A stretch of DNA of 64,000 nucleotides from Mitsuokella sp. oral taxon 131 str. W9106 (GTDB lineage: Bacteria > Bacillota > Negativicutes > Selenomonadales > Selenomonadaceae). Location of the stretch: assembly GCF_000469545.1 (NCBI RefSeq), contig NZ_KI273058.1, positions 1-64,000 on the forward strand. The letters run 5' to 3'. The notes under the pieces are model-generated. The model was not told the origin of the DNA, did not search any database, and saw only the letters and a program-made list of their open reading frames with translations. Positions 1 to 64,000 of the stretch are shown piece after piece. The translations under genes were made by a program, and so were the position numbers. Positions within the stretch are counted from its first letter, which is position 1, and every line of letters begins with the position of its first letter.

Positions 1-90
1 GCTTCGACCGAGGAGATCGCGGCAGCGAGCCATACGCTCGCCGACCTCGCGCAGGAGCTCCAGAACGGCGTCCACGAGTTCAAGCTCTGA
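1..90 (+). CDS. Methyl-accepting chemotaxis protein, C-terminal end (partial)
   Basis: The window opens inside an open frame that ends with TGA at 88-90. The 29 visible residues contain ASTEEIAAAS followed by a heptad-like segment ending in HEFKL. This matches the end of the cytoplasmic signalling coiled coil of chemotaxis receptors, where the alternating Thr/Ser-Glu-Glu-Ile pattern is typical. The ligand-binding and HAMP parts lie outside the window, so the stimulus cannot be inferred. A strong terminator follows directly, so this is the last gene of its transcript. Confidence 0.75.
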   Translation, partial: ASTEEIAAASHTLADLAQELQNGVHEFKL

Positions 91-118
91 GCGCAGGCGC
101 ACGGAATCCGACTTTCGA

Positions 119-154
119 GACGGCCAGCAGGGATCCCTGCTGGCCGTCTTTTTT
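119..154 (+). terminator. Rho-independent terminator after the chemotaxis receptor
   Basis: A 14-bp perfect inverted repeat (gacggccagcaggg and its complement) with a two-base loop is followed by six T residues at 149-154. Confidence 0.9.
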
Positions 155-201
155 CGCACGCAGCGGCAAAGAATTTGCGAAGCGAAAGGAAAATTCGGCT
201 T

Positions 202-231
202 TTGACGCGAATATATAAAGTACGATATGAA
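202..231 (+). promoter_or_regulatory. Candidate promoter for the phosphohexomutase gene
   Basis: TTGACG at 202-207 and TATGAA at 226-231 are separated by 18 bp, in an AT-rich patch between the upstream terminator and the gene. The -10 match is only moderate. Confidence 0.4.
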
Positions 232-274
232 TCCATATAAATCCGAATCATAATGGAGAATAGGGGTGTTTGGC

Positions 275-1630
275 ATGAAAATCAGCAACAAAGGATTTGG
301 CGCGTATGACATTCGCGGCGTCTATCCGGAGGACGTCAATGAGGAGCTCGCCTACCGCATCGGCCGCTCGTTCCCCAAACTCTTCCGTGCAAAGAAAGTC
401 GCTGTCGGGCACGACATCCGCCTCTCTGGGCCCTCGATCCGCGATGCGCTCGTGCGCGGTCTCACAGAAGCGGGCTGCGACGTCATGGACATCGGCCAGT
501 GCGGCACGGAGATGATCTATTTCACGACGGCGCATTTTGGGCTTGACGGCGGCATCATGATCACGGCAAGCCACAATCCGAAGGAATACAACGGCATGAA
601 GTTCGTCCAAAAGGAGTCGCGCCCGATCTCAAGCGACACGGGACTGAAGGACATCGAAAAAGCCGTCATGGAAGGCGACTTCAAGCCGGTGGGGAAAGCG
701 ACGGGCACCGTCGAGAAAAAAGACGTGCTCGACGAATACGTCGGACACATTCTTTCGTATGTCGATATCTCGAAGCTCAAGCCGTTCAAGGTCGTGGCGA
801 ATACGGGCAACGGCGCAGCGGGTCCCATCATCAATGCGCTGGCGAAGCACCTGCCGTTTGACCTCGTCAAAGTCTACAACGAGCCGGACGGGAATTTCCC
901 GAACGGCGTGCCGAACCCGATCCTCAAGGAAAACCGCGAAGCGACGGCGAAGGTCGTGCGCGAGACGGGCGCAGACATCGGCGTGGCGTGGGACGGCGAC
1001 TTCGACCGCTGCTTCCTCTTTGACGAGAAGGGCGGCTTCATCGAGGGCTACTACATGGTCGGCTTCCTCGCACAGGCGTTCCTCAAGAAGCACAAGGGAG
1101 CCAAGGTCATCTACGACCCGCGCCTCATCTGGAATACGATCGAGATCGCGGAGCAGCTTGGCGGCGAGCCCGTCATGTGCAAGAGCGGCCATGCGTTCAT
1201 CAAGGACAAGATGCGCAAGGTCAACGCGATCTACGGCGGCGAGATGAGCGCGCACCATTATTTCCGCGACTTCTCCTACTGCGACAGCGGCATGATCCCG
1301 TGGCTGCTCGTCCTGGAGCTTCTTTCGCAGGCGGGCGGCAAGACGCTCTCCGACCTCATGCGTGAGCGCATGGAGCGCTATCCGATCTCGGGGGAGATCA
1401 ACAGCAAGGTCAAGGACGCCGATGCCGTCTTCGAGAAGATCGAGGAGAAGTACGGAAAGGACGGCAAAGTCACGAAGGTGGACGGACTCTCGGTCGAGTT
1501 TGACAAGTGGCGCTTCAATGTCCGCAAGTCGAACACCGAGCCCGTCGTCCGCCTCAACGTCGAGACGCGCCAGGATCCGGCGCTCTGTGCGAAAAAGACG
1601 AAGGAGCTCCTCGCGATCATCCGCGCGTGA
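275..1630 (+). CDS. manB: Phosphomannomutase/phosphoglucomutase
   Basis: An alpha-D-phosphohexomutase of 451 aa that interconverts hexose 1- and 6-phosphates in the cytosol, supplying nucleotide sugars for envelope polysaccharides. All four family signatures are visible: the phosphoserine loop TASHNPKEYNG (Ser near residue 99), the metal loop DGDFDRC (near 240), the sugar-binding GGEMSAHH, and the C-terminal phosphate-binding RKSNTEPVVRLNVE. The length is normal for bacterial PMM/PGM. I chose ATG 275 because AGGGGTG lies six bases upstream; GTG 266, which would add MFG, is the alternative. Mannose versus glucose preference cannot be read from sequence. The gene has its own promoter-like region and is followed by a terminator. 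Confidence 0.93.
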   Translation: MKISNKGFGAYDIRGVYPEDVNEELAYRIGRSFPKLFRAKKVAVGHDIRLSGPSIRDALVRGLTEAGCDVMDIGQCGTEMIYFTTAHFGLDGGIMITASHNPKEYNGMKFVQKESRPISSDTGLKDIEKAVMEGDFKPVGKATGTVEKKDVLDEYVGHILSYVDISKLKPFKVVANTGNGAAGPIINALAKHLPFDLVKVYNEPDGNFPNGVPNPILKENREATAKVVRETGADIGVAWDGDFDRCFLFDEKGGFIEGYYMVGFLAQAFLKKHKGAKVIYDPRLIWNTIEIAEQLGGEPVMCKSGHAFIKDKMRKVNAIYGGEMSAHHYFRDFSYCDSGMIPWLLVLELLSQAGGKTLSDLMRERMERYPISGEINSKVKDADAVFEKIEEKYGKDGKVTKVDGLSVEFDKWRFNVRKSNTEPVVRLNVETRQDPALCAKKTKELLAIIRA

Positions 1631-1655
1631 GGTTCTTTCAGCCGCATGGATGTCC

Positions 1656-1694
1656 TCGTCCATCTTCCGGTCTGCTCGGAAGATGGACGATTTT
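1656..1694 (+). terminator. Rho-independent terminator after the phosphohexomutase
   Basis: A 14-bp perfect inverted repeat (tcgtccatcttccg and its complement) with a 7-base loop is followed by TTTT. Confidence 0.85.
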
Positions 1695-1790
1695 CCTGCT
1701 GCCGGCATCCATTTGATCCGATGCGGCAATGGGACGGGTCCTCTTTTGTTGTCCGTCAATGGAGATGGAGATGCGAAAGATTGTTAAAGA

Positions 1791-1819
1791 TTGTTTATGA
1801 GGGAGGTCTATGGTATAAT
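1791..1819 (+). promoter_or_regulatory. Promoter of pgi
   Basis: TTGTTT at 1791-1796 and a perfect TATAAT at 1814-1819 are spaced by 17 bp. They lie about 60 bp upstream of the pgi start in an otherwise gene-free gap. Confidence 0.75.
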
Positions 1820-1878
1820 TAGAGATGTGGATATAGTTTCCCCAGTGGAACGTTTCGCTTGGAAAAGGAGTGCTGCAT

Positions 1879-3339
1879 ATGAGCTTGAAACTGAAATCCG
1901 GCTTTGAATTTGACTATGGCAATCTTTACGGTGAAGGCAAGGTGACGGACGCGGATCTGAAGTCCTACGAGACCGATCTGAAGAAAGCGCATGAGGCGAT
2001 GAAGGTCATGCGCGAGAAGGGATTCATCCGCGGGCATCTTTCCAAAGACGGCGAGCCGGAGAAGGTGCTCTTCTCCCAGACCCCATACGTCGAGGAAGGG
2101 AATATCAACAGCCCGGCTTCCCTTGCCCGGCTAAAGAAGCTGCAGGATCATGTCAAGGCGGATGTCGACGTCGTCGTATCGCTCGGCATCGGCGGCTCGT
2201 ATCTCGGCAACAAGGTGCTTTTCGACGTGCAGTGCGGCGCATTTTGGAACACGCTGCCAAAGGAAGAGCGCAAGGGATTCCCGCGCGTCTATTTTAGCGG
2301 CAACAACATCGACCCGCGCGCGACGGGCGACCTCATCCAGCACATCAAGGCACTGTCGAAGATCTCGTGCTCGCATGAGAAAAAGAAGCTCCGGGTGCTG
2401 CTGCTGCTCATCTCGAAGTCGGGCGGGACGCTCGATACGATGTCTGGCTTCATGGTCATCTACGATGCGCTGAAGAAGTTCGAGAACGTCGAGGTCGAAG
2501 TCGTCGCCGTGACGGATCCGGGCGAAGAGAAGCCGACGCTCCTCAAGAAGCTCGCGATGGAAAAGGGCTGGGAGCAGTTTGCCGTGCCCGACGGCGTCGG
2601 CGGACGGTTCACGGTTTTCACGGAGGTCGGGCTGACGCTTGCGGCGTGCATCGGATTTGACATCCAAGCGTTCCTCGATGGCGCAAAGGATATGGACAAG
2701 GCGTGCCAAAACGACGATATCTGGCAGAACCCCGCCATGCTCAATGCGGCATTGAAGTTTGCCGCGTCGGAGCGCCATGGCCGTGACATCGAGGTCATGA
2801 TGCCGTACGGCGACTACTTGAAGTCGGTCTCCGAGTGGTACATCCAGCTTCTTGCGGAGTCGCTCGGCAAGCAGTTCAACAAAGAGGGCAAGGAGGTCTG
2901 CTACGGGCGTACGCCGTGCGTCGCCGTCGGGACGACGGACATGCACTCGCAGACGCAGGCGCACCAGCAGGGCAAGCTCAACAAGGTCGTTCAGTTCATC
3001 CGCATCAAGGACTGGGAGGACGATCTCGTGATCCCGAATGCATTCCCAGAGGCAAAGAAACTCGCGGATATCGCGGGCGTCACGATGAGCGAGGCGCTGG
3101 AGGTCGCACGCCAGTCGAATGCCGATGCGCTCGCCTCGAACAAACGCTACAATGCGTGCTTCACGCTGCCGACGCTCAATGCCTACCACCTCGGCGAACT
3201 CCTCTACATGCTCGCGATGAGCATTGCCTACGAGGGCGAGCTCGCGGACGTCGACGCATTCGACCAGCCGGGCGTCGAGTCGTACAAGCGCATCATGGGA
3301 CCGAAGCTTCAGGCACTCAAGGAAGCCAAGGGCAAGTAA
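1879..3339 (+). CDS. pgi: Glucose-6-phosphate isomerase
   Basis: Interconverts glucose 6-phosphate and fructose 6-phosphate. The 486-aa protein carries the sugar isomerase domains with the substrate loop VVSLGIGGSYLGNKVL near residue 100, SKSGGTLDT in the first domain, and the second-domain segment GTTDMHSQTQAHQQG containing the catalytic-region His. It is a compact bacterial Pgi. ATG 1879 is preferred because AAAGGAG ends eight bases upstream; GTG 1870 sits directly on that site. A near-consensus promoter and a terminator on each side make it a single-gene unit. Three ten-base repeats span the stop codon. Confidence 0.95.
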   Translation: MSLKLKSGFEFDYGNLYGEGKVTDADLKSYETDLKKAHEAMKVMREKGFIRGHLSKDGEPEKVLFSQTPYVEEGNINSPASLARLKKLQDHVKADVDVVVSLGIGGSYLGNKVLFDVQCGAFWNTLPKEERKGFPRVYFSGNNIDPRATGDLIQHIKALSKISCSHEKKKLRVLLLLISKSGGTLDTMSGFMVIYDALKKFENVEVEVVAVTDPGEEKPTLLKKLAMEKGWEQFAVPDGVGGRFTVFTEVGLTLAACIGFDIQAFLDGAKDMDKACQNDDIWQNPAMLNAALKFAASERHGRDIEVMMPYGDYLKSVSEWYIQLLAESLGKQFNKEGKEVCYGRTPCVAVGTTDMHSQTQAHQQGKLNKVVQFIRIKDWEDDLVIPNAFPEAKKLADIAGVTMSEALEVARQSNADALASNKRYNACFTLPTLNAYHLGELLYMLAMSIAYEGELADVDAFDQPGVESYKRIMGPKLQALKEAKGK

Positions 3340-3362
3340 GGAAAAGTAAGGAAAAGTAAGGA
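3331..3362 (+). repeat. Short tandem repeat across the pgi stop codon
   Basis: Three ten-base units, the last two identical (gaaaagtaag) and the first differing at two positions, span the pgi TAA stop. Unit loss or gain would leave the protein unchanged or nearly so. Confidence 0.7.
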
Positions 3363-3385
3363 ACGTCTGCGGACGGGATAGAGGA

Positions 3386-3415
3386 AAGGCTCTGCCGCAA
3401 TGCAGGGCCTTTTTG
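3386..3415 (+). terminator. Terminator after pgi
   Basis: A 10-bp stem (aaggctctgc pairing with gcagggcctt, one G-T pair) with a six-base loop runs into a short T tract. Confidence 0.75.
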
Positions 3416-3443
3416 TCGTATGGGGAGTCTTTGAGGTGGTCGA

Positions 3444-4001
3444 ATGAAGCGCGAGTTTATCCTTGGCGGAGCCATGCTTCTCGCAGTGCCCCTTACGTTT
3501 GCGGCGTTCGGGGTTCTTATGCAGCCAGACGGACAGGAAGAAGCGCGTCCTTCCGCAACGGCGAAGGCGCTTGCCCGGCAGGACGGCAGCCCCGCGCGCA
3601 TCGCGGTCAAGGGCGGGGGCGAGGCGGTCGCGGCGAGCGCGCTTGGAAATCCCTTTTCCCTGCGCCATGAAAACCGCACGATGCAGGAAAAACCATCCCA
3701 GGAGACGGGCGAGCGGACGGATGCGCCTCCGATGCCGCCTCCCGCTCCTACGCCCATCCAGGCAGACGGGGGAAAGCCTTCTGCGGCGGCGCGCGGGGAA
3801 GCACCGCCCGCTGCTGTCCTGCTGAAGGGGGTCGCCTATACGGGCTCGCGCGGCATGGCGATCCTTTCGAATGGGCGCGATACGGAAACGCGCGCGGTGG
3901 GGGAGGTGTTTGCAGGCTATGAAGTGGAATCCATCGATCCCGCGGGCGTCACGCTGCGCGGGCAGGCAGGCTCGCTGCGGCTCAGCCTGCCGCCTGTCTA
4001 G
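3444..4001 (+). CDS. PilP/GspC-like accessory protein of a secretin system
   Basis: A 185-aa protein with an N-terminal membrane anchor or signal (about residues 7-24), a low-complexity Ala/Pro-rich linker (about 40-120), and a small C-terminal beta domain containing VLLKGVAYTG and the paired strands GMAILS and GVTLRGQ. This layout is that of PilP- or GspC-type periplasmic proteins that touch the secretin N-domains. That role is inferred from layout and position, since the secretin gene overlaps its 3' end. GAGGTGG lies just upstream of the ATG. Type IV pilus versus type II secretion cannot be decided because no ATPase, inner-membrane core or pilin gene is nearby. Confidence 0.55.
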   Translation: MKREFILGGAMLLAVPLTFAAFGVLMQPDGQEEARPSATAKALARQDGSPARIAVKGGGEAVAASALGNPFSLRHENRTMQEKPSQETGERTDAPPMPPPAPTPIQADGGKPSAAARGEAPPAAVLLKGVAYTGSRGMAILSNGRDTETRAVGEVFAGYEVESIDPAGVTLRGQAGSLRLSLPPV

Positions 4002-5235
4002 GCGCGTCCTTTTCCTCCTTCTGCTGCTTACGGCATTCGCCTTTCCCTTGCTGCCGGACGCTTCGGCGGAGCCTGTGGCGATGCAGGTCGTGGACGGCGA
4101 CGTGCGGCAGGTCATGCTGTCGCTCGCGCGCCTTGGCAATCTGAGCCTCGTCATGGACGCGGATGTTGCGGGCACGGTGACGGTCAACATGACGGCGGAG
4201 CCGGAGTCGATCCTTCGCCTCGTCGCTGCCTCGAAAGGCTTTGCGCTCGTGCAGACGGAGGGCGGGCTCCTCGTTACGACGGAAGAAAAAGCACGCCGCT
4301 TTCGCAGGGCTTATGTTTACCCCGTCCACTATGCCGATCCAAATGAACTTGCAAGGGCGGCAAAATTATCCCTTTTGGGGGAAGGAAATCAAGGGGAAGC
4401 GACGAATAGTAAAGCTAAGAGCGGAGCGAAGGAAGATGCCGGCAGCGTTGCCCGACCTGCTGCAGAGGACGAAGATCGCGTCCGCGTGGACACGGCGACA
4501 AACTCGATCCTTCTCTTTGGCACGCCGTCTGAGGCGCACGAGGTCGAGCGGATCGTCCGTGCGCTCGACGTGCCGGGAAAGCAGGTCTCGCTGGAGGCGA
4601 AAGTCGTCGCGCTCTCAAGGGACGCGCAGAAGAAGCTGGGCGTGGATTGGTCGTGGTACGGCAAGGATCGTGCGCCCGGCACCATCCGCTTCGGGCACGC
4701 ACCGGAAGCGCGCCCGTTCAGCCTCTACTACGAGGCGGAGCTTCAGGCGCTCGTGACGGACGGCAAGGCATCGGTGCTCGCACGTCCGAACATCACGACG
4801 ATGCAGGGGCACGAAGCCGTCATCAGCATTGGCGGCGAAGTTCCCGTTCCGATGCGCACGGTTGCCGATTCCGTCACGACGACGACGTATGCCTACAAGA
4901 AAGCGGGCATCATCCTGCGCTATCTGCCGCGCGTGGACGCGGACGGCACGATCACGGCGCGGGTCCATACCGAGGTCAGCTCGCCGTACTACGTCGAGGA
5001 TATGAAGGCGTATCGGTTCCAGGAGCGCAGCGCCGACACGACGGTGCGTCTCGCGGACGGTGAGACGATGGTCATCGGCGGGCTTATCGGCAAGGAGGAA
5101 ACGCGCGCTGCCAGCAAGATCCCGCTTCTCGGCGACATTCCGATACTCGGCGCGTTTTTCCGCAGCGTGCGCACGCAGAGGACTGCGTCTGAGGTCATGA
5201 TCTTCCTGACTGCGCACGTCGTGGACATGGATTGA
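3919..5235 (+). CDS. Secretin (PilQ/GspD family outer-membrane channel)
   Basis: An outer-membrane secretin of about 438 aa. After a hydrophobic signal segment (RVLFLLLLLTAFAFPLL) come an STN/N0-like domain (QVMLSLARLGNLSLVMDA), an N1-type domain (VYPVHYADPNELARAAKL) and the C-terminal secretin core. The core includes ARPNITTMQGHEAVISIGG, IGGLIGKEE and the signature KIPLLGDIPILGAFF. It is short because it has few N-domains. The start is uncertain: ATG 3919 has GGGAGGT 11 bases upstream but gives a long basic pre-signal region; ATG 3871 is another in-frame choice. It overlaps the PilP-like gene in another frame, suggesting translational coupling. A secretin implies a diderm envelope. Confidence 0.85.
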   Translation: MKWNPSIPRASRCAGRQARCGSACRLSRRVLFLLLLLTAFAFPLLPDASAEPVAMQVVDGDVRQVMLSLARLGNLSLVMDADVAGTVTVNMTAEPESILRLVAASKGFALVQTEGGLLVTTEEKARRFRRAYVYPVHYADPNELARAAKLSLLGEGNQGEATNSKAKSGAKEDAGSVARPAAEDEDRVRVDTATNSILLFGTPSEAHEVERIVRALDVPGKQVSLEAKVVALSRDAQKKLGVDWSWYGKDRAPGTIRFGHAPEARPFSLYYEAELQALVTDGKASVLARPNITTMQGHEAVISIGGEVPVPMRTVADSVTTTTYAYKKAGIILRYLPRVDADGTITARVHTEVSSPYYVEDMKAYRFQERSADTTVRLADGETMVIGGLIGKEETRAASKIPLLGDIPILGAFFRSVRTQRTASEVMIFLTAHVVDMD

Positions 5236-5251
5236 GGGAAGGGGAACGAAT

Positions 5252-5923
5252 ATGGCGATATCGATCGTGATTGCAGATGACCATGCGCTTCTGCGCCAGG
5301 GCATCAAGCGCGTGCTGAACTTCGAGGACGACCTGGAAGTCATCGGCGAGGCGGAAGACGGACAGGAAGCGCTCGCGCGGACGGTCATGCTGCAGCCGGA
5401 CATTCTCCTCCTCGATATCAATATGCCGGGGCTCAGCGGCCTTGAAGTCACCTGCAAGCTGCAGGAAGCCGGCGCGAAGACGCGGATCATCGCGCTGACG
5501 ATCCACGACAGCGACAATTACGTTTTGGAGCTTCTTCGGAACGGTGCGCTCGGCTATTTGCTGAAAGACGTCGAGCCGTCGGTCCTGATCCATGCGATCC
5601 ACGTCGTCAACGAAGGCAACGCGTTCGTTTACCCGAAGCTCGCCGATCGCCTTTTTGGCGGGCTGTCGGAGTCGGACGACGTGCAGCACATGGCGGACCA
5701 GCAATGGCGCGAGGGGCGCAGCGAACGGCTCACGGCACGCGAGATGGATGTGCTGCAGTGCATTGCAAAGGGGTTCTCGAACCAGGACATCAGCAAAGCG
5801 CTTGGACTCTCGGAGAAAACGGTCAAGAACCATCTGACGAGCATCTTCCACAAGCTCAAGGTCAATGACCGCACGCAGGCGCTCGTCTACGTGCTCAAGA
5901 ACCGAATCATCACGCTCGACTGA
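5252..5923 (+). CDS. NarL/LuxR-type two-component response regulator
   Basis: 223 aa. Receiver domain about 1-120 with acidic pair DD near 9-10, phospho-acceptor Asp55 in LLLDINMPG and the conserved Lys in YLLKD. The C-terminal LuxR helix-turn-helix (about 150-215) contains LTAREMDVLQCIAKG and LGLSEKTVKNHL. It follows the secretin gene by 16 bases, so it is probably co-transcribed, yet no histidine kinase is encoded nearby. It may respond to an unlinked kinase. It could control the secretin-based machine, but position is the only evidence for that. Confidence 0.9.
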   Translation: MAISIVIADDHALLRQGIKRVLNFEDDLEVIGEAEDGQEALARTVMLQPDILLLDINMPGLSGLEVTCKLQEAGAKTRIIALTIHDSDNYVLELLRNGALGYLLKDVEPSVLIHAIHVVNEGNAFVYPKLADRLFGGLSESDDVQHMADQQWREGRSERLTAREMDVLQCIAKGFSNQDISKALGLSEKTVKNHLTSIFHKLKVNDRTQALVYVLKNRIITLD

Positions 5924-5973
5924 GCGGAATTGGCATTTGTGCCTATCGGAGCATAAACCGGATCCATTTTTTG

Positions 5974-5998
5974 GAGGGAGCATGATGCGCCCTCTTTT
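5974..5998 (+). terminator. Candidate terminator after the response regulator
   Basis: Stem gaggg/ccctc, with an inner GCA/TGC pairing, is followed by TTTT. It is short, so only moderately convincing. Confidence 0.55.
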
Positions 5999-6161
5999 AT
6001 TTTCCTTCGGCTTGGGTTATAATGAAACGAGCCAAAAGATGAATCGGATTCGTTTTTGAGAACGGTTCACAGTGTAGCTGCGGGCGAGGACGCATGCGGG
6101 ACATGCGAATGCGAGGAAGAATGCGGGAAACGGGGAGAGACCGGAAAGGAAGCGAAATGGT

Positions 6162-6809
6162 TTGCGCTATCCCATCCATTTAGAGCTCGACGGAAAGCCT
6201 GTCGTCCTCGTGGGCGGCGGGACGGTCGCCGAACGAAAGGCGAAGGGGCTGCTCGCGGCAGGCGCGCGCATCACGGTCATTGCGCCGAAGGCCACGAAGA
6301 CGCTCGCCGCGCTTGCGCAGGAGCAGCGCATTGCGTGGATCGAGGCGCCGTTCGCGCCGGGGATGATCGAGACGCGCCGTCCCGTGCTCGTCTTTTGCAC
6401 GGCGCGCGATGCCGCGGCAAATGCGGCAGCGGAAGAGGAAGCGCACCGCGTGGGCGCACTCGTCAATGAGGCGGTGCACCCGGAGCAAACGGACTTTGCC
6501 GTGCCCGCGCATTTTCGGCGCGGCAGGCTTCTTTTCACCGTCTCGACGGACGGCGTGAGCCCCGCTCTCTCCCGCGCGCTGCGCGAGCGGCTGGAGGAGG
6601 CGTTTCCGCCTGTCTTCGGCGACTGGCTGGACCTTCTCGGGACCATCCGCCGGGAAATGAAGGAAAGACTGGATTCGGGCGAGGCGCGCCAGGCATTTTG
6701 GCGTGCGGCGCTCCGCCCTTGTGTATTGGACTTAGTGAAAGACGGCGATTTGCGCCGTGCGGAGGTCGAAGTAAGAAATGCAGTTAGTAGTCTTGGGGCT
6801 GAACCATAA
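6162..6809 (+). CDS. Precorrin-2 dehydrogenase / sirohydrochlorin ferrochelatase-type protein
   Basis: 215 aa, matching the N-terminal half of CysG. The NAD-binding Rossmann motif VVLVGGGTVAERKAKGLL is near the N-terminus, followed by the dimerisation segment FTVSTDGVSPALSRALRERLE. It oxidises precorrin-2 to sirohydrochlorin in the siroheme and anaerobic cobalamin routes. The start appears to be TTG 6162: the upstream ATG 6157 is out of frame and family members begin with this Tyr-Pro segment. AAGGA lies about 11 bases upstream. It opens a tetrapyrrole operon and overlaps hemA by 32 bases. Confidence 0.88.
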   Translation: MRYPIHLELDGKPVVLVGGGTVAERKAKGLLAAGARITVIAPKATKTLAALAQEQRIAWIEAPFAPGMIETRRPVLVFCTARDAAANAAAEEEAHRVGALVNEAVHPEQTDFAVPAHFRRGRLLFTVSTDGVSPALSRALRERLEEAFPPVFGDWLDLLGTIRREMKERLDSGEARQAFWRAALRPCVLDLVKDGDLRRAEVEVRNAVSSLGAEP

Positions 6810-8097
6810 GACGGCGCCGGTCGATGTGCGCGAACGCTTTTCCATCACCAAACAGGCGGTGCGAAACGGGCTCTCGCATCTCGACGCATACGAGGGGATC
6901 AGTGAGGCGGTCGTGCTCTCGACGTGCAACCGCACCGAGGTCTACGCGGTCGTCGATGATGCGGCGGAGGATACGGAGACGCTCAAGCAGTTCCTGTTCG
7001 ACCTGACGGGCACGGAGGAAGACATCGACGAATACCTCTACGACTTCGTGGATACGGCGTGCATCCGCCACCTCTTCGAGGTCACGTCCAGCCTCGATTC
7101 GCTGATCCTCGGCGAGGGACAGATCTTGTCACAGGTCAAGGATGCCTACGCGATGGCGCGCACGGCAAGCGCGACGAGCACCGTCCTAAACACGCTCTTT
7201 CATCGTGCGATGAAGACGGGCAAGCGCGTGCGCACGGAGACGCGCATCGCATACAATTCCGTTTCGGTGAGCTATGCCGCCGTCGAGCTCGCACGCAAGG
7301 AGCTCGGCGATCTCTCCGCCTCGAATGCGCTCATCTTCGGGGCCGGCAAGATGGCGGAGCTCACGGCACAGCACCTCGTCTCGCGCGGCGTCCAGAAGAT
7401 TTACGTCGCGAACCGCCATATCGAGAAGGCGGAAGAGCTCGCGGAGGAGTTCGGCGGGGAGGCCGTGCCATTTGAGGGAGCCTTGAAGCGCGCGCCCGAT
7501 GTCGACGTCATCGTGACCTCGACGGGCGCGCCGCATTACGTCGTGAAGCCTTGGGAGACGCAGCAGCTCATGACGCGCCGCAGGGGACGGCCGCTCTTTT
7601 TCATCGATATCGCCGTGCCGCGCGACGTTGATCCCGAGGTCGGCGAGATCAAGGGCGTGACACTCTACAACATCGACGCGCTCGAAGCCGTCGTCGACGC
7701 GCACGTCGAAGCGCGCAGGCGCGAGGCGGTCGAGGCGCGCAGGATCGTCGAGGAAGAGCTCACGGCGATCGAAGCGCGCTTCCAGTACCTCTCGCTGCGC
7801 CCGCTCATGGCGCTCCTATCGGAGCGCTGCGAGCGTATCCGCGTGCGCGAGGTACGGCGCGCGCGCTCGAAACTCCCAGACCTCACGAAGCAGGAGCGGC
7901 GCCAGATCGAACACATGACGCGCATGATCGTCCGAAAGATTTTGCGCATGCCGATGATGAAGCTCAATGCGTCGGCAGGAACGGAGCAGGAAGCGTTCTA
8001 CACCCATGCGATGCGGGCGCTCTTCAAGCTCGATACGATAGGGGAGACGGAAAGCAGTGAAGAACGACACCATCACTATCGGTACGCGGAGCAGTAA
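6778..8097 (+). CDS. hemA: Glutamyl-tRNA reductase
   Basis: 439 aa. Reduces glutamyl-tRNA(Glu) to glutamate-1-semialdehyde, the first committed step of C5-pathway tetrapyrrole synthesis. The catalytic Cys is in STCNRTEVY near residue 50. LILGEGQILSQVKDAY and the NADPH-binding segment LIFGAGKMAELTAQHL follow, and the C-terminal dimerisation helix is present. The start lies inside the preceding gene, and hemC starts inside hemA, so translation is coupled on both sides. hemL, which acts on the product, is at the end of the same cluster. Confidence 0.96.
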   Translation: MQLVVLGLNHKTAPVDVRERFSITKQAVRNGLSHLDAYEGISEAVVLSTCNRTEVYAVVDDAAEDTETLKQFLFDLTGTEEDIDEYLYDFVDTACIRHLFEVTSSLDSLILGEGQILSQVKDAYAMARTASATSTVLNTLFHRAMKTGKRVRTETRIAYNSVSVSYAAVELARKELGDLSASNALIFGAGKMAELTAQHLVSRGVQKIYVANRHIEKAEELAEEFGGEAVPFEGALKRAPDVDVIVTSTGAPHYVVKPWETQQLMTRRRGRPLFFIDIAVPRDVDPEVGEIKGVTLYNIDALEAVVDAHVEARRREAVEARRIVEEELTAIEARFQYLSLRPLMALLSERCERIRVREVRRARSKLPDLTKQERRQIEHMTRMIVRKILRMPMMKLNASAGTEQEAFYTHAMRALFKLDTIGETESSEERHHHYRYAEQ

Positions 8098-8998
8098 GCT
8101 CGCACTCTGGCAGGCGCAGTACGTCGCGAAGCGGCTGCGCGAGCAGCACGCGGGGCTTGCCGTTGCGATCCGCCGCATGACGACGAAGGGCGACAAGATC
8201 CTCGATGCGCCGCTCGCGAAGATCGGCGGCAAGGGGCTCTTCACCAAGGAACTGGAAGATGCCATGCTCGCGGGCGAGATCGATCTTGCCGTGCACAGCC
8301 TGAAAGACATGCCGACCGAAGTCCCGGCGGGACTCACGATCTGCGCGGTCACGGCGCGCGAAGACCCCGGCGACGCCGTCGTGAGCCCGCGGTACCGAAC
8401 GCTTCGCAATCTGCCGCAGGGCGCAAAAGTCGGCACGTCGAGCCTGCGGCGCCGGGCGCAGCTCCTCCACGCGCGCCCCGATCTCGATATCCGCGACCTG
8501 CGCGGCAATGTCAATACGCGTCTCGCGAAGCTCGATTCGGAGCGCTTTGACGCGATCATCCTCGCCGTCGCGGGACTGAAGCGCCTCGGCTTTGCGGATC
8601 GCATCACGGAAATCCTGCCGAAGTCGACGATCCTGCCCGCCGTCGGACAGGGCGCGCTCGCGATTGAAGCGCGCGCGGACGATGCGGCGGCCGCAGGCTG
8701 GGTTGCGTTCCTGCACGACGCGCAGACGGCGGCGTGCGCACGTGCCGAGCGGGCATTCCTCGCGCGCGTCGAGGGCGGCTGCCAAGTGCCCGTCGGCGTC
8801 TACGCGACGCCGTGCGCGGCAGGGCTTCATGTCGAGGCGGTCATCGCGTCGCTCGACGGCGCACGTCTCTACCGCGCTGCGATGGAGGGCGCGGCAGAGA
8901 CGGCGGAGGAGCTCGGACGCGGTCTCGCCGACCGGCTTTTGGACGATGGCGGGCTTGCCATCCTGCATGAAATCGGACTGCTTTTGGAACGCCGTTAA
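8057..8998 (+). CDS. hemC: Porphobilinogen deaminase (hydroxymethylbilane synthase)
   Basis: 313 aa. Polymerises four porphobilinogens into hydroxymethylbilane using a dipyrromethane cofactor. The signatures GTRSSKLALWQAQ, KGLFTKELE, AVHSLKDMPTE and LRGNVNTRLAKLD are present. The cofactor-attachment Cys is in EGGCQVPVGVYA near residue 240. The start is GTG 8057, which puts GTRSSK at the normal distance from the N-terminus and overlaps hemA by 41 bases. Confidence 0.96.
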   Translation: MKNDTITIGTRSSKLALWQAQYVAKRLREQHAGLAVAIRRMTTKGDKILDAPLAKIGGKGLFTKELEDAMLAGEIDLAVHSLKDMPTEVPAGLTICAVTAREDPGDAVVSPRYRTLRNLPQGAKVGTSSLRRRAQLLHARPDLDIRDLRGNVNTRLAKLDSERFDAIILAVAGLKRLGFADRITEILPKSTILPAVGQGALAIEARADDAAAAGWVAFLHDAQTAACARAERAFLARVEGGCQVPVGVYATPCAAGLHVEAVIASLDGARLYRAAMEGAAETAEELGRGLADRLLDDGGLAILHEIGLLLERR

Positions 8999-9095
8999 AG
9001 GACGCCGCTGAAGCATGCGGATAAAGATGGACGGCAATGTAAAGCGGACGCTTTGCGCAGCGCGATCCGCAGAAGGATAAAAGGGAGCGATTTTT

Positions 9096-10643
9096 ATGGT
9101 ATACCTCGTCGGAGCAGGTCCAGGCGACTGGCGTCTTGTCACGATGAAAGCGGTGGACTGCCTGCGCGCGGCGGACGTCGTCATCTACGACCGCCTCGCC
9201 GATGACCGCATCCTCGGCTTTGCGCCGCAGGACGCCGAGCGCGTCTACGTCGGCAAGGCATCCTCGCATCACACGATGAAGCAGGAGGATATCAGCCGGC
9301 TCATCGTCCTGAAGGCGAAGGAAGGGAAGACCGTCGTGCGCCTGAAAGGCGGCGATCCCTTCGTCTTTGGGCGCGGCGGCGAAGAGGGCATGCTGCTTGA
9401 GAAAAACGGCATCCCGTTTGAGATCGTGCCGGGCGTCACGTCGGCGATTTCCGTTCCCGCCTACGCGGGCATCCCCGTCACGCACCGCGCTGTCGCGACC
9501 TCGTTTGCTGTCGTCACGGGGCATGAGGATCCGACGAAGGCGGAGAGCGGCATGAACTGGAAGGGGCTTGCGACGGGCGTCGACACGCTCGTCTTTTTGA
9601 TGGGCGTCGCGAACCTGCCGCACATCACGGCAAAGCTCATCGAGAACGGCCGTGCGGCAGATACGCCTGCCGCCGTCATTCGCTGGGGCACGAAGCCAGA
9701 GCAGCGCGTCCTCGTGACGACCGTCGGAAATGCGGCAGAAGACACACAGAGGAACGCCGTCAAGCCGCCTGCCATCTTCATCGTCGGCGAAGTCGTACGC
9801 CTGCGCGAAAAACTCCGGTGGTTTGACCGCCTCGCTCAGCGCCCGCTCTTCGGGAGGACCGTCCTCGTCACGCGTGCGCGTGACGAGGCCTCGCGCCTCA
9901 CGCAGAAGCTCGAAGCACTCGGCGCAAGCTGCCTTGAAGTCCCTGCCATTCGCATCGAAAGTCCGACGGACGGCTTTTCGGCGGCGGACGCGGCAATCCG
10001 GGAAATCGGTCGCTATCATTGGCTCGTATTCACGAGCCCGAACGGCGTCCTCCGCTTCTTTTCGCGCCTCTTCGCTGCGGGCAGGGACGCGCGTGCGCTC
10101 GGCTACGCGAAAGTCGCCGCCATCGGCTCCTCGACGGCAGGAAAGCTAAGGGAATACGGCATCGAAGCAGACTGCGTGCCGAAGGAATTTCGCGCTGAGG
10201 GCGTCATCGAGGCCCTGCAGGGGAAACTTCCGCCGCACGCCAAGGTTCTCTTGCCGCGCGCCGAAGAAGCACGCGAGGTCCTGCCCGAAAAACTGCGCGA
10301 GCAGGGTGCGGACGTCGACGTCGTGGCACTCTATAAAACTGTTGCCGCCGATGCCGACGCCGATGCCCTTCGCGATAGGCTCACGTCGGGCGGGATCGAT
10401 CTCGTGACCTTTACGAGCTCCTCGACTGTCCGAAACCTCTGCAAGATCCTCGGCGGGGCAGACGCCCTGAAGGGCATCCGCACCGCCTGCATCGGTCCCG
10501 TGACCGCAGCTGCGGCAAAAGAGCTCGGCATCGCGCCCGATATCGTCGCCGGGACGTACACGATCGACGGGCTCGTCGCGGCCATCCAAAACGCATGGAA
10601 TCGTGCTGAGCCAATGGGCTTGACGGGATGCGATAAAGCCTAG
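9096..10643 (+). CDS. cobA-hemD: Fused uroporphyrinogen-III C-methyltransferase / uroporphyrinogen-III synthase
   Basis: 515 aa in two parts. Residues about 1-240 are SUMT (CobA): VYLVGAGPGDWRLVT, VVRLKGGDPFVFGRGGEE and PGVTSAISVPAYAGIPVTHR. It methylates uroporphyrinogen III to precorrin-2 with SAM. Residues about 255-505 are HemD (GRTVLVTRARDEASRL, LVFTSPNGVLRFF, TFTSSSTVRNL), which cyclises hydroxymethylbilane to uroporphyrinogen III. This fusion is common in clostridial-type lineages. It sits at the branch from haem to siroheme and cobalamin, consistent with the precorrin-2 dehydrogenase upstream. GGGAG precedes the ATG. Confidence 0.95.
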   Translation: MVYLVGAGPGDWRLVTMKAVDCLRAADVVIYDRLADDRILGFAPQDAERVYVGKASSHHTMKQEDISRLIVLKAKEGKTVVRLKGGDPFVFGRGGEEGMLLEKNGIPFEIVPGVTSAISVPAYAGIPVTHRAVATSFAVVTGHEDPTKAESGMNWKGLATGVDTLVFLMGVANLPHITAKLIENGRAADTPAAVIRWGTKPEQRVLVTTVGNAAEDTQRNAVKPPAIFIVGEVVRLREKLRWFDRLAQRPLFGRTVLVTRARDEASRLTQKLEALGASCLEVPAIRIESPTDGFSAADAAIREIGRYHWLVFTSPNGVLRFFSRLFAAGRDARALGYAKVAAIGSSTAGKLREYGIEADCVPKEFRAEGVIEALQGKLPPHAKVLLPRAEEAREVLPEKLREQGADVDVVALYKTVAADADADALRDRLTSGGIDLVTFTSSSTVRNLCKILGGADALKGIRTACIGPVTAAAAKELGIAPDIVAGTYTIDGLVAAIQNAWNRAEPMGLTGCDKA

Positions 10644-10720
10644 GCAAGGCTCTGCTAGGACAGCATGCGAACCGTTCCGCTCTGACATAAGCTTGTCTTT
10701 TTCAATAGGAGATGTTCATT

Positions 10721-11695
10721 ATGACCGAACAGAAACTTCGCCCCCGCCGCATGCGCATCAGCCCTGCGATGCGCGATATGGTGCGCGAGAACCAGCTCTC
10801 GCCGAAAGACTTCGTCTACCCGATCTTCGTCGTGCCCGGTGAGAACGTCTGCGCGGAAATACCAAGCATGCCGAACTGCTTCCACCTCTCCGTCGAAAAT
10901 GCCGTCAAGCTCGCCAGGGAAATCCATGCGCTCGGCATTCCTGCCGTCGAAGTCTTCGGCCTTCCCGCCTACAAGGACGAGGACGGCAGCTCCGCATGGG
11001 ATATGGCGAGCCCCGTCCAGCGCGCGATTGCCGCCATCCGTGAAGCCGTGCCGGAACTCGTGATCGTCGGCGACGTCTGCCTCTGCCAGTACACGACGCA
11101 CGGGCACTGCGGGCATCTCACGGGTCACTACGTCGACAACGACAAGACACTCGCGCTCCTGCAGAAAGTCGCCGTGAGCCAGGCGAAGGCGGGCGCGGAC
11201 ATCGTCGCGCCGTCCGACATGATGGACGGGCGCGTCGCCGCGATCCGCGAGGCGCTCGATGCGAACCACTTTGAAACCGTCTCCATCATGAGCTACGCGG
11301 TCAAGTACGCCTCGGGCTACTACGGACCCTTCCGCGACGCGGCGGACAGCGCGCCCGCATTCGGCGACCGCCGCCAGTACCAGATGGATCCCGCCAACGC
11401 GCGGGAGGCGCTCAAGGAAGTCGACCTCGACATCGAAGAAGGCGCGGACATCATCATGGTCAAGCCCGCGCTTGCCTACCTCGACATCGTGCGCCGCGTC
11501 CGTGACCACATCCATCACCCCGTCGCCGTCTACAACGTCAGCGGCGAATACGCGATGGTCAAGGCGGCCGCCGCCAACGGCTGGATCGACGAAAAGCGCA
11601 TCGTCCTCGAAACGCTCACGGGCATGAAGCGTGCCGGCGCCGACATCATCATCACCTACCATGCCATCGACGCGGCAAAGTGGCTCGCGGAGTAA
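10721..11695 (+). CDS. hemB: Delta-aminolevulinic acid dehydratase (porphobilinogen synthase)
   Basis: 324 aa. Condenses two 5-aminolevulinates into porphobilinogen. Visible are the metal-site region DVCLCQYTTHGHCGHL, the first active-site Lys in SYAVKYASGYYGPFR and the second in IIMVKPALAYLD. ATG 10721 has AGGAGA eight bases upstream; ATG 10712 nearly overlaps that ribosome site. The expected next gene, hemL, is displaced by about 235 bases holding a decayed methyltransferase fragment. Confidence 0.96.
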   Translation: MTEQKLRPRRMRISPAMRDMVRENQLSPKDFVYPIFVVPGENVCAEIPSMPNCFHLSVENAVKLAREIHALGIPAVEVFGLPAYKDEDGSSAWDMASPVQRAIAAIREAVPELVIVGDVCLCQYTTHGHCGHLTGHYVDNDKTLALLQKVAVSQAKAGADIVAPSDMMDGRVAAIREALDANHFETVSIMSYAVKYASGYYGPFRDAADSAPAFGDRRQYQMDPANAREALKEVDLDIEEGADIIMVKPALAYLDIVRRVRDHIHHPVAVYNVSGEYAMVKAAAANGWIDEKRIVLETLTGMKRAGADIIITYHAIDAAKWLAE

Positions 11696-11718
11696 GAAAC
11701 AGGAGATCGGCATAGCAA

Positions 11719-11900
11719 ATGGCAAGAAAGAGCATGGAACTCTTTGCAGGTGCGGGCGGGCTTGCGCTTGGATTGGAACGGGCAGGCTTTTCGCCTGTTG
11801 TTTGTTGACGATGAGAGGACAGCGCAGAGGTGTGAAAATGGGGATTGAATTCATCCGTGATTCCTTAGAGCAAAAGGATAAGATACGCAGAACCTTATGA
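11719..11900 (+). pseudogene. Remnant of a C5-cytosine DNA methyltransferase
   Basis: An ATG at 11719 encodes 29 residues including MELFAGAGGLALGLERAGF, which is motif I (SAM-binding) of Dcm-type methyltransferases at its usual N-terminal position. The frame stops at 11806-11808. A one-base frame change continues the similarity from 11804 as VDDERTAQRCENGD before another stop at 11846-11848; this is where a family member would show its acidic SAM-ribose residue and following helix. A third short frame (11838-11900) cannot be assigned. The catalytic Pro-Cys motif, target-recognition domain and all else are missing. It lies between hemB and hemL and is surely non-functional as an enzyme. Confidence 0.75.
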
Positions 11901-11930
11901 TGGAGGAAAAGAAATGGAGTGTGACCGTAG

Positions 11931-13256
11931 ATGAATCTCGAAAAATCCCTTGCCGCCTTCCATGAGGCGAAGCGCATCATGCCGGGCGGCGTCAACAGTC
12001 CCGTGCGCTCGTATGCGAACGTCGACTGCAATCCGCCGTTCATCGCGCGCGCGGAGGGCGACCGGATCTATGACATCGACGGCAACGAGTATATCGATTA
12101 CGTCGGTTCGTGGGGACCGATGGTCGTCGGGCACGCGCACCCGCAGGTCGTCCGCGCGCTGCAGGAAGCGGCGGCGCGCGGCACGAGCTACGGGGCGCCG
12201 ACGCTTCTTGAGACGGAGCTCGCGAAGCTCGTGCAGACCGTCTATCCTTCGATGGAAGTCATGCGCATGGTCAGCTCCGGCACGGAGGCGACGATGAGTG
12301 CGATTCGCCTTGCGCGCGGCTTCACGGGGCGCGACAAGATCGTGAAGTTCGTCGGCTGCTATCACGGGCACAGCGACAGCCTGCTCGTCAACGCGGGCTC
12401 GGGGCTTGCGACGTTCGGCGTGCCGAGCTCGCCGGGCGTGCCGCGCGCCGTGGCGGCGGACACGATTGCCGTCCCGTACAACGATGTGGACGCCATCACG
12501 CGCGTCATGGAGGAGCAGGGCGATGCGATCGCCTGCATCATCGTCGAGCCGATCGCGGGCAACATGGGCTGCGTGCCGCCACGCCAGGGCTACCTTGAGG
12601 TACTGCGCCAGCTGACGGAAAAGCACGGCGCGCTCCTCATCTTCGACGAGGTCATGTGCGGCTTCCGCGCATCCCTTGGGGGCGCACAGGCGGCGTACGG
12701 CATCACGCCCGATCTCACGTGCCTCGGCAAGATCATCGGCGGCGGCATGCCGTGTGCGGCATACGGCGGCCGCCGCGATATCATGATGCACATCGCGCCT
12801 GTAGGACCCGTCTATCAGGCAGGCACGCTCTCTGGCAACCCGCTCGCGATGACGGCAGGATTGGAGACGCTCAGGATATTGACGGCAGAGCCGGAAGCGG
12901 GCGAGCCGGACAAGAGCCGCATCCTGACGCTGAAGACGAAGAAGCTCTTGCTCGGCTGGCAGGAGAAGGCAGGGGAAGCGGGCGTCGCGATATGCGCGCA
13001 TCAAGCGGGCTCGATGTTCAGCATCTTCTTCAGCGAGAAGGAAGTATTCGATTACGAGGACGCCTGCGCCGCCGATCAAAAGGCATTCGCCGTATGGTTC
13101 AAGGCGATGCTCGAACAGGGCATCTACCTCGCGCCCTCGCAGTTCGAGACGCTCTTCCTGTCGCTCTCGCATACGGACGAGGATATTGCGCGCACGGTTG
13201 CGGCAGCAGGCAAGGCATTTGCTGCCGTTGCGCGGCAAAGAAGGGACCTTTTCTAA
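11931..13256 (+). CDS. hemL: Glutamate-1-semialdehyde 2,1-aminomutase
   Basis: 441 aa, PLP-dependent class III aminotransferase fold. Converts glutamate-1-semialdehyde to 5-aminolevulinate, completing the pathway begun by hemA. Visible are the N-terminal MPGGVNSPVRSY, SSGTEATMSAIRLARG, the PLP-contacting IIVEPIAGNMG, DEVMCGFR, and the Schiff-base Lys in LGKIIGGGMP. The ribosome site is weak (GGAG about 14 bases upstream). The leader holds the methyltransferase debris, so its translation or promoter may have been altered. Confidence 0.95.
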   Translation: MNLEKSLAAFHEAKRIMPGGVNSPVRSYANVDCNPPFIARAEGDRIYDIDGNEYIDYVGSWGPMVVGHAHPQVVRALQEAAARGTSYGAPTLLETELAKLVQTVYPSMEVMRMVSSGTEATMSAIRLARGFTGRDKIVKFVGCYHGHSDSLLVNAGSGLATFGVPSSPGVPRAVAADTIAVPYNDVDAITRVMEEQGDAIACIIVEPIAGNMGCVPPRQGYLEVLRQLTEKHGALLIFDEVMCGFRASLGGAQAAYGITPDLTCLGKIIGGGMPCAAYGGRRDIMMHIAPVGPVYQAGTLSGNPLAMTAGLETLRILTAEPEAGEPDKSRILTLKTKKLLLGWQEKAGEAGVAICAHQAGSMFSIFFSEKEVFDYEDACAADQKAFAVWFKAMLEQGIYLAPSQFETLFLSLSHTDEDIARTVAAAGKAFAAVARQRRDLF

Positions 13257-13393
13257 AAGTTTCTTGCAAAAGGGTTTCCTTATGCGCATAAAAATAGTAG
13301 AATAGAGCCATAGGGGACTGTTCCCTTGCATTGGAAGGCGGGAAGGCATACCTTTCGCGTCAATGGTTTTTAAGAACAGGTGGGGATTTGCAA

Positions 13394-14806
13394 ATGCTAA
13401 AAAAGACGAAGATTATCTGCACGCAGGGTCCTTCTACGGATAAGCCGGGTGTCGTTGAGGCACTGATCGAAAACGGGATGAACCTCGCACGCTTCAACTT
13501 CTCGCATGGCACGCATCCGGAGCACCTCGAGCGCATCAAGCGCGTTCGCGAGGCGTCGAAGAAGACGGGGAAGGTCGTTTCGTACGTCCTCGATACGAAG
13601 GGACCGGAGATGCGCCTTGGCGAGTTCAAGGACGGCTCGGTCATGCTCGAAAAGGGAAAGCCGTTCACGCTGACGTATTCCGACGAGCCGGGCGATGTGA
13701 CGCATGTCTCCGTCAACCATAAGAAACTCTACACGGAGGTCAAGCCCGGCGATACGCTGCTGCTCTCCGATGGCCTCGTCGCGCTGAAGGTCGATGAGAT
13801 CAAGGGCAAGGATATCCTCACGACGATCCAGAACAGCGGCAAGATGAGCACGAGGAAGCGCGTTGCTGCACCGGGCGTCTCGCTCGGCCTGCCGCCGATC
13901 TCCGAGCAGGACGAGAAGGACATCATCTTCGGCTGCGAACAGGACATGGACTTTGTCGCGGCTTCGTTCATCCAGCGTCCGGAGGACGTCATCGCGATCC
14001 GCAAGCTCATCGAGTCGCACAATGGGCGCATGGAGATCCTGCCGAAGATCGAGAATCTCGAAGGCGTCAAGAACTTTGATGCGATCCTCGAAGTTTCCGA
14101 CGGCATCATGGTCGCGCGCGGCGACCTCGGCGTCGAAGTCCCGGCAGAGGATGTCCCCATCATCCAGAAGGACATCATCCGCAAGTGCAATGAGGCGGGC
14201 AAGCCCGTCATCGTCGCGACGCAGATGCTCGAGTCGATGACGACGAATCCGCGCCCGACGCGCGCAGAGGTCTCCGATGTCGGCAACGCGATCTTCGACG
14301 GCACGGATGCGATCATGCTTTCGGGCGAGACGGCTTCCGGCGACTACCCGGTCGAGGCGGTTGCGACGATGAACCGCATCGCGCATCGCATCGAGGATTC
14401 GCTTGAATACAAGAACCTCTTCGTCGAGCGCGGCCTTCAGCACCTGAAGTCCCGCACGCGCGCCGTTGCGCATGCGACAGTCCAAATGGCGTACGAGCTC
14501 GATGCCGCAGCGATCATCACGCCGACCGAGAGCGGCTACACGACACGTGTCGTATCGAAGTACCGTCCGAAGGCGGCGATCATCGCCTACACGCCGTCTG
14601 AGAAGGTCGTCCGCCAGATGAACCTCCGCTGGGGTGTCCTGCCGATCCTCGGCAAGGAATGGTCCGACGTGCACGAGATGACGTCGAACGCAGCGGCGGC
14701 AGCCGTCAAGCAGGGCTATGTCGAGCGCGGCGACTGCACGATCATCACGAGCGGCATCAAGACGGGCGACGGCAATACGAACGCGATCCGCGTTTACACG
14801 ATTTGA
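13394..14806 (+). CDS. pyk: Pyruvate kinase
   Basis: 470 aa. Converts phosphoenolpyruvate and ADP to pyruvate and ATP. The barrel motifs KIICTQGPS, RFNFSHGTHPEH, VLDTKGPEMRLGEF, ILPKIENLEGVKNFD and MVARGDLGVEVP are present, followed by the C-terminal domain with IITPTESGYTTRVVSKYRP. There is no extra PEP-utiliser C-terminal domain, unlike some Bacillus enzymes. ATG 13394 with a GTGGGG element upstream is chosen; the frame stays open to 13331 but family members begin at MLKKTKI. It stands alone between the hem operon and the SCIFF locus. Confidence 0.96.
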   Translation: MLKKTKIICTQGPSTDKPGVVEALIENGMNLARFNFSHGTHPEHLERIKRVREASKKTGKVVSYVLDTKGPEMRLGEFKDGSVMLEKGKPFTLTYSDEPGDVTHVSVNHKKLYTEVKPGDTLLLSDGLVALKVDEIKGKDILTTIQNSGKMSTRKRVAAPGVSLGLPPISEQDEKDIIFGCEQDMDFVAASFIQRPEDVIAIRKLIESHNGRMEILPKIENLEGVKNFDAILEVSDGIMVARGDLGVEVPAEDVPIIQKDIIRKCNEAGKPVIVATQMLESMTTNPRPTRAEVSDVGNAIFDGTDAIMLSGETASGDYPVEAVATMNRIAHRIEDSLEYKNLFVERGLQHLKSRTRAVAHATVQMAYELDAAAIITPTESGYTTRVVSKYRPKAAIIAYTPSEKVVRQMNLRWGVLPILGKEWSDVHEMTSNAAAAAVKQGYVERGDCTIITSGIKTGDGNTNAIRVYTI

Positions 14807-14832
14807 TCCATCCCCGCGACCACTCCATAGGG

Positions 14833-14879
14833 AAGGGGCTGCGGCAAGATGCCTTTGCGTTTTGCCGCAGCCTCTTTTT
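14833..14879 (+). terminator. Rho-independent terminator after pyk
   Basis: A long GC-rich stem (ggggctgcggcaa pairing with ttgccgcagcctc, one G-T pair) with a 13-base loop is followed by TTTTT. Confidence 0.9.
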
Positions 14880-14991
14880 CTGCCTGCTTTTTGCCGGCGA
14901 TCCTTTTGGATCATGCCGAGCATGCCTCTTGCCTGTCGGTTTCATGGATGGCGAACCGACAGAAAGGCAATGAGGCACGGCAAAATAGTTC

Positions 14992-15020
14992 TTGCGCGAA
15001 TCCCGGAAACCCGATACAAT
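14992..15020 (+). promoter_or_regulatory. Promoter of the SCIFF peptide gene
   Basis: TTGCGC at 14992-14997 and TACAAT at 15015-15020 are spaced by 17 bp, ending 34 bp before the scfA start codon. Confidence 0.65.
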
Positions 15021-15054
15021 AGAACGAGAAGCAGTTTAGTTAGGAGGATGGACG

Positions 15055-15195
15055 ATGAAGCACATCAGGACGGTCAACAAGCCTTCGATGCAGAGGACGG
15101 CAAAGACGGGCGGCTGCGGCGAGTGCCAGGCATCCTGCCAGTCCGCGTGCAAGACTTCCTGTACGGTCGGCAACCAGGTTTGCGAAAAAGCGTGA
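15055..15195 (+). CDS. scfA: Six-cysteine ranthipeptide precursor SCIFF
   Basis: A 46-aa precursor peptide. The N-terminal leader MKHIRTVNKP is the near-invariant SCIFF start. The core carries exactly six cysteines at positions 21, 24, 28, 32, 36 and 43 in the spacing CGECQASCQSACKTSC, with Thr residues among them as thioether acceptors. AGGAGG lies upstream of the ATG. The maturase gene follows 83 bases later, beyond a strong hairpin. In the family a radical-SAM enzyme links Cys sulfur to a Thr side-chain carbon. SCIFF is nearly universal in Clostridia and related groups; its biological role is not settled, though signalling has been proposed. Confidence 0.95.
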   Translation: MKHIRTVNKPSMQRTAKTGGCGECQASCQSACKTSCTVGNQVCEKA

Positions 15196-15201
15196 TGGTT
15201 C

Positions 15202-15241
15202 GCAAAAAGAGCCTTCCCTTTTGGGGGGAGGCTCTTTTTGC
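15202..15241 (+). terminator. Hairpin terminator/attenuator between scfA and scfB
   Basis: Stem gcaaaaagagcc pairs with ggctctttttgc, extended by CCC/GGG, and includes a T tract. It should let most transcripts end after the peptide gene, giving more precursor than enzyme. Confidence 0.85.
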
Positions 15242-15278
15242 ATCGGAATCAAATAGCAGGGGGCATAGGGAAAGCAAG

Positions 15279-16667
15279 ATGAAAGAGAGAATCCACAAGT
15301 TTGAGCAGGGCGGGTACTTTGTCCTCCTCGACGTGAACAGCGGCGCCGTTCACGTCGTCGACGAGATGGTTTACGCTATGATGGACATCTTCGACGGCGA
15401 AAATGACGAAGCGGTCATCGCCGCGCTGACGGGGCGCTACGATGCGGCAGAGCTTCGCGAGGCACTCGGCGAGCTGCACGAGCTCATAAAAGCGGGCGAG
15501 CTCTTTGCGCCCGATATCGACGTGCCGCCGACGTTCGCGCAGAAGGGACTCGTGAAGTCGCTCTGCCTCATGGTCGCGCAGGACTGCAACCTGCGCTGCA
15601 AGTACTGCTTCGGCGACGGCGGCGGCTACGGCATGGAGCGTGCCGTGATGCGCGAGGAGGTCGGCCGCCGCGCCGTCGATTTCCTCATCGAGGGATCGGG
15701 CCCCAGACGCCACTGCGAGATTGACTTCTTCGGTGGCGAGCCGCTCCTGAACATGAAGACCGTAAAGGCGGTGACCGCCTACGCGCGCGCGAGAGAGCGC
15801 GAGACGGGCAAGAAGTTCAAGCTCACGCTGACGACGAACGGCATGCTCCTAAACGACGCGAATATCGCGTGGCTCAACGAGAACGATTTCTCGCTCGTGC
15901 TCTCCCTCGATGGGCGCAAGGAGACGAACGACGCCGCGCGCCCGGATGTCGGCGGGCACGGCACGTATGACCGCGTCGTGCGCAATTTCCATCGCTGCGT
16001 CGCAAGCCGAAAGGGCGGGAACTTCGACTACCGCGGCGTCTACACGTACCTCAGAGGGACGTACACGCACAACAACATGGACTTCACGAAGGATGTGCTC
16101 GCGATGCACGATGCGGGATTCGATATCCTCTCCGTCGAGCCGGTCGTCATGAAGGACAGCCCGCTCGGCTTTACGGAAGCGGATCTTCCGCGTATTGCGG
16201 AGGAGTACGATCGCCTGACGGAGGCGTACCTCGCGCGCCGCCGCGAGGGGAGGGGGTTTTTCTTCTTTCATTTCAATATGGATCTCTCGAACGGGCCATG
16301 TGTCGCAAAACGCCTTTCGGGCTGCGGGGCGGGACACGAATACCTTGCCGTCGCCGAAAACGGCGATCTTTATCCGTGCCATCAATTCGTCGGCCGCGCG
16401 CGCTACAAGCTCGGCAATCTATACGACGGCGTGACGAATGAGGAGCTGCCGCAGTATTTCCGCGAGAGCCACGTCCTCAACAAGGAAACGTGCCGCAACT
16501 GTTGGGCGCGGTTTTTCTGCTCGGGCGGCTGCCACGCCAATGCGGATCTCTTCCACGGGGACATCCGTAAGCCGTATGAAGTCGGATGTGAAATCCAGAA
16601 GAAGCGGCTTGAGTGCGCGATACTCGTGCAGGCGTGCATCGCACTCGATAAAATGGACAGGAAATAG
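15279..16667 (+). CDS. scfB: SCIFF peptide maturase (radical SAM/SPASM, thioether-forming)
   Basis: 462 aa. The N-terminal part (about 1-90) is the PqqD-like leader-peptide recognition domain. The radical-SAM cluster motif CNLRCKYCFGDGGGYG is near residue 105. The C-terminal SPASM region has the auxiliary-cluster cysteines in CGAGHEYLAVAENGDLYPCH and CRNCWARFFCSGGCH. It uses reductive SAM cleavage to install Cys-Thr thioether links in ScfA. I set the start at ATG 15279 with AGGG eight bases upstream. The frame stays open far upstream, but that extension runs through the scfA region in another frame and is not coding. Confidence 0.94.
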   Translation: MKERIHKFEQGGYFVLLDVNSGAVHVVDEMVYAMMDIFDGENDEAVIAALTGRYDAAELREALGELHELIKAGELFAPDIDVPPTFAQKGLVKSLCLMVAQDCNLRCKYCFGDGGGYGMERAVMREEVGRRAVDFLIEGSGPRRHCEIDFFGGEPLLNMKTVKAVTAYARARERETGKKFKLTLTTNGMLLNDANIAWLNENDFSLVLSLDGRKETNDAARPDVGGHGTYDRVVRNFHRCVASRKGGNFDYRGVYTYLRGTYTHNNMDFTKDVLAMHDAGFDILSVEPVVMKDSPLGFTEADLPRIAEEYDRLTEAYLARRREGRGFFFFHFNMDLSNGPCVAKRLSGCGAGHEYLAVAENGDLYPCHQFVGRARYKLGNLYDGVTNEELPQYFRESHVLNKETCRNCWARFFCSGGCHANADLFHGDIRKPYEVGCEIQKKRLECAILVQACIALDKMDRK

Positions 16668-16749
16668 GCGGGAAACAGGCGCGGGATTTGCCTCTGAGAT
16701 CGGTTTCGGATTGATTGCAGAGGATTCTGCAAAACAGTGCTTTGCTTAG

Positions 16750-16772
16750 GCTGGAGTTGCTATGACTTCAGC
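16750..16772 (+). promoter_or_regulatory. Operator-like dyad upstream of gap
   Basis: GCTGGAGT and ACTTCAGC form an imperfect inverted repeat around seven bases, ending just before the gap -35 element. No T tract follows, so it is not a terminator. The binding protein is unknown. Confidence 0.35.
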
Positions 16773-16780
16773 TAAAAAGA

Positions 16781-16810
16781 TTGACATTTACACGGTATTT
16801 ATTGTATGAT
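16781..16810 (+). promoter_or_regulatory. Promoter of the gap-pgk-tpiA-gpmI cluster
   Basis: A perfect TTGACA at 16781-16786 and TATGAT at 16805-16810 are spaced by 18 bp, leaving a 5' leader of about 45 bases before gap. Confidence 0.78.
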
Positions 16811-16862
16811 TAGAACTGTAGAAAGGCTCATCTCTAATGTAGTTTTAGGGGGTATTTTCCAA

Positions 16863-17876
16863 ATGGCAGTAAAAGTTGCTATCAATGGTTTTGGCCGTAT
16901 CGGTCGTCTCGCTTTCCGCCAGATGTTCGACGCAGAAGGCTATGAAGTCGTCGCAATCAACGACCTCACGAGCCCGAAGATGCTCGCACATCTTCTGAAG
17001 TACGATTCCACGCAGGGAACGTACAAGTATGCGGACAAGGTGGAAGCTGGCGAGAACAGCATCAAGGTCAACGGCAAGGAGATCCGCATCTATGCGGAGA
17101 AGGACGCAAAGGACATCCCCTGGGGCAAGCACGACGTCGATGTCGTGCTCGAGTGCACGGGCTTCTATACGTCCAAGGAGAAGGCATCGGCTCATCTCGC
17201 TGCCGGCGCCAAGAAGGTCGTTATCTCCGCTCCTGCCGGAAGCGACCTCCCGACGATCGTCTACAACGTCAACCACAAGACGCTGACGAAGGCAGACAAG
17301 GTCATTTCGGCTGCATCCTGCACGACGAACTGCCTTGCTCCGATGGCGAAGGCGCTCAACGACCTCTCTCCGATCCAGAGCGGCATCATGGCCACGATCC
17401 ATGCCTACACGGGCGATCAGATGACGCTCGACGGCCCGCAGCGCAAGGGCGACCTTCGCCGCAGCCGCGCCGCTGCCTGCAACATCGTCCCGAACTCTAC
17501 AGGCGCGGCAAAGGCAATCGGCCTCGTCATCCCCGAGCTCAAGGGCAAGCTCATCGGCGCTGCACAGCGTGTCCCGACCCCGACGGGTTCCACGACGCTG
17601 CTGTTCGCGGTCATCAAGGGCGAGCACACGGTTGACGAGATCAATGCACAGATGAAGAAGGAGTCGACGGAGTCCTTCGGCTACAACACGGAAGAAATCG
17701 TTTCGAGCGACATCGTCGGCATGCGTTACGGCTCGCTGTTCGATGCGACGCAGACGATGGTCAGCCCGATTGGCGACGGCAACACGCTGGTACAGGTTGT
17801 CTCTTGGTACGATAACGAGAACAGCTACACGAGCCAGATGGTTCGCACGATTAAGTACTTCGCTGAGCTGAAGTAA
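16863..17876 (+). CDS. gap: Glyceraldehyde-3-phosphate dehydrogenase, type I
   Basis: 337 aa. Oxidises glyceraldehyde 3-phosphate to 1,3-bisphosphoglycerate with NAD. The Rossmann start [13 protein letters not shown] is followed by the catalytic Cys in [15 protein letters not shown] near residue 153, then [16 protein letters not shown] and the C-terminal [18 protein letters not shown] 16863 follows a GGGGG ribosome site; the upstream in-frame extension lies over the promoter. It leads a run of glycolytic genes in pathway order. A hairpin downstream may lower expression of the next gene. Confidence 0.97.
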
Positions 17877-17899
17877 TTTCATACCCTAGCAGATCTCTT

Positions 17900-17930
17900 G
17901 AGGTCCGGCCGTTTGTTTGGGCCGGGCCTC
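17900..17930 (+). terminator. Intercistronic hairpin between gap and pgk
   Basis: gaggtccggcc pairs with ggccgggcctc around a short loop. The T tract behind it is weak (atcttt), so it may be a partial terminator or an RNA-stability element. Confidence 0.55.
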
Positions 17931-17961
17931 ATCTTTATGATGGACGATGGAGGGTTTTAGG

Positions 17962-19179
17962 ATGAACAAAAAGACAATCAAAGACATCGACGTAAAGGGC
18001 AAGAAAGTATTCGTCCGCGTGGACTACAATGTGCCGTTTGATGCGGACATGCACATCACGAATGACACGCGCATGGTCCGCACGCTGCCGACGCTCAACT
18101 ACCTCCTCGATGGCGGCGCGGCGCTCATCATCGCCTGCCACATCGGCCGCCCGACCGAGGCGCGTGAAGACAAGTTCAGCACGAAGCACCTCGTCAAGCA
18201 CCTCTCCGAGCTCCTCGGCCGCGAGGTCAAGTGGGCGCCGGACTGCGTCGGCCCTGAGGCGGAGAAGCTCGCGAAGGCGCTCAAGCCCGGCGAAGTCCTC
18301 CTGCTGGAGAACCTTCGTTACCACAAGGAAGAGAAGAAGAACGATCCGGCGTTTGCAAAGCAGCTCGCTTCGCTCGCCGACGTTGCCGTCGACGACGCAT
18401 TCGGCGTCTCGCACCGCGGCCATGCCTCGAATGCAGGCGTTCCGAAGTACATCGAGACGGTCGCAGGCTTCCTCATGGAGAAGGAAATCAACTACATCGG
18501 CAAGACGCTCGAAGCGCCGCAGCGTCCGTTTGTCGCAATCATCGGCGGCGCAAAGGTCTCCGACAAGATCGGCGTCATCAGCAACATGATCGACAAAGTC
18601 GACACGATCATCATCGGCGGCGGCATGGCGCATACATTTGATGCATCGAAGGGGCTGCCGATCGGCGACTCGCTCTGCGAGCCGGACAAGATGGATCTCG
18701 CAAGGGAGCTCCTCAAAAAGGCAGAGAAAAAGGGCGTCAAGGTCGTCCTGCCGCTCGATGTCGTGGTCGCAAACATGTTCCCGCTCGCGGACGAGGCGAA
18801 GTGGAAGGCGGAAGGCAAGATGAAGACGGTCGACGTCGACAAGGTCGAAGACGGCTGGCAGGCACTTGACAGCGGCGACAAGACGTCGAAGGCGTACGTC
18901 GAGGCATTGAAGGGTGCGAAGACGATCATTTGGAACGGACCGATGGGCGTCTTCGAATGCGATGAATTCGCAAAGGGAACGCTCGCGGTTGCCAAGGCTG
19001 TCGCGGATGCGACGGACGCAGGCGCGACGAGCATCGTCGGCGGCGGCGACTCGATCGCGGCGCTCAAGAAGACGGGGCTCACGGACAAGATCTCGCACGT
19101 TTCGACGGGCGGCGGCGCGACGCTCGAGTTCCTCGAAGGCAAGGAGATGCCGGGCATCGCAGCGATCGCAGACAAATAA
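17962..19179 (+). CDS. pgk: Phosphoglycerate kinase
   Basis: 405 aa. Transfers phosphate from 1,3-bisphosphoglycerate to ADP. The N-terminal substrate motif VFVRVDYNVPFD, the histidine in ACHIGRPTEAREDKFS, VLLLENLRYHKEEKKND, and the nucleotide-site IIWNGPMGVFE and SIVGGGDSIAAL are all present. ATG 17962 has GGAGGG eight bases upstream; GTG/ATG-like extension to 17947 lacks a site. It is the second gene of the glycolytic cluster. Confidence 0.97.
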   Translation: MNKKTIKDIDVKGKKVFVRVDYNVPFDADMHITNDTRMVRTLPTLNYLLDGGAALIIACHIGRPTEAREDKFSTKHLVKHLSELLGREVKWAPDCVGPEAEKLAKALKPGEVLLLENLRYHKEEKKNDPAFAKQLASLADVAVDDAFGVSHRGHASNAGVPKYIETVAGFLMEKEINYIGKTLEAPQRPFVAIIGGAKVSDKIGVISNMIDKVDTIIIGGGMAHTFDASKGLPIGDSLCEPDKMDLARELLKKAEKKGVKVVLPLDVVVANMFPLADEAKWKAEGKMKTVDVDKVEDGWQALDSGDKTSKAYVEALKGAKTIIWNGPMGVFECDEFAKGTLAVAKAVADATDAGATSIVGGGDSIAALKKTGLTDKISHVSTGGGATLEFLEGKEMPGIAAIADK

Positions 19180-19190
19180 GAATAAGAAAG

Positions 19191-19211
19191 GGGTCTGCTT
19201 GACGCAGACCC
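19191..19211 (+). terminator. Intercistronic hairpin between pgk and tpiA
   Basis: gggtctgc and gcagaccc form a perfect eight-base-pair stem with a five-base loop and no T tract. It is more likely an RNA processing or stability element than a terminator. Confidence 0.45.
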
Positions 19212-19286
19212 TAGGAGGTTGGCAGGAGGGGGAGAGCCTGCGGGTTTTCCCGCTCCTTTATCGAACTAGGCATAGGGGGCATCATC

Positions 19287-20036
19287 ATGGCAAGGACTCC
19301 GATTATCGCAGGCAACTGGAAGATGAACAACACGATCGCGCAAGGCGTTTCGCTCGTGAAGGAACTCGCGCCGCTCGTGAAGGACGCGAAGGTCACGGTC
19401 GTCGTCTGCCCGACGGCGACGGCGCTCGCTTCGGTTGCCAGTGCGCTCAAGGGAACGAACATCCACGTCGGCGCGCAGAACGTGCATTGGGAAAAGAGCG
19501 GCGCCTATACGGGCGAGATCTCGACGGGCATGCTGAATGAGATCGGCGTGGATTACGTCATCCTCGGACACAGCGAGCGCCGCGACTACTTCGGCGAGAC
19601 GGATGAGGGCGTCAACAAGCGCGCCCACGCGGCTTTCGCTGCCGGCATCACGCCGATCATCTGCTGCGGCGAGTCGCTTGCGGTCCGCGAGGCGGGCAAG
19701 TACATCGACCACGTCGTCCGCCAAATCCATGCGGCGCTTGAGGGCTTCAAGGCGGACGAAGCAGCGAAGCTCGTCCTCGCATACGAGCCGATTTGGGCGA
19801 TCGGCACAGGCAAGACGGCTACGTTCGAGCAGGCAGAGGAGGTCTGCAGGGCGATCCGCGAGGCCGTCGCAAAGCAGTTCGGCCAGCAGGCGGCAGATGC
19901 GGTCCGCATCCAGTACGGCGGCAGCGTAAAGCCCGCTACGATCAAGGATCTCATGAAGCAGCCGAACGTCGACGGCGCGCTCGTCGGCGGCGCTTCGCTG
20001 AAGGCGAAGGATTTCAGCGAGATTGTGAATTACTAA
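19287..20036 (+). CDS. tpiA: Triosephosphate isomerase
   Basis: 249 aa. Interconverts dihydroxyacetone phosphate and glyceraldehyde 3-phosphate. The active-site residues are visible: Asn/Lys in IIAGNWKMN, His in VILGHSERRDYFGE, the catalytic Glu in LAYEPIWAIGTGK, and the phosphate-binding IQYGGSVKP. AGGGGG lies eight bases before the ATG. It is followed 12 bases later by gpmI. Confidence 0.97.
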   Translation: MARTPIIAGNWKMNNTIAQGVSLVKELAPLVKDAKVTVVVCPTATALASVASALKGTNIHVGAQNVHWEKSGAYTGEISTGMLNEIGVDYVILGHSERRDYFGETDEGVNKRAHAAFAAGITPIICCGESLAVREAGKYIDHVVRQIHAALEGFKADEAAKLVLAYEPIWAIGTGKTATFEQAEEVCRAIREAVAKQFGQQAADAVRIQYGGSVKPATIKDLMKQPNVDGALVGGASLKAKDFSEIVNY

Positions 20037-20048
20037 GAAGGACGCAAA

Positions 20049-21578
20049 ATGGCAAAACTCAAACATGCCCCGATCGCACTCATCATCATGGATGGATGCG
20101 GCCTCGGCGATAAGAATGACAAGAACAATGCGGTGCAGCAGGCGAAGACGCCCGTGCTCGACGGTCTTATGGAACGGTACGCATGGAGCCAGCTTCAGGC
20201 GTCTGGCGAGTACGTCGGACTGCCGGACGGGCAGATGGGCAACTCCGAGGTCGGCCATACGAACATCGGCGCGGGCCGCGTCATCTTCCAGCAGCTCACG
20301 CGCATCACGCGCGACATCCAGAACGGCGACTTCTTCCAGAACAAAGCGCTGCTCACCATCGTAAACGACGCGAAGGCAAAGGGCGGCGCGCTCCATCTCC
20401 TGGGACTCGTCTCCCCGGGCGGCGTCCACAGCCATCAGGGGCACCTCTACGCCCTCCTCGAGCTCGCGAAAAAGCAGGGACTCTCGGAAGTTTACGTCCA
20501 CGCATTCCTCGACGGGCGCGACGTGCCGCCGCAGAGCGCAAAGCCGTTCCTCGAAGAGCTCGAAGAAAAGTGCAGGGAGATCGGCGTCGGCCGGATTGCG
20601 ACGGTCAGCGGCCGCTACTACGCGATGGACCGCGACAAGCGCTGGGACCGCGAGCAGAAGGCGTACGAGGCGATCGCACACGCCGAAGGCGTCTATGCGG
20701 AGGATCCCGTCGCAGGGCTCAAGGCGAGCTACGAGGCGGGCGTCAACGACGAATTCGTCGTTCCGTTCGTCGTTGCGGGCTACGCGGGCATGAAGAACGG
20801 CGACGGCGCGATTTTCTTCAACTTCCGTCCCGACCGCGCGCGTCAGCTCACGCACGCATTCGTCGATGAACACTTCGACGGCTTTGCGCGCGACGAAAAC
20901 CTTCATATCCCGTTCGCGACGTTCTCGCAGTACGAGGACGGCATGAACGCGCTCGTTGCGTTCCCGCCGGAGCACATCGAGTCGACGCTCGGCGAGATCC
21001 TTCAGGACAAGGGGCTCACGCAGCTTCGCATCGCCGAGACGGAGAAGTACGCGCACGTCACGTTCTTCTTCAACGGCGGCGTCGAAGAGCCGTACAAGGG
21101 CGAGGACCGCATCCTCGTGCCGAGCCCGAAGGTCGCGACGTATGACTTGAAGCCCGAAATGAGCGCGGTCGAGGTCACGGACAAGGTCGTCGCCGCGATC
21201 AAGAGCGGCAAGTACGACTTCATCATCCTGAACTATGCGAACTGCGACATGGTCGGCCATACGGGCATTTTCCCTGCCGTCGTCAAGGCGGTCGAGACGG
21301 TCGATACGTGCGTCGGGCGCTTTGTCGACGCGATCCGCGAGGTCGGCGGCGAGGCCTGCATCACAGCGGATCACGGCAACGCCGACAAGATGATGGACTA
21401 CGAGAACAACCAGCCGTTCACAAAGCACACGACGAACCCCGTTCCCTTCATCGTGGTCTCCGACCGCGTGAAGAAGGTGAAGGACGGCGCGCTATGCGAC
21501 ATCGCGCCGACGCTGCTGACGCTCGCTGGGCTGGAGATCCCATCCCTCATGACGGGCAAGAGCCTCGTCGAGATTTAA
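20049..21578 (+). CDS. gpmI: 2,3-bisphosphoglycerate-independent phosphoglycerate mutase
   Basis: 509 aa, alkaline-phosphatase superfamily. Interconverts 3- and 2-phosphoglycerate using two Mn ions. The N-terminal metal motif is in IIMDGCGLGD. The nucleophilic Ser is in MGNSEVGHTNIGAGR near residue 62. The C-terminal metal ligands are in NYANCDMVGHTG and ITADHGNADKMMD. It closes the gap-pgk-tpiA-gpmI cluster; enolase is not in the window. No terminator is obvious before the next gene, which begins about 110 bases downstream. Confidence 0.96.
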   Translation: MAKLKHAPIALIIMDGCGLGDKNDKNNAVQQAKTPVLDGLMERYAWSQLQASGEYVGLPDGQMGNSEVGHTNIGAGRVIFQQLTRITRDIQNGDFFQNKALLTIVNDAKAKGGALHLLGLVSPGGVHSHQGHLYALLELAKKQGLSEVYVHAFLDGRDVPPQSAKPFLEELEEKCREIGVGRIATVSGRYYAMDRDKRWDREQKAYEAIAHAEGVYAEDPVAGLKASYEAGVNDEFVVPFVVAGYAGMKNGDGAIFFNFRPDRARQLTHAFVDEHFDGFARDENLHIPFATFSQYEDGMNALVAFPPEHIESTLGEILQDKGLTQLRIAETEKYAHVTFFFNGGVEEPYKGEDRILVPSPKVATYDLKPEMSAVEVTDKVVAAIKSGKYDFIILNYANCDMVGHTGIFPAVVKAVETVDTCVGRFVDAIREVGGEACITADHGNADKMMDYENNQPFTKHTTNPVPFIVVSDRVKKVKDGALCDIAPTLLTLAGLEIPSLMTGKSLVEI

Positions 21579-21686
21579 GTCCTTTTATCTGCATGCCCTT
21601 TGCGGATCCTTCCGAGCAAAAGGGGAAGAAGGGCAGGGCGGATGGAGTTTTCTGTGTATGAATCAAAAAAGGAGAGGAAACAAATC

Positions 21687-22382
21687 ATGATTGCTTATTC
21701 ACAAAAAGTGGAAGACATGGTGTGCGTCGCACAGGAGGTGCACCACGGCGCTGCCCCCATCCCTGAGGAGGGCAAGTGGGTCAAGTCCAAAAATGTGCAG
21801 GACATCAGCGGCCTCACGCACGGCGTGGGCTGGTGCGCACCGCAGCAGGGCGCTTGCAAGCTGACGCTCAACGTCAAGGACGGCATCATCCAGGAAGCGC
21901 TCATCGAGACGATCGGCTGCTCCGGCATGACGCACAGTGCGGCGATGGCGGCGGAGATCCTCCCCGGTCTCACGGTCCTTGAGGCGCTCAATACGGATCT
22001 CGTCTGCGATGCCATCAACACGGCAATGCGCGAGCTCTTCCTCCAGATCGCGTACGGCCGAAGCCAGACGGCGTTCTCCGACGACGGGCTTCCCATCGGC
22101 GCAGGCCTCGATGATCTCGGCAAGGGGCTCCGCAGCCAGACGGGCACGCTCTACAGCACACTTAAGAAAGGTCCCCGCTATCTCGAACTCGCAGAAGGCT
22201 ACGTCACGAAGCTCGGTCTCGACAAGGAAGGCCGCGTCATCGGGTACGAAGTCGTCCAGCTCGGCAAGGTCATGGAAGCGGTCCGCAAGGGCAAGGATGC
22301 AAACGAGGCGATCCAGGCGAACACGAGCACGAAAGGCCGTTTCGCGGATGCCGTCCAGTACATCGACCCGCGCGAAGCGTAA
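21687..22382 (+). CDS. NifU/IscU-like Fe-S scaffold-family protein paired with GGGtGRT protein
   Basis: 231 aa. The N-terminal half resembles the NifU_N/IscU scaffold fold, with Cys residues in GVGWCAPQQGACKLT and IETIGCSGMTHSAAMAAEIL. The C-terminal half (about 120-231) is specific to this subfamily. Members commonly sit beside the GGGtGRT protein, as here (about 50 bases downstream). The role is not established; a sulfur or Fe-S role is inferred from the fold only. AAGGAGAGG precedes ATG 21687, and the open frame back to 21600 lacks any such site. Confidence 0.75.
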   Translation: MIAYSQKVEDMVCVAQEVHHGAAPIPEEGKWVKSKNVQDISGLTHGVGWCAPQQGACKLTLNVKDGIIQEALIETIGCSGMTHSAAMAAEILPGLTVLEALNTDLVCDAINTAMRELFLQIAYGRSQTAFSDDGLPIGAGLDDLGKGLRSQTGTLYSTLKKGPRYLELAEGYVTKLGLDKEGRVIGYEVVQLGKVMEAVRKGKDANEAIQANTSTKGRFADAVQYIDPREA

Positions 22383-22433
22383 GATCGGATTGAGCTGCTA
22401 CAATTTGAGAGAAAAGGAAGGATGAATCGCATC

Positions 22434-23435
22434 ATGTCATTATTCGAAGGCTATGAGCGTCGCATTGACAAAATCAACAAGGTCTGCAAGGAATACGGGA
22501 TCGCATCCATCGAGGACGCGAAGAAGATCTGTGACGGGAAAGGCGTAAAGGCAGGCGAGATCGTAAAGGATCTGCAGCCGATCGCATTTGACAACGCGGC
22601 TTGGGCGTACACGCTCGGCGCGGCGATCGCCATCAAGAAGGGCTGCACGAAGGCAGTGGACGCGGCAAAGGCAATCGGCGAGGGGCTGCAGGCATTCTGC
22701 GTGCCGGGGTCCGTCGCGGATCACCGCAAGGTCGGCCTCGGGCACGGCAACCTCGGCGCCATGCTCCTCTCGGAGGAAGCGGGCTGCTTCGCATTCCTCG
22801 CAGGCCATGAGTCCTTCGCGGCGGCAGAGGGCGCAATCGGCATCGCGCAGACGGCAAACAAGGTTCGAAAGAACCCGCTTCGTGTTATCCTGAACGGTCT
22901 CGGCAAGGATGCGGCGCAGATCATCAGCCGCATCAACGGCTTCACCTACGTCGTCACGGACTACGACTACAAGGCAAACAAGGTCAACGTCGTCAAGGAA
23001 ATCGCGTACAGCGACGGCGTTCGCTCGAAGGTTCGCTGCTACGGCGCGGACTCCGTGCAGGAAGGCGTCGCCATCATGCACCTGGAGGACGTCGACATCT
23101 CCATCACGGGCAATTCGACGAACCCGACGCGCTTCCAGCACCCGGTTGCAGGCTGCTACAAGAAGGAATGCGTCGAAAAGGGGAAGAAGTACTTCTCGGT
23201 CGCTTCGGGCGGCGGAACGGGCCGTACGCTCCACCCGGACAACATGGCGGCAGGCCCTGCTTCCTACGGCATGACGGATACGATGGGGCGCATGCACAGC
23301 GACGCACAGTTCGCCGGCTCGTCCTCCGTTCCGGCACACGTCGACATGATGGGACTCATCGGCGCAGGCAACAACCCGATGGTCGGCATGACGGTCGCGG
23401 TCGCAGTCGCCGTGCAGGAAGCGATGGGCAAGTAA
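22434..23435 (+). CDS. GGGtGRT family protein
   Basis: 333 aa. Named for its motif, visible as VASGGGTGRTLHPDN near residue 265. Other conserved-looking segments are GSVADHRKVGLGHGNLGAML and IGAGNNPMVGMTVAVAVAV. No catalytic function is established. It pairs with the NifU-like gene upstream. ATG 22434 (MSLFEGYERR) matches how the family usually starts; ATG 22422 lies directly against the AAGGAAGG site and would add four residues. A strong terminator follows. Confidence 0.85.
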   Translation: MSLFEGYERRIDKINKVCKEYGIASIEDAKKICDGKGVKAGEIVKDLQPIAFDNAAWAYTLGAAIAIKKGCTKAVDAAKAIGEGLQAFCVPGSVADHRKVGLGHGNLGAMLLSEEAGCFAFLAGHESFAAAEGAIGIAQTANKVRKNPLRVILNGLGKDAAQIISRINGFTYVVTDYDYKANKVNVVKEIAYSDGVRSKVRCYGADSVQEGVAIMHLEDVDISITGNSTNPTRFQHPVAGCYKKECVEKGKKYFSVASGGGTGRTLHPDNMAAGPASYGMTDTMGRMHSDAQFAGSSSVPAHVDMMGLIGAGNNPMVGMTVAVAVAVQEAMGK

Positions 23436-23455
23436 CCTCGCGTTTCATTTGACCG

Positions 23456-23500
23456 GTCCCCGAGCGTTCGTCTTCGGAAACGAATGCTTGGGGGCTTTTT
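23456..23500 (+). terminator. Rho-independent terminator after the GGGtGRT gene
   Basis: ccccgagcgttcg pairs with cgaatgcttgggg around a ten-base loop and is followed by TTTTT. Confidence 0.9.
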
Positions 23501-23529
23501 ATCCTGCGCTTTCTTTCTCGTCGCATCTG

Positions 23530-23559
23530 TTGGAATTTGCACGCAGGACGGAGTATAAT
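23530..23559 (+). promoter_or_regulatory. Promoter of the TRIC/UPF0126 gene
   Basis: TTGGAA at 23530-23535 and a perfect TATAAT at 23554-23559 are spaced by 18 bp. Confidence 0.6.
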
Positions 23560-23608
23560 GGGATCCAACGATATGCTTTGTGGCAGTGGAAAGGAAAAAC
23601 GAAAAACG

Positions 23609-24307
23609 ATGCTCGTGGAGGGAATGGATCTTTGGCGGCTCTTTGACATCATTGGGACGATCGCTTTCGCCGTTTCGGGGGCACTGGTCGGGCTCTCGCG
23701 GCGCATGGACATCTTCGGCATATCCGTCCTCGCCCTTGCGACAGCAGTGGGCGGCGGCATGGTGCGCGACCTTCTCGTGGGGCTCACGCCGCCGATGGCG
23801 CTGCGCGATACGACGGACTTCCTGCTCGCCGTCGGTGTCGCCTTCGCAACGTCCGTTCTCTATCAGTGGAGCGGGCTTCGGCGGATGCGGCGCCGGCGGC
23901 TTCGGACGATCTTCAATGTCTCCGATGCCATCGGCCTGGCCGCTTTTACGATTACGGGGGCGCTCACAGGGCTTCGGTTCGGTGGGACGGGCAGCTATGT
24001 CCTGACCGTCCTCCTCGCGGTGACCACGGCAGTGGGCGGCGGCATGATCCGCGATGTACTCGCGAAGCGGATGCCGGTCGTCCTCTACGCCGAAGTCTAC
24101 GCGGCGGCATCTCTCGCCGGCGCTTTCGTATTCTGTGTGATGGGCGGCGCGATTGGCGTCGAAGCCGTCTCGTGGCTCGCCTTCCTTCTCGTCCTCCTCA
24201 TCCGTTTTGCCGCGATCCACTGGAACTGGAGCCTCTATCATCCGCATCCGCCGAAGTGCCATCGCGAGCATGAAGCGGAACGGGAATGGACGGATATGCG
24301 GCAGTAG
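23609..24307 (+). CDS. Trimeric intracellular cation channel (TRIC/UPF0126) family membrane protein
   Basis: 232 aa with about seven hydrophobic segments in the inner membrane. The internal duplication typical of UPF0126 is clear: TAVGGGMVRDLLVG in the first half and TAVGGGMIRDVLAK in the second, each following a membrane helix. Bacterial homologues of TRIC channels share this layout; the physiological ion is not established (K+ or amino acid transport have been suggested). The start is uncertain between ATG 23609 and ATG 23624. The gene has a good promoter and ends 37 bases before tag. Confidence 0.85.
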   Translation: MLVEGMDLWRLFDIIGTIAFAVSGALVGLSRRMDIFGISVLALATAVGGGMVRDLLVGLTPPMALRDTTDFLLAVGVAFATSVLYQWSGLRRMRRRRLRTIFNVSDAIGLAAFTITGALTGLRFGGTGSYVLTVLLAVTTAVGGGMIRDVLAKRMPVVLYAEVYAAASLAGAFVFCVMGGAIGVEAVSWLAFLLVLLIRFAAIHWNWSLYHPHPPKCHREHEAEREWTDMRQ

Positions 24308-24344
24308 CGCACGCGATATCCCGAGGATCGGTGGAGGGAATTGG

Positions 24345-24923
24345 ATGGAATGGAACGATGGGAAAAAGCGCTGCGCATGGGCAGACCCGAAAGATGAAGC
24401 GTACATAAGATACCATGACGAGGAGTGGGGCGTTCCCGTCCATGACGATGGGAAACTTTTTGAAATGCTGCTTCTCGAAAGCTTTCAAGCGGGGCTGTCG
24501 TGGGCGTGCATCCTGCACAAGCGCGAGCATTTTCGCCGTGCTTTCGATGGCTTCGATGCAAAGGCGATTGCCGGCTACGACGATGCGAAATGCGAGGCGC
24601 TCGCGCGCGACGCGGGCATCGTCCGCAACCGGCTCAAGATTCGCGCTGCCGTGACGAATGCCCAAATCTTTGGCGCGATCCAAAGGGAATACGGCACATT
24701 TGATGCGTATTTATGGCGATGGACAAAGGGGAAGACGGTCGTTGAGCGGGGGGCGGCGACATCGCCGCTGTCCGATGCCATTTCCGAGGATCTCAGGAAG
24801 CGCGGCATGAAATTCGTCGGTTCCACCATCATCTATTCCTACTTGCAGGCGGTCGGCGTCCTTTTTTCCCATGAAGCGGAGTGCTGGCGCACGCCTGCCC
24901 CTTGCCCAAAAGCAGGGCTGTGA
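24345..24923 (+). CDS. tag: DNA-3-methyladenine glycosylase I
   Basis: 192 aa. Removes 3-methyladenine from alkylated DNA. The N-terminal RCAWADPKDEAYIRYHDEEWG carries a zinc-ligand Cys and the conserved Tyr/His/Glu-Trp; FEMLLLESFQAGLSW holds the active-site Glu; and FVGSTIIYSYLQAVG precedes the C-terminal zinc ligands in FSHEAEC. ATG 24345 has GTGGAGGGA six bases upstream. It is probably co-transcribed with the upstream membrane protein gene. Confidence 0.93.
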   Translation: MEWNDGKKRCAWADPKDEAYIRYHDEEWGVPVHDDGKLFEMLLLESFQAGLSWACILHKREHFRRAFDGFDAKAIAGYDDAKCEALARDAGIVRNRLKIRAAVTNAQIFGAIQREYGTFDAYLWRWTKGKTVVERGAATSPLSDAISEDLRKRGMKFVGSTIIYSYLQAVGVLFSHEAECWRTPAPCPKAGL

Positions 24924-24952
24924 TCCGCAGGGCGCGGCGGTACATGCCGTAT

Positions 24953-25016
24953 CGTGGCGGGGGATGCGGCGGTTCCGCGTGATGCATCGCCGCCCGCCAC
25001 GCAGCGCCGTCTTTTT
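24953..25016 (+). terminator. Candidate terminator after tag
   Basis: Perfect nine-base arms cgtggcggg and cccgccacg enclose a nested gatgc/gcatc stem. A TTTTTT run follows about ten bases later, so termination efficiency is uncertain. Confidence 0.5.
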
Positions 25017-25035
25017 TGGGGGCGAACGTGACAAC

Positions 25036-25086
25036 GTGACAGGAAAAAGCCGCTTCGGCAATTTGCCGGAGCGGCTTTCCTGTTAC
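25036..25086. terminator. Bidirectional terminator between tag and the DeoR-type regulator
   Basis: A long hairpin (gtgacaggaaaaagccgct against agcggctttcctgttac, with internal cggcaa/ttgccg) lies between convergent genes and carries A and T tracts on its flanks. Confidence 0.75.
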
Positions 25087-25093
25087 GTTCCTG

Positions 25094-25855
25094 TCAATCG
25101 GGCGTAACGAGCTGGACGCCGTTCTCCTTGCAGTAGATGCGGTACTTTTCCGGCGGCATCTCGTCCGTTATGAGGCAATCGAGATCCTTTAGCGCGCAAT
25201 AGCTCATCAGCGAGGCGACGCCGAACTTGGAGCTGTCGACGAGCAGGTAGTGCGGGCATGGCTTTTCGATGAGGCAGCGCTTGATTTCACACTCGAGCGG
25301 CGAGGCGTTCGTCGCGCCGTGTGCAAGGGAGATTCCCGTGCTGGCGAGGAAGATTTTCGAGATGTTGTACTGGCGCAGGCACTGTAGGACGGAAGGCCCG
25401 ACGAACGCCTTTGACGGCATGAAGAGTGAGCCTCCCGTTGCGATGATATTGAGGTTGGCGAAAGAAGAGGCGATGTTGATGACATGCACGCTCGCCGTCA
25501 CGATCGTGAGATGCTGCTTCTCCGTCAGGAAGGGGATCATGTGCATCGTCGTCGTGCCCGAGTCGATGTAGATGACGTCGCCGTCCTTGACGAAGCCCGC
25601 CGCGAGCCTTGCGATACGCTTCTTGGCGTCTGCGTTGCGCGTCTCGCGCAAGGAGAAAGGCTCGGGCTCCTGCTGGCGCTCGTTGAGCACGATGCCGCCG
25701 TACACTTTTCGGATGATGCCCTTTTCTTCGAGCTCGGCAATGTCACGACGAATGGTGTTTTTGGATACATTGAACGTATCGCATAAGTCGTTTATCGATA
25801 TATTATGGACTTCTTTCAGCAATTCATGCATACGGTTGATGCGGTCAATTTTCAT
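25094..25855 (-). CDS. iolR: DeoR-family transcriptional regulator, probable inositol repressor (IolR-like)
   Basis: 253 aa. N-terminal DeoR winged helix (about 1-57) with ISINDLCDTFNVSKNTIRRD, then the sugar-phosphate-sensing domain with VIYIDSGTTTMHMIPFL and IATGGSLFMPSKAFVGP. DeoR regulators bind phosphorylated sugar effectors. The divergent neighbour is the Fe-alcohol dehydrogenase/iol operon, so an IolR role, probably answering to a phosphorylated Iol intermediate, is a good inference. The shared 247-base AT-rich gap contains repeated ATCAA-core sites that could be its operators. Named from context; sequence alone supports only DeoR family. Confidence 0.8.
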   Translation of the reverse strand: MKIDRINRMHELLKEVHNISINDLCDTFNVSKNTIRRDIAELEEKGIIRKVYGGIVLNERQQEPEPFSLRETRNADAKKRIARLAAGFVKDGDVIYIDSGTTTMHMIPFLTEKQHLTIVTASVHVINIASSFANLNIIATGGSLFMPSKAFVGPSVLQCLRQYNISKIFLASTGISLAHGATNASPLECEIKRCLIEKPCPHYLLVDSSKFGVASLMSYCALKDLDCLITDEMPPEKYRIYCKENGVQLVTPD

Positions 25856-25868
25856 AAAAACACCTGCT

Positions 25869-26054
25869 TTATCGCATTTTATCCTATTTATGATAAGGGC
25901 CTAGACACATCTATGCATGTTATTATAAAACTTCTACGCCAAAGATACAAGAATATTTTCTATTTTTATTTGACCATATTATCAAAAAAATATATTGACA
26001 AAATGAAGCAAAAGTATTAAATTATATCCATAAGATAATCAAAATATTATCAAA
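25869..26054. promoter_or_regulatory. Repeated TTATC/GATAA elements, candidate IolR operators
   Basis: The gap between iolR and the dehydrogenase contains TTATC at 25869, 25879 and 25979, GATAA at 25892, GATAAT at 26034 and ATTATC at 26046. On the plus strand ATCAAA occurs at 25981, 26038 and 26049, the last two 11 bases (one helical turn) apart. GATAAT-N6-ATTATC (26034-26051) is a dyad. The ATCAA core resembles the site described for Bacillus subtilis IolR. Binding by this regulator is inferred. Confidence 0.5.
25995..26023 (+). promoter_or_regulatory. Candidate promoter of the inositol operon
   Basis: A perfect TTGACA at 25995-26000 is followed 17 bases later by TAAATT (26018-26023). Candidate operators flank it on both sides. 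Confidence 0.45.
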
Positions 26055-26062
26055 TATTTACT

Positions 26063-26088
26063 GGTCATGCTGTTAGGTCATGCTGTTA
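26063..26088 (+). repeat. 13-bp tandem duplication before the iol operon
   Basis: GGTCATGCTGTTA occurs twice head to tail, ending next to the ribosome-binding site of the dehydrogenase gene. Confidence 0.85.
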
Positions 26089-26102
26089 GGAGAGTGGTTG
26101 TC

Positions 26103-27254
26103 ATGGGGTACACGTTCATGGTTCCGGCAAAGATCCTTTCGGGAACGAATGTCATAGATGAGCTTAGCGGGCACATCAAGGGCAAGGGCACGAAGGCGCT
26201 CATCGTGACGGATCCGTTCATGGTCAAGTTCGGCAATGCGGCGAAGGTCGAGGCGGCGCTGAAGAAGGGCAACATCCCTTATGCGATCTACGACGGCGCA
26301 AACGCCGAACCGACGGACAAGATTGTAGAGGGGGGGCTTGCAGCCTACCGCGCCGAGAAGTGCGACTTTCTCATTGCACTCGGCGGAGGCAGTCCGATGG
26401 ACACGGCGAAGGCCATCGCGTTCCTGTCGGTATCGAAAGGCAAGCTCCGCGACTATATGCATGTGGACATCGACATGGAGGTCCCGTATCTCGTCGCGAT
26501 TCCGACGACGGCAGGCACGGGTTCGGAAGTCACGAAGAATACGATCATCGCCGATACGGAGAACAACGTCAAGATGCTCCTCGGCGGGCCGTCCATCATC
26601 CCCGCGCTCGCGGTCGTTGACCCGACGTTCACGATGACGGCTCCGCCGAAGGTCACGGCAGCGACGGGCATCGATGCGCTCTGCCATGCGATCGAGGCGT
26701 ACACGTCGCGCAAGGCGCAGCCGCTCACGGATACGTTCGCACTGTCCGCCATCAAGAAGATCCATAAGAACCTGCCGCTCTGCTATGCGGACGGCAAGAA
26801 TGTCGAGGCACGCCTCGCGATGTCGATCGCCGCGACGGAGGCGGGCATCGCATTCAACAATGCTTCGGTCACCATCGTGCATGGCATGAGCCGCCCGATC
26901 GGCGCACTCTTCCATATCGCGCACGGCGTATCGAACGCGATCCTCCTGCCGGCGTGCATGAAGTTCGCCATCGAAGAGAACACGGAGCGCTTCGCGACGA
27001 TCGCACGCGTCATGGGCGTTGCGGATGACTTGACGCCAGCGCACGATGCGGCAGAGGCGTTCGTGAAGGAAGTCGCACGTTTCTGCAAGGCGGTCGGCAT
27101 TCCGACGATTGAGGAGCTCGGCGTCAAGAAGGACGACTTCTTTGCGCAGCTCAGCAAGATGGCGGATGACGCGCTCGAGAGCGGCAGCCCACAGAATACG
27201 ATGCGCGTTCCGACAAAGGATCAGCTCATCGCAATCTACAAAGAACTGTACTGA
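26103..27254 (+). CDS. Iron-containing alcohol dehydrogenase of the inositol operon
   Basis: 383 aa, group III Fe-ADH. The NAD-binding loop is in LIALGGGSPMDTAKAIAF. The metal-ligand histidines are in IDALCHAIEAYTS, VHGMSRPIGALFHIAHG. As first gene of the iol operon it should act on an inositol-pathway metabolite. A likely substrate is malonate semialdehyde from the IolJ cleavage, reduced to 3-hydroxypropionate, since no iolA is present. An alternative is oxidation of inositol in place of the missing iolG; that is less likely because IolG enzymes are of a different family. ATG 26103 follows AGGAG. Confidence 0.85.
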   Translation: MGYTFMVPAKILSGTNVIDELSGHIKGKGTKALIVTDPFMVKFGNAAKVEAALKKGNIPYAIYDGANAEPTDKIVEGGLAAYRAEKCDFLIALGGGSPMDTAKAIAFLSVSKGKLRDYMHVDIDMEVPYLVAIPTTAGTGSEVTKNTIIADTENNVKMLLGGPSIIPALAVVDPTFTMTAPPKVTAATGIDALCHAIEAYTSRKAQPLTDTFALSAIKKIHKNLPLCYADGKNVEARLAMSIAATEAGIAFNNASVTIVHGMSRPIGALFHIAHGVSNAILLPACMKFAIEENTERFATIARVMGVADDLTPAHDAAEAFVKEVARFCKAVGIPTIEELGVKKDDFFAQLSKMADDALESGSPQNTMRVPTKDQLIAIYKELY

Positions 27255-27281
27255 GACGCAGCGCGCAAAGGAGGGCAATCT

Positions 27282-28124
27282 ATGGCACTCGCAAAACTGT
27301 CCGACCTCATCCATAAGGCGGACGATACCTATGCAGTAGGCGCGTTCAATGTATCGGATATGGAAATGGCAATGGGCGCAATCCGCGCGGCGGAAGAGAT
27401 GCGTGCGCCGCTCATCCTGCAGATTGCGGAAGGACGGCTGCGCTATTCGCCGCTCGATCTCCTCGGGCCTGTGATGCTCGCGGCGGCGAAGCGATGCAGG
27501 ATGCCGACCGCCGTGCACCTCGACCACGGCGGCACGATGGAGACGATCCGGCTCGCGCTTGACCTCGGCTTCACGTCCGTCATGTTCGACGGCTCGAAGT
27601 ACCCACTTGATGAGAACATCGCGCGCACGAAAGAGGTCGTGAAGCTCGCAAGGAGCTACGGTGCGGACGTCGAGGCGGAGATCGGCCGCGTCGGCGGCGC
27701 GGAAGGCGACTACAAGAGCGTCGATGTGCTCGTGACGAGCGTCGATGAGGCCGTCCGCTTCGCAGAAGAGACGGGCGTCGACGCACTCGCCGTCGCGATC
27801 GGCACGGCGCACGGCAACTACAGGGAGAAACCGAATCTTCGCATCGACCGCCTGAAGGAAATCCATGCCGCGACCAAGACGCGCCTCGTCCTGCACGGCG
27901 GCACAGGGCTCACGGAGCAGGATTTTCGGACGTGCCTCGCAAACGGCATCGACAAGATCAACATCGCGACGGCGTCCTACGACGCATCCGCTGCGAAAAT
28001 CAAGGCCATGCACAGCGAGAAGCCGGAGGCGAACTACTTCGACTTCAGCAATGCCATCGTGGAGGCGACGTATGCGAATGTCAAGAAGCATATGCAGATT
28101 TTTGGGCTGAACGGCAAGGCATGA
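27282..28124 (+). CDS. iolJ: Class II aldolase, probable 6-phospho-5-dehydro-2-deoxy-D-gluconate aldolase
   Basis: 280 aa, class II fructose-bisphosphate aldolase family. Visible are YAVGAFNVSDMEM, the zinc ligands HLDHGG, MFDGSKYPLDEN, AIGTAHGNY and LVLHGGTGLTEQD. In inositol catabolism IolJ splits 2-deoxy-5-keto-gluconate 6-phosphate to dihydroxyacetone phosphate and malonate semialdehyde. Placement directly before iolC, the kinase that makes this substrate, supports IolJ over a glycolytic or tagatose aldolase. A strong AGGAGG precedes the ATG. Confidence 0.88.
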   Translation: MALAKLSDLIHKADDTYAVGAFNVSDMEMAMGAIRAAEEMRAPLILQIAEGRLRYSPLDLLGPVMLAAAKRCRMPTAVHLDHGGTMETIRLALDLGFTSVMFDGSKYPLDENIARTKEVVKLARSYGADVEAEIGRVGGAEGDYKSVDVLVTSVDEAVRFAEETGVDALAVAIGTAHGNYREKPNLRIDRLKEIHAATKTRLVLHGGTGLTEQDFRTCLANGIDKINIATASYDASAAKIKAMHSEKPEANYFDFSNAIVEATYANVKKHMQIFGLNGKA

Positions 28125-28136
28125 GGAGGAAAAAGA

Positions 28137-29171
28137 ATGTCACTCATCACCTTTGATGCAAACAAGAAACGCGATGTCGTGCTCATCGGGCGCGTCACGC
28201 TGGACTTCAATCCGAATGAGCTCAACCGCACGCTCGACAAGGTCGAGACGTTTTCCATGTACCTCGGCGGCTCGCCCGGCAACATGGCAGTCGGCATCAA
28301 CAAGCTCGGCAAGAAGGTCGGCTTCATCGGGTGCGTCTCGGATGACCAGTTTGGCGACTTCGTGCTCCACTACTTTGAGGCGCGCGGCATCGACACGAGC
28401 CAAATGACGCGCGCGCGGCACGGCGAGCGCATGGGGCTGACGTTCACGGAGATCAAGAGCCCGACGGAGAGCAGCATCCTCATGTACCGCGATGCCGTCG
28501 CCGACCTCCAGATCCGCCCCGAGGACGTCGACGAGCAGTACATCGCCGATTCCAAGATCCTCATCGTCTCGGGCACGGCGCTTTCGGCAAGCCCTTCGCG
28601 CGAGGCGTGCCTCATCGCGGCACAGTACGCGAAAAAGCACGGCACGCGCATCCTCTTCGACATTGACTACCGCCCGTATAGCTGGCGCACGAAGAAAGAG
28701 ATACAGATTTACTACTCGCTGCTCGCGGGCATGGCGGACGTCATCATCGGCTCGCGCGACGAGGTCAATCTGACGGAAGGGCTCGACGAAGAGGCAGAGG
28801 ATCCAAAGGATCACGTCATTGCCGAGCGGTACATCGCACACGGCGCGAAGATCGTCGTGATCAAGCATGGAAAGAAAGGCTCGATTGCCTACACGGCCGA
28901 CAAGAAAGCGTACAAGGTCGAGTCGTATCGTATCAAGCTCCTGAAGTCGTTCGGCGGCGGCGACGCATACGGCAGCGCGTTCGTCTACGGCCTGCTCTCT
29001 GGATGGTCGGTTGCGGATTCCCTGCAGCACGGCACGGCACATGCGGCGATGGTCGTCGCGAGCCATAGCTGCTCCAACGCGATGCAGACGGTCGAGCAGA
29101 TCGATGCGTTCATGAAGGAGCACAAGGACGAAAAAGTCATCACGGAACTTGCATGGGAGGCGGGATTATGA
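28137..29171 (+). CDS. iolC: 5-dehydro-2-deoxygluconokinase
   Basis: 344 aa, PfkB/ribokinase family. The N-terminal VVLIGRVTLDFNPNE and MYLGGSPGNMAVGINKLGKK bind sugar; the C-terminal catalytic segment is LKSFGGGDAYGSAFVYGLLSG with the Asp base in GGGDAYG. It phosphorylates 2-deoxy-5-keto-gluconate. GAGGAGG precedes the ATG. Its stop overlaps the iolB start as ATGA, so the two are translationally coupled. Confidence 0.94.
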   Translation: MSLITFDANKKRDVVLIGRVTLDFNPNELNRTLDKVETFSMYLGGSPGNMAVGINKLGKKVGFIGCVSDDQFGDFVLHYFEARGIDTSQMTRARHGERMGLTFTEIKSPTESSILMYRDAVADLQIRPEDVDEQYIADSKILIVSGTALSASPSREACLIAAQYAKKHGTRILFDIDYRPYSWRTKKEIQIYYSLLAGMADVIIGSRDEVNLTEGLDEEAEDPKDHVIAERYIAHGAKIVVIKHGKKGSIAYTADKKAYKVESYRIKLLKSFGGGDAYGSAFVYGLLSGWSVADSLQHGTAHAAMVVASHSCSNAMQTVEQIDAFMKEHKDEKVITELAWEAGL

Positions 29172-29965
29172 GATTCGGACGTTTGGGAGCAGAGCTTGCC
29201 CATGGCTACAACGCCATGACGACGCGCGAGAGCGACATGCTCATGGACATCGGCTATCAGGTCATGGAGGAAAACGAGGTCGTCGAATTCGAGGACGCCC
29301 TGCAGGAGACGGCATTCGTCATCCTGACGGGCGACGTCAAGATCGAGTGGGACGGCAAGCGCGAGGTCATGCACCGCGCGTCGCTTTTCGATGAGTGTCC
29401 TTATGCGCTCCATGTGCCGCATGGCAGGAAGGTCGTCCTAAAGGCGCTCAAGGCATCGCAGGTGCTCGTGCAGAAGACGCTGAACGACCGCGATTTCACG
29501 CCGGTATTCTACCATCCTGCCGACGTGCAGGCCGACATCTTTGGCGGCGGTATGTGGCAGGGCACGGCGGAGCGCACGGTGCGCACGATTTTCGACTACG
29601 ACAATGCGCCGTACTCGAACATGGTCAACGGCGAGGTCGTCAACACGCCGGGCTGCTGGTCGGGCTATATCCCGCACAACCATCCGCAGCCGGAGGTCTA
29701 CACGTACAAGTTCGACAAGCCGCAGGGCTTTGGCGCGGCGTTCATCGGCGACAATGCATTCAAGATCTCGCATAATAGCTGGTCGGAGATTTCGGGCGGC
29801 TATATGCATCCGCAGGTCACGGCGCCGGGCTACGCGATGTGGTATAGCTGGATGATCCGCCACCTGCCGGGCAACCCGTGGAAGAAGACGCGCACGGATC
29901 TCCCGGAGCACACGTGGCTCCTCGATCCCGCTGCCGAGATTTGGCAGCCGAAGCGCAAGAAGTGA
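29168..29965 (+). CDS. iolB: 5-deoxy-glucuronate isomerase
   Basis: 265 aa, cupin fold. Isomerises 5-deoxyglucuronate to 2-deoxy-5-keto-gluconate. Conserved segments include YIPHNHPQPEVYTYKFDKPQ, carrying the metal-binding HxH and Glu, and the C-terminal GYAMWYSWMIRHLPG. ATG 29168 is within the iolC stop overlap; the extension to 29153 lacks a ribosome site. Confidence 0.94.
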   Translation: MRFGRLGAELAHGYNAMTTRESDMLMDIGYQVMEENEVVEFEDALQETAFVILTGDVKIEWDGKREVMHRASLFDECPYALHVPHGRKVVLKALKASQVLVQKTLNDRDFTPVFYHPADVQADIFGGGMWQGTAERTVRTIFDYDNAPYSNMVNGEVVNTPGCWSGYIPHNHPQPEVYTYKFDKPQGFGAAFIGDNAFKISHNSWSEISGGYMHPQVTAPGYAMWYSWMIRHLPGNPWKKTRTDLPEHTWLLDPAAEIWQPKRKK

Positions 29966-30001
29966 GCAGCTCCTGTGCGGATGTGTTAGGAGGAAATGAA
30001 C

Positions 30002-31954
30002 ATGGCAAAGACGGTAAGACGGACGGTCGCGCAGGCGCTCGTCAAGTTCCTGAACAACCAGTACGTCGAGTTTGACGGCAAGGAAGTTCCGATGTTTGAA
30101 GGCATCTTCGGCATATTCGGTCATGGCAACGTCGTCGGCATCGGCCAGGCGCTCGAGGAAGATCCCGGCCACCTCATCATGCGCATGGGGCGCAACGAGC
30201 AAGGCATGGCGCATGCGGCCATCGGCTTCGCGAAGCAAAAGCGCCGCAAGCAGATGTATGCCTGCACCTCCTCGGTCGGCCCCGGTGCGGCGAACATGGT
30301 CACGGCAGCCGGCACGGCGACGGCAAACTGCATTCCCGTGCTCTTCCTGCCGGGCGACACGTACGCAGACCGCCAGCCCGATCCCGTCCTGCAGCAGATG
30401 GAGCAGCCGTCGAGCCTCACGGTCACGACGAACGATGCATTCCGCCCCGTCTGCAAGTATTGGGATCGCGTGACGCGCCCAGAGATCCTTATGACGGCGT
30501 GCATCAACGCGATGCGCGTCCTCACGGATCCCGCCGAGACGGGAGCGGTCTGCATTGCGCTTCCGCAGGATGTCGAGGGGGAGGCTTGGGATTACCCCGA
30601 ATATTTCTTCAAGAAGCGCGTCCATCATATCGAGCGCACGAAGCCGTCGGACCGCGCCATCGAAGAGGCGGCAAAGCTCCTCGCAGGCAAGAAGCGCCCG
30701 CTCATGATTTTCGGCGGCGGCGTCAAGTACTCCGAGGCGGAGGAGACGTTCCGCAAGTTTGCCGAGAAGTACGGCATCCCGTTCGGCGAGACGCAGGCCG
30801 GCAAGGGCACGATTCCATGGGACCATCCGCTCAACATGGGCGGCCTCGGCGAGACGGGCGGCCTTGCGGCAAACACGCTCGCGAAGGAAGCTGACCTCGT
30901 CATCGGCGTCGGCACGCGTTATACGGACTTCACGACGTCCTCGAAGTGGATCTATCAGAACCCCGAGGTCGAATTCCTGAACATCAACATCTCGCGCTTC
31001 CATGCCTACAAGATGGACGGCCTGCAGGTCGTCGGCGATGCGGGCGCGGCGCTTTCCATGCTCGATGCGGCGCTCGGCAAGACGGGCTACCATGTCTCCG
31101 ATGCGTATGCAGCCGACATCCAAAAGGCAAAGAGCGATTACGCGGCAGAGGTCGATCGCCTCTTCCATCTCGAGTATACGGGCGATGACTTCGTGCCGGA
31201 GGTCAACGATGACTTCGACTTCAAGAAGGCGGCGAAGGAGTTCCTCAAGGTCACGGGCGGCGCGATGCCGCAGACGCGCGTCCTCGGCGTGCTCGACGCG
31301 TGCATGGACGAGGATGCGATCGTCGTCGGCGCTTCGGGCTCGCTGCCGGGCGACCTGCAGCGCGCATGGTGCCCGAAGTCGAAGGGCAGCTACCACGTCG
31401 AGTACGGCTTTTCCTGCATGGGCTACGAAGTCAACGCGGCGCTCGGCGTCAAGATCGCGGAGCCGGAGCGCGAGGTCTACGCGCTCGTCGGGGATGCGGC
31501 GTACATGATGCTGCACTCGGAGCTTCCCGTTTCGATTGCCGAGCACAAGAAGATCAACGTCATTCTCTTCGACAACATGACGAACGGCTGCATCAACAAC
31601 CTGCAGATCGGGCATGGGCAGGGCAGCTACGGGACGGAAATCCGTTTCCGCAATGAGAAGACGGGTCAGCTCGACGGCGGCTATGTCCCCGTCGACTTCG
31701 CGATGAATGCGGCGTCCTACGGCTGCAAGAGCTACACGGTCCACAATGCGGAAGAGCTCAAGGCGGCGATCGCAGATGCCAAGAAACAGAAGGTCTCGAC
31801 GCTCATCGACTGCAAGGTGCTGCCGAAGACGATGGTGCACGGCTATGGCGACTGGTGGCGCGTCGGCGTCGCCGAGGTCTCAAAGAGCGAGAAGATCCAA
31901 AAAGTCTACAAGGATTTGATGAAGCCGAACTACGATGCGGCTCGAAAATATTGA
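30002..31954 (+). CDS. iolD: 3D-(3,5/4)-trihydroxycyclohexane-1,2-dione acylhydrolase
   Basis: 650 aa, thiamine diphosphate enzyme of the acetolactate synthase superfamily. Opens the inositol-derived ring to 5-deoxyglucuronate. The N-terminal ThDP-binding half contains [16 protein letters not shown] and [18 protein letters not shown]; the C-terminal half has the Mg-ThDP motif starting at [14 protein letters not shown] and ending in the conserved Asn of [11 protein letters not shown] 30002 is eight bases after AGGAGG, making it preferable to ATG 29996. Confidence 0.95.
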
Positions 31955-31988
31955 TGCGGTTGGTTCTGAATTTCTAGGAGGGCTTGAA

Positions 31989-32876
31989 ATGGCGAATATC
32001 AAACTCGGCATTGCGCCGATCGCGTGGACGAATGACGATATGCCGGATCTCGGCAAGGAAAACACGTTCGAGCAGTGTGTCAGCGAAATGGCGCTCGCAG
32101 GCTTCACGGGCTGTGAAATTGGCAGCAAGTACCCGAAGGATGTCGATGTCCTCAAGAAGGCATTGAAGCTGCGCGGCCTCTCGATTGCAAGCGCGTGGTT
32201 CAGCTCCTTCCTTCTCTCGCAGCCGTATGAGCAGGTCGAGAAGGATTTCATCGCGCACTGCGAGTTCCTAAAGGCGATGGGCGCGAAGTTCTGCAACGTC
32301 GCAGAGCAGGGAACGAGCGTGCAGGGCAAGCTCGATGTCCCCGTATTTGCGGGCAAGCCGCACAATACGGAAGAACAGTGGAAGACGCTCGCCGAGGGGC
32401 TGGATCGGCTCGGCGCTGTCGCAAAGAAAATCGGCCTCACGATGACGTACCATCATCACATGGGCACGTGCGTGCAGACGACGGAGGAAATCGACCGCCT
32501 CATGGAGATGACGGATCCGGATCTCGTTTGGCTGCTCTACGATACGGGACATCTGGTCTGCTCGGGCGAGGACCCCGTCGCGATCCTCAAGAAGTATCTG
32601 CCGCGCATCCGCCATATCCACCTCAAGGATATCCGCATGGAGGTGCGCAACAGGGTCAAAGCGGAGAACATGAGCTTCCTCGACGGCGTCCGCGCCGGCA
32701 TGTTCACGGTGCCGGGCGACGGCGATATTGACTTCGAGCCGATTTTCGATATCGTAGGGAAGAGCCGCTACGACGGCTGGTACATCGTCGAGGCGGAGCA
32801 GGATCCCGCCAAGGCGAACCCGCTTGCGTATGCGATCAAGGCGCGCAAGTACATCAAGGAAAAGGCGCATCTCTGA
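31989..32876 (+). CDS. iolE: myo-Inosose-2 dehydratase
   Basis: 295 aa, xylose-isomerase-like TIM barrel. Dehydrates scyllo-inosose to the trihydroxycyclohexanedione used by IolD. Visible are IKLGIAPIAWTNDDMPDLG, the metal-site segment YHHHMGTCVQTTEEIDRLM, HIHLKDIRMEVR and PGDGDIDFEPIFDIV. AGGAGGG precedes ATG 31989. A strong terminator follows, so this ends the iol transcript. No inositol dehydrogenase (iolG) is found here. Confidence 0.94.
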   Translation: MANIKLGIAPIAWTNDDMPDLGKENTFEQCVSEMALAGFTGCEIGSKYPKDVDVLKKALKLRGLSIASAWFSSFLLSQPYEQVEKDFIAHCEFLKAMGAKFCNVAEQGTSVQGKLDVPVFAGKPHNTEEQWKTLAEGLDRLGAVAKKIGLTMTYHHHMGTCVQTTEEIDRLMEMTDPDLVWLLYDTGHLVCSGEDPVAILKKYLPRIRHIHLKDIRMEVRNRVKAENMSFLDGVRAGMFTVPGDGDIDFEPIFDIVGKSRYDGWYIVEAEQDPAKANPLAYAIKARKYIKEKAHL

Positions 32877-32917
32877 GCATCATGCAGGCCATACTTCCGC
32901 TGAAGCGCTTGCGGCAA

Positions 32918-32951
32918 GGGGGGCTGCCGTCCGATGGGACGGCAGCCCTTT
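32918..32951 (+). terminator. Rho-independent terminator after iolE
   Basis: A 12-bp perfect stem, gggctgccgtcc pairing with ggacggcagccc around GATG, is followed by TTT. Confidence 0.85.
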
Positions 32952-32982
32952 CGCTATGCGCTTGCGATAGGAAACAAACCAA

Positions 32983-33009
32983 ACCTGTTTTAAGCAATAA
33001 AGCACAGGT
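32983..33009. promoter_or_regulatory. Inverted repeat upstream of the OPA transporter gene
   Basis: ACCTGT and ACAGGT are separated by 15 bases in the AT-rich leader of the transporter-phosphoesterase operon. It could be an operator; no binding protein is known. Confidence 0.35.
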
Positions 33010-33136
33010 ATTGAAGCAAAAGAAAACAAAATGTTGGAGATAAAGGAGTCAGAACTTTAGTAAAATGATCCTATAGCAGAAGGGTTTGCTTTTGGATGTC
33101 GAATGGACTATAGAAAGGAAGGACAGGTGCAGCAAG

Positions 33137-34489
33137 ATGTTCAAATGGTTTCTGACTGGGGAAGACCAGCCCCGCATAAAGGATCCGGCGCGGATCAAAA
33201 CCATGTATCGTTCCGCACGGTTCCAAGCCGTCACGGCCATGATCATTGGCTACGGCATGTACTACGTCATGCGCATGACGCTCGGCGTTGCCAAAAAGCC
33301 AATGATCGACGCGGGCTTCACGCCGACGCAGCTCGGTGCGATGGGCGCGGCGATGATGGTCGTCATTGCCATCGGAAAGTTCGCCAACGGATTTATCGCC
33401 GACCATTGCAATATCAAAAAGATCGTGCCGATCGGTCTTTTGGGCGCGGCCGTCGTCAATACGATTCTCGGATTCAGCGATGCGTACTGGGTGTTCCTCG
33501 TCCTTTGGGCGGTCAACGGCGTCTTCCAGAGCATGGGCTCGGCACCGTGCATCGTCTCGCTCTCGCAATGGTTCTCGAAGAGCCAGCTCGCGACGTACTA
33601 CGGCGTGTTCAGCATCGCGCACTATGTCGGCGAGGGCGCGACATATCTCGGCACGGCGATGATCATTGTCGCGTTCGGCTGGCACGCCGCATTCTTCATG
33701 CCGGGCATCGCCTGCATCGTGCTCGCCTTCATCATGTACCGCTTCATGCGCGACCGGCCGGAGACCTACGGGCTTCCGTCCGCGAATGAATACGAGGGCG
33801 AGGTCGCACAGGAGAAGCAGGAACAGGAAGTCTCGACGAAGGAAGCGCAGCTCATGGTCGTGCGCAACCCGTACGTATGGCTTCTCGCGGCGGCGGCAAT
33901 CTGCCTTGGCGTCTCGCGCTACTCCATCAGCAGCTGGGGCGTCGTGTTCCTGCAGGAAGCAAAGAACATGGATCTCGTGACGGCAGGCAGCATCATGTCG
34001 CTCTCGCCGATCTTAGGCGGCGTTGGGTCGTTCTTTTCGGGCATGATTTCGGACAAGGTATTCAAATCGCGCCATTCCGTCACGACGATTGTCTTCGGCA
34101 TCGTGATGCTGCTCGGCATCATCGGGGTCTGCTTCGTGCCGGCAGGGCAGAAGATGCTCACGGCGGCATGCGTCGTGGTCTTCGGCTTTGGGCTCGGCGT
34201 CATCCTCTGCTTCGTCGGCGGGCTTCTCGCCGTCGACCTCTGCCCGCGCAAGGCGACGGGCGCGGCGATGGGCGTCATCGGTCTTCTCGCCTACGGCGGC
34301 GCAGCGCTTCAGGACATCGTCAACGGCATGCTGCTCGATTCGGCGAAAGTGGTCGTCGATGGCGTGACGACGTACCATTTTGAGACGATCATCGAATTTT
34401 GGATTGGAAGCGTCATCCTGATGACGCTCCTCATCGTGCCGACGCTTTGGGCAAAGAAGCATAAGGAACAAGAGGAAGGACAGCCATGA
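33137..34489 (+). CDS. OPA-family MFS transporter (GlpT/UhpT-like organophosphate antiporter)
   Basis: 450 aa with about 12 membrane helices. The N-terminal half has the GlpT/UhpT-like pattern: YRSARFQAVTAMIIGYGMYY, a lone lysine pair in GVAKKPMIDAG and QLGAMGAAMMVVIAIGKFANG. Family members exchange phosphorylated sugars or glycerol 3-phosphate for phosphate. Its stop overlaps the next start as ATGA, tying it to a phosphoesterase. Import of a phosphorylated inositol compound or phosphodiester headgroup is therefore a reasonable inference, but the substrate cannot be read from sequence. ATG 33137 is chosen over longer frames because of the membrane-proximal start. Confidence 0.85.
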   Translation: MFKWFLTGEDQPRIKDPARIKTMYRSARFQAVTAMIIGYGMYYVMRMTLGVAKKPMIDAGFTPTQLGAMGAAMMVVIAIGKFANGFIADHCNIKKIVPIGLLGAAVVNTILGFSDAYWVFLVLWAVNGVFQSMGSAPCIVSLSQWFSKSQLATYYGVFSIAHYVGEGATYLGTAMIIVAFGWHAAFFMPGIACIVLAFIMYRFMRDRPETYGLPSANEYEGEVAQEKQEQEVSTKEAQLMVVRNPYVWLLAAAAICLGVSRYSISSWGVVFLQEAKNMDLVTAGSIMSLSPILGGVGSFFSGMISDKVFKSRHSVTTIVFGIVMLLGIIGVCFVPAGQKMLTAACVVVFGFGLGVILCFVGGLLAVDLCPRKATGAAMGVIGLLAYGGAALQDIVNGMLLDSAKVVVDGVTTYHFETIIEFWIGSVILMTLLIVPTLWAKKHKEQEEGQP

Positions 34490-37410
34490 AACAAGAAGGA
34501 AGGGCACGGCTTTTGAATGGGCCGTACTTGCTGGCGCCGAAATGCGATGGCATGACCATTGCATGGGAAGCGGCGGAGGAGGCAGCGTTTCGCATTTCCT
34601 GCACGGCGCCGGATGGCAGCGTGATGGAGCAAGAAGCAGCGGGCGAAAAGGAGCGTCCGTCAGAGGCATCGCCGGGCGGCGCGTATGTCTACCATGCTGC
34701 GCTGCAGGGGCTTTCTCCTGCCACGCGGTACGATTATGCGGTTTGGTGCGGGGCGCAGTGCTGTGCGCGGGCGCAGTTTTCCACCTTGCAGGACGCGCCG
34801 AAGGCAATCCGCCTCATGACGGTATCCGACACGCATCTCTTTCACGCCGCCCCGTACGTGGAGCGCGCGCTGCGGCGTGAGAAACCGGCGTTTCTCCTGC
34901 ACACGGGCGACATCTCCTTCGGAACGGGCTACCAGCACGACCAGTACCATGATAATTGGTTCGCAAAGATCCCAGCGCTCCTCGCCGAACTCCCCGTATT
35001 CTATACGCATGGCAACCACGATGACGGCCCGTTCTACGATTCGTTTTTTTCCTCCGTGCAGGGCGCGGCATTTTCGTCGCCCGATGGCGGGCATACCTAC
35101 TCCTTTTCGTATGGACCGGCGCATTTCACCGTGGTCGACAGCAATCCGTGGGGACTCCTTGAAATGAATGCGGCCAATGCGGGACTTGCCATCAAGCGCG
35201 GGCTTCGCGAGCGGATCGATGCGCTGCTCGCATGGGCCGAGGCGGATCTGACGAGCGAGGCGGCAAGGCGGGCAGCGTGGCGCGTGCTCGTCATGCATCA
35301 TCCGTACACCGATGCGCTGAACAACCAGTACATCGTGCCGATCGCCGAGCGGTGCGGCGTGAATCTCATGATCGGCGGGCATCTGCACTACTACATCAAG
35401 GCGGTTTCCGTGCAGCCTGGGATCGGAGCGCGTACGGTGTACGTCTGCCAAGGAAGTGCGCAGGATGCCGAAGCGAGGCGCGATGCGGTGCAGGAGGATG
35501 TGCGCCTTTTGGCCGAGTACCCGGAAGCCGTCGCCGTCGGGCGCAACAATTACGGCGTGCTCGACATCACGGAAGAGGCCATCGATTACCGGCTGTACGG
35601 ATTCGAGGAGGACGGGAAAGACACGCTTGTCGATGCCATACACATGACAAAGGACGAGCCGCGGATTCGGTTTTCGGACGTTTCGATCTCTGCGTTGGGT
35701 GACAAAGGCCACGTTGAAGTGCATGCGATGGCGAAAAACGAAGGCACGGGCATCGCCGCCGCAGTCCTCCGCCTCGTGGACAACGGGCAGGCGCATTGGC
35801 TCAATCTCTTCGGGCATGGCACTGGGACGCAGCTTGCCGTGCTGGATCCCGGGGAAAGCCGCAGGCTTACGCTCTGCTATACGGCCGAAGAGGCAGGAGC
35901 ACATGCCATTTCGGCAGAGGGTGCGGAGATCTCCCTGAAGGTGGCGGAACGCGCGCCTATCGGCTGCGCCCACGCGCATCTTGCGCTTGGGGAAGGGAAG
36001 GACGTGGACTGCCTCTTCGCGCGCGTGGAACTCACCAATCGGCGCGCGGCGAAGCAGACCGTGTCCTTGCCGCTGCGGATTGACGGCATGCTTGCCCAGA
36101 CGAAGGAAGTACGCCTTCGCCCGCATGAAAAGCGCATTGTGACGTTCTGCCACCGCTTCACGCAAAGTGGAAGCCACGCGGTGTCGGTCGCGGGGCTTCC
36201 CGAAGAGAAGGTCGAGGTCGAGGGGGCAGTCCGCATCGTGCCGCGCATCGCGGACCAGTCGGGGAAAGGGCATGCCGTGCTCCTGCACGGCACGCCGCGT
36301 CTCATCCAAACGCCGGAGGGGACGGCGGTCGACCTGGAACACTACGGGGACTACATCGAGATCCTGCCCCGTGCTGACCTCGCGACGCCAAATGGGCTTA
36401 CGGGCATGGTCTGGGCGAACATCAATCGCCTTGCGCATGCCGATGAGATGGGGCATAATCCGCTCATGGTGCGCGGCAAGTCCATCGGCTGGGGCGCAGG
36501 CTATGCGTTTCGCATCGCAGTCGAACGGAAGGGAACCATCAAATGGGGCATCTGCCATGACGGCGAAGAGTATTTTTGGCAGGGCGGCGATGCGTGCGTC
36601 GGCAAATGGCGGCAGTACGTGCTCTCTTTCGACAAGGAACGCGGCGGGCGCTCGTTCTGCGACGGCGTCTGCCGCGGCCGCATTGACGGGCTTGCACCTG
36701 AGGCAAAGCTGTGCCAAATGGCGGATCAGCCCATTTTCGTCGGCTTTTCCTTCATCGGGCATGTGATCCCTGAACTTGGGAAGCCGAAATACTTCACGCA
36801 CCTTCCCGCAAGGATCCGACAAGTGCGATTCTACACCGAGGGGCTGACCGAAAAGGAAGTGGAAGCGGTCTATGCGCGTCCGAATAAGATCGGGCCGCGC
36901 GAGGACGCGCTTGCTGTATGGCTAGACTTTGCTTCCATAGAGACGCGGGGAGCACACTGCACGGAATGGCGCCATCCCGCCGTCTATGCGCCTGCCTTTC
37001 GGACGGAGCAGCAGCGCTGGCGGTTCGAGCGGCTTGCCGCGACGGTGCGGATCCCGAAAGGCGCATCCATCCATGCGCGCGTCGAGCTGTCGGATAATCA
37101 ATCCGTCGTCAAGGAAAGCCGCTCGATGGAGCTGCACGACGGCATGAATGAAATTGCGCTTGACGGGATGCAGCCGGCCACATTCCTGCGCATTGCAGCG
37201 CAGATGGAAGCGCGCGTCGGCGAGGCAAAGGCGGCAATCCCCGAGCTCGTTTCCTATTCCGTTTCGGCACGGCGCGGTGCGGACTTCGCGGAGATGACCT
37301 GGTCGACGCGTGCCGATTGGGAGCGCGGCACGTTCTCCGGTGCGGCGGGATTCCCCCCGGTCGACCGCTTGCGCGACTACCCTGAGTACACGGACATCAT
37401 CCACGGCTAG
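34486..37410 (+). CDS. Purple-acid-phosphatase-like phosphoesterase with LamG-like domain (paralogue 1)
   Basis: 974 aa, multi-domain. Residues about 11-103 resemble the Fn3-like N-domain of purple acid phosphatases (LQGLSPATRYDYAVW). A metallophosphoesterase domain at about 107-360 shows SDTHLF (D115, H117), HTGDISFG (D142), HGNHDDG (N177, H178), VMHHPYTD (H271/H272) and GGHLHYY (H299, H301). Two CARDB-like beta domains (about 395-585), a LamG-like sandwich (about 590-795) and a conserved C-terminal domain ending GFPPVDRLRDYPEYTDIIHG follow. There is no signal peptide, so it should be cytosolic. The ATGA overlap links it to the OPA transporter. It has a paralogue at 44041. Substrate unknown; an inositol or glycerol phosphoester is inferred from context. 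Confidence 0.8.
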   Translation: MKQEGRARLLNGPYLLAPKCDGMTIAWEAAEEAAFRISCTAPDGSVMEQEAAGEKERPSEASPGGAYVYHAALQGLSPATRYDYAVWCGAQCCARAQFSTLQDAPKAIRLMTVSDTHLFHAAPYVERALRREKPAFLLHTGDISFGTGYQHDQYHDNWFAKIPALLAELPVFYTHGNHDDGPFYDSFFSSVQGAAFSSPDGGHTYSFSYGPAHFTVVDSNPWGLLEMNAANAGLAIKRGLRERIDALLAWAEADLTSEAARRAAWRVLVMHHPYTDALNNQYIVPIAERCGVNLMIGGHLHYYIKAVSVQPGIGARTVYVCQGSAQDAEARRDAVQEDVRLLAEYPEAVAVGRNNYGVLDITEEAIDYRLYGFEEDGKDTLVDAIHMTKDEPRIRFSDVSISALGDKGHVEVHAMAKNEGTGIAAAVLRLVDNGQAHWLNLFGHGTGTQLAVLDPGESRRLTLCYTAEEAGAHAISAEGAEISLKVAERAPIGCAHAHLALGEGKDVDCLFARVELTNRRAAKQTVSLPLRIDGMLAQTKEVRLRPHEKRIVTFCHRFTQSGSHAVSVAGLPEEKVEVEGAVRIVPRIADQSGKGHAVLLHGTPRLIQTPEGTAVDLEHYGDYIEILPRADLATPNGLTGMVWANINRLAHADEMGHNPLMVRGKSIGWGAGYAFRIAVERKGTIKWGICHDGEEYFWQGGDACVGKWRQYVLSFDKERGGRSFCDGVCRGRIDGLAPEAKLCQMADQPIFVGFSFIGHVIPELGKPKYFTHLPARIRQVRFYTEGLTEKEVEAVYARPNKIGPREDALAVWLDFASIETRGAHCTEWRHPAVYAPAFRTEQQRWRFERLAATVRIPKGASIHARVELSDNQSVVKESRSMELHDGMNEIALDGMQPATFLRIAAQMEARVGEAKAAIPELVSYSVSARRGADFAEMTWSTRADWERGTFSGAAGFPPVDRLRDYPEYTDIIHG

Positions 37411-37441
37411 CACAGCTCAAAATCGAACGAAATTCTATCAA

Positions 37442-37475
37442 AGGCGCCTCTTTCGATTGGAAGACGCGTCTTTTT
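37442..37475 (+). terminator. Terminator after phosphoesterase paralogue 1
   Basis: aggcgcctctt pairs with aagacgcgtct (one mismatch, one G-T pair) around an eight-base loop, followed by TTTTT. Confidence 0.75.
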
Positions 37476-37492
37476 GAGTTTAAAAGCAAGAT

Positions 37493-37534
37493 TTTATAGG
37501 TTTTGATTTATAGGTTTTGATTTATAGGTTTTGA
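37493..37534 (+). repeat. Three perfect 14-bp tandem repeats
   Basis: TTTATAGGTTTTGA occurs three times without a break, about 200 bases before the GPH symporter gene. Copy-number change could alter promoter geometry or operator number. Confidence 0.9.
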
Positions 37535-37732
37535 ATTGATGCTTTGTTTTTAGAACAGCAAGATATTATCGAATCATACTCAAAATATATCAAGTTAAAA
37601 TCATAACATACTCGGAAAAGCAATAAAATATAGGAAAGATGGCTTGAAAACAATTACAATATAAACAGTAAAAGTGGATAGACGCGATTCTATCCCCATC
37701 GTTCTTATATTCTTTCTTTAGGAGGGGTTTGA

Positions 37733-39118
37733 ATGGGGAATCCAGAAGCCAGTGCAGCTACGGCAAAACTGCCATGGCTGACACGCATTGCCTACGGCCT
37801 TGGCGATACGGCACAGAATGTCGTTTGGGGCGCAATGGGCATCCTGACGTTCTTCTATACGGACTATGCGGGCATCGATCCTGCCATGGTCGGTCTCGTC
37901 ATGTTGATTTCGCGCTGTTTTGATGGTTTTTCCGACGTCATCATGGGCTTCATCGTCGAGAAGACGAATTCCAAGTGGGGCAAGTCGCGTCCTTGGATCC
38001 TGTGGATGAGTGTTCCGTTTGCCATATCGATCGTGCTGATCTACACCGTGCCGCAGGGGTCGAGCGCGATGCAGTTCGCCTATCTGTTCGTCACGTACAA
38101 CCTCTGCACGACGGTCTGCTACACGGCACTGAACCTGCCGTACGGCTCGCTCTCCGCGATGATGACGCGCGCCTCGAAGGAGCGCGACATGCTTTCGATC
38201 ACGCGTATGTGCCTCTCCCCTTGGGGGCGCATCCTTTCCGTCTCGGCGACGCTGCCGCTCGTCAAGATCTTCGGCGACAATCAGATGGCTTGGGTCGAGG
38301 TCATGACCGTTTGGGCAGTCGTCGGACTCCTTCTGCTCCTTTTCTGTTTCTCACGCTGCAAGGAGACGGTCGTCATCGAGGCGCGTGAAAAGGTCGCGAA
38401 GATTTCGGCCGGCAAGGCGCTCAAGGCGCTCGCCGTCAACAAGTACTTCTGGTGCGGCATGACGATTTGGATGATGCAGAACGTCATCTTTACGATTACA
38501 GGCACGATTCTTCCCTACTACTGCAAGTACATCTTTCAGGACGATTCGCTCTACAGCGGTCTGTACCTCATGGAGACGCTCATCACGATTGTCGTCATGG
38601 CGGTGTTCAGCCCGAAGCTCCTGCAGCGCTTCGGCAAGCGCAATATGTCGCTCGCAGGCGTTGCGATCTGCTTTATCGGTCATGTCATCTTCCTGCTGAA
38701 TCCAACGGATTTTAACTGGGTCGTCTTCAGCTGCATCATCCGCGGCATCGGATTCGCTCCGATCCAGTCTGTCATTTTTGGCTTCCTTGGCGATGCCGTC
38801 GAGTATGGACAGTGGAAGACGCACCTTCGCCAGGAAGGACTCGTGTTCTCCGGCGGATCGGTCGGCACGAAGGTCGGATCCGGTCTCACGAGCGCGATCC
38901 TCACGGGCCTGCTCTCTTATGCGGGCTACGTCGCTTCCGCATCGGGCACGGTTGCGCAGTCGGCACAGACGATCCATATGATTGTCGACATCTATATGTT
39001 CGGACCGCTTTTCGTTTGGGTCGTCTTGCTGGCGATCCTCGCATTCTACCGTTTGGACAAGATTTATCCGCAGATCATGAGCGACCTCATTCAGCGCGAA
39101 GCGAAGGGCGAGCTCTAA
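37733..39118 (+). CDS. GPH-family sugar:cation symporter
   Basis: 461 aa, 12-helix MFS_2 transporter. GPH signatures include RIAYGLGDTAQNVVWG at the first helix, SRCFDGFSDVIMGFIVEKT, KWGKSRPWILWMSVPF, and FGFLGDAVEYGQWKT in the second half. GPH carriers bring in glycosides, pentosides, hexuronides and related polyols with Na+ or H+. It lies in an inositol-catabolism island, so a cyclitol, inositol glycoside or uronate substrate is possible. AGGAGGGG precedes the ATG, and the cytidylate-kinase-like gene follows 12 bases after the stop. Confidence 0.88.
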   Translation: MGNPEASAATAKLPWLTRIAYGLGDTAQNVVWGAMGILTFFYTDYAGIDPAMVGLVMLISRCFDGFSDVIMGFIVEKTNSKWGKSRPWILWMSVPFAISIVLIYTVPQGSSAMQFAYLFVTYNLCTTVCYTALNLPYGSLSAMMTRASKERDMLSITRMCLSPWGRILSVSATLPLVKIFGDNQMAWVEVMTVWAVVGLLLLLFCFSRCKETVVIEAREKVAKISAGKALKALAVNKYFWCGMTIWMMQNVIFTITGTILPYYCKYIFQDDSLYSGLYLMETLITIVVMAVFSPKLLQRFGKRNMSLAGVAICFIGHVIFLLNPTDFNWVVFSCIIRGIGFAPIQSVIFGFLGDAVEYGQWKTHLRQEGLVFSGGSVGTKVGSGLTSAILTGLLSYAGYVASASGTVAQSAQTIHMIVDIYMFGPLFVWVVLLAILAFYRLDKIYPQIMSDLIQREAKGEL

Positions 39119-39130
39119 GGAGGCAGCACC

Positions 39131-39724
39131 ATGGAAAACAATACACTCGTTACGATTACCCGCCAGTACGGAAGCGGCGGGCGCGAAGTGGCGGATCGCG
39201 TCGCGAAGAAGATGGGCGTGCGCCGCTACGACCGCAAGGTCGTCGCGATGGCAGCCGAGAACCTCGGAAAAGAGGAAGATTTCGACGACCTCATGGAGCG
39301 TTCGTACAACGCGCCGGAGAATTGCCTTGGAAACCTCGGCGACTACGCGTTCGAGCGCGTGCCGCAGCACAATCAGATGTACATCGAGCAGGCGAAGGTC
39401 ATCCTGAAGGTTGCGAAGGAAGGAAGCGCCGTATTCCTCGGCCGCTGCGCGGACTTCATCCTGAAAGACGAGCCGCATTCGTACGCCTTCTTCATCTATG
39501 CGGATGAAGCATTCCGCAGGGCGCGCGCGAAGGACCATTACGGCAACTGCACGCTGAAGGAGCTCGATGCGGAGGACAAGCACCGCGAGCGTTACTACGC
39601 GTACTACACGGGACGCACATGGGGCGACCCGCAGAACTACGATCTCATGATCAACACGAGCAAGATCGGCACCGAAAAGGCGGCGGAACTCATCCTTGCC
39701 TACATTGAGCTTCGCCAAAAGTAA
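39131..39724 (+). CDS. Cytidylate-kinase-like family protein
   Basis: 197 aa. A P-loop-like TRQYGSGGREVADRVAKKMG at residues about 9-28 is followed by RRYDRKVV and FLGRCADFIL, as in the cytidylate-kinase-like family (related to Cmk but with a different core). The true substrate of these stand-alone proteins is unclear. It is translationally close to the GPH symporter (strong AAGGAGG, 12-base gap), so it may phosphorylate an imported compound or regulate uptake; both are speculation. A bidirectional terminator follows. Confidence 0.75.
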   Translation: MENNTLVTITRQYGSGGREVADRVAKKMGVRRYDRKVVAMAAENLGKEEDFDDLMERSYNAPENCLGNLGDYAFERVPQHNQMYIEQAKVILKVAKEGSAVFLGRCADFILKDEPHSYAFFIYADEAFRRARAKDHYGNCTLKELDAEDKHRERYYAYYTGRTWGDPQNYDLMINTSKIGTEKAAELILAYIELRQK

Positions 39725-39741
39725 GAGTTGTTTTTCCAGCA

Positions 39742-39781
39742 GCAAAAACCCCGCCGCAGCCAAGCTGTGACGGGGTTTTTG
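39742..39781. terminator. Bidirectional terminator between convergent genes
   Basis: gcaaaaaccccg...cagc pairs with gctg...cggggtttttgt around a three-base loop, with A and T tracts on opposite sides. It serves the kinase-like gene and the AraC gene. Confidence 0.9.
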
Positions 39782-39791
39782 TCGGAAAAGA

Positions 39792-40631
39792 TCAGACCGT
39801 CCATTTCAAACGGTATTCGCGCGGCGTCATGCCGAGCGCTCCCTTGAATACATTTTGGAAGTAATTGGAGTTGTTGTAACCAACTTGCGTTGCGATCTGC
39901 GTGATGGTTTTCTGCGTGTTGATGAGAAGGTTCTGCGCCTCGCCAATGCGGCGCAGGACGACGTAGCGCATCGGCGAGAGGCCGACTTCTTCCTTGAACT
40001 GGTGCGCGAAGTAATAGGGATTGGCGTTCACCGCTTTTGCGATGTCGCCCAAGCGGATAGGCTCTTTGTAGTTCTTGTCGATGAAAGAGAGCGCGCGCGT
40101 GGCGAGTGTCGGCACGCGCTCCATGCAGGGGACCCCGCTTTCTTTGAGGAGGGCGGCGACTTTGCAGATGAGCGCCATGGCAAGGTAGTGCGCGGTTTCG
40201 GCATGTGCTTTTGCCTCTGCCTCGATGAGGGAAAAGAGGTGCAGGAAGGAGGAAAACAGGTTGCCTGTTGGCTGGATTGGGGATAGGCTTTTGGGCACGA
40301 TATGGTTCCTCGGAAGGGCGGGGATGGATAGTTCGCTGACAGCGACACAGTAGGAGGAGAGCTTCGTGCCCGAACCGCCGAACTCATCGTGCACGGTGTG
40401 GCTGTTGTAGAGGATGAGGTCGCCCTTTTGTGCCGTGTAGCGTTTTCCGTCGATCCGGTAGATGCCCGCGCCTTCGTAGAGAAACAGAATTTCCGCGAGC
40501 GTCTCATGCTCGTGCATGCTGCGCGGCATCCATGACGATTCCGGACCCACGTTGCAGACGTACTCGAGACGCGGTCTCGTGCCGCGGGAAAATGTGGCCG
40601 TGTAGCTCTTGCTGGGAAAGAATTGGAGCAC
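39792..40631 (-). CDS. AraC-family transcriptional regulator (first of a tandem pair)
   Basis: 279 aa. The N-terminal cupin-like sensor domain contains EILFLYEGAGIYRIDG and GDLILYNSHTVHDEFGG. The C-terminal double helix-turn-helix (about 180-279) contains IAKAVNANPYYFAHQFKEE and ITQIATQVGYNNSNYFQNVF. The GTG start at 40631 is set by a perfect AAGGAGGTGA seven bases upstream. It follows a second AraC gene by 25 bases on the same strand. The pair lies between two transporter operons that are its likely targets. Confidence 0.9.
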   Translation of the reverse strand: MLQFFPSKSYTATFSRGTRPRLEYVCNVGPESSWMPRSMHEHETLAEILFLYEGAGIYRIDGKRYTAQKGDLILYNSHTVHDEFGGSGTKLSSYCVAVSELSIPALPRNHIVPKSLSPIQPTGNLFSSFLHLFSLIEAEAKAHAETAHYLAMALICKVAALLKESGVPCMERVPTLATRALSFIDKNYKEPIRLGDIAKAVNANPYYFAHQFKEEVGLSPMRYVVLRRIGEAQNLLINTQKTITQIATQVGYNNSNYFQNVFKGALGMTPREYRLKWTV

Positions 40632-40656
40632 GAAATCACCTCCTTGGGAATGTGCG

Positions 40657-41520
40657 TCATGGCGCGTCTTGCTTCCACGTCCTGCGGTATCTGCCAGGCG
40701 TCATTCCGACGATCCCTTTGAATACCGACTGAAAGTAATTGGAATTATGATAGCCGCACTCCATCGCGATGGCCGTGATGGTCATGTCCGTCGTCAGCAA
40801 TAAGTTTTGCGCCTCGTCGATGCGGCGGCGGATGATGTACGCCATCGGCGATATGCCCGCGACGGACTTGAATGTATGCGAGAGGTAGTAGGGATTGATG
40901 TGGAGCGCGTCCGCAATAGCCGAAAGTTTCAGGTCTTCCAGATAGTGCGCGTCGATGTATTCCTTGATGCGGATTCCCATGCAAAAGGGCAGTGTGTCGG
41001 CTCCGTTGTCCCTCGTTTCGCGTACATGGGCTGCGAGCAGGACGATGAGCGCCTGTGCGAGGCTGGCGCCCACCTCGAGCCGGCAGGGATTTTCCGGGTG
41101 GATGGCGAGCAGCTTGATGCCCTGCAGCAAGGAAAAGACGAGCGTTCTGTCGCGAAGCGCATCGAGTGCGACGGTGATGGGGGCGTCCGTCTTCGCGGGC
41201 TTTGCGGAAGGAAGGCCGCGAAGGTGGACACCGCCGAAGCGAATGGCGAGTGCACCGAATCGGTCCGCCATCCTGCATGGATAGCGTCCGCCGCAAAGCA
41301 GCGCGAGCGTTCCTTTTTTGAGTATGAGCGGAGTGGCTTCGCTTGTGATCCGGCATGTCCCGCATTCGACGAACAGCAGTTCCAGAATGCCAAGTGGAAC
41401 GCTGCGCGAATGCGATGGGCTGGAGGCATCCTCCGTCACGTTTTCCACGGAATCCAAAAAGGGCGCACGGTTTGGTTCAAATGAAGTGTCGTGCGGGATG
41501 CCGAATGGAAATACGGACAT
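40657..41520 (-). CDS. AraC-family transcriptional regulator (second of a tandem pair)
   Basis: 287 aa. The sensor half includes LELLFVECGTCRITSEATP and a Cys-containing loop LLCGGRYPCRMADRFG. The C-terminal AraC domain contains LSAIADALHINPYYLSHTFK and ITAIAMECGYHNSNYFQSVF. Its DNA-binding half is closely similar to that of the neighbouring AraC protein, so the two probably arose by duplication while the sensor halves diverged. It is divergent from the MFS/PI-PLC/phosphoesterase operon across about 250 bases, making that operon a likely target. Confidence 0.9.
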   Translation of the reverse strand: MSVFPFGIPHDTSFEPNRAPFLDSVENVTEDASSPSHSRSVPLGILELLFVECGTCRITSEATPLILKKGTLALLCGGRYPCRMADRFGALAIRFGGVHLRGLPSAKPAKTDAPITVALDALRDRTLVFSLLQGIKLLAIHPENPCRLEVGASLAQALIVLLAAHVRETRDNGADTLPFCMGIRIKEYIDAHYLEDLKLSAIADALHINPYYLSHTFKSVAGISPMAYIIRRRIDEAQNLLLTTDMTITAIAMECGYHNSNYFQSVFKGIVGMTPGRYRRTWKQDAP

Positions 41521-41770
41521 AGGGACAGCCTTTCTGAATCATAAAAATTTTGCTGAAAGCAAGACGAAAAAGCAAGAACGAAGAGGTTTTTTTTAAATCG
41601 AGCAAGAAAGCAAAGTATATGTCGTGCAATGTTTCGTATAATCATATTCAGAAAGGTTTGGGAATGATGATGTCGTAGAATATTTTGGATAAACCATTCA
41701 ACACTATACCATTATACTATCAAAATACCATAAAATCTAGTTTTTTATTATGATGAGGGAGGGATTGATT

Positions 41771-43180
41771 GTGAGGCAGTTCTTAGCAAAGTATGGTTTT
41801 TCCGAAGCGACGTTTTTTCAATTGATCTTGATTACGATCAATGCACAGCTCATTTATGCGTTTTGGGACATACGCAATAGCGTGCCCGGCGGCTTCCCTG
41901 CCGCACTCGGCGTGACCGACCAGCAGGCGGGCTTTCTTTACTCCATGCAGGGGCTTGTCATCCTGCTCGGCACGATTGCGCTCGGCTGGGTTGGCGACCG
42001 TTTTTCCCTGCGCGGCATCATGCTCCTTTCGACGATTGGCGTTGGCGGCATATCGCTCTTTCTGACGCTCCATTCGCCGGGGCTAAGTATGCCTGTGTTG
42101 CTCGCGTGCTTCTTCTCGATGCTGTTCTTCAGCGAGGTGCTCTTCAAGCCGGCGAACTTCAAGGCGCTTCGGCTGTCTACGACAAAGGAGCATCAAGGCA
42201 TGGCGTTCGGCCTTTTTGAGTTTGGTCGTGGCGTGCTCGCCTTCCTTGTTTCGATGCTTTGGACGGCGATGCTCTACTTCCACGCAGGGCCCAGAACCAT
42301 GATGATGACGGCGTGCGCCGTCATCATCGTGGCAGGCGCGGCTGTGTTCTTCGCCGTGCCAAAGGGGGAAAAGGTCGGCGACGGCGATTCGCAGACGAAG
42401 ACGAACAAGGAGGCGATCAAGGGGATCGTGCGCGTCGCACGTCTTCCCGTCGTCTGGGTTGCGGGCATCAACGTATTCTGTATTTACGGCGCATTCGTGG
42501 CGGCGGGCACGTACTTTGCACGCTTCCTGCAGGGCGGCTATGGCGCGAGCGCTGTCGCTGCTGCGGTGTTCGCGACGGTCGTAATCGGGCTTCGCATGCT
42601 GCCGCTCGTCTCGACGGTGCTCGTGGAGAAGGTGTTCGCGTCGACGGCACATTTCATGTGTGCGATGGAGTGCGTACTCACGGTCCTGCTCGTCGTCATC
42701 GGCTGCATTTTCTTTTTCAATCATCCCGATGTCTCGCTGTACGCTGCAGGCTATGCGCCGAATGAGGCGCCGGATGGGCTCATCGGGGAGGGCATGTTCT
42801 ACTTGCTCCTCGTGCTCCTGCTTGCCGCATCGGCCTGCGTGTTCATGGTGCGCGGCGTCTACTATGCGCCGATCGGCGAGGCGGATGTACCGAAAAAGCA
42901 TTCCTCGGCGGCGATGTCGTTTGCGATTACGCTCGGCTATCTTCCTGCGCTCATTGCGCCGATCGTGCTTGGCGGTCTCGTGCGCTCTCCGGAAAAGGAT
43001 GCGGCAGGGCAAATCGTCCGCTCGTACCTGACGGACACGCATACGCTCGCGCTCGCATTCTTCGGGCTGGCCGTCCTCGCGCTCGTGGCGGTTCTCATGT
43101 CGCACCTCTTGATCCAGCTCAAGAAAAAACAGGAAGATGGCGGAGCGGAAGAAAGAGGAGGAGGGCAGCGTGATGCATGA
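41771..43180 (+). CDS. Major facilitator superfamily transporter
   Basis: 469 aa with about 12 membrane helices. The MFS loop motif is visible as GWVGDRFSLRG after helix 2. The pattern ITINAQLIYAFWDIRNSVPGG at helix 1 and the large polar C-terminal tail are unusual, and I cannot assign a subfamily. GTG 41771 is chosen because AGGGAGGG ends seven bases upstream; ATG 41750 precedes that site. Its last eight bases overlap the PI-PLC-domain gene, so it probably imports the compound that the following two enzymes act on. Confidence 0.82.
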   Translation: MRQFLAKYGFSEATFFQLILITINAQLIYAFWDIRNSVPGGFPAALGVTDQQAGFLYSMQGLVILLGTIALGWVGDRFSLRGIMLLSTIGVGGISLFLTLHSPGLSMPVLLACFFSMLFFSEVLFKPANFKALRLSTTKEHQGMAFGLFEFGRGVLAFLVSMLWTAMLYFHAGPRTMMMTACAVIIVAGAAVFFAVPKGEKVGDGDSQTKTNKEAIKGIVRVARLPVVWVAGINVFCIYGAFVAAGTYFARFLQGGYGASAVAAAVFATVVIGLRMLPLVSTVLVEKVFASTAHFMCAMECVLTVLLVVIGCIFFFNHPDVSLYAAGYAPNEAPDGLIGEGMFYLLLVLLLAASACVFMVRGVYYAPIGEADVPKKHSSAAMSFAITLGYLPALIAPIVLGGLVRSPEKDAAGQIVRSYLTDTHTLALAFFGLAVLALVAVLMSHLLIQLKKKQEDGGAEERGGGQRDA

Positions 43181-43991
43181 GACAAATGCGGACTGGCTCG
43201 AAGGCTTCCCGCGGGATGACGCCATCACGGCGCTCCTCCTGCCCGGCACGCATGACACGATGACGGCTTCCTGCGGGGCGCGCTACTACCGTACGCAGAC
43301 CCTGTCGCTTTCGGAGCAGCTTTCGGCGGGGGTGCGCTTCTTGGACATTCGCCTGCGGCGCGATATGCGGGCAGCGCATCGCGAGTGGGTCAGCACGATC
43401 GACGCCGATGCGATTTTCGGGACGTGCGCGTCGTTCCTGCAGGAGCATGGGACGGAGTTCCTCCTCATGCGCATCCAAAATGCGAATGAGAAGAAGGATG
43501 ACTACGAGGCGTACGGCGCGGCTCTGCACGAAAAAATTGCAAATTGGAGCGATTTGTTTTACCATAGGGAGGAAGGTTCTTTCGCTTGGCCGACGCTCGG
43601 CGCATGCGCGGGAAAGGTCGTCGCGCTCGAATGTGCGCCTCCGAAGTATGGCTTTTCCCGCATGGCGGGGCGCACGTGGGCAGAGAACTGGCATGGCAAT
43701 CCTCGGATTTCCCTGCAGGATCTTTGGGATGGCCCGACGGAAGCGGAAAAGCAGGATGCGATCCGTGCCCAAATGGAGCAATCGGCACGTCTCCCGCAGG
43801 ATGTCCTGTCACTCAGCCACATCAGCGCGACGAATGGCGAGCTCGGCTTTCCCGATGCCTTCGCAAGGCGCATGAATCCATACAGCCTCGCGCTGTTGAA
43901 GGAGATGCCGGCGGCGCGTGGTGCGCTCATCTACGATTTCATCACGCCCGCCATCTGCGAGGCGGTCATCGCGCGGAACGGGAAACGATGA
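43173..43991 (+). CDS. PI-PLC X-domain protein (phosphatidylinositol-specific phospholipase C-like)
   Basis: 272 aa. The X-domain start LLLPGTHDTMT carries the first catalytic His (H27). A TQTLSLSEQLSAGVRFLDIR block follows with the Arg/Asp pair, then a second His (H69) before FLQEHGTEFLLMRIQ. Bacterial enzymes of this family cleave phosphatidylinositol or GPI to inositol cyclic phosphate and then inositol 1-phosphate. There is no signal peptide, so it should act inside the cell, perhaps on an imported cyclic phosphate or glycerophosphoinositol. GGAGGAGGG precedes ATG 43173. It overlaps the transporter stop and is followed by phosphoesterase paralogue 2. Confidence 0.82.
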   Translation: MHETNADWLEGFPRDDAITALLLPGTHDTMTASCGARYYRTQTLSLSEQLSAGVRFLDIRLRRDMRAAHREWVSTIDADAIFGTCASFLQEHGTEFLLMRIQNANEKKDDYEAYGAALHEKIANWSDLFYHREEGSFAWPTLGACAGKVVALECAPPKYGFSRMAGRTWAENWHGNPRISLQDLWDGPTEAEKQDAIRAQMEQSARLPQDVLSLSHISATNGELGFPDAFARRMNPYSLALLKEMPAARGALIYDFITPAICEAVIARNGKR

Positions 43992-44040
43992 AAAAAGCAT
44001 AAAAAGAGGTAAAATCAGACCCTAGAAAGGTGCACCGTAC

Positions 44041-46956
44041 ATGAAACGAGGGAATCATCTGCTCAATGGCCCATATCTGCTCAGCCCCGGCGCGCACGGC
44101 ATGACGATTGCGTGGGAGATGGAGGCAGACGCTGCCGCCACGGTCTCCTATGGGGAAGCCGGCTCGATGCTGGAAGCGGCGGCGAAGAAGCAGCGCGTGC
44201 CCGCCTGCAGGGCATATCCAGAGGGATGCTGGCTCTATACGGTGCGCCTTTCGCACCTCAAAGAAGATACGCAGTATCAATACGCCGTCCATGTGGACGG
44301 CGTATTATGCCGTTCGGCTTCGTTTCGCACGCTTTGCGACAGTCCCGCCAGGCTCCACCTCATGACGATTTCCGACACGCAGCTTTTTTCGTTGAGCGAC
44401 GCATTTTCCGCTGTGGTGCGTGAGGAGAAGCCGTCGTTCATCTTGCACATCGGGGACATTTCGTTTGGGACGGGCTATCAGCATGAGCAGTATACGAATA
44501 ACTGGTTCCAACGCATTCCGAAGGTGCTGGGCGAGACGCCGGTATTCTACATCACGGGCAATCATGATGACGGCCCGTTTTTCACGAAGCTTTTCGCAGA
44601 GCCGCAGGCCAGGCACCTGGAAACGGCGCCGGACTGTCGCTCCTTCTCGGTGGATTACGGCACGGTGCATCTCGTCATGGTGGACAGCACGCCATGGGGG
44701 CTTTTCGAGATGAACGCGGAGAACTCCGGCGTTTCGCTCGATGCAGCAAACCAGCGGCGCATCAAGGAGACGCTAGACTGGCTGGAAGCGGATCTTACGG
44801 GCATGGCAGCGAAAACGGCGCAGTGGCGCATCCTCGTGACGCATCATCCGTATACGGACGTATTCAACAATCGGCATATCGTGCCCATCGCGGAAAAGTG
44901 CGGCGTCCATCTCGTGCTCGGCGGGCATCTGCACTCCTATGTCAAAGCCGTATCGGTGAATCCCGCCGTCGGCGCGCGGACGGTCTACGTCATGCAGGGC
45001 AACCTGCAGGAAGCGGGAGCAAGCTGCGCGCATGGCACGATGGGGCGCAGGCTTTTGGAAGAGTTCCCCGAAGTCGTCGCGATGGGAAAGAACAACTACG
45101 GCATTCTCGACATCACGGAAGATGCGATTGACTGCAGGATGTATGGGTTCCTGCCCGATGGAAGCCGCAAGCTCGTGGATACCGTCCACTTGGAGCATGG
45201 CGAGCCGGCGCTTTCCTGGTCGGATATCCGCCTGCGCCGTCTCGACAACGACGGGCATATCGAAGTGGAAGCGGACGTGCAGAATGTCGGCACTGTCCTG
45301 GCTGAGGCCGTCCTGCGCCTTGTGGACAACGGCGAGGCGAAGATGCTGAACCGGTTCGGCGAGCGGCGCCATGACGGCATGATCCTTTTGAAGCCCGGTG
45401 AAAAGCAGAGCGTGTCCGCTATCTATCATGCACGCACGCCGGGGATGCACACGATTGAAGTCGGTGACGAAAAAGAAGAATTCTCCGTGTTCGAGCCGCA
45501 GGAACTTTCCTTTTCGCACCTGCATATCCGCGTGGGAGAGGGGGACAAGGCGAACTGCATCTTTGCGGATATCGAGGCGGTCAACAACCTGGACCACGAG
45601 GTGTTCACGACCATTCCGCTCTACGTGGACCAGCGCGTCGCCGAGACGCAAAGTGCCTTCTTCCGCGCACGGGAAAGGCGGCGGCTGACCTTTGCGTACG
45701 CCCTGAGCCACGGCGGGGCTTATTCGGTCAGCGTCGCCGACCAGCTCCCCGAAGAGGCCCGTATCGAAGGCAGCATCCGCGTGATTCCGCGCGTGCTCGA
45801 TCGATCGGGCTGCGGCCATTATGCGCTGCTGCAAGGCGCGCCGAAAGTCGTGGAACGCGCGGGCAGGCGGGAGGTCATTTTAGCGCATGACGGCGACTAC
45901 ATCGAGATCCCGCCCGCTGCCGATCTTTCCGTGCCGCAGGGCTTTACGGGCATGGTTTGGGCGCAGGTCGACCGTCTCGCGCGCCCCGACGAGATGGGGC
46001 ATAATCCGCTCATGATGCGCGGCAAGTCCGTCGGCTGGGGCGCGGCGTACTGCCTGCGCATGGTCGTGGATCGGACGGGAAGCCTCAAGTGGGGGACCTG
46101 CTACGACGTGACGGAGTATCCGTGGCAAGGCGGACAGGCGAAGGTCGGCGCATGGGGGCATTACACGTCGGCTTTCGACAAGAAGAGCGGCGGCAGCTCC
46201 TACATCGACGGCAATCTCGTCGCGCACGTCCCGGGCGTACCCGCGCGCAGCGAAATCTGCCAGTGGGCGGATATGCCGCTCTTTATCGGTTATTCCTACA
46301 TCGGGCATGTCATACCCGCCATCAATCGGCCGAAATATTATACGCATCTTGCAGGGCGCATCGCACAGGTGCGCTTTTATCGAAGAAGCCTCACGGAGGA
46401 AGAGAACCGTACGGTGTATGAGTCGCCGGAGGAAGCAGGGCCGGGGCAGAGGAAGCTCGCCGTATGGCTCGACTTCCGCCATATCCTGACGGTGGGGGCG
46501 CATACGACGGAGTGGCGCCATCCCGCAGTCCTCGACCCCGCATTCAAGACGGAAAGACGGTATTGGCGGTTTTGCCAGCTCCGTGCGAAAACGCGCCTTC
46601 CGATACAGGCGGGGCTGAAGGCGACGGTCGAGGTCTCGGACGACAAGACCTTCATCAAGGCAAGCAAGAAAATTGTCCTGAAGGACGGCACGAGCTATGT
46701 GGATCTTTCGGAGCTTCCCGCATCGCAGTACCTGCGCATCGTGACGGACTTCTCCGCCCAAGTGGGCGCGAGCGGCACGTTCGTGCCGGAACTCTTTGAA
46801 TACGAAGTCACGGCAAAGAATGAACTGGATTTCACGGAAATGCTTTGGGCTACGCGCCCCGACTGGGAACGCGGGCAGTTTTCCGGCGCGATCGGATTCC
46901 CGCCCGTCGACCGCCTGCGCGATTACCCCAAGTATACGGATGTCATCCATGGATGA
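44041..46956 (+). CDS. Purple-acid-phosphatase-like phosphoesterase with LamG-like domain (paralogue 2)
   Basis: 971 aa, same architecture as the protein at 34486 along its whole length: Fn3-like N-domain, metallophosphoesterase core with SDTQLF, HIGDISFGTGYQHEQY, ITGNHDDGPF, VTHHPYTD and GGHLHSY, beta domains, LamG-like sandwich (DEMGHNPLMMRGKSVGWGA) and the terminal GFPPVDRLRDYPKYTDVIHG. One difference matters: the first metal motif is D-x-Q (SDTQ) instead of D-x-H, so metal choice or activity may differ. There is no signal peptide. It completes a transporter/PI-PLC/phosphoesterase operon; AAAGGTG precedes the ATG. The likely job is releasing free inositol or a headgroup from an imported phosphoester; substrate unproven. 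Confidence 0.8.
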   Translation: MKRGNHLLNGPYLLSPGAHGMTIAWEMEADAAATVSYGEAGSMLEAAAKKQRVPACRAYPEGCWLYTVRLSHLKEDTQYQYAVHVDGVLCRSASFRTLCDSPARLHLMTISDTQLFSLSDAFSAVVREEKPSFILHIGDISFGTGYQHEQYTNNWFQRIPKVLGETPVFYITGNHDDGPFFTKLFAEPQARHLETAPDCRSFSVDYGTVHLVMVDSTPWGLFEMNAENSGVSLDAANQRRIKETLDWLEADLTGMAAKTAQWRILVTHHPYTDVFNNRHIVPIAEKCGVHLVLGGHLHSYVKAVSVNPAVGARTVYVMQGNLQEAGASCAHGTMGRRLLEEFPEVVAMGKNNYGILDITEDAIDCRMYGFLPDGSRKLVDTVHLEHGEPALSWSDIRLRRLDNDGHIEVEADVQNVGTVLAEAVLRLVDNGEAKMLNRFGERRHDGMILLKPGEKQSVSAIYHARTPGMHTIEVGDEKEEFSVFEPQELSFSHLHIRVGEGDKANCIFADIEAVNNLDHEVFTTIPLYVDQRVAETQSAFFRARERRRLTFAYALSHGGAYSVSVADQLPEEARIEGSIRVIPRVLDRSGCGHYALLQGAPKVVERAGRREVILAHDGDYIEIPPAADLSVPQGFTGMVWAQVDRLARPDEMGHNPLMMRGKSVGWGAAYCLRMVVDRTGSLKWGTCYDVTEYPWQGGQAKVGAWGHYTSAFDKKSGGSSYIDGNLVAHVPGVPARSEICQWADMPLFIGYSYIGHVIPAINRPKYYTHLAGRIAQVRFYRRSLTEEENRTVYESPEEAGPGQRKLAVWLDFRHILTVGAHTTEWRHPAVLDPAFKTERRYWRFCQLRAKTRLPIQAGLKATVEVSDDKTFIKASKKIVLKDGTSYVDLSELPASQYLRIVTDFSAQVGASGTFVPELFEYEVTAKNELDFTEMLWATRPDWERGQFSGAIGFPPVDRLRDYPKYTDVIHG

Positions 46957-46986
46957 GCAGAATGGTTTGAAAAATGGCGGTGAAAC

Positions 46987-47026
46987 GGCACCCGTATCCC
47001 GTCCGCAGCGGAATGAAACGGATGCC
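46987..47026. terminator. Weak hairpin between convergent genes
   Basis: ggcacccgt and acggatgcc can pair (one G-T) across about 22 bases. There is no good T tract, so termination here is uncertain. Confidence 0.3.
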
Positions 47027-47030
47027 CGAC

Positions 47031-47795
47031 CTACATCACGATATGCTTGCCGCCTAGGTAACGCGGCTTCCAGTAGCTGCTTTCAAGCTTGTCGATGCGG
47101 ACGCCGCGGCTGGAGCTCGCGTGGATGAACTCGCCGCCGCCCAGATAGATGCCGCAGTGCGAGGGACCCGGCTCGTATGTCTCGAAGAAGACGAGGTCGC
47201 CGGGGACGAGCTGGGCGAGGCTGCTCGTGCGCGCGCCGAGCTTGTACTGCTCGTCTGCCGTGCGCGGGATCGAAAGGCCGTTTTGGGCAAAGACGTACTG
47301 CAGGTATCCAGAGCAGTCGAATGCCTTCGGCGTCGCGCCGCCAAACTTATACGGCGTGCCGATGTAGGTCTTTGCCGTCTGGAGAATGGCGGGGACTTTT
47401 CCTTGCGCGAGGATTGGCTTTCCCATGGGCGCGGGCGCGCCGCTCTTTTGCGGCGCAGGCAGGTCGATGGCATCCGCGGGCGGCACGATGTCTGAACCCC
47501 ATTTGCGCACCTTGGCATCCCTGAGGGCGCGCCACGTCGCGTTGTTGACGACACCCGTGACGCGAATCTTTTGGTCGCGCTGGAATTGTGCGACGGCACG
47601 TTCGGTCTCGCCGCCGAATACGCCGTCAACGGTGTGTATCGTATAGCCGATGTCCTTGAGCTTCTGTTGGAGCAGGAAGACTTCGTGGCCGTGCGAGCCG
47701 GAGGAGAGCGTCGGGGAGGCAAGCGCTGCGCCGCTCATCAGGAACAGTGCGAGACCTATCGTAATGCCGTGCCGCAGGATGTGAGACTGTTTCAT
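47031..47795 (-). CDS. NlpC/P60 peptidoglycan endopeptidase with PG-binding domain
   Basis: 254 aa. A signal peptide (about 1-26, ending ALA-S) is followed by a PG_binding_1 domain (LLQQKLKDIGYTIHTVDGVFGG, about 40-92), a Pro/Ala linker and an NlpC/P60 domain (about 135-254). The catalytic Cys is in AFDCSGYLQYVF, with His in SHCGIYLG and FIHASSSRGV. It cuts stem peptides in the periplasm. AAGGAAAGGA precedes the ATG. It lies downstream of ilvA and an ArsR gene on the same strand with short gaps. Confidence 0.93.
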   Translation of the reverse strand: MKQSHILRHGITIGLALFLMSGAALASPTLSSGSHGHEVFLLQQKLKDIGYTIHTVDGVFGGETERAVAQFQRDQKIRVTGVVNNATWRALRDAKVRKWGSDIVPPADAIDLPAPQKSGAPAPMGKPILAQGKVPAILQTAKTYIGTPYKFGGATPKAFDCSGYLQYVFAQNGLSIPRTADEQYKLGARTSSLAQLVPGDLVFFETYEPGPSHCGIYLGGGEFIHASSSRGVRIDKLESSYWKPRYLGGKHIVM

Positions 47796-47838
47796 ACCAT
47801 CGATCCTTTCCTTGCGATTTTTTCGTTGCGCTTTTTGC

Positions 47839-48201
47839 TTATGCTTCGCGTACGTGCTCGAGTCCTTGCCGCATGAGGAGGACGACGTGGTCGTCGTCCA
47901 GCGAATACCACGCTTCCTTTCCCTCCTTGCGGAATTTCACGAGACGGGCGGCGCGCAGCACGCGGAGCTGATGGGAAATGGCAGACTGCCCCATCGCGAG
48001 CGCTTCGGCGATGTCGCAGACGCACATCTCTTCTTCTGCGACGAGCAGGGAAAGGAGCTTGATGCGCGTGCGGTCGCTGAGCATTTTGAAGAGGTCGGCG
48101 AGCTGCAGGCTCGTATCGTCATCGAGCGTGTGCAGGAGCGCGTCTTCCACTTTTTCGGGGTGCGTATGGTAAACCTCGCAAAGATCCTCTGTTTCGTTCA
48201 A
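47839..48201 (-). CDS. ArsR/SmtB-family metal-responsive regulator
   Basis: 120 aa. Winged helix with LADLFKMLSDRTRIKLLSLL and recognition helix MGQSAISHQLRVLRAARLV. The CVCD box (EEMCVCDIAEAL) is the classical alpha-3 metal site. The C-terminal helix DDDHVVLLMRQGLEH has the Asp/His spacing of an alpha-5 zinc site. It should be a metal-released repressor, but no metal exporter is adjacent, so its target is not apparent. Confidence 0.88.
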   Translation of the reverse strand: MNETEDLCEVYHTHPEKVEDALLHTLDDDTSLQLADLFKMLSDRTRIKLLSLLVAEEEMCVCDIAEALAMGQSAISHQLRVLRAARLVKFRKEGKEAWYSLDDDHVVLLMRQGLEHVREA

Positions 48202-48239
48202 TGTCTGGCCTCCCTTTTCCTATGCTATCCCCTATTATA

Positions 48240-49502
48240 TCAGTAAACCTGCGTGATGTCATAGCCATTTTTCTCGAGTGCGGCGATGATCCGCTCGATG
48301 TGTTTGTGGTTGTGCGTCTCGACGGTGACGGTGAGCACGACTTTCTTGAAGCTGTCCGTCACCTTCGTCTGATCGTGGTCGAGCCGGATGACGTTCGCGT
48401 TTTCCTCGGCAAGGATGCGCGATACGTTGAGGAGCTGGCCGGGCTTGTCGGGGAGCTGCACGGCGAACGCAAAGACGCGTCCGCGCGCGATGAGCGCCTT
48501 GTCGATGAGCGCGGAGATGGTGGAAATGTCGATGTTGCCGCCCGAGAGGATCGCGACGACTTTCTTGCCCTTGAACGGGAGCTTCGTGAGCGCAGCGAGG
48601 GAGAGGACGCCGGCGCCTTCTGCAACGAGCTTGTGTTTCTCGATGAGGGAGAGCAGGGCGTTCATGATCTCGATTTCCGAGACGGTGATGATGCCGTCGA
48701 GGTACGCGCGGCAGAAGGCATAGGTGAGATCGCCCGCTGTCTTGACGGCGCAGCCGTCGGCAACGGTGTCGGCGCTTGCGAGCGTCGTCGTATGCCCTGC
48801 CGCGAGCGCTGCTTTCATGCAGGCGGCGTTTTCCGGCTCGACACCGATGACCTTGACCTGCGGGCTTATGCGTTTCGTCGCGAGCGCGACGCCGGAGGCA
48901 AATCCGCCGCCGCCGATGGGGCAGAGGATCGCGTCGACGTCCTTGAGCGCCTCGATGATTTCGAGCGCTGCCGTGCCCTGCCCGAGAAGCACCTGCAGAT
49001 CGTTGAACGGATGGATGTAGACGTAGCCGTGCTCCTTTTGCAGTTCGAGGCTGTGTGCGTAGGCGTCGTCGAATCCGTCGCCGAAGAGCACGACTTCTGC
49101 GCCCCTTGCCTTCGTCGCTTCGACTTTTAGGATCGGCGTCGTCGCCGGCATGCAGATGACGGCGCGGACGCCGAGGCGCTGCGCGGCGTAGGCGACGCCC
49201 TGCGCGTGATTGCCGGCAGACGCGGTGATGACGCCGCGCTTTTTCTCTTCTTCCGTGAGCTGGCTGATCTTATTGTAGGCGCCGCGCAGTTTGAATGCAC
49301 CCGTGAGCTGAAGGTTTTCAGGCTTTAGGTAGACTTGGTTTTCCGATAGCTCGGAGAAGAACGCGCTCTCGATGAGCCGTGTCTTGACGATGACGCCTTC
49401 CAGGCGCTTGGCAGCGCAGTAGACGTCGGCAATTGTCGTATGGGCGAGTATGTCCTTATCCTTTGATTTGGATTCCATTCTGTTTGGTGCTGGCTTTGCC
49501 AT
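48240..49502 (-). CDS. ilvA: Threonine ammonia-lyase with C-terminal ACT domain
   Basis: 420 aa, fold-type II PLP enzyme. Converts threonine to 2-oxobutyrate. The PLP Lys is in LTGAFKLRGAYNKI near residue 75; SAGNHAQGVAYAAQRLG and PIGGGGFASGVALATKR (phosphate loop) follow. The ACT-like domain (about 330-420, VFAFAVQLPDKPGQLLNVSR) is shorter than the double regulatory domain of classical IlvA. It could serve isoleucine synthesis or catabolism. AGGAGG lies just upstream of the ATG. Confidence 0.92.
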   Translation of the reverse strand: MAKPAPNRMESKSKDKDILAHTTIADVYCAAKRLEGVIVKTRLIESAFFSELSENQVYLKPENLQLTGAFKLRGAYNKISQLTEEEKKRGVITASAGNHAQGVAYAAQRLGVRAVICMPATTPILKVEATKARGAEVVLFGDGFDDAYAHSLELQKEHGYVYIHPFNDLQVLLGQGTAALEIIEALKDVDAILCPIGGGGFASGVALATKRISPQVKVIGVEPENAACMKAALAAGHTTTLASADTVADGCAVKTAGDLTYAFCRAYLDGIITVSEIEIMNALLSLIEKHKLVAEGAGVLSLAALTKLPFKGKKVVAILSGGNIDISTISALIDKALIARGRVFAFAVQLPDKPGQLLNVSRILAEENANVIRLDHDQTKVTDSFKKVVLTVTVETHNHKHIERIIAALEKNGYDITQVY

Positions 49503-49546
49503 AAGGCCTCCTGTTTGTTTCCTAGGATATGAGCGGGGTTTCGATT

Positions 49547-49575
49547 AGTCTATCATGTTCCGCAGAGGGGGTCAA
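49547..49575 (-). promoter_or_regulatory. Promoter of ilvA
   Basis: On the minus strand TTGACC (49570-49575) and TAGACT (49547-49552) are spaced by exactly 17 bp, about 45 bases before the ilvA start. Confidence 0.65.
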
Positions 49576-49697
49576 TTCCTTTCCCGCGTGTCCCGCGTGC
49601 GCATTTTTGCGATACGAAGTTTTTTGAAAATCGAGAGGAATTCAGCGGAGTTGCGCGAATAATAAAGGTGAAAGGAAACGCTGCGGGGGGTGTTCGC

Positions 49698-50156
49698 ATG
49701 GCGGAGACGGAAAAGGAAGTGTTCCGTATTTTGGTTCCTGTCGATGGCTCGGCTTCATCCGATGCCGCCGTGCGCTTTGCTGCACAGACGGCACGATCCA
49801 TGCGTGCGCAGATCGACGTGCTGTACGTTTCGTACTTCGATCATGCGACGGACGCGGAGGTGTCTTCGTGGCTCCCCGAAAGCGTCGCGGGCGCGGTCGG
49901 GCACCGTGAGGAGGCGACACTTGCACATGCACGGGGGATCGCGGACGGCATCGCCCATTGTGCGGTACACTGCCGTACGGGCATTCCTGCGAAAGAGATT
50001 CTCGCCTTTGCCGAAGAGCGAGGGACGGATCTCATCGTCATGGGCAGCCGCCGCATGGATGCGGTCCATGCGGCATTGATCGGAAGTGTCAGTACGGCGG
50101 TGCTGCATGGCGCACAGTGCCCCGTGGCCATCGTCAAAGCAGCGAATCCATCATGA
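49698..50156 (+). CDS. Universal stress protein, UspA family
   Basis: 152 aa. The N-terminal FRILVPVDGSASSDAAVRFA and C-terminal LIVMGSRRMDAVHAALIGSVS give the ATP-binding G-2x-G-9x-G(S/T) pattern. The role within the family (stress survival, nucleotide sensing) is not specific. GGGGGTG lies before ATG 49698. A second usp gene follows 25 bases after the stop. Confidence 0.9.
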   Translation: MAETEKEVFRILVPVDGSASSDAAVRFAAQTARSMRAQIDVLYVSYFDHATDAEVSSWLPESVAGAVGHREEATLAHARGIADGIAHCAVHCRTGIPAKEILAFAEERGTDLIVMGSRRMDAVHAALIGSVSTAVLHGAQCPVAIVKAANPS

Positions 50157-50181
50157 GGTTTCGATTTAAGGGGGGATTACC

Positions 50182-50598
50182 ATGGTCAAAAACATTCTTG
50201 TGCCGGTGGACGGGTCGGAAGGCTCGGATCGCGCTATTGCGCAGGCGATTATGCTTGCTTCTTCGTGCGGGGCAAAGATCCATTTTCTCTATGTGGCAAA
50301 CATCAATCAGCTTGCGATCAACGCATGTCTTTCCGATGCGATCCTGGAGGCGGTGACGAAAGCGGGCAATGTCATTTTGGATCGCGCACTCGAGATGGTG
50401 CCGTCGGGCGTTGAGAAGGAAGCCTTCTCGGAGACGGGATCGCCTGCCGTCGTCATCCTCGATTTCGCGGCGAGCAACGACATGGATCTCATCGTCATGG
50501 GCAGCCGCGGGCTCGGCGTCGTCAAGGGTGTTTTGCTCGGCAGCGTGAGCCAGTACATCGTCGAGCAGTCGAAGTGCCCGGTGCTCATCGTGAAGTGA
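50182..50598 (+). CDS. Universal stress protein, UspA family
   Basis: 138 aa. NILVPVDGSEGSDRAIAQAI and LIVMGSRGLGVVKGVLLGSVS are the N-terminal strand and ATP-binding loop; SQYIVEQSKCPVLIVK is the family C-terminus. It is a closer match to the standard Usp fold than its upstream neighbour and is probably co-transcribed with it. GGGGGG precedes the ATG and a terminator follows. Confidence 0.92.
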   Translation: MVKNILVPVDGSEGSDRAIAQAIMLASSCGAKIHFLYVANINQLAINACLSDAILEAVTKAGNVILDRALEMVPSGVEKEAFSETGSPAVVILDFAASNDMDLIVMGSRGLGVVKGVLLGSVSQYIVEQSKCPVLIVK

Positions 50599-50628
50599 GC
50601 CAGTTGGTTCGGCATTTGCGGGGATACG

Positions 50629-50666
50629 AAAAGACCTCCTGTCACCATTGGTGATGGGAGGTCTTT
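50629..50666. terminator. Terminator between usp and the convergent unknown gene
   Basis: aaagacctcc pairs with ggaggtcttt across an 18-base loop containing a smaller caccattggtg dyad. A and T tracts on either side suit both directions. Confidence 0.8.
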
Positions 50667-50686
50667 CGATTCTTTCGATGGATGGC

Positions 50687-51481
50687 TCAAAGCGCCGCGT
50701 CGAACATCCTGCCGACGAGGCCGAACTGGGGCGCCTTTGCGAAAGTCCCTTGATCCGTGTAGGCTTCCGCCTGCGTGAGTTTTTTGCCAAAGATGGCATA
50801 AAACGTGCGGAACAAGTCGTCTGCGGCATGCGCTTTGCCCGCTGCATGCATGGCAGATCCGTCCGCGTCGTCATCCGCCGGCCTTCCCGCTGAATCGGCG
50901 GCATGTCCTGCGGCAGCATCCGAATCCATGCGATCATCCGTGCCCGAAACGGCATCGGCGTGCGCATCCACACGCTGCTTCGAAGGGTCTTGGGCACACT
51001 GGGAATCGATCGACGCATTGTACTTTGCAACGAGCTCCTTGATGATCTGAAGCGTCTCTTTCATGCCGTCGCTGTAGACGGTTATGCCGCCATCCCTTGG
51101 AAGCAAGTTGCTCGCAGCGAATCCGAACTGCGTCGCGGCGACTTCACGCGACGTCATGCGAAGATCCTGCATCGCCGCACCGTACTGCGTGGTGAAGAAG
51201 TTCGTCGGCTTTTCGTAGGCAGCTGCAGGTGAGACGAAACCGCCTGTGATGCCGCGCAGTGCATGGAGCTGCCTTGCTGCCGCCGTATGCGCTTGGACGT
51301 CCTGCGCATCAAAAGGATCCGATGCGATCTTCTGGCCTTCTGCGTCCAAGCCGGCAATCGCATCTTTTGGTGCAGCGCCCGCAGCGGGCGCTTCGGGGAA
51401 AACGGCATTCCCTGCTGCCGTGCCCATGGTCGTCTTGTACAGCCCGTACGCATTGCTGGAAGCAGGCATAACGGTGAGCAT
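50687..51481 (-). CDS. Protein of unknown function
   Basis: 264 aa, not recognised. It has no signal peptide or membrane helix. The N-terminal half is Ala/Gly-rich with ITGGFVSPAAAYEKPTNFFT. The middle contains REVAATQFGFAASNLLPRDG. Residues about 175-220 are a low-complexity Asp/Ala/His-rich linker (SAGRPADDDADGSAMHAAG). The C-terminal FRTFYAIFGKKLTQAEAYTD looks folded. It is probably a real gene because AAGGAGGT lies seven bases before ATG 51481 and terminators bound it; GTG 51490 overlaps that site. No neighbour suggests a function. Confidence 0.65.
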   Translation of the reverse strand: MLTVMPASSNAYGLYKTTMGTAAGNAVFPEAPAAGAAPKDAIAGLDAEGQKIASDPFDAQDVQAHTAAARQLHALRGITGGFVSPAAAYEKPTNFFTTQYGAAMQDLRMTSREVAATQFGFAASNLLPRDGGITVYSDGMKETLQIIKELVAKYNASIDSQCAQDPSKQRVDAHADAVSGTDDRMDSDAAAGHAADSAGRPADDDADGSAMHAAGKAHAADDLFRTFYAIFGKKLTQAEAYTDQGTFAKAPQFGLVGRMFDAAL

Positions 51482-51744
51482 GAGATGCACCTCCTTGGTG
51501 ACTTCCTGGAATCCATTCGGATCATATCATTCTGCTGGACCATCTGCGCCCACACGCTCTCGCATGAAACCTTAAAATCCGTCCGCGATAATCGATCCAT
51601 GCGAACGCATCCGTGCCGGTCGGCTTGACCGTTGAAGCCTGCAGTAAAATCCATGGCACTGCATAAGCGCCTATCCTCATTGTATTTATTCGTGAAAAGG
51701 CGTGCGGTTCCTCCCGTTTGAAAGATTAAAAGTGTGTAACATTG

Positions 51745-52923
51745 TTATGACTGGATTAAATAATGGTTTCGCACGATGAGACTGAGCGTCAGGAGCAGCA
51801 CGCCCGCGAAGCCGAAGACGTAGGGCATGCCGAGGTATGTCGCGATGACACCGCCGAGAATCGGCCCTGCCATCGAGCCGCATTGCTGTGCGGCAAAGAG
51901 GAATCCGAAGATGCGCCCCTTGTAGTCCGGCGGCGTATTCGAGGCGAGTACGGCGTTGATCGCAGGCTGGATCGCGCAGAAGAAGAGCCCGCCCGTGAAC
52001 TGCATGATGGCGAAGAGGCAGAGGCTGTGCGGTATGCCCTGCAGGATCATGCAGATGCCGGCGCCCGCGAGACCTGCGCACATCGTGCGGAAGAAGCCCT
52101 TCTTTTGTCCGAGCGATCCCCAGATGGGTGCCGCCATCGCGCCCGCGATGCCGCCGAGGGAGAAGACGAAGCCCGCGACGAAGACAATGTTGTCCATCGG
52201 CCCCGCGAGATCGGCGATGTACGTCGTGATGACGGGCTGGAGGATGAGGATGACCATTTGGACGAGCGTGCCGCAGATCATCATGCTGCGAATGAGCGGG
52301 ATCTTCCAAAGGCTCGTTTTTTTCTCGCCTGCAGCAGAGGCTTTTTCCTGTTTGGGGGCGGGCGGTTCCTTGATGACGAAGGTGAAGATGAGGAAATTCA
52401 AGAAGAGCGCGCAGCCTGCGACGAAGAATGAAGTACGCATGCCGAAGGCTTCGGCAAGCACGCCGCCGAGCAGCGGCCCCACGACGCCGCCTGCCGTGAG
52501 CACGCCCTGCATGAGGCCGAGGCAGAAGCCGAGCCGCGCTGGCGGCGCGTAGAGTGTCATGATCGCGAGATCCATCGGCCAAAGGCCGGCGGCGAATCCC
52601 TGGAAGAGGCGCATGAGGGTGAGCTGTTCGGGACTCTGCACGATCCCGCCCAAAAAGTAGCTCACGGAGAGCAGGAAGCTCGCGCGCATCGCCATGGCAC
52701 GCTTGCCCTTCGTGTCCGCCATGCGCCCCCAGATCGGCGCCATGATGGCGGACACGAGGAAGGTCGATGAAAAGACGATGCCCGACCAAAGATGCACCGC
52801 GTCTGCGCTGACGCCGAGGTCGCGCGTCAGGTACATCGGCAGGAATGGGATGAGCATGGTGTAGCTCGACGACATGAACAGAATGTTCATGGTGAGTATG
52901 GCGAGGACGATCTTCCAATTCAT
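51745..52923 (-). CDS. MFS transporter, multidrug-efflux-like
   Basis: 392 aa with about 12 membrane helices. The loop motif A is IWGRMADTKGKRAMAMRASF after helix 2, and the antiporter-type motif C is GVLTAGGVVGPLLGGVLAE in helix 5. These place it with drug/H+ antiporters (TetA/MdtG-like). The actual substrate is unknown. AGAAGGAAG precedes the ATG. It is a single gene on the minus strand. Confidence 0.88.
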   Translation of the reverse strand: MNWKIVLAILTMNILFMSSSYTMLIPFLPMYLTRDLGVSADAVHLWSGIVFSSTFLVSAIMAPIWGRMADTKGKRAMAMRASFLLSVSYFLGGIVQSPEQLTLMRLFQGFAAGLWPMDLAIMTLYAPPARLGFCLGLMQGVLTAGGVVGPLLGGVLAEAFGMRTSFFVAGCALFLNFLIFTFVIKEPPAPKQEKASAAGEKKTSLWKIPLIRSMMICGTLVQMVILILQPVITTYIADLAGPMDNIVFVAGFVFSLGGIAGAMAAPIWGSLGQKKGFFRTMCAGLAGAGICMILQGIPHSLCLFAIMQFTGGLFFCAIQPAINAVLASNTPPDYKGRIFGFLFAAQQCGSMAGPILGGVIATYLGMPYVFGFAGVLLLTLSLIVRNHYLIQS

Positions 52924-53028
52924 AAAATGACTTCCTTCTGTTTCATCGCGGTTTCGCCCGCAGCATGGTACTGCTCCCTATCGTACTGTTATTGTATCAC
53001 GTGGGCGGACGGTTCGCAAAGAGAAGGG

Positions 53029-53598
53029 TCAGTTTTCGATGCCCTTTCGCGCGGGGATTCCTTTCGTATAATAGTGGCGAATCTCCTGCATCTCCGTCAC
53101 GAGGTCGGCGCGCGCTATGAGCCAGTCGGGCGCGTTTCGTCCCGTGCAGACGAGTTCCGTCTTTGCGGGGAGCGCCGCGAGGAAGGATTCGAGCGCATCG
53201 CGGCGGATGAGCCCGAAGAAGAGCGCGACGTTCACCTCGTCGAGGATGACGAGGTCGTAGGCGGCGGATTCGGCGGCGCGCTTTGCCTTTTCGAGCCCCG
53301 CTTCGAGGAGGTCGCAGTAATCCTTGGGCGGCTCGCCCTTCGGGAATACGACGATGTCCTCGCCCCAGGCGGCGCGCTGCTCTTTGGTCAGCATGCCTTC
53401 CTCGGCGATGAAGAAGGGCTTGCCCGTCGTACGGAGCGTGAGGGCGGGAAAGCCCGCGAGAATCTTCTGCTCGCTGTAGGCGAGGCTCTTCATGAACTGC
53501 ATGAGGTAGACGCGGTGTCCTGCGCCGAGCGCACGGATCGCAAGCCCGATGGCTGCCGTCGTCTTTCCCTTGCCGTTTCCGGTGTAGACTTGAAGCAT
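53029..53598 (-). CDS. cobO: Corrinoid adenosyltransferase (CobO/BtuR type)
   Basis: 189 aa. Transfers the adenosyl group from ATP to reduced corrinoid. The P-loop VYTGNGKGKTTAAIGLAIRA is at the N-terminus, and DLVILDEVNVALFFG and ELVCTGRNAPDWLI are the other family motifs. It matches the CobA/CobO/BtuR superfamily, not PduO or EutT. It fits with the precorrin-2 branch genes at 6-10 kb, although no further cobalamin gene is adjacent. AAAGGAG precedes the ATG. Confidence 0.94.
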   Translation of the reverse strand: MLQVYTGNGKGKTTAAIGLAIRALGAGHRVYLMQFMKSLAYSEQKILAGFPALTLRTTGKPFFIAEEGMLTKEQRAAWGEDIVVFPKGEPPKDYCDLLEAGLEKAKRAAESAAYDLVILDEVNVALFFGLIRRDALESFLAALPAKTELVCTGRNAPDWLIARADLVTEMQEIRHYYTKGIPARKGIEN

Positions 53599-53738
53599 GA
53601 AAAACTCCTTTCGGGGCAGGGCGGAATCTCCTTTATTTTATTTATATATACTACTATATCATACTACGCTACGGATGGAATGTTATGACACGATGGATGG
53701 AATGCGGCAGGAAAGGGAAATGGGCGCGATCGGATTTC

Positions 53739-53767
53739 TGGACGAAACGATGAAATTGTGCTAGAGT
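53739..53767 (+). promoter_or_regulatory. Candidate promoter of dinB
   Basis: TGGACG (53739-53744) and TAGAGT (53762-53767) are spaced by 17 bp, and TGC directly before the -10 makes it an extended -10 element. Confidence 0.45.
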
Positions 53768-53781
53768 AAAGGCGGGACGAC

Positions 53782-53844
53782 GTGTACATGCTTCATGGTA
53801 CACGCACAAAGGGCCACGAGATCGTCTCTCGTGGCTCTTTGTGC
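53782..53844 (+). promoter_or_regulatory. Two hairpins in the dinB leader
   Basis: GTGTAC/GTACAC (53782-53803) forms a small stem. The second (53804-53844) is a long one in which gcacaaag, gccacgaga pair with their complements around six bases. No T run follows, so it is not a simple terminator. It lies between the candidate promoter and the dinB ribosome site. Confidence 0.6.
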
Positions 53845-53868
53845 TCCGAGCAGATAGGAAGGTGTTTT

Positions 53869-55017
53869 ATGGCGGTCATGCACGTGGATATGGATGCGTT
53901 TTTTGCCGCGATCGAGCAGCGCGACCACGCAGCGTATCGCGGGCGACCCGTCATCGTCGGCGGGCTTTCGGGGCGCGGGGTCGTCTCGACGTGCTCGTAC
54001 GAGGCGCGCCGCTATGGCGTGCATTCCGCGATGGCGATGGAGCGCGCGCGGACGCTCTGTCCGCATGCCGTATTCCTCGAAGGGAATTACGCGCACTACC
54101 GCGAAGTCTCGCGGGCGATTTTTGCCATTTTCGCACGCTACTCGCCCGTCGTCGAGCCGCTTTCGGTCGACGAGGCATTCCTCGACCTTGCGGGGCTTGC
54201 GCGCATCATGCGAACGCCGCGCGGCTACGCGGAAAAGCTCAAGGCGGACATTTGGCATGAGGTGGGGCTGGTCGCCTCCTGCGGCATTGCGCCGAACAAG
54301 TTCCTCGCCAAGATTGCGTCCGACCTCGAAAAGCCCGACGGGCTCGTCGTCATCGAGGAGGAGGACGTTCTATCCGTGCTCGCGCCGCTCGCCGTCGCGC
54401 GGATCTGGGGCGTTGGGAAAAAGACGGAAGAAGCGCTCCGAGCCCTTCGCATCAAGACGATCGGCGAACTGCGCGAAACGTCGCCCGCGCGCCTTTCCTG
54501 CGCGGTCGGTGCGCGCATGGCGCACCACCTCCTCGCGCTGGCAAACGGCGTAGATACCCGCCCCGTGGTGGCCGCGCGCGAGCGGAAATCCATCGGCAGG
54601 GAGCACACCTTCCCCAAAGATATTTCGGCAGGGGAGGAGGCGGAGGCGGCGCTCCTCGCGCTCGCGGGCGAGGTTGGGCGTCGCCTGCGGCGCGCGGGCA
54701 TCCGCGCGCGGACGATCCAGATCAAGGTGCGCCTCGGCTCCTTTCAGACCATCACGCGAAGCCGCACGCTTCCCGATGCGACGTGCTACGATGCGGAAAT
54801 TTACAAGACGGCGTATGAGCTCTTTTGCGCCCTGCGCCTTCGCGAGGGGATCCGTCTCCTTGGCATCACGGCTGCGGGACTCACGGCAGGAGAGCTGTCC
54901 CTCTTTCGCGACGAGGCGAAGAAGGACAGCCTCTATGCCGCCATTGACGCCATCAACGAAAAACTCGGCACGGCAGGCATTACGAAGGCGAAGCTCCTGC
55001 GGCGCGCACACGAATGA
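53869..55017 (+). CDS. dinB: DNA polymerase IV (Y-family translesion polymerase)
   Basis: 382 aa. The N-terminal HVDMDAFFAAIEQRDH holds the first metal-binding Asp, and PLSVDEAFLDL the second Asp/Glu pair. SCGIAPNKFLAKIASDLEKP and the helix-hairpin-helix ARIWGVGKKTEEALRALRI follow, then the little-finger domain starting near 240. I see no canonical beta-clamp motif at the C-terminus, which ends RRAHE. AGGAAGGTG precedes ATG 53869; the frame extends upstream to 53782 only through the leader hairpins. Confidence 0.94.
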   Translation: MAVMHVDMDAFFAAIEQRDHAAYRGRPVIVGGLSGRGVVSTCSYEARRYGVHSAMAMERARTLCPHAVFLEGNYAHYREVSRAIFAIFARYSPVVEPLSVDEAFLDLAGLARIMRTPRGYAEKLKADIWHEVGLVASCGIAPNKFLAKIASDLEKPDGLVVIEEEDVLSVLAPLAVARIWGVGKKTEEALRALRIKTIGELRETSPARLSCAVGARMAHHLLALANGVDTRPVVAARERKSIGREHTFPKDISAGEEAEAALLALAGEVGRRLRRAGIRARTIQIKVRLGSFQTITRSRTLPDATCYDAEIYKTAYELFCALRLREGIRLLGITAAGLTAGELSLFRDEAKKDSLYAAIDAINEKLGTAGITKAKLLRRAHE

Positions 55018-55034
55018 AATTAAATTTGTGAAAA

Positions 55035-55059
55035 AAGTTATAGCCAAGAGTCATAACTT
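55035..55059. promoter_or_regulatory. Inverted repeat in the promoter region of the molybdopterin operon
   Basis: AAGTTAT and ATAACTT form a perfect dyad separated by 11 bases. TAAAAT at 55064-55069 just downstream is a possible -10. GTTAT/ATAAC half-sites recall those of molybdate-responsive ModE-type regulators, but this is inference. Confidence 0.4.
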
Positions 55060-55086
55060 ACGTTAAAATAGAATAAGTTTGAATGT

Positions 55087-55213
55087 AACTCCGAGCGCGT
55101 ATGGCTAAGGCAATGCTATGCCGTGCGCGTCGGGGCCTCGGGGGAAACGCCGAGACCTTCCGCCGCAAGGGCATTGAAAAGGAGCAGAACCGATCGGTAC
55201 GGACGATCCTTTT
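55087..55213 (+). promoter_or_regulatory. Candidate Moco riboswitch
   Basis: The leader of the molybdenum cofactor operon carries the elements I associate with the Moco RNA motif: a 5' ACTCCGAGC segment, paired arms gcgcg...cgcgc around a mini-stem with GGC...GCC, a hairpin capped by GGGAAACGCC, and a 3' CTTCCGCCGCAAGGGCATTG segment. A possible expression platform follows: AAAAGGA (55177-55183) can pair with TCCTTTT (55207-55213). Assignment is from memory of the motif and from the Moco genes directly downstream. Confidence 0.65.
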
Positions 55214-55275
55214 GCTGCGCATTTGCGGCGAGGATGGTCTTTTTTCTTTGGATTACGATTAGGAGCGAGCAAGGC

Positions 55276-56307
55276 ATGAAGGAAATCCGAACCGTCGATG
55301 CGGTGGGGCAGCGGCTCTGCCACGACATCACGCAGATCGTGCGCGGCGTGACGAAGGACGCACGCTTTCGCAAGGGACACGTCATCTGTGAGGCGGATGT
55401 TCCCGTCCTCTTGTCGCTTGGCAAGGATCACATTTATATTTGGGACGCAGACGGCAGCCAGCTCCATGAGGATGAAGCGGCGGACGTGCTGCGCGCGCTT
55501 TGCCAAAATGCGCACATGCATGCGACTGCACCGAAAGAGGGCAAGATCGAGCTCGTCGCCGATTGCGACGGGGTCTTTCAGGTCGACGCAGATCGGCTCA
55601 ATGCCGTAAACGAAATCGAGGACATGACGATCGCGACATTGCCGCAGAACATGCCCGTCCAAAAGGGACGCCACCTCGCGGGCATGCGCGTGACGCCGCT
55701 CTTCATCGGCAAGGAGCGCATGGAAGAGGTCAAAAAAGTTGCGGGCAGCGAGCCGCTGCTGCGCATTCGCCCCTATCGGAAGAATCTTAGGGTCGGCGTC
55801 GTGACGACGGGCACGGAAGTGTTTTTAGGCCGTATCGAGGACACGTTCACGCCCGTGCTCGCGGCAAAGCTCAAGGCGTTCGGCCTCGCCATCGCGGCGC
55901 ATCGCCTCACCGACGATGTGACGGAGCACACGCAGGCGGCGATTGAAGAGCTCCTCGCCTGCGGCATGGACATCATCCTCTGCACGGGCGGCATGAGCGT
56001 CGATCCCGATGACCGCACGCCGGCGGCGATTCGCGCGGCGGGCGTGGACATCGTGACCTACGGCGCGCCCGTCCTGCCGGGCGCGATGTTCCTTCTCGGA
56101 TACGCTGAGCGGGAGGGACGGCAGGTGACGGTCATGGGGCTGCCGGGCTGCGTGATGTTCGACAAGGCGACGATTTTCGATAGGATCCTGCCGCGCGCGA
56201 TTGCAGGGGATGCCATCACGCGCCGCGAGATCCGGCACTTCGGCGTCGGCGGGCTCTGTATGCGCTGTGAGACGTGCCACTATCCCGTCTGCGGGTTCGC
56301 GCACTGA
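55276..56307 (+). CDS. Molybdopterin-binding domain protein of the Moco operon
   Basis: 343 aa. The N-terminal part (about 1-170) includes VGQRLCHDITQIVRGVTKDA and DHIYIWDADGSQLHEDEAA. The second half is a MogA/MoeA-type molybdopterin-binding domain with RVGVVTTGTEVFLGRIEDTF and DIILCTGGMSVDPDDRTPAA. A Cys-rich C-terminus (LCMRCETCHYPVCGFAH) could bind metal. It resembles an N-terminal MoeA-like protein without the full MoeA layout. The role is probably in molybdate insertion or cofactor handling. AGGAG precedes ATG 55276. Confidence 0.8.
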   Translation: MKEIRTVDAVGQRLCHDITQIVRGVTKDARFRKGHVICEADVPVLLSLGKDHIYIWDADGSQLHEDEAADVLRALCQNAHMHATAPKEGKIELVADCDGVFQVDADRLNAVNEIEDMTIATLPQNMPVQKGRHLAGMRVTPLFIGKERMEEVKKVAGSEPLLRIRPYRKNLRVGVVTTGTEVFLGRIEDTFTPVLAAKLKAFGLAIAAHRLTDDVTEHTQAAIEELLACGMDIILCTGGMSVDPDDRTPAAIRAAGVDIVTYGAPVLPGAMFLLGYAEREGRQVTVMGLPGCVMFDKATIFDRILPRAIAGDAITRREIRHFGVGGLCMRCETCHYPVCGFAH

Positions 56308-56334
56308 TCGCAAGGCATGGAGAGGAGGAAGGAT

Positions 56335-57549
56335 ATGAGCGTGCAGGATATATCCGTGGAGCAGGCAGTCGATATGCTGCTCGGCCGCACGAAGGAAATC
56401 GAGGACGTGGAGCGCGTGCCGCTTGACCATGCGCTCGGGCGCGTGCTCGCTGAAGACATGCGTGCGCCGTTTCCGAATCCGCCGTTTGACCGTTCGCCGC
56501 TCGACGGCTACACGTTCGCCGCAGAGGCGACAAAGGGGGCGACGGAGCGAGACCCCGTGCGCCTCGCGGTCGTCGGCGAGGAGTGCGCGGGCGCGTTTTA
56601 CGCGAAGCGCGTCGTTTTGGGCACGGCCGTCCGCATCATGACGGGCGGCGCGATCCCCGCAGGATGCGACTGCGTCGTGCGGCAGGAGGACGTCCTATTT
56701 GAGGCGGGCGGCATCACCGTGCCGTACGAGCTGCACCATCATGAAAACTACTGCTTCGCAGGCGAGGATGTCGCGGAGGGCGCACTGCTCGCAAGGCAGG
56801 GCGAGGAGCTTTCGGCGGCGCATATCGGCGTGCTCGCGAGCCTCGGCTTTGCGGAGCTCCCCGTCTACCGCCGCCTGCGCGTCGCGATTGCGAGCACGGG
56901 GGACGAGCTTATGCTGCCCGGCACGCCGCTCGCACCGGGCAAGATATACAACAGCAACCTGTACCTTTTGTCGTCGCGCCTCAGGGAAATGGGATTCGAT
57001 CCGATGGTGCTCGGCATCCTGCCCGACGATGCGGAGAGAGCGGCGGCGCTTATCGCGCGCTATCGTGAAAAGGCGGATCTTTTTTTGACGACGGGTGGGG
57101 TCTCGGTCGGCAAGAAGGACATCATGCACGGCGTCGTGAAGACGATCGGCGAGCGGCTCTTCTGGCGCGTCTGCATGAAGCCGGGCGCGCCTGCCATCGG
57201 CTATACGTCGGGCACCATGCTCGGCATCGCGCTGTCTGGCAACCCGTTTGCTTCCTACGCGACGTTCGAGCTCCTCGTGCGGCCTGTGCTCGCGAAATTC
57301 GCGCGGCGCGCGTCCGTGCTCGTGCATCATGCGCGCGGCGTGCTCGCGGACGCGTTCCCGAAGAAGAGCCTCGGCAGGCGCTTCATCCGCGCGCATTTCG
57401 ACGCCGGGACGGGACGCGTCACGCTGCCGGAGCAGCACGCTTCAGGCACGCTTTCGGGGCTTGCGCGCTGCAATGCCTTTGTCGAGATTCCTGCCGGGAC
57501 TTCCGCACTCAAGGCGGGCGCGGAAGTCGATGTTGTGTTATTGAAGTGA
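56335..57549 (+). CDS. moeA: Molybdopterin molybdenumtransferase
   Basis: 404 aa. Inserts molybdate into adenylylated molybdopterin. MoeA landmarks in order are PNPPFDRSPLDGYTF near residue 40, VRIMTGGAIPAGCDCVVRQE near 105, RVAIASTGDELMLPGTPL near 185, LTTGGVSVGKKDIM near 250, and GIALSGNPFASYATFELL near 300. The expected domain IV is at the C-terminus. ATG 56335 is preceded by GGAGGAAGG. It is 27 bases downstream of the molybdopterin-binding protein. Confidence 0.95.
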   Translation: MSVQDISVEQAVDMLLGRTKEIEDVERVPLDHALGRVLAEDMRAPFPNPPFDRSPLDGYTFAAEATKGATERDPVRLAVVGEECAGAFYAKRVVLGTAVRIMTGGAIPAGCDCVVRQEDVLFEAGGITVPYELHHHENYCFAGEDVAEGALLARQGEELSAAHIGVLASLGFAELPVYRRLRVAIASTGDELMLPGTPLAPGKIYNSNLYLLSSRLREMGFDPMVLGILPDDAERAAALIARYREKADLFLTTGGVSVGKKDIMHGVVKTIGERLFWRVCMKPGAPAIGYTSGTMLGIALSGNPFASYATFELLVRPVLAKFARRASVLVHHARGVLADAFPKKSLGRRFIRAHFDAGTGRVTLPEQHASGTLSGLARCNAFVEIPAGTSALKAGAEVDVVLLK

Positions 57550-57560
57550 GATGGGATACT

Positions 57561-58553
57561 ATGTACGATCGTTTCAATCGGAAAATCGAGTACGTCCGCA
57601 TTTCGCTGACGGATCGCTGCAATCTGCGCTGCCGCTACTGCATGCCGGAAGAAGGCGTACCGAAGCTCGCGCATGACGATATCCTGCGGTTTGACGAAAT
57701 CGTCCGCGTCGTGCGCCAGCTCGCGCGCCTCGGCGTCAGGAAGGTGCGGCTGACGGGCGGCGAGCCGCTCATCCGGCGTGACATCACGAAGCTCGTCGCA
57801 TCGATTCGCGCGGTCAGCGGCATCGAGAGCGTCGCCGTCACGACGAACGGCGTGCTGCTGCAAGAGCTCGCGGAGGGACTCGTGCAGGCGGGGCTTTCCG
57901 CCTGCAACATCAGTCTCGACACGCTAAGGCCGGAGACGTTTGCCTCGATCACGAGGCGCGATGCCTTTTCGCGCGTTGCGGCGGGCATCGAGGCGCTCGA
58001 AGCGGCAGGGCTTCGCGACATCAAGTTCAACTGCGTGCCCATCAAGGGCGTCAATGAGGAGGAGCTTCCCGCGCTCGTCGCGAAGCTTGTGAAGGATCGT
58101 CCGTACAAGTTCCGCTTCATCGAGCTCATGCCGATCGGCTGTGCCTGCGAGGCGGGCTTTGCGGGCGTGCCGATGGCGGACGTAGCGTTGCAGCTCATGC
58201 GTGCATTCGGCGCGCTGACGCCTGCGCCCGCACCGAAGGGCGTACATGGTCCCGCGCGCTATTACCGCATGGCGGGGTTTTGCGGCGAGGTCGGATTCAT
58301 CGACGCGATGGAGCATAAATTCTGTGCCGCGTGCAACCGCGTGCGCCTCACGGCGGAGGGTTTCCTGAAGCTTTGCCTCAATGCGAGCACGGGACTCGAC
58401 CTTCGGACGCTCCTGCGCGGCGGCATCACAGACGAGAATCTCGCACTCGCGCTAAGGAGCGCGATCTACAAAAAGCCGGAGGAACATTTTTTTGAAGAGG
58501 CGGGACACTACGCGAAGCGCGACAGCCGCGCCATGTACCAAGTCGGCGGCTGA
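57561..58553 (+). CDS. moaA: GTP 3',8-cyclase
   Basis: 330 aa radical-SAM enzyme starting molybdopterin synthesis from GTP. The N-terminal cluster is in DRCNLRCRYCMPEEG, SAM-binding in RLTGGEPLIRRD, and the C-terminal cluster in HKFCAACNRVRLTAEGFLKLC. The double-glycine C-terminus (QVGG) required by MoaA is present. The ribosome site is weak (GAGATGGGA), and the gene starts 11 bases after moeA. MoaC, which acts next, is not in the window. Confidence 0.96.
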   Translation: MYDRFNRKIEYVRISLTDRCNLRCRYCMPEEGVPKLAHDDILRFDEIVRVVRQLARLGVRKVRLTGGEPLIRRDITKLVASIRAVSGIESVAVTTNGVLLQELAEGLVQAGLSACNISLDTLRPETFASITRRDAFSRVAAGIEALEAAGLRDIKFNCVPIKGVNEEELPALVAKLVKDRPYKFRFIELMPIGCACEAGFAGVPMADVALQLMRAFGALTPAPAPKGVHGPARYYRMAGFCGEVGFIDAMEHKFCAACNRVRLTAEGFLKLCLNASTGLDLRTLLRGGITDENLALALRSAIYKKPEEHFFEEAGHYAKRDSRAMYQVGG

Positions 58554-58617
58554 GGCATGCGGAAAGACGGTTTGTGCGCACGGCATATGCGCATGTAGGA
58601 TAAAGGGAGGATTCGCG

Positions 58618-59544
58618 ATGGGACAGATCAAGGCCATTTGCACGAGTGAGACAAAGGGCACGCTGAAACATGTCGTACACAAGGCACTCTTTCATACGGA
58701 ATGGGGCATTGTCGGCGACGCGCACGCGGGCGACTGGCATCGTCAGGTCAGCTTTCTCGGCCATGAGGAAATCAAGGCGTTTCGCCGCCGCGGCGTTCTC
58801 GTGAAGTTCGGTGCGTTCGGCGAGAACATCGTCGCGGATGGCTTCGATTTCAAGACGCTGCCCGTTGGAACGCGCCTTCGCTCCGGCGACGTCTGGTTTG
58901 AGATCACACAGATCGGCAAGGCGTGCCACAAGGCGTGCGCGATCCGCGAGCAGGTCGGCGACTGCATCATGCCGCGCGAGGGCATCTTTGGCCGCGTGCT
59001 GCACGGCGGCTGGATCGAGGAAGGCGATATGCTGGAGATCACCGAAGAGCCGATGCCGCTGGACGCCGCGATCATCACGGCGAGTGACAAGGGAAGCCGC
59101 GGCGAGCGCGAGGACAAGAGCGGCGGGAAGCTGAAGGAAATGCTTGAGGCGGCAGGCTACGCGGTCCTGGAGAAGGCGATCCTGCCCGACGAACAGGATG
59201 CGCTCGAACATAAGCTCAAGGAGTTTGCGGCGCTCGGCTTCGGCCTTATCGCGACGACGGGCGGCACGGGGTTTTCCGTGCGCGACGTGACGCCGGAGGC
59301 AACGCGCGCCGTCTGCACGCGCCTTGCTCCGGGCATCGCGGAGGCAATGCGCGCGTTCTCGATGGGGATCACACACCGCGCGATGCTTTCGCGCGCCGAG
59401 GCGGGCATCTGCAAGCGTTCCCTCATCGTCAACCTGCCCGGCAGCGAGAAAGCCGTCGAGGAGTGCCTCGGCTTCATCCTGCCTGAGCTCAGGCACGGCA
59501 TCGAGATCCTGCGTGGCGAAGCGGGCGAGTGTGCAAGAAAGTAA
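58618..59544 (+). CDS. MOSC-domain / MogA-type molybdopterin adenylyltransferase fusion
   Basis: 308 aa in two parts. Residues 1-145 are a MOSC domain (GIVGDAHAGDWHRQVSFLG, GAFGENIVADGFDF, and Cys residues in IGKACHKACAIR). Residues about 150-308 are MogA/MoaB-like (AAIITASDKGSRGEREDKSG, LIATTGGTGFSVRDVTPEAT, RSLIVNLPGSEKAVEECL). The second part should adenylylate molybdopterin for MoeA; the MOSC part may act in sulfur or cofactor transfer. Fusion suggests the two steps are coupled. GGGAGG precedes the ATG. Confidence 0.9.
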   Translation: MGQIKAICTSETKGTLKHVVHKALFHTEWGIVGDAHAGDWHRQVSFLGHEEIKAFRRRGVLVKFGAFGENIVADGFDFKTLPVGTRLRSGDVWFEITQIGKACHKACAIREQVGDCIMPREGIFGRVLHGGWIEEGDMLEITEEPMPLDAAIITASDKGSRGEREDKSGGKLKEMLEAAGYAVLEKAILPDEQDALEHKLKEFAALGFGLIATTGGTGFSVRDVTPEATRAVCTRLAPGIAEAMRAFSMGITHRAMLSRAEAGICKRSLIVNLPGSEKAVEECLGFILPELRHGIEILRGEAGECARK

Positions 59545-59551
59545 GAGTGCC

Positions 59552-60655
59552 ATGGATTTTTCGGATATAGCCCTGCTCCTCGTCGCGGGCGGCAAGAGCA
59601 GCCGCATGGGGCAGGACAAGCGGTGGGCCGCGCTCGGCGATACGGCACTTCTCGCACGGCTGGCGCAAAAGGCGGATCGGATCCCGTTTGCGGAGCGGCT
59701 CCTCTGCGTCGAGCGGGAAACGCCGGCGCTTCTTCGCCTCGCCGGGCAGCATGGCATGCGTCTCGTATGCGACGAACGGCAGGAAGCTGGCCCGATGGAA
59801 GGGCTGCGGCGCGGCCTTTCGGCGATGGGGACGGACTGGGGACTCGCGGTTTCCTGCGACATGCCGTTCTTTGCGTTTGAAGCAGCCTGCGATCTGCTGA
59901 GCGCGGCGCAGGAGAGCCCCGCCGCCCGTGCCGTACTGCCCGTGCAGGGGCGCAGGTGGCAGCCGCTCGCCGCACTCTATCACCGTGGGCTCGCCGCCGT
60001 GTTTTTGGCGGCACTCGCGCGCGGCGAGCGAAAGATCCGCGCGGCGGCAAGTGGCGCGGCGCACGTGCTCGTGCCGTTTGACGAAGCGCGCGAAAGCCTC
60101 TTTTTCAACGTCAACACGCCCGCCGACCTGCGCCTTGCCGCAGGCCGTATTGCAAACGAGGGGCGGCGCGTTCCGCTCGTGACGGTTTCGGCGCCGCAGT
60201 CGGGTACGGGCAAGACGACGTTCATCGAGCGCGTCCTGCCGATTCTCGCGGCGGCGGGGATTCGCGCTGGAGTCGTCAAGGGCGACGCCCACGGCTACCA
60301 TCTCGACCGCAAGGGCAAGGACAGCGACCGGTTCCGCGCAGCGGGGGCGCGCGCGACGGCTGTCGTCTCGCCCAGCGGCTACTTCATCGAGCAGCGGACG
60401 GAGACGCGCGAGAGCCTTGCAGCGGTCGCCGCGCGTCTGAAGGATGTCGACCTCGTGCTCATCGAGAGCCGCAATCACGGTACGGCGCCGATTCTCTCCC
60501 TCTTCCGCGGCAAGGGCGAACCCATCGTCACGGACGAGGTGGCAGCGGCTTTCGCCAAGAGCGAGCGGCAGATCCCCATAGAAGGCGTCCGGGTATTCGA
60601 CCTCGACGACAGGGAAGCGGCGGCGCGCACGATCCGCTTTCTCGCGTGCCGCTGA
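59552..60655 (+). CDS. mobA-mobB: Fused MobA-MobB (molybdenum cofactor guanylyltransferase and GTP-binding protein)
   Basis: 367 aa. Residues about 1-200 are MobA (LLLVAGGKSSRMGQDKRWAA, EAGPMEGLRRGL, VSCDMPFFAFEA, FFNVNTPADL), attaching GMP to molybdopterin. Residues about 210-367 are MobB with Walker A APQSGTGKTTFIERVL and GVVKGDAHGYHLDRKGKDSD. It shows the cell makes the bis-MGD cofactor form used by formate dehydrogenase and DMSO-reductase family enzymes. It starts seven bases after the MOSC-MogA gene and is followed by a strong terminator. Confidence 0.93.
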   Translation: MDFSDIALLLVAGGKSSRMGQDKRWAALGDTALLARLAQKADRIPFAERLLCVERETPALLRLAGQHGMRLVCDERQEAGPMEGLRRGLSAMGTDWGLAVSCDMPFFAFEAACDLLSAAQESPAARAVLPVQGRRWQPLAALYHRGLAAVFLAALARGERKIRAAASGAAHVLVPFDEARESLFFNVNTPADLRLAAGRIANEGRRVPLVTVSAPQSGTGKTTFIERVLPILAAAGIRAGVVKGDAHGYHLDRKGKDSDRFRAAGARATAVVSPSGYFIEQRTETRESLAAVAARLKDVDLVLIESRNHGTAPILSLFRGKGEPIVTDEVAAAFAKSERQIPIEGVRVFDLDDREAAARTIRFLACR

Positions 60656-60700
60656 ACCGCTGGACGCATCGGTTTTGGGCGATCTTTTGAAATGGCATGG

Positions 60701-60746
60701 AAGAGGCTCTGCCATTCGACTTGCGTCGAGGCAGAGCCTCTTTTTT
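60701..60746 (+). terminator. Rho-independent terminator ending the Moco operon
   Basis: aagaggctctgcc pairs with ggcagagcctctt, with an inner tcgac/gtcga stem, followed by T residues. The downstream gap to 60890 holds nothing else I can identify. Confidence 0.92.
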
Positions 60747-60890
60747 CGGACCTACGTCAAGCACTGCGGACAGCGCGCCTCAGCATCCATCCGCAGCATT
60801 TGGAATCGCTCCTCTTTTTTCCCTGCATGCCGTTATGATACGCCAACCGAGCGTGCGGGGCGATGCCCATGCGCGTCTCTTTCGAGGGGA

Positions 60891-61658
60891 TCAGATGAAG
60901 AGAGCTCCCTCCTCGTAGTCCTCCGGCAGGACGCGCTTTAGGAATCGCTTCGTACGTTCTTCTTTCGGACGCGTGAAGATTTCTTCGCTCGAACCCTCCT
61001 CGACGACGACGCCATCCGCCATGAAGATGACGTGCGTCGCGACGTCGCGTGCGAACTTCATCTCGTGCGTGACGACGATCATCGTCACGCCCTCCTCGGC
61101 GAGCTGCTTCATGACGGCGAGGACTTCGCCGACGAGCTCAGGGTCGAGCGCCGACGTCGGCTCATCGAAGAGGATGACGTCAGGCGCCGCCGCGACGGCG
61201 CGCGCGATGCCGACGCGCTGCTGCTGCCCGCCCGAGAGCTGCGCAGGGTAGTAGCCGGCGCGCTCCAGCAGTCCGACCTTTTCCAGCGCCTTGCGCCCGA
61301 TCTCTTCCGCCTTTGCCTTATCCATGCCGCGCCCTGCCGTGAGGCCGAGCGTGACGTTCTCAAGTGCCGTCTTGTTCGCGAAGAGGTTGTAGTTCTGAAA
61401 GACGAATGCCGTCTTCTTGCGCACGGAGGCGATTTCCTTCTTGCTCGCCGAGGCGAGATTGATCTTGTCGCCCGCAAGCTCCATCGTGCCCCCATCCGCC
61501 TGCTCGAGAAAGTTCAGGCAGCGCAGGAACGTCGTCTTTCCCGAGCCCGACGGTCCGAGTATCGTGATGACGTCGCCGCGGTCGAGCTCCATGTTGACGT
61601 CGCGCAGGACTTCGTGATCGCCGAACGACTTGCGCACGCCCCGTATTTGCATTAGCAT
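60891..61658 (-). CDS. Polar amino acid ABC transporter, ATP-binding protein
   Basis: 255 aa. Walker [21 protein letters not shown]-loop VFQNYNLF, signature [16 protein letters not shown], Walker [15 protein letters not shown] and switch His in [12 protein letters not shown] are all present. The EMKFARDVA stretch is typical of polar amino acid importers (GlnQ/TcyC group). AGGAGG precedes the ATG. It is the last gene of an operon with two permeases and a binding protein; cystine or glutamine-type substrates are plausible. Confidence 0.94.
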
Positions 61659-61670
61659 GAAACATTCCTC

Positions 61671-62384
61671 CTAATTCCAGTCATTCCCGCGGAATGCGCC
61701 GAGGCGAAGCTCGGCGAAGCGGTAGAGCACCTGCACGATGGAGCAGAGCACGAGGTAGACGACGAAGACGTCGACGTATGCCTCGATGTAGTTGTAGCCG
61801 TACGATGCCGAGACTTTGCCGATCGCCATGACATCTTTTACCGTCATGAGGAAGGCGAGCGACGTTCCCTTGATGAGGTTCACGGTCACATTGCAGATGT
61901 TCGGCAGCGCGACGACGAGTGCCTGCGGGATGATGACGCGGACGTACGTCGTGAGCTCGGAAAGCCCGATCGAAAGCCCTGCCTCAAGCTGCCCTTTCGG
62001 GATGGCAAGGAGCGCGGAGCGGAAGACTTCTGCGAGGAGCGCCGTCGTATTGAGCGAAAAGACGACGACGGCGTACCAGAAGGGCGAGACGCTTTCGAAG
62101 ATGTTGAAGTCGAGCCCTGCCGCCTTGACGAGCACATTCAGGATGCTCGGCAGGAGGCTGTAGAGCAGGAGAATTTGCAGGATGATCGGCGTGCCGCGCA
62201 CGAAGGAAACGTAGAGCCGTGCGATGCTGCGCGAGGCGGTGCTGCCGCGCAGGCGCAGGACCGCGAGGTAGAAAGCGGGGGCCGTCGCGATGAGCAGGGA
62301 AAGCGCCGTAAGCGAAAGTGTGACGCCTGCGCCCTGCCAGACTTCGAAGAAGGTCTTTTGCATGAATTCGTAGTCAAGCTCCAT
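61671..62384 (-). CDS. Polar amino acid ABC transporter, permease
   Basis: 237 aa. Hydrophobic segments of a HisM/GlnP-type permease with VSFVRGTPIILQILLLYSL and the EAA loop SALLAIPKGQLEAGLSIGLS. Partner of the other permease as a heterodimer. AAAGGAGG precedes the ATG inside the upstream gene, with an 11-base overlap. The product sits in the inner membrane. Confidence 0.93.
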   Translation of the reverse strand: MELDYEFMQKTFFEVWQGAGVTLSLTALSLLIATAPAFYLAVLRLRGSTASRSIARLYVSFVRGTPIILQILLLYSLLPSILNVLVKAAGLDFNIFESVSPFWYAVVVFSLNTTALLAEVFRSALLAIPKGQLEAGLSIGLSELTTYVRVIIPQALVVALPNICNVTVNLIKGTSLAFLMTVKDVMAIGKVSASYGYNYIEAYVDVFVVYLVLCSIVQVLYRFAELRLGAFRGNDWN

Positions 62385-63147
62385 GCGCTTCGCCTCCTTT
62401 CATCCAATTCGGCAGGAACCCCGGTTTCTTTGCCGCATCGCGGACGGCAAACGACTGTCCCTTGTCCAAACGGCGCTCGAGCCGCGCGAATGCCTGCTCG
62501 ATGAGCAGCGTCAGGATCCAATAGATCAGCATGCAGGCCGTGTAGGTTTCGATGCCGTACGCGCCGAAATTCTGCGCGATGATGAGGCTGCCCTGCCCGA
62601 TGAGGTCGATGAGGCCGATCGTGTAGGCGAGCGCGCCCTCTTTCATGAGGTTGATCGTCGCGTTCCCGAAGTTCGGCAGCGCGATGACGGCGGCCTGTGG
62701 CAGGACGACGCGAAAGACTGCCTGCCAGGGCGAGAGCCCGATGCTGACGGCCGCCTCGTACTGCCCCTTCGGCACGGCGAGGTACGCCGCGCGGAAGACT
62801 TCGGAGATGTAGGCGGAAAAGAGAAGCGTGAACGTGAGGATCGCGAAGACGGCGCGGTGCACGGTGTTCGCGTTGAAACCGAAGAAAGAGAAGAGCAGCT
62901 CCGGCAGGCCGTAGAACACGATGAAGAGCAGGACGATGGACGGCGTGCAGCGCATGATGTAGATGTAGGCCTCGGCGATCGCGAAGAGCACGCGTTTTTT
63001 CGAAAGCTTCATCCATGCGAGTGCGATGCCGCCGAGCGAGCCGAGCACGATGCTCGTGATGGCGACGAGAAGCGTCACGTCCAAAAAGCGCAGCAAATCG
63101 GGAATGACCGCAACGATCATTGCGGGGTCAAACGCTCTGGTATCCAT
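62374..63147 (-). CDS. Polar amino acid ABC transporter, permease
   Basis: 257 aa. Permease of the same family: IYIMRCTPSIVLLFIVFYGL and the EAA loop AAYLAVPKGQYEAAVSIGLS. Its C-terminal tail extends beyond the last helix. AAAGGAGGAAGG precedes the ATG. It shares the operon with the binding protein upstream and is translationally coupled to the second permease. Confidence 0.93.
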   Translation of the reverse strand: MDTRAFDPAMIVAVIPDLLRFLDVTLLVAITSIVLGSLGGIALAWMKLSKKRVLFAIAEAYIYIMRCTPSIVLLFIVFYGLPELLFSFFGFNANTVHRAVFAILTFTLLFSAYISEVFRAAYLAVPKGQYEAAVSIGLSPWQAVFRVVLPQAAVIALPNFGNATINLMKEGALAYTIGLIDLIGQGSLIIAQNFGAYGIETYTACMLIYWILTLLIEQAFARLERRLDKGQSFAVRDAAKKPGFLPNWMKGGEAHGA

Positions 63148-63188
63148 GCTTCCTTCCTCCTTTGCTGGCGGATAAAATCGGTGGTCGT

Positions 63189-63216
63189 GTCACTGGATAT
63201 AGGTCACTGGATATAG
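63189..63216. repeat. 14-bp tandem duplication at the end of the binding-protein gene
   Basis: GTCACTGGATATAG occurs twice head to tail. The inner copy encodes the last codons and stop of the binding protein, so the outer copy lies just after the stop. Confidence 0.85.
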
Positions 63217-64000
63217 TTCGAAAGGCTCTCGCCGAAATACTTCTGCTCGAGCTCCGCAATCTTGCCTTCGGCACGGAGCTCCTCGATTGCCTTGTCGTAC
63301 GCATCCGCGAACTTCTGCTCTTTCTTGTTGAAGATCGGGTACGTCGGGATGCCCTTGTAGCGGATGTAGGTGAGCCTGTCGTTGAACTGATGATAGGGGG
63401 CGCTGTCCTTTTGGATGTTGTTCTTGTAGCTGAGTTCGACTTCGAGGTATCCGTCGTAGCGGCCTTCCATGACCCAGCTGTAGGCGTCGGAGACCTGGAA
63501 TGATTCGGATGACGTCAGCTTGATCGGCGTATCTGCGTGTTCCTTGTTGAAGTCGTCGATGACCATGTAGCGCGCGTCCTGCGGCGCGATCGGTACGAGC
63601 TTGCCGCTGAACTGTGCGAAAGAGGGGAGGTCATGGATCTCGTTTTCCGTGTCCTTGCGTATGACGAGACCGATGACGCTTGCGCCGATGTTGTTTTTGG
63701 GGAAGACGTACTTCTTCTTGCGCGCATCCGTGATCCAGATGCCCTTCGTGCCGACGTCGTACTTGCCGGACTCGACGCCGATCAAAAGGTCGTCGTCGGA
63801 GGTCGGCGTGAATTCGAACTCGTACTGCGGAAGCTTTTTGGCGACTTCCTTCATGACGGCAACTTCGAATCCGTCGGACTCGCCGTTCTCATTGACGAAG
63901 TCGTAGGGGACGTAGTAGTTCGTGTGTGCGACGTGGATGACGCGCTTGCCGCCGTCTCCGCTGCCGCTGTCCTTTGCGCTGGAGCCGCAGCCCGCTGCGA
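63204..64000 (-). CDS. Polar amino acid ABC transporter, substrate-binding lipoprotein (partial)
   Basis: 265 residues are visible; the N-terminus is beyond the right edge. Near that edge AAGCGSS gives a lipobox Cys, followed by a Gly/Ser linker and the SBP_bac_3 fold: HVAHTNYYVPYDFV, ESDGFEVAVMKEVAKKL, YDVGTKGIWITDARKKKYVF, and the C-terminal FADAYDKAIEELRAEGKIAE. Such proteins capture an amino acid at the inner-membrane surface. The ATG at 63854 is internal, not the true start. The ligand cannot be read from this sequence. Confidence 0.92.
   Translation of the reverse strand, partial: AAGCGSSAKDSGSGDGGKRVIHVAHTNYYVPYDFVNENGESDGFEVAVMKEVAKKLPQYEFEFTPTSDDDLLIGVESGKYDVGTKGIWITDARKKKYVFPKNNIGASVIGLVIRKDTENEIHDLPSFAQFSGKLVPIAPQDARYMVIDDFNKEHADTPIKLTSSESFQVSDAYSWVMEGRYDGYLEVELSYKNNIQKDSAPYHQFNDRLTYIRYKGIPTYPIFNKKEQKFADAYDKAIEELRAEGKIAELEQKYFGESLSNYIQ

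Follow-up and report, generated by a model that had tools for sequence, protein, structure and literature searches.

The window analyzed here, a stretch of 64,000 nucleotides from Mitsuokella sp. oral taxon 131 str. W9106, encodes a LamG-containing metallophosphoesterase (PAP-LamG) whose predicted fold resembles that of purple acid phosphatases (PAPs). Judging from its genomic context, PAP-LamG is probably the cytosolic last phosphatase of a phytate/inositol-phosphate salvage pathway. Outside the membrane, a secreted PTP-like phytase would strip InsP6 to an inositol monophosphate, mainly Ins(2)P, which a GlpT-like antiporter (33086-34489) would import in exchange for phosphate. PAP-LamG (34486-37410), a predicted two-metal metallophosphoesterase, would then convert the cytosolic monophosphate to myo-inositol and phosphate, with the freed inositol entering the IolG-E-D-B-C-J route and the released phosphate available to drive the antiporter again as a counterion. 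A paralogue (44041-46956) would probably act likewise on inositol phosphate supplied by an adjacent cytosolic PI-PLC homologue, whose own source is perhaps an imported diester such as glycerophosphoinositol. The sequence itself shows the genes and domains, the intact ligand positions, the lack of signal peptides and of a canonical inositol monophosphatase, and the gene linkage and co-occurrence, from which we infer the substrate, the direction of transport, and the cytosolic location.

More tentatively, this unnamed cytosolic LamG-metallophosphoesterase family may be the Ins(2)P phosphatase that is still missing for phytate degraders of the gut and rumen, operating with a dedicated inositol-monophosphate:phosphate antiporter, while a DxQ paralogue takes the products of the cytosolic PI-PLC homologue and so gives phosphoinositide-derived compounds a second way into inositol fermentation. 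The locus provides a named candidate pair, importer and phosphatase, for the last phosphate of phytate, testable in culturable Mitsuokella and Selenomonas, and it is relevant both to how livestock obtain phosphorus and to the conversion of phytate to propionate in the human gut. If true, the proposal might explain the faster growth of Mitsuokella on phytate than on free inositol, and it would mean that organisms devoid of the canonical inositol monophosphatase employ an unrelated enzyme.

Domain Architecture and Predicted Fold

The 974-aa open reading frame was confirmed as real by full-length relatives sharing 38–59% identity, and a frameshift or fusion artefact was ruled out by about 30 relatives with identical full-length architecture. 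The gene and its domains are as follows.

34486..37410, + strand: PAP-LamG metallophosphoesterase, predicted cytosolic, proposed inositol monophosphate phosphatase (ORF, Pfam, homologues, model)
34510..34782, + strand: fn3-like/PAP N-terminal domain, aa 9-99 (Pfam PF16656 below cutoff, 30/32 homologues, model)
34795..35661, + strand: metallophosphoesterase domain, aa 104-392 (Pfam, ligand positions, fold comparison)
35665..36240, + strand: two beta domains, about aa 394-486 and 490-585 (from the model's secondary structure; weak CARDB match)
36253..36936, + strand: LamG/concanavalin-like jelly roll, about aa 590-817 (Pfam PF13385; fold matches with Z 18-19)
36943..37407, + strand: conserved C-terminal beta domain, aa 820-974 (homologues, model)

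Pfam placed Metallophos (PF00149) at aa 109-303 (E 1.3e-12; 49 bits against a cutoff of 21.5), LamG_3 (PF13385) at aa 621-792 (27.7 bits, cutoff 27.6), and the PAP N-domain (PF16656) at aa 22-98 (24.9 bits, below the cutoff of 30). The marginal LamG_3 and PAP_N scores are not due to chance, since each family recurs in 30 of 32 homologues, with Metallophos in all 32. In most relatives the C-terminal domain ends in YTD(I/V)IHG. NCBIfam holds no named family for either PAP-LamG copy of the window, and a PDB sequence search with the 974-aa protein returned no useful match.

An AlphaFold2 model built from the 32-homologue alignment (mean pLDDT 86.8, pTM 0.77) was compared with solved structures. 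Foldseek ranked wheat purple acid phytase (PAPhy) and kidney-bean PAP best (E about 1e-16 to 1e-14). Using VIA-align, residues 5-392 of the model matched kidney-bean PAP, wheat PAPhy, and PhoD with Z scores of 34, 28, and 26, respectively, and residues of about 611-819 matched LamG/pentraxin jelly rolls such as PAPP-A and PTX3 (Z 18-19). An earlier note on this DNA had read the protein as a metallophosphoesterase with two beta domains, a LamG-like domain, and a conserved C-terminal domain; Pfam and the model bear out this layout, and both the PAP and the concanavalin-like fold were recovered. The LamG domain could possibly bind inositol, form oligomers, or close the active site. Foldseek also matched the C-terminal half to the receptor-binding domains of clostridial neurotoxins, which reflects a common jelly-roll fold and was given no functional meaning.

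An Antiporter Gene Overlapping the Phosphatase Gene

The start codon of PAP-LamG overlaps the stop codon (ATGA) of the gene just upstream, listed here.

33086..34489, + strand: OPA-family organophosphate:phosphate antiporter, GlpT-like (family match, residues, co-occurrence)

The true start of the antiporter is probably the ATG at 33137. Its relatives include GlpT, UhpC, and PgtP, and alignment places GlpT residues R45, K80, H165, and R269 at R63, K98, H179, and R278. Among 28 relatives of the antiporter, K98, H179, and R278 are invariant, and R63 is replaced by Lys in five. The uptake proteins GlpT, UhpT, and PgtP share its family and phosphate-binding residues; unlike them, it is paired one-to-one with a predicted cytosolic phosphatase and with inositol genes. 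Within the sample of 151 Selenomonadaceae genomes, the 24 that encode PAP-LamG are precisely those with a close orthologue of the antiporter (62–88% identity); the remaining 127 have neither, and the next-best OPA proteins reach 36–39%. The overlap, the phosphate-binding residues, and the identical genome set all argue for the salvage role. Context could be read for 29 related loci: in 27, an antiporter gene precedes PAP-LamG on its strand, usually at a distance of less than 200 bases, and the two exceptions (L045 and L047) have a gene for a PHP-family phosphatase at this position instead.

Distribution and Linkage to Inositol and Phytase Genes

The 24 Selenomonadaceae carriers were defined by whole-protein homologues, two of which are incomplete (interrupted in G073 and split over contigs in G011). 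A class-wide sample yielded carriers in 31 of 350 genomes, including a few from other Negativicutes families, and a phylum-wide sample (3/398 carriers) revealed none outside the family of the window; across the family, class, and phylum samples, every PAP-LamG relative found belongs to the Negativicutes. A search of plasmids retrieved no homologue. Named carriers include Selenomonas ruminis, S. ruminantium WCT3, and a Megasphaera MAG.

In the window, an iol operon precedes the antiporter/PAP-LamG pair, and a symporter gene follows it.

26067..27254, + strand: iron-containing alcohol dehydrogenase, head of the iol operon
27282..28124, + strand: class II aldolase, IolJ-like by position
28137..29171, + strand: IolC (TIGR04382 over cutoff)
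29153..29965, + strand: IolB-like protein (TIGR04378 below cutoff)
29996..31954, + strand: IolD (TIGR04377 over cutoff)
31935..32876, + strand: IolE (TIGR04379 over cutoff)
37733..39118, + strand: GPH-family sugar:cation symporter (TIGR00792 over cutoff)

The iol genes, together with iolG, are frequent neighbors of PAP-LamG in relatives, and genes for secreted PTP-like phytases are present in 15 of 29 PAP-LamG loci. Genome G010 carries a tandem phytase nearly identical to PDB 3f41, the M. multacida enzyme; this genome is probably a Mitsuokella, and its antiporter/PAP-LamG pair adjoins its iol operon. At the genome level, iolD was detected in 29 of 31 carriers compared with 29 of 319 other genomes, and at least two matches to the phytase family PF14566, in which tandem repeats were sometimes counted twice, in 27 of 31 compared with 10 of 319. 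Fisher tests on such co-occurrence ignore the relatedness of the genomes; stronger evidence comes from the neighborhoods, which recur in rearranged form in different genera and families.

Several observations run against the salvage role. The phytase of the window's own genome is unlinked to the PAP-LamG locus, and no PTP-like phytase was detected in three carriers (G111, G327, and G335), and inositol phosphates freed by their neighbors may therefore serve some carriers. Conversely, two phytase-rich iol genomes (G032 and G092) are devoid of PAP-LamG. PHP relatives are also encoded elsewhere in carrier genomes, including that of the window, and could perform the same job or part of it. Across other families, many loci have a gene for a PHP-domain phosphatase directly before PAP-LamG (L053:8775-9485, L054, L055, L058, L043, L042, L045, and L047), and its product is possibly a partner of PAP-LamG or an alternative to it.

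Both Ends of the Proposed Pathway and a Missing Middle Enzyme

Phytases commonly leave the axial 2-phosphate in place. The genome of the window encodes, on another contig, a secreted PTP-like phytase of 398 aa (E 3e-150 to PhyAsr) and has its own iolG, whereas a profile search of this genome did not find the inositol monophosphatase family PF00459. The genome thus has both ends of the pathway but lacks its customary middle enzyme. PF00459 was likewise absent from 18 of the 19 further Negativicutes genomes examined, whether or not they carry PAP-LamG, and was present in 14 of 14 control genomes; this near-universal SuhB/IMPase family is thus missing in 19 of 20 Negativicutes genomes overall. 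The reaction proposed for PAP-LamG from its context, inositol monophosphate to inositol, is that of SuhB/IMPase, to which it is unrelated in fold and sequence; Pfam gave no PF00459 match for the 974-aa protein. The absence of PF00459 adds to the salvage case made by the linkage and co-occurrence of iolD, iolG, and PTP-like phytase genes.

Published physiology places an inositol monophosphate intermediate in Mitsuokella. The main text of De Vos et al. 2024 (PMC7618129) describes a route in Mitsuokella from phytate via Ins(2)P and myo-inositol into the Iol pathway, Ins(2)P being an observed intermediate in Mitsuokella jalaludinii en route to inositol and 3-hydroxypropionate. This route and the position of the G010 pair beside its iol operon favor the salvage role. 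Against it, the same text assigns the whole dephosphorylation to the periplasmic phytase and also credits an inositol transporter; within that main text, no importer, cytosolic phosphatase, or last-step gene is named for Ins(2)P. A later review likewise puts Ins(2)P between the two steps that lead from InsP6 to inositol (PMC12482443). In the open-access literature we found no bacterial inositol-2-phosphate phosphatase or matching uptake system, although one may be described elsewhere.

A Paralogue Linked to a PI-PLC Homologue

About 7 kb from the PAP-LamG gene, a second copy is located behind an MFS gene and a gene for a PI-PLC homologue.

41750..43180, + strand: MFS transporter of the paralogue cassette (Pfam; same order in G106 and G111)
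43137..43991, + strand: PI-PLC homologue without signal peptide (sequence similarity)
44041..46956, + strand: second PAP-LamG, 49% identical, DxQ variant (Pfam, alignment, tree)

The PI-PLC gene overlaps the preceding MFS gene by 44 bases. Its product matches 1aod and 2plc (E 3e-20), and His39, Arg72, His81, and Asp267 align with residues of the catalytic region of bacterial PI-PLC; a single-sequence AlphaFold2 model reached a pLDDT of 37.7, too low for a TIM barrel to be read from it. Finding a PI-PLC in the cytosol of a bacterium is unusual in its own right. The homologue occurs in just 3 of the 151 family genomes, always in the order MFS, PI-PLC, PAP-LamG. The PAP-LamG copies linked to it, one from each of the three genomes, form a single clade with support of 100/100 (window 44041-46956, L034:7941-10907, and L036:15431-18331), and they alone have the His of DxH replaced by Gln. 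This substitution suggests a changed substrate or metal, the substrate perhaps being an inositol phosphate or a cyclic phosphate derived from an imported diester. The PI-PLC homologue beside the paralogue, the lack of a signal peptide in all 32 homologues, and the shared fold with PAPs and wheat phytase all speak for the salvage role.

Metal Site and Likely Substrate Class

The D/GD/GNH/H/GHxH metallophosphoesterase motifs are present in all 32 homologues. The predicted ligand positions D115, H117, D142, N177, H271, H299, and H301 are kept throughout, save for the Gln at H117 in the three PI-PLC-linked copies. PAPs possess a Tyr metal ligand (GDxxY) and DxG as motif 1. The corresponding position in PAP-LamG, residue 145, is occupied by F, Q, L, I, R, or P and never by Y in the 32 homologues, and motif 1 is DxH, or DxQ in the three, and never DxG. 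On these two grounds PAP-LamG, although PAP-like in predicted fold, is not a true purple acid phosphatase, and its site resembles the one found in ordinary two-metal phosphoesterases. The earlier designation as purple-acid-phosphatase-like therefore holds for the fold and the N-domain and fails for the metal site, where DxH replaces DxG and the Tyr ligand is gone. Plant PAPs and wheat PAPhy do share the combination of fn3-like N-domain and metallophosphoesterase domain, and wheat PAPhy acts on inositol phosphate, as proposed for PAP-LamG. They differ from PAP-LamG in sequence (about 16% identity) and in the metal site, and PAP-LamG is predicted to be cytosolic and possesses additional beta, LamG, and C-terminal domains.

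Similarities to diesterases raise the question of whether PAP-LamG is a phosphodiesterase rather than a monoesterase, cleaving an imported inositol diester (glycerophosphoinositol or a cyclic inositol phosphate) and leaving another phosphatase, such as a PHP enzyme, to finish. The two-metal phosphodiesterases GpdQ and Rv0805 share the metallophosphoesterase fold, the DxH-type site, and the HHP motif, and enzymes of this type match the model with Z about 18; PhoD shares the fold and the N-domain arrangement. GpdQ, Rv0805, and PhoD nevertheless have no LamG domain and occur in other gene contexts. PI-PLC, the partner of the paralogue, yields cyclic or diester-derived products, and PHP phosphatase genes adjoin PAP-LamG in several loci. 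The known substrates of the antiporter family are monoesters, however, as are the products of the neighboring PTP-like phytases, and no PHP gene belongs to the operon of the window, of the probable Mitsuokella loci, or of S. ruminantium. We consider a diesterase unlikely on balance.

Still less probable is a general cytosolic phosphatase for other imported organophosphates, such as glycerol or hexose phosphates, with the inositol genes as mere neighbors. OPA relatives do carry glycerol-3-phosphate, hexose phosphates, or phosphoglycerates, but imported sugar phosphates would normally be consumed without dephosphorylation, and linkage to and co-occurrence with phytase, iol, and iolG genes extend across several families.

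Predicted Location and Neighboring Genes

Inspection of N-termini and their hydrophobicity revealed no signal peptide in any of the 32 homologues. The 974-aa protein scores 0.75, compared with 2.0–2.5 for phytases of the same loci, and the N-termini of most homologues are far less hydrophobic than those of the phytases; the few that come near them do so solely within the stretch forming the N-domain's first strand (NGPYLL...). The earlier prediction of a cytosolic protein lacking a signal peptide is thus upheld across the homologues. What had seemed odd, a cytosolic phosphatase of this type, ceases to be so if its substrate is imported, as is probable, by the product of the overlapping antiporter gene; the earlier note had left out that gene, the iol operon, the 49%-identical paralogue, and its PI-PLC partner.

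Non-classical export, followed by action outside the cell on phytate or glycan-bound phosphate via the LamG domain, is very improbable: LamG and fn3-PAP enzymes are mostly extracellular, and an ordinary PAP_N metallophosphoesterase encoded in the same genome has an N-terminus of twin-arginine-like type, yet a signal is absent from the entire homologue set, and the gene overlaps that of an inner-membrane importer. The ordinary PAP_N enzyme is a protein of 432 aa (L067:2674-3972, − strand, contig C16). Another twin-arginine-like N-terminus belongs to a protein of about 390 aa encoded downstream of PAP-LamG in a related locus (L043:16088-17272), which has no Pfam or NCBIfam match and has relatives in three other such loci.

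Scans for promoters and terminators returned no more candidates than shuffled sequences. Between the two PAP-LamG units, the window encodes a (d)CMP-kinase-like protein scoring far below the family cutoff (39131-39724) and two tandem AraC regulators (39792-41520). In many relatives, AraC genes are found in divergent orientation to the antiporter gene.
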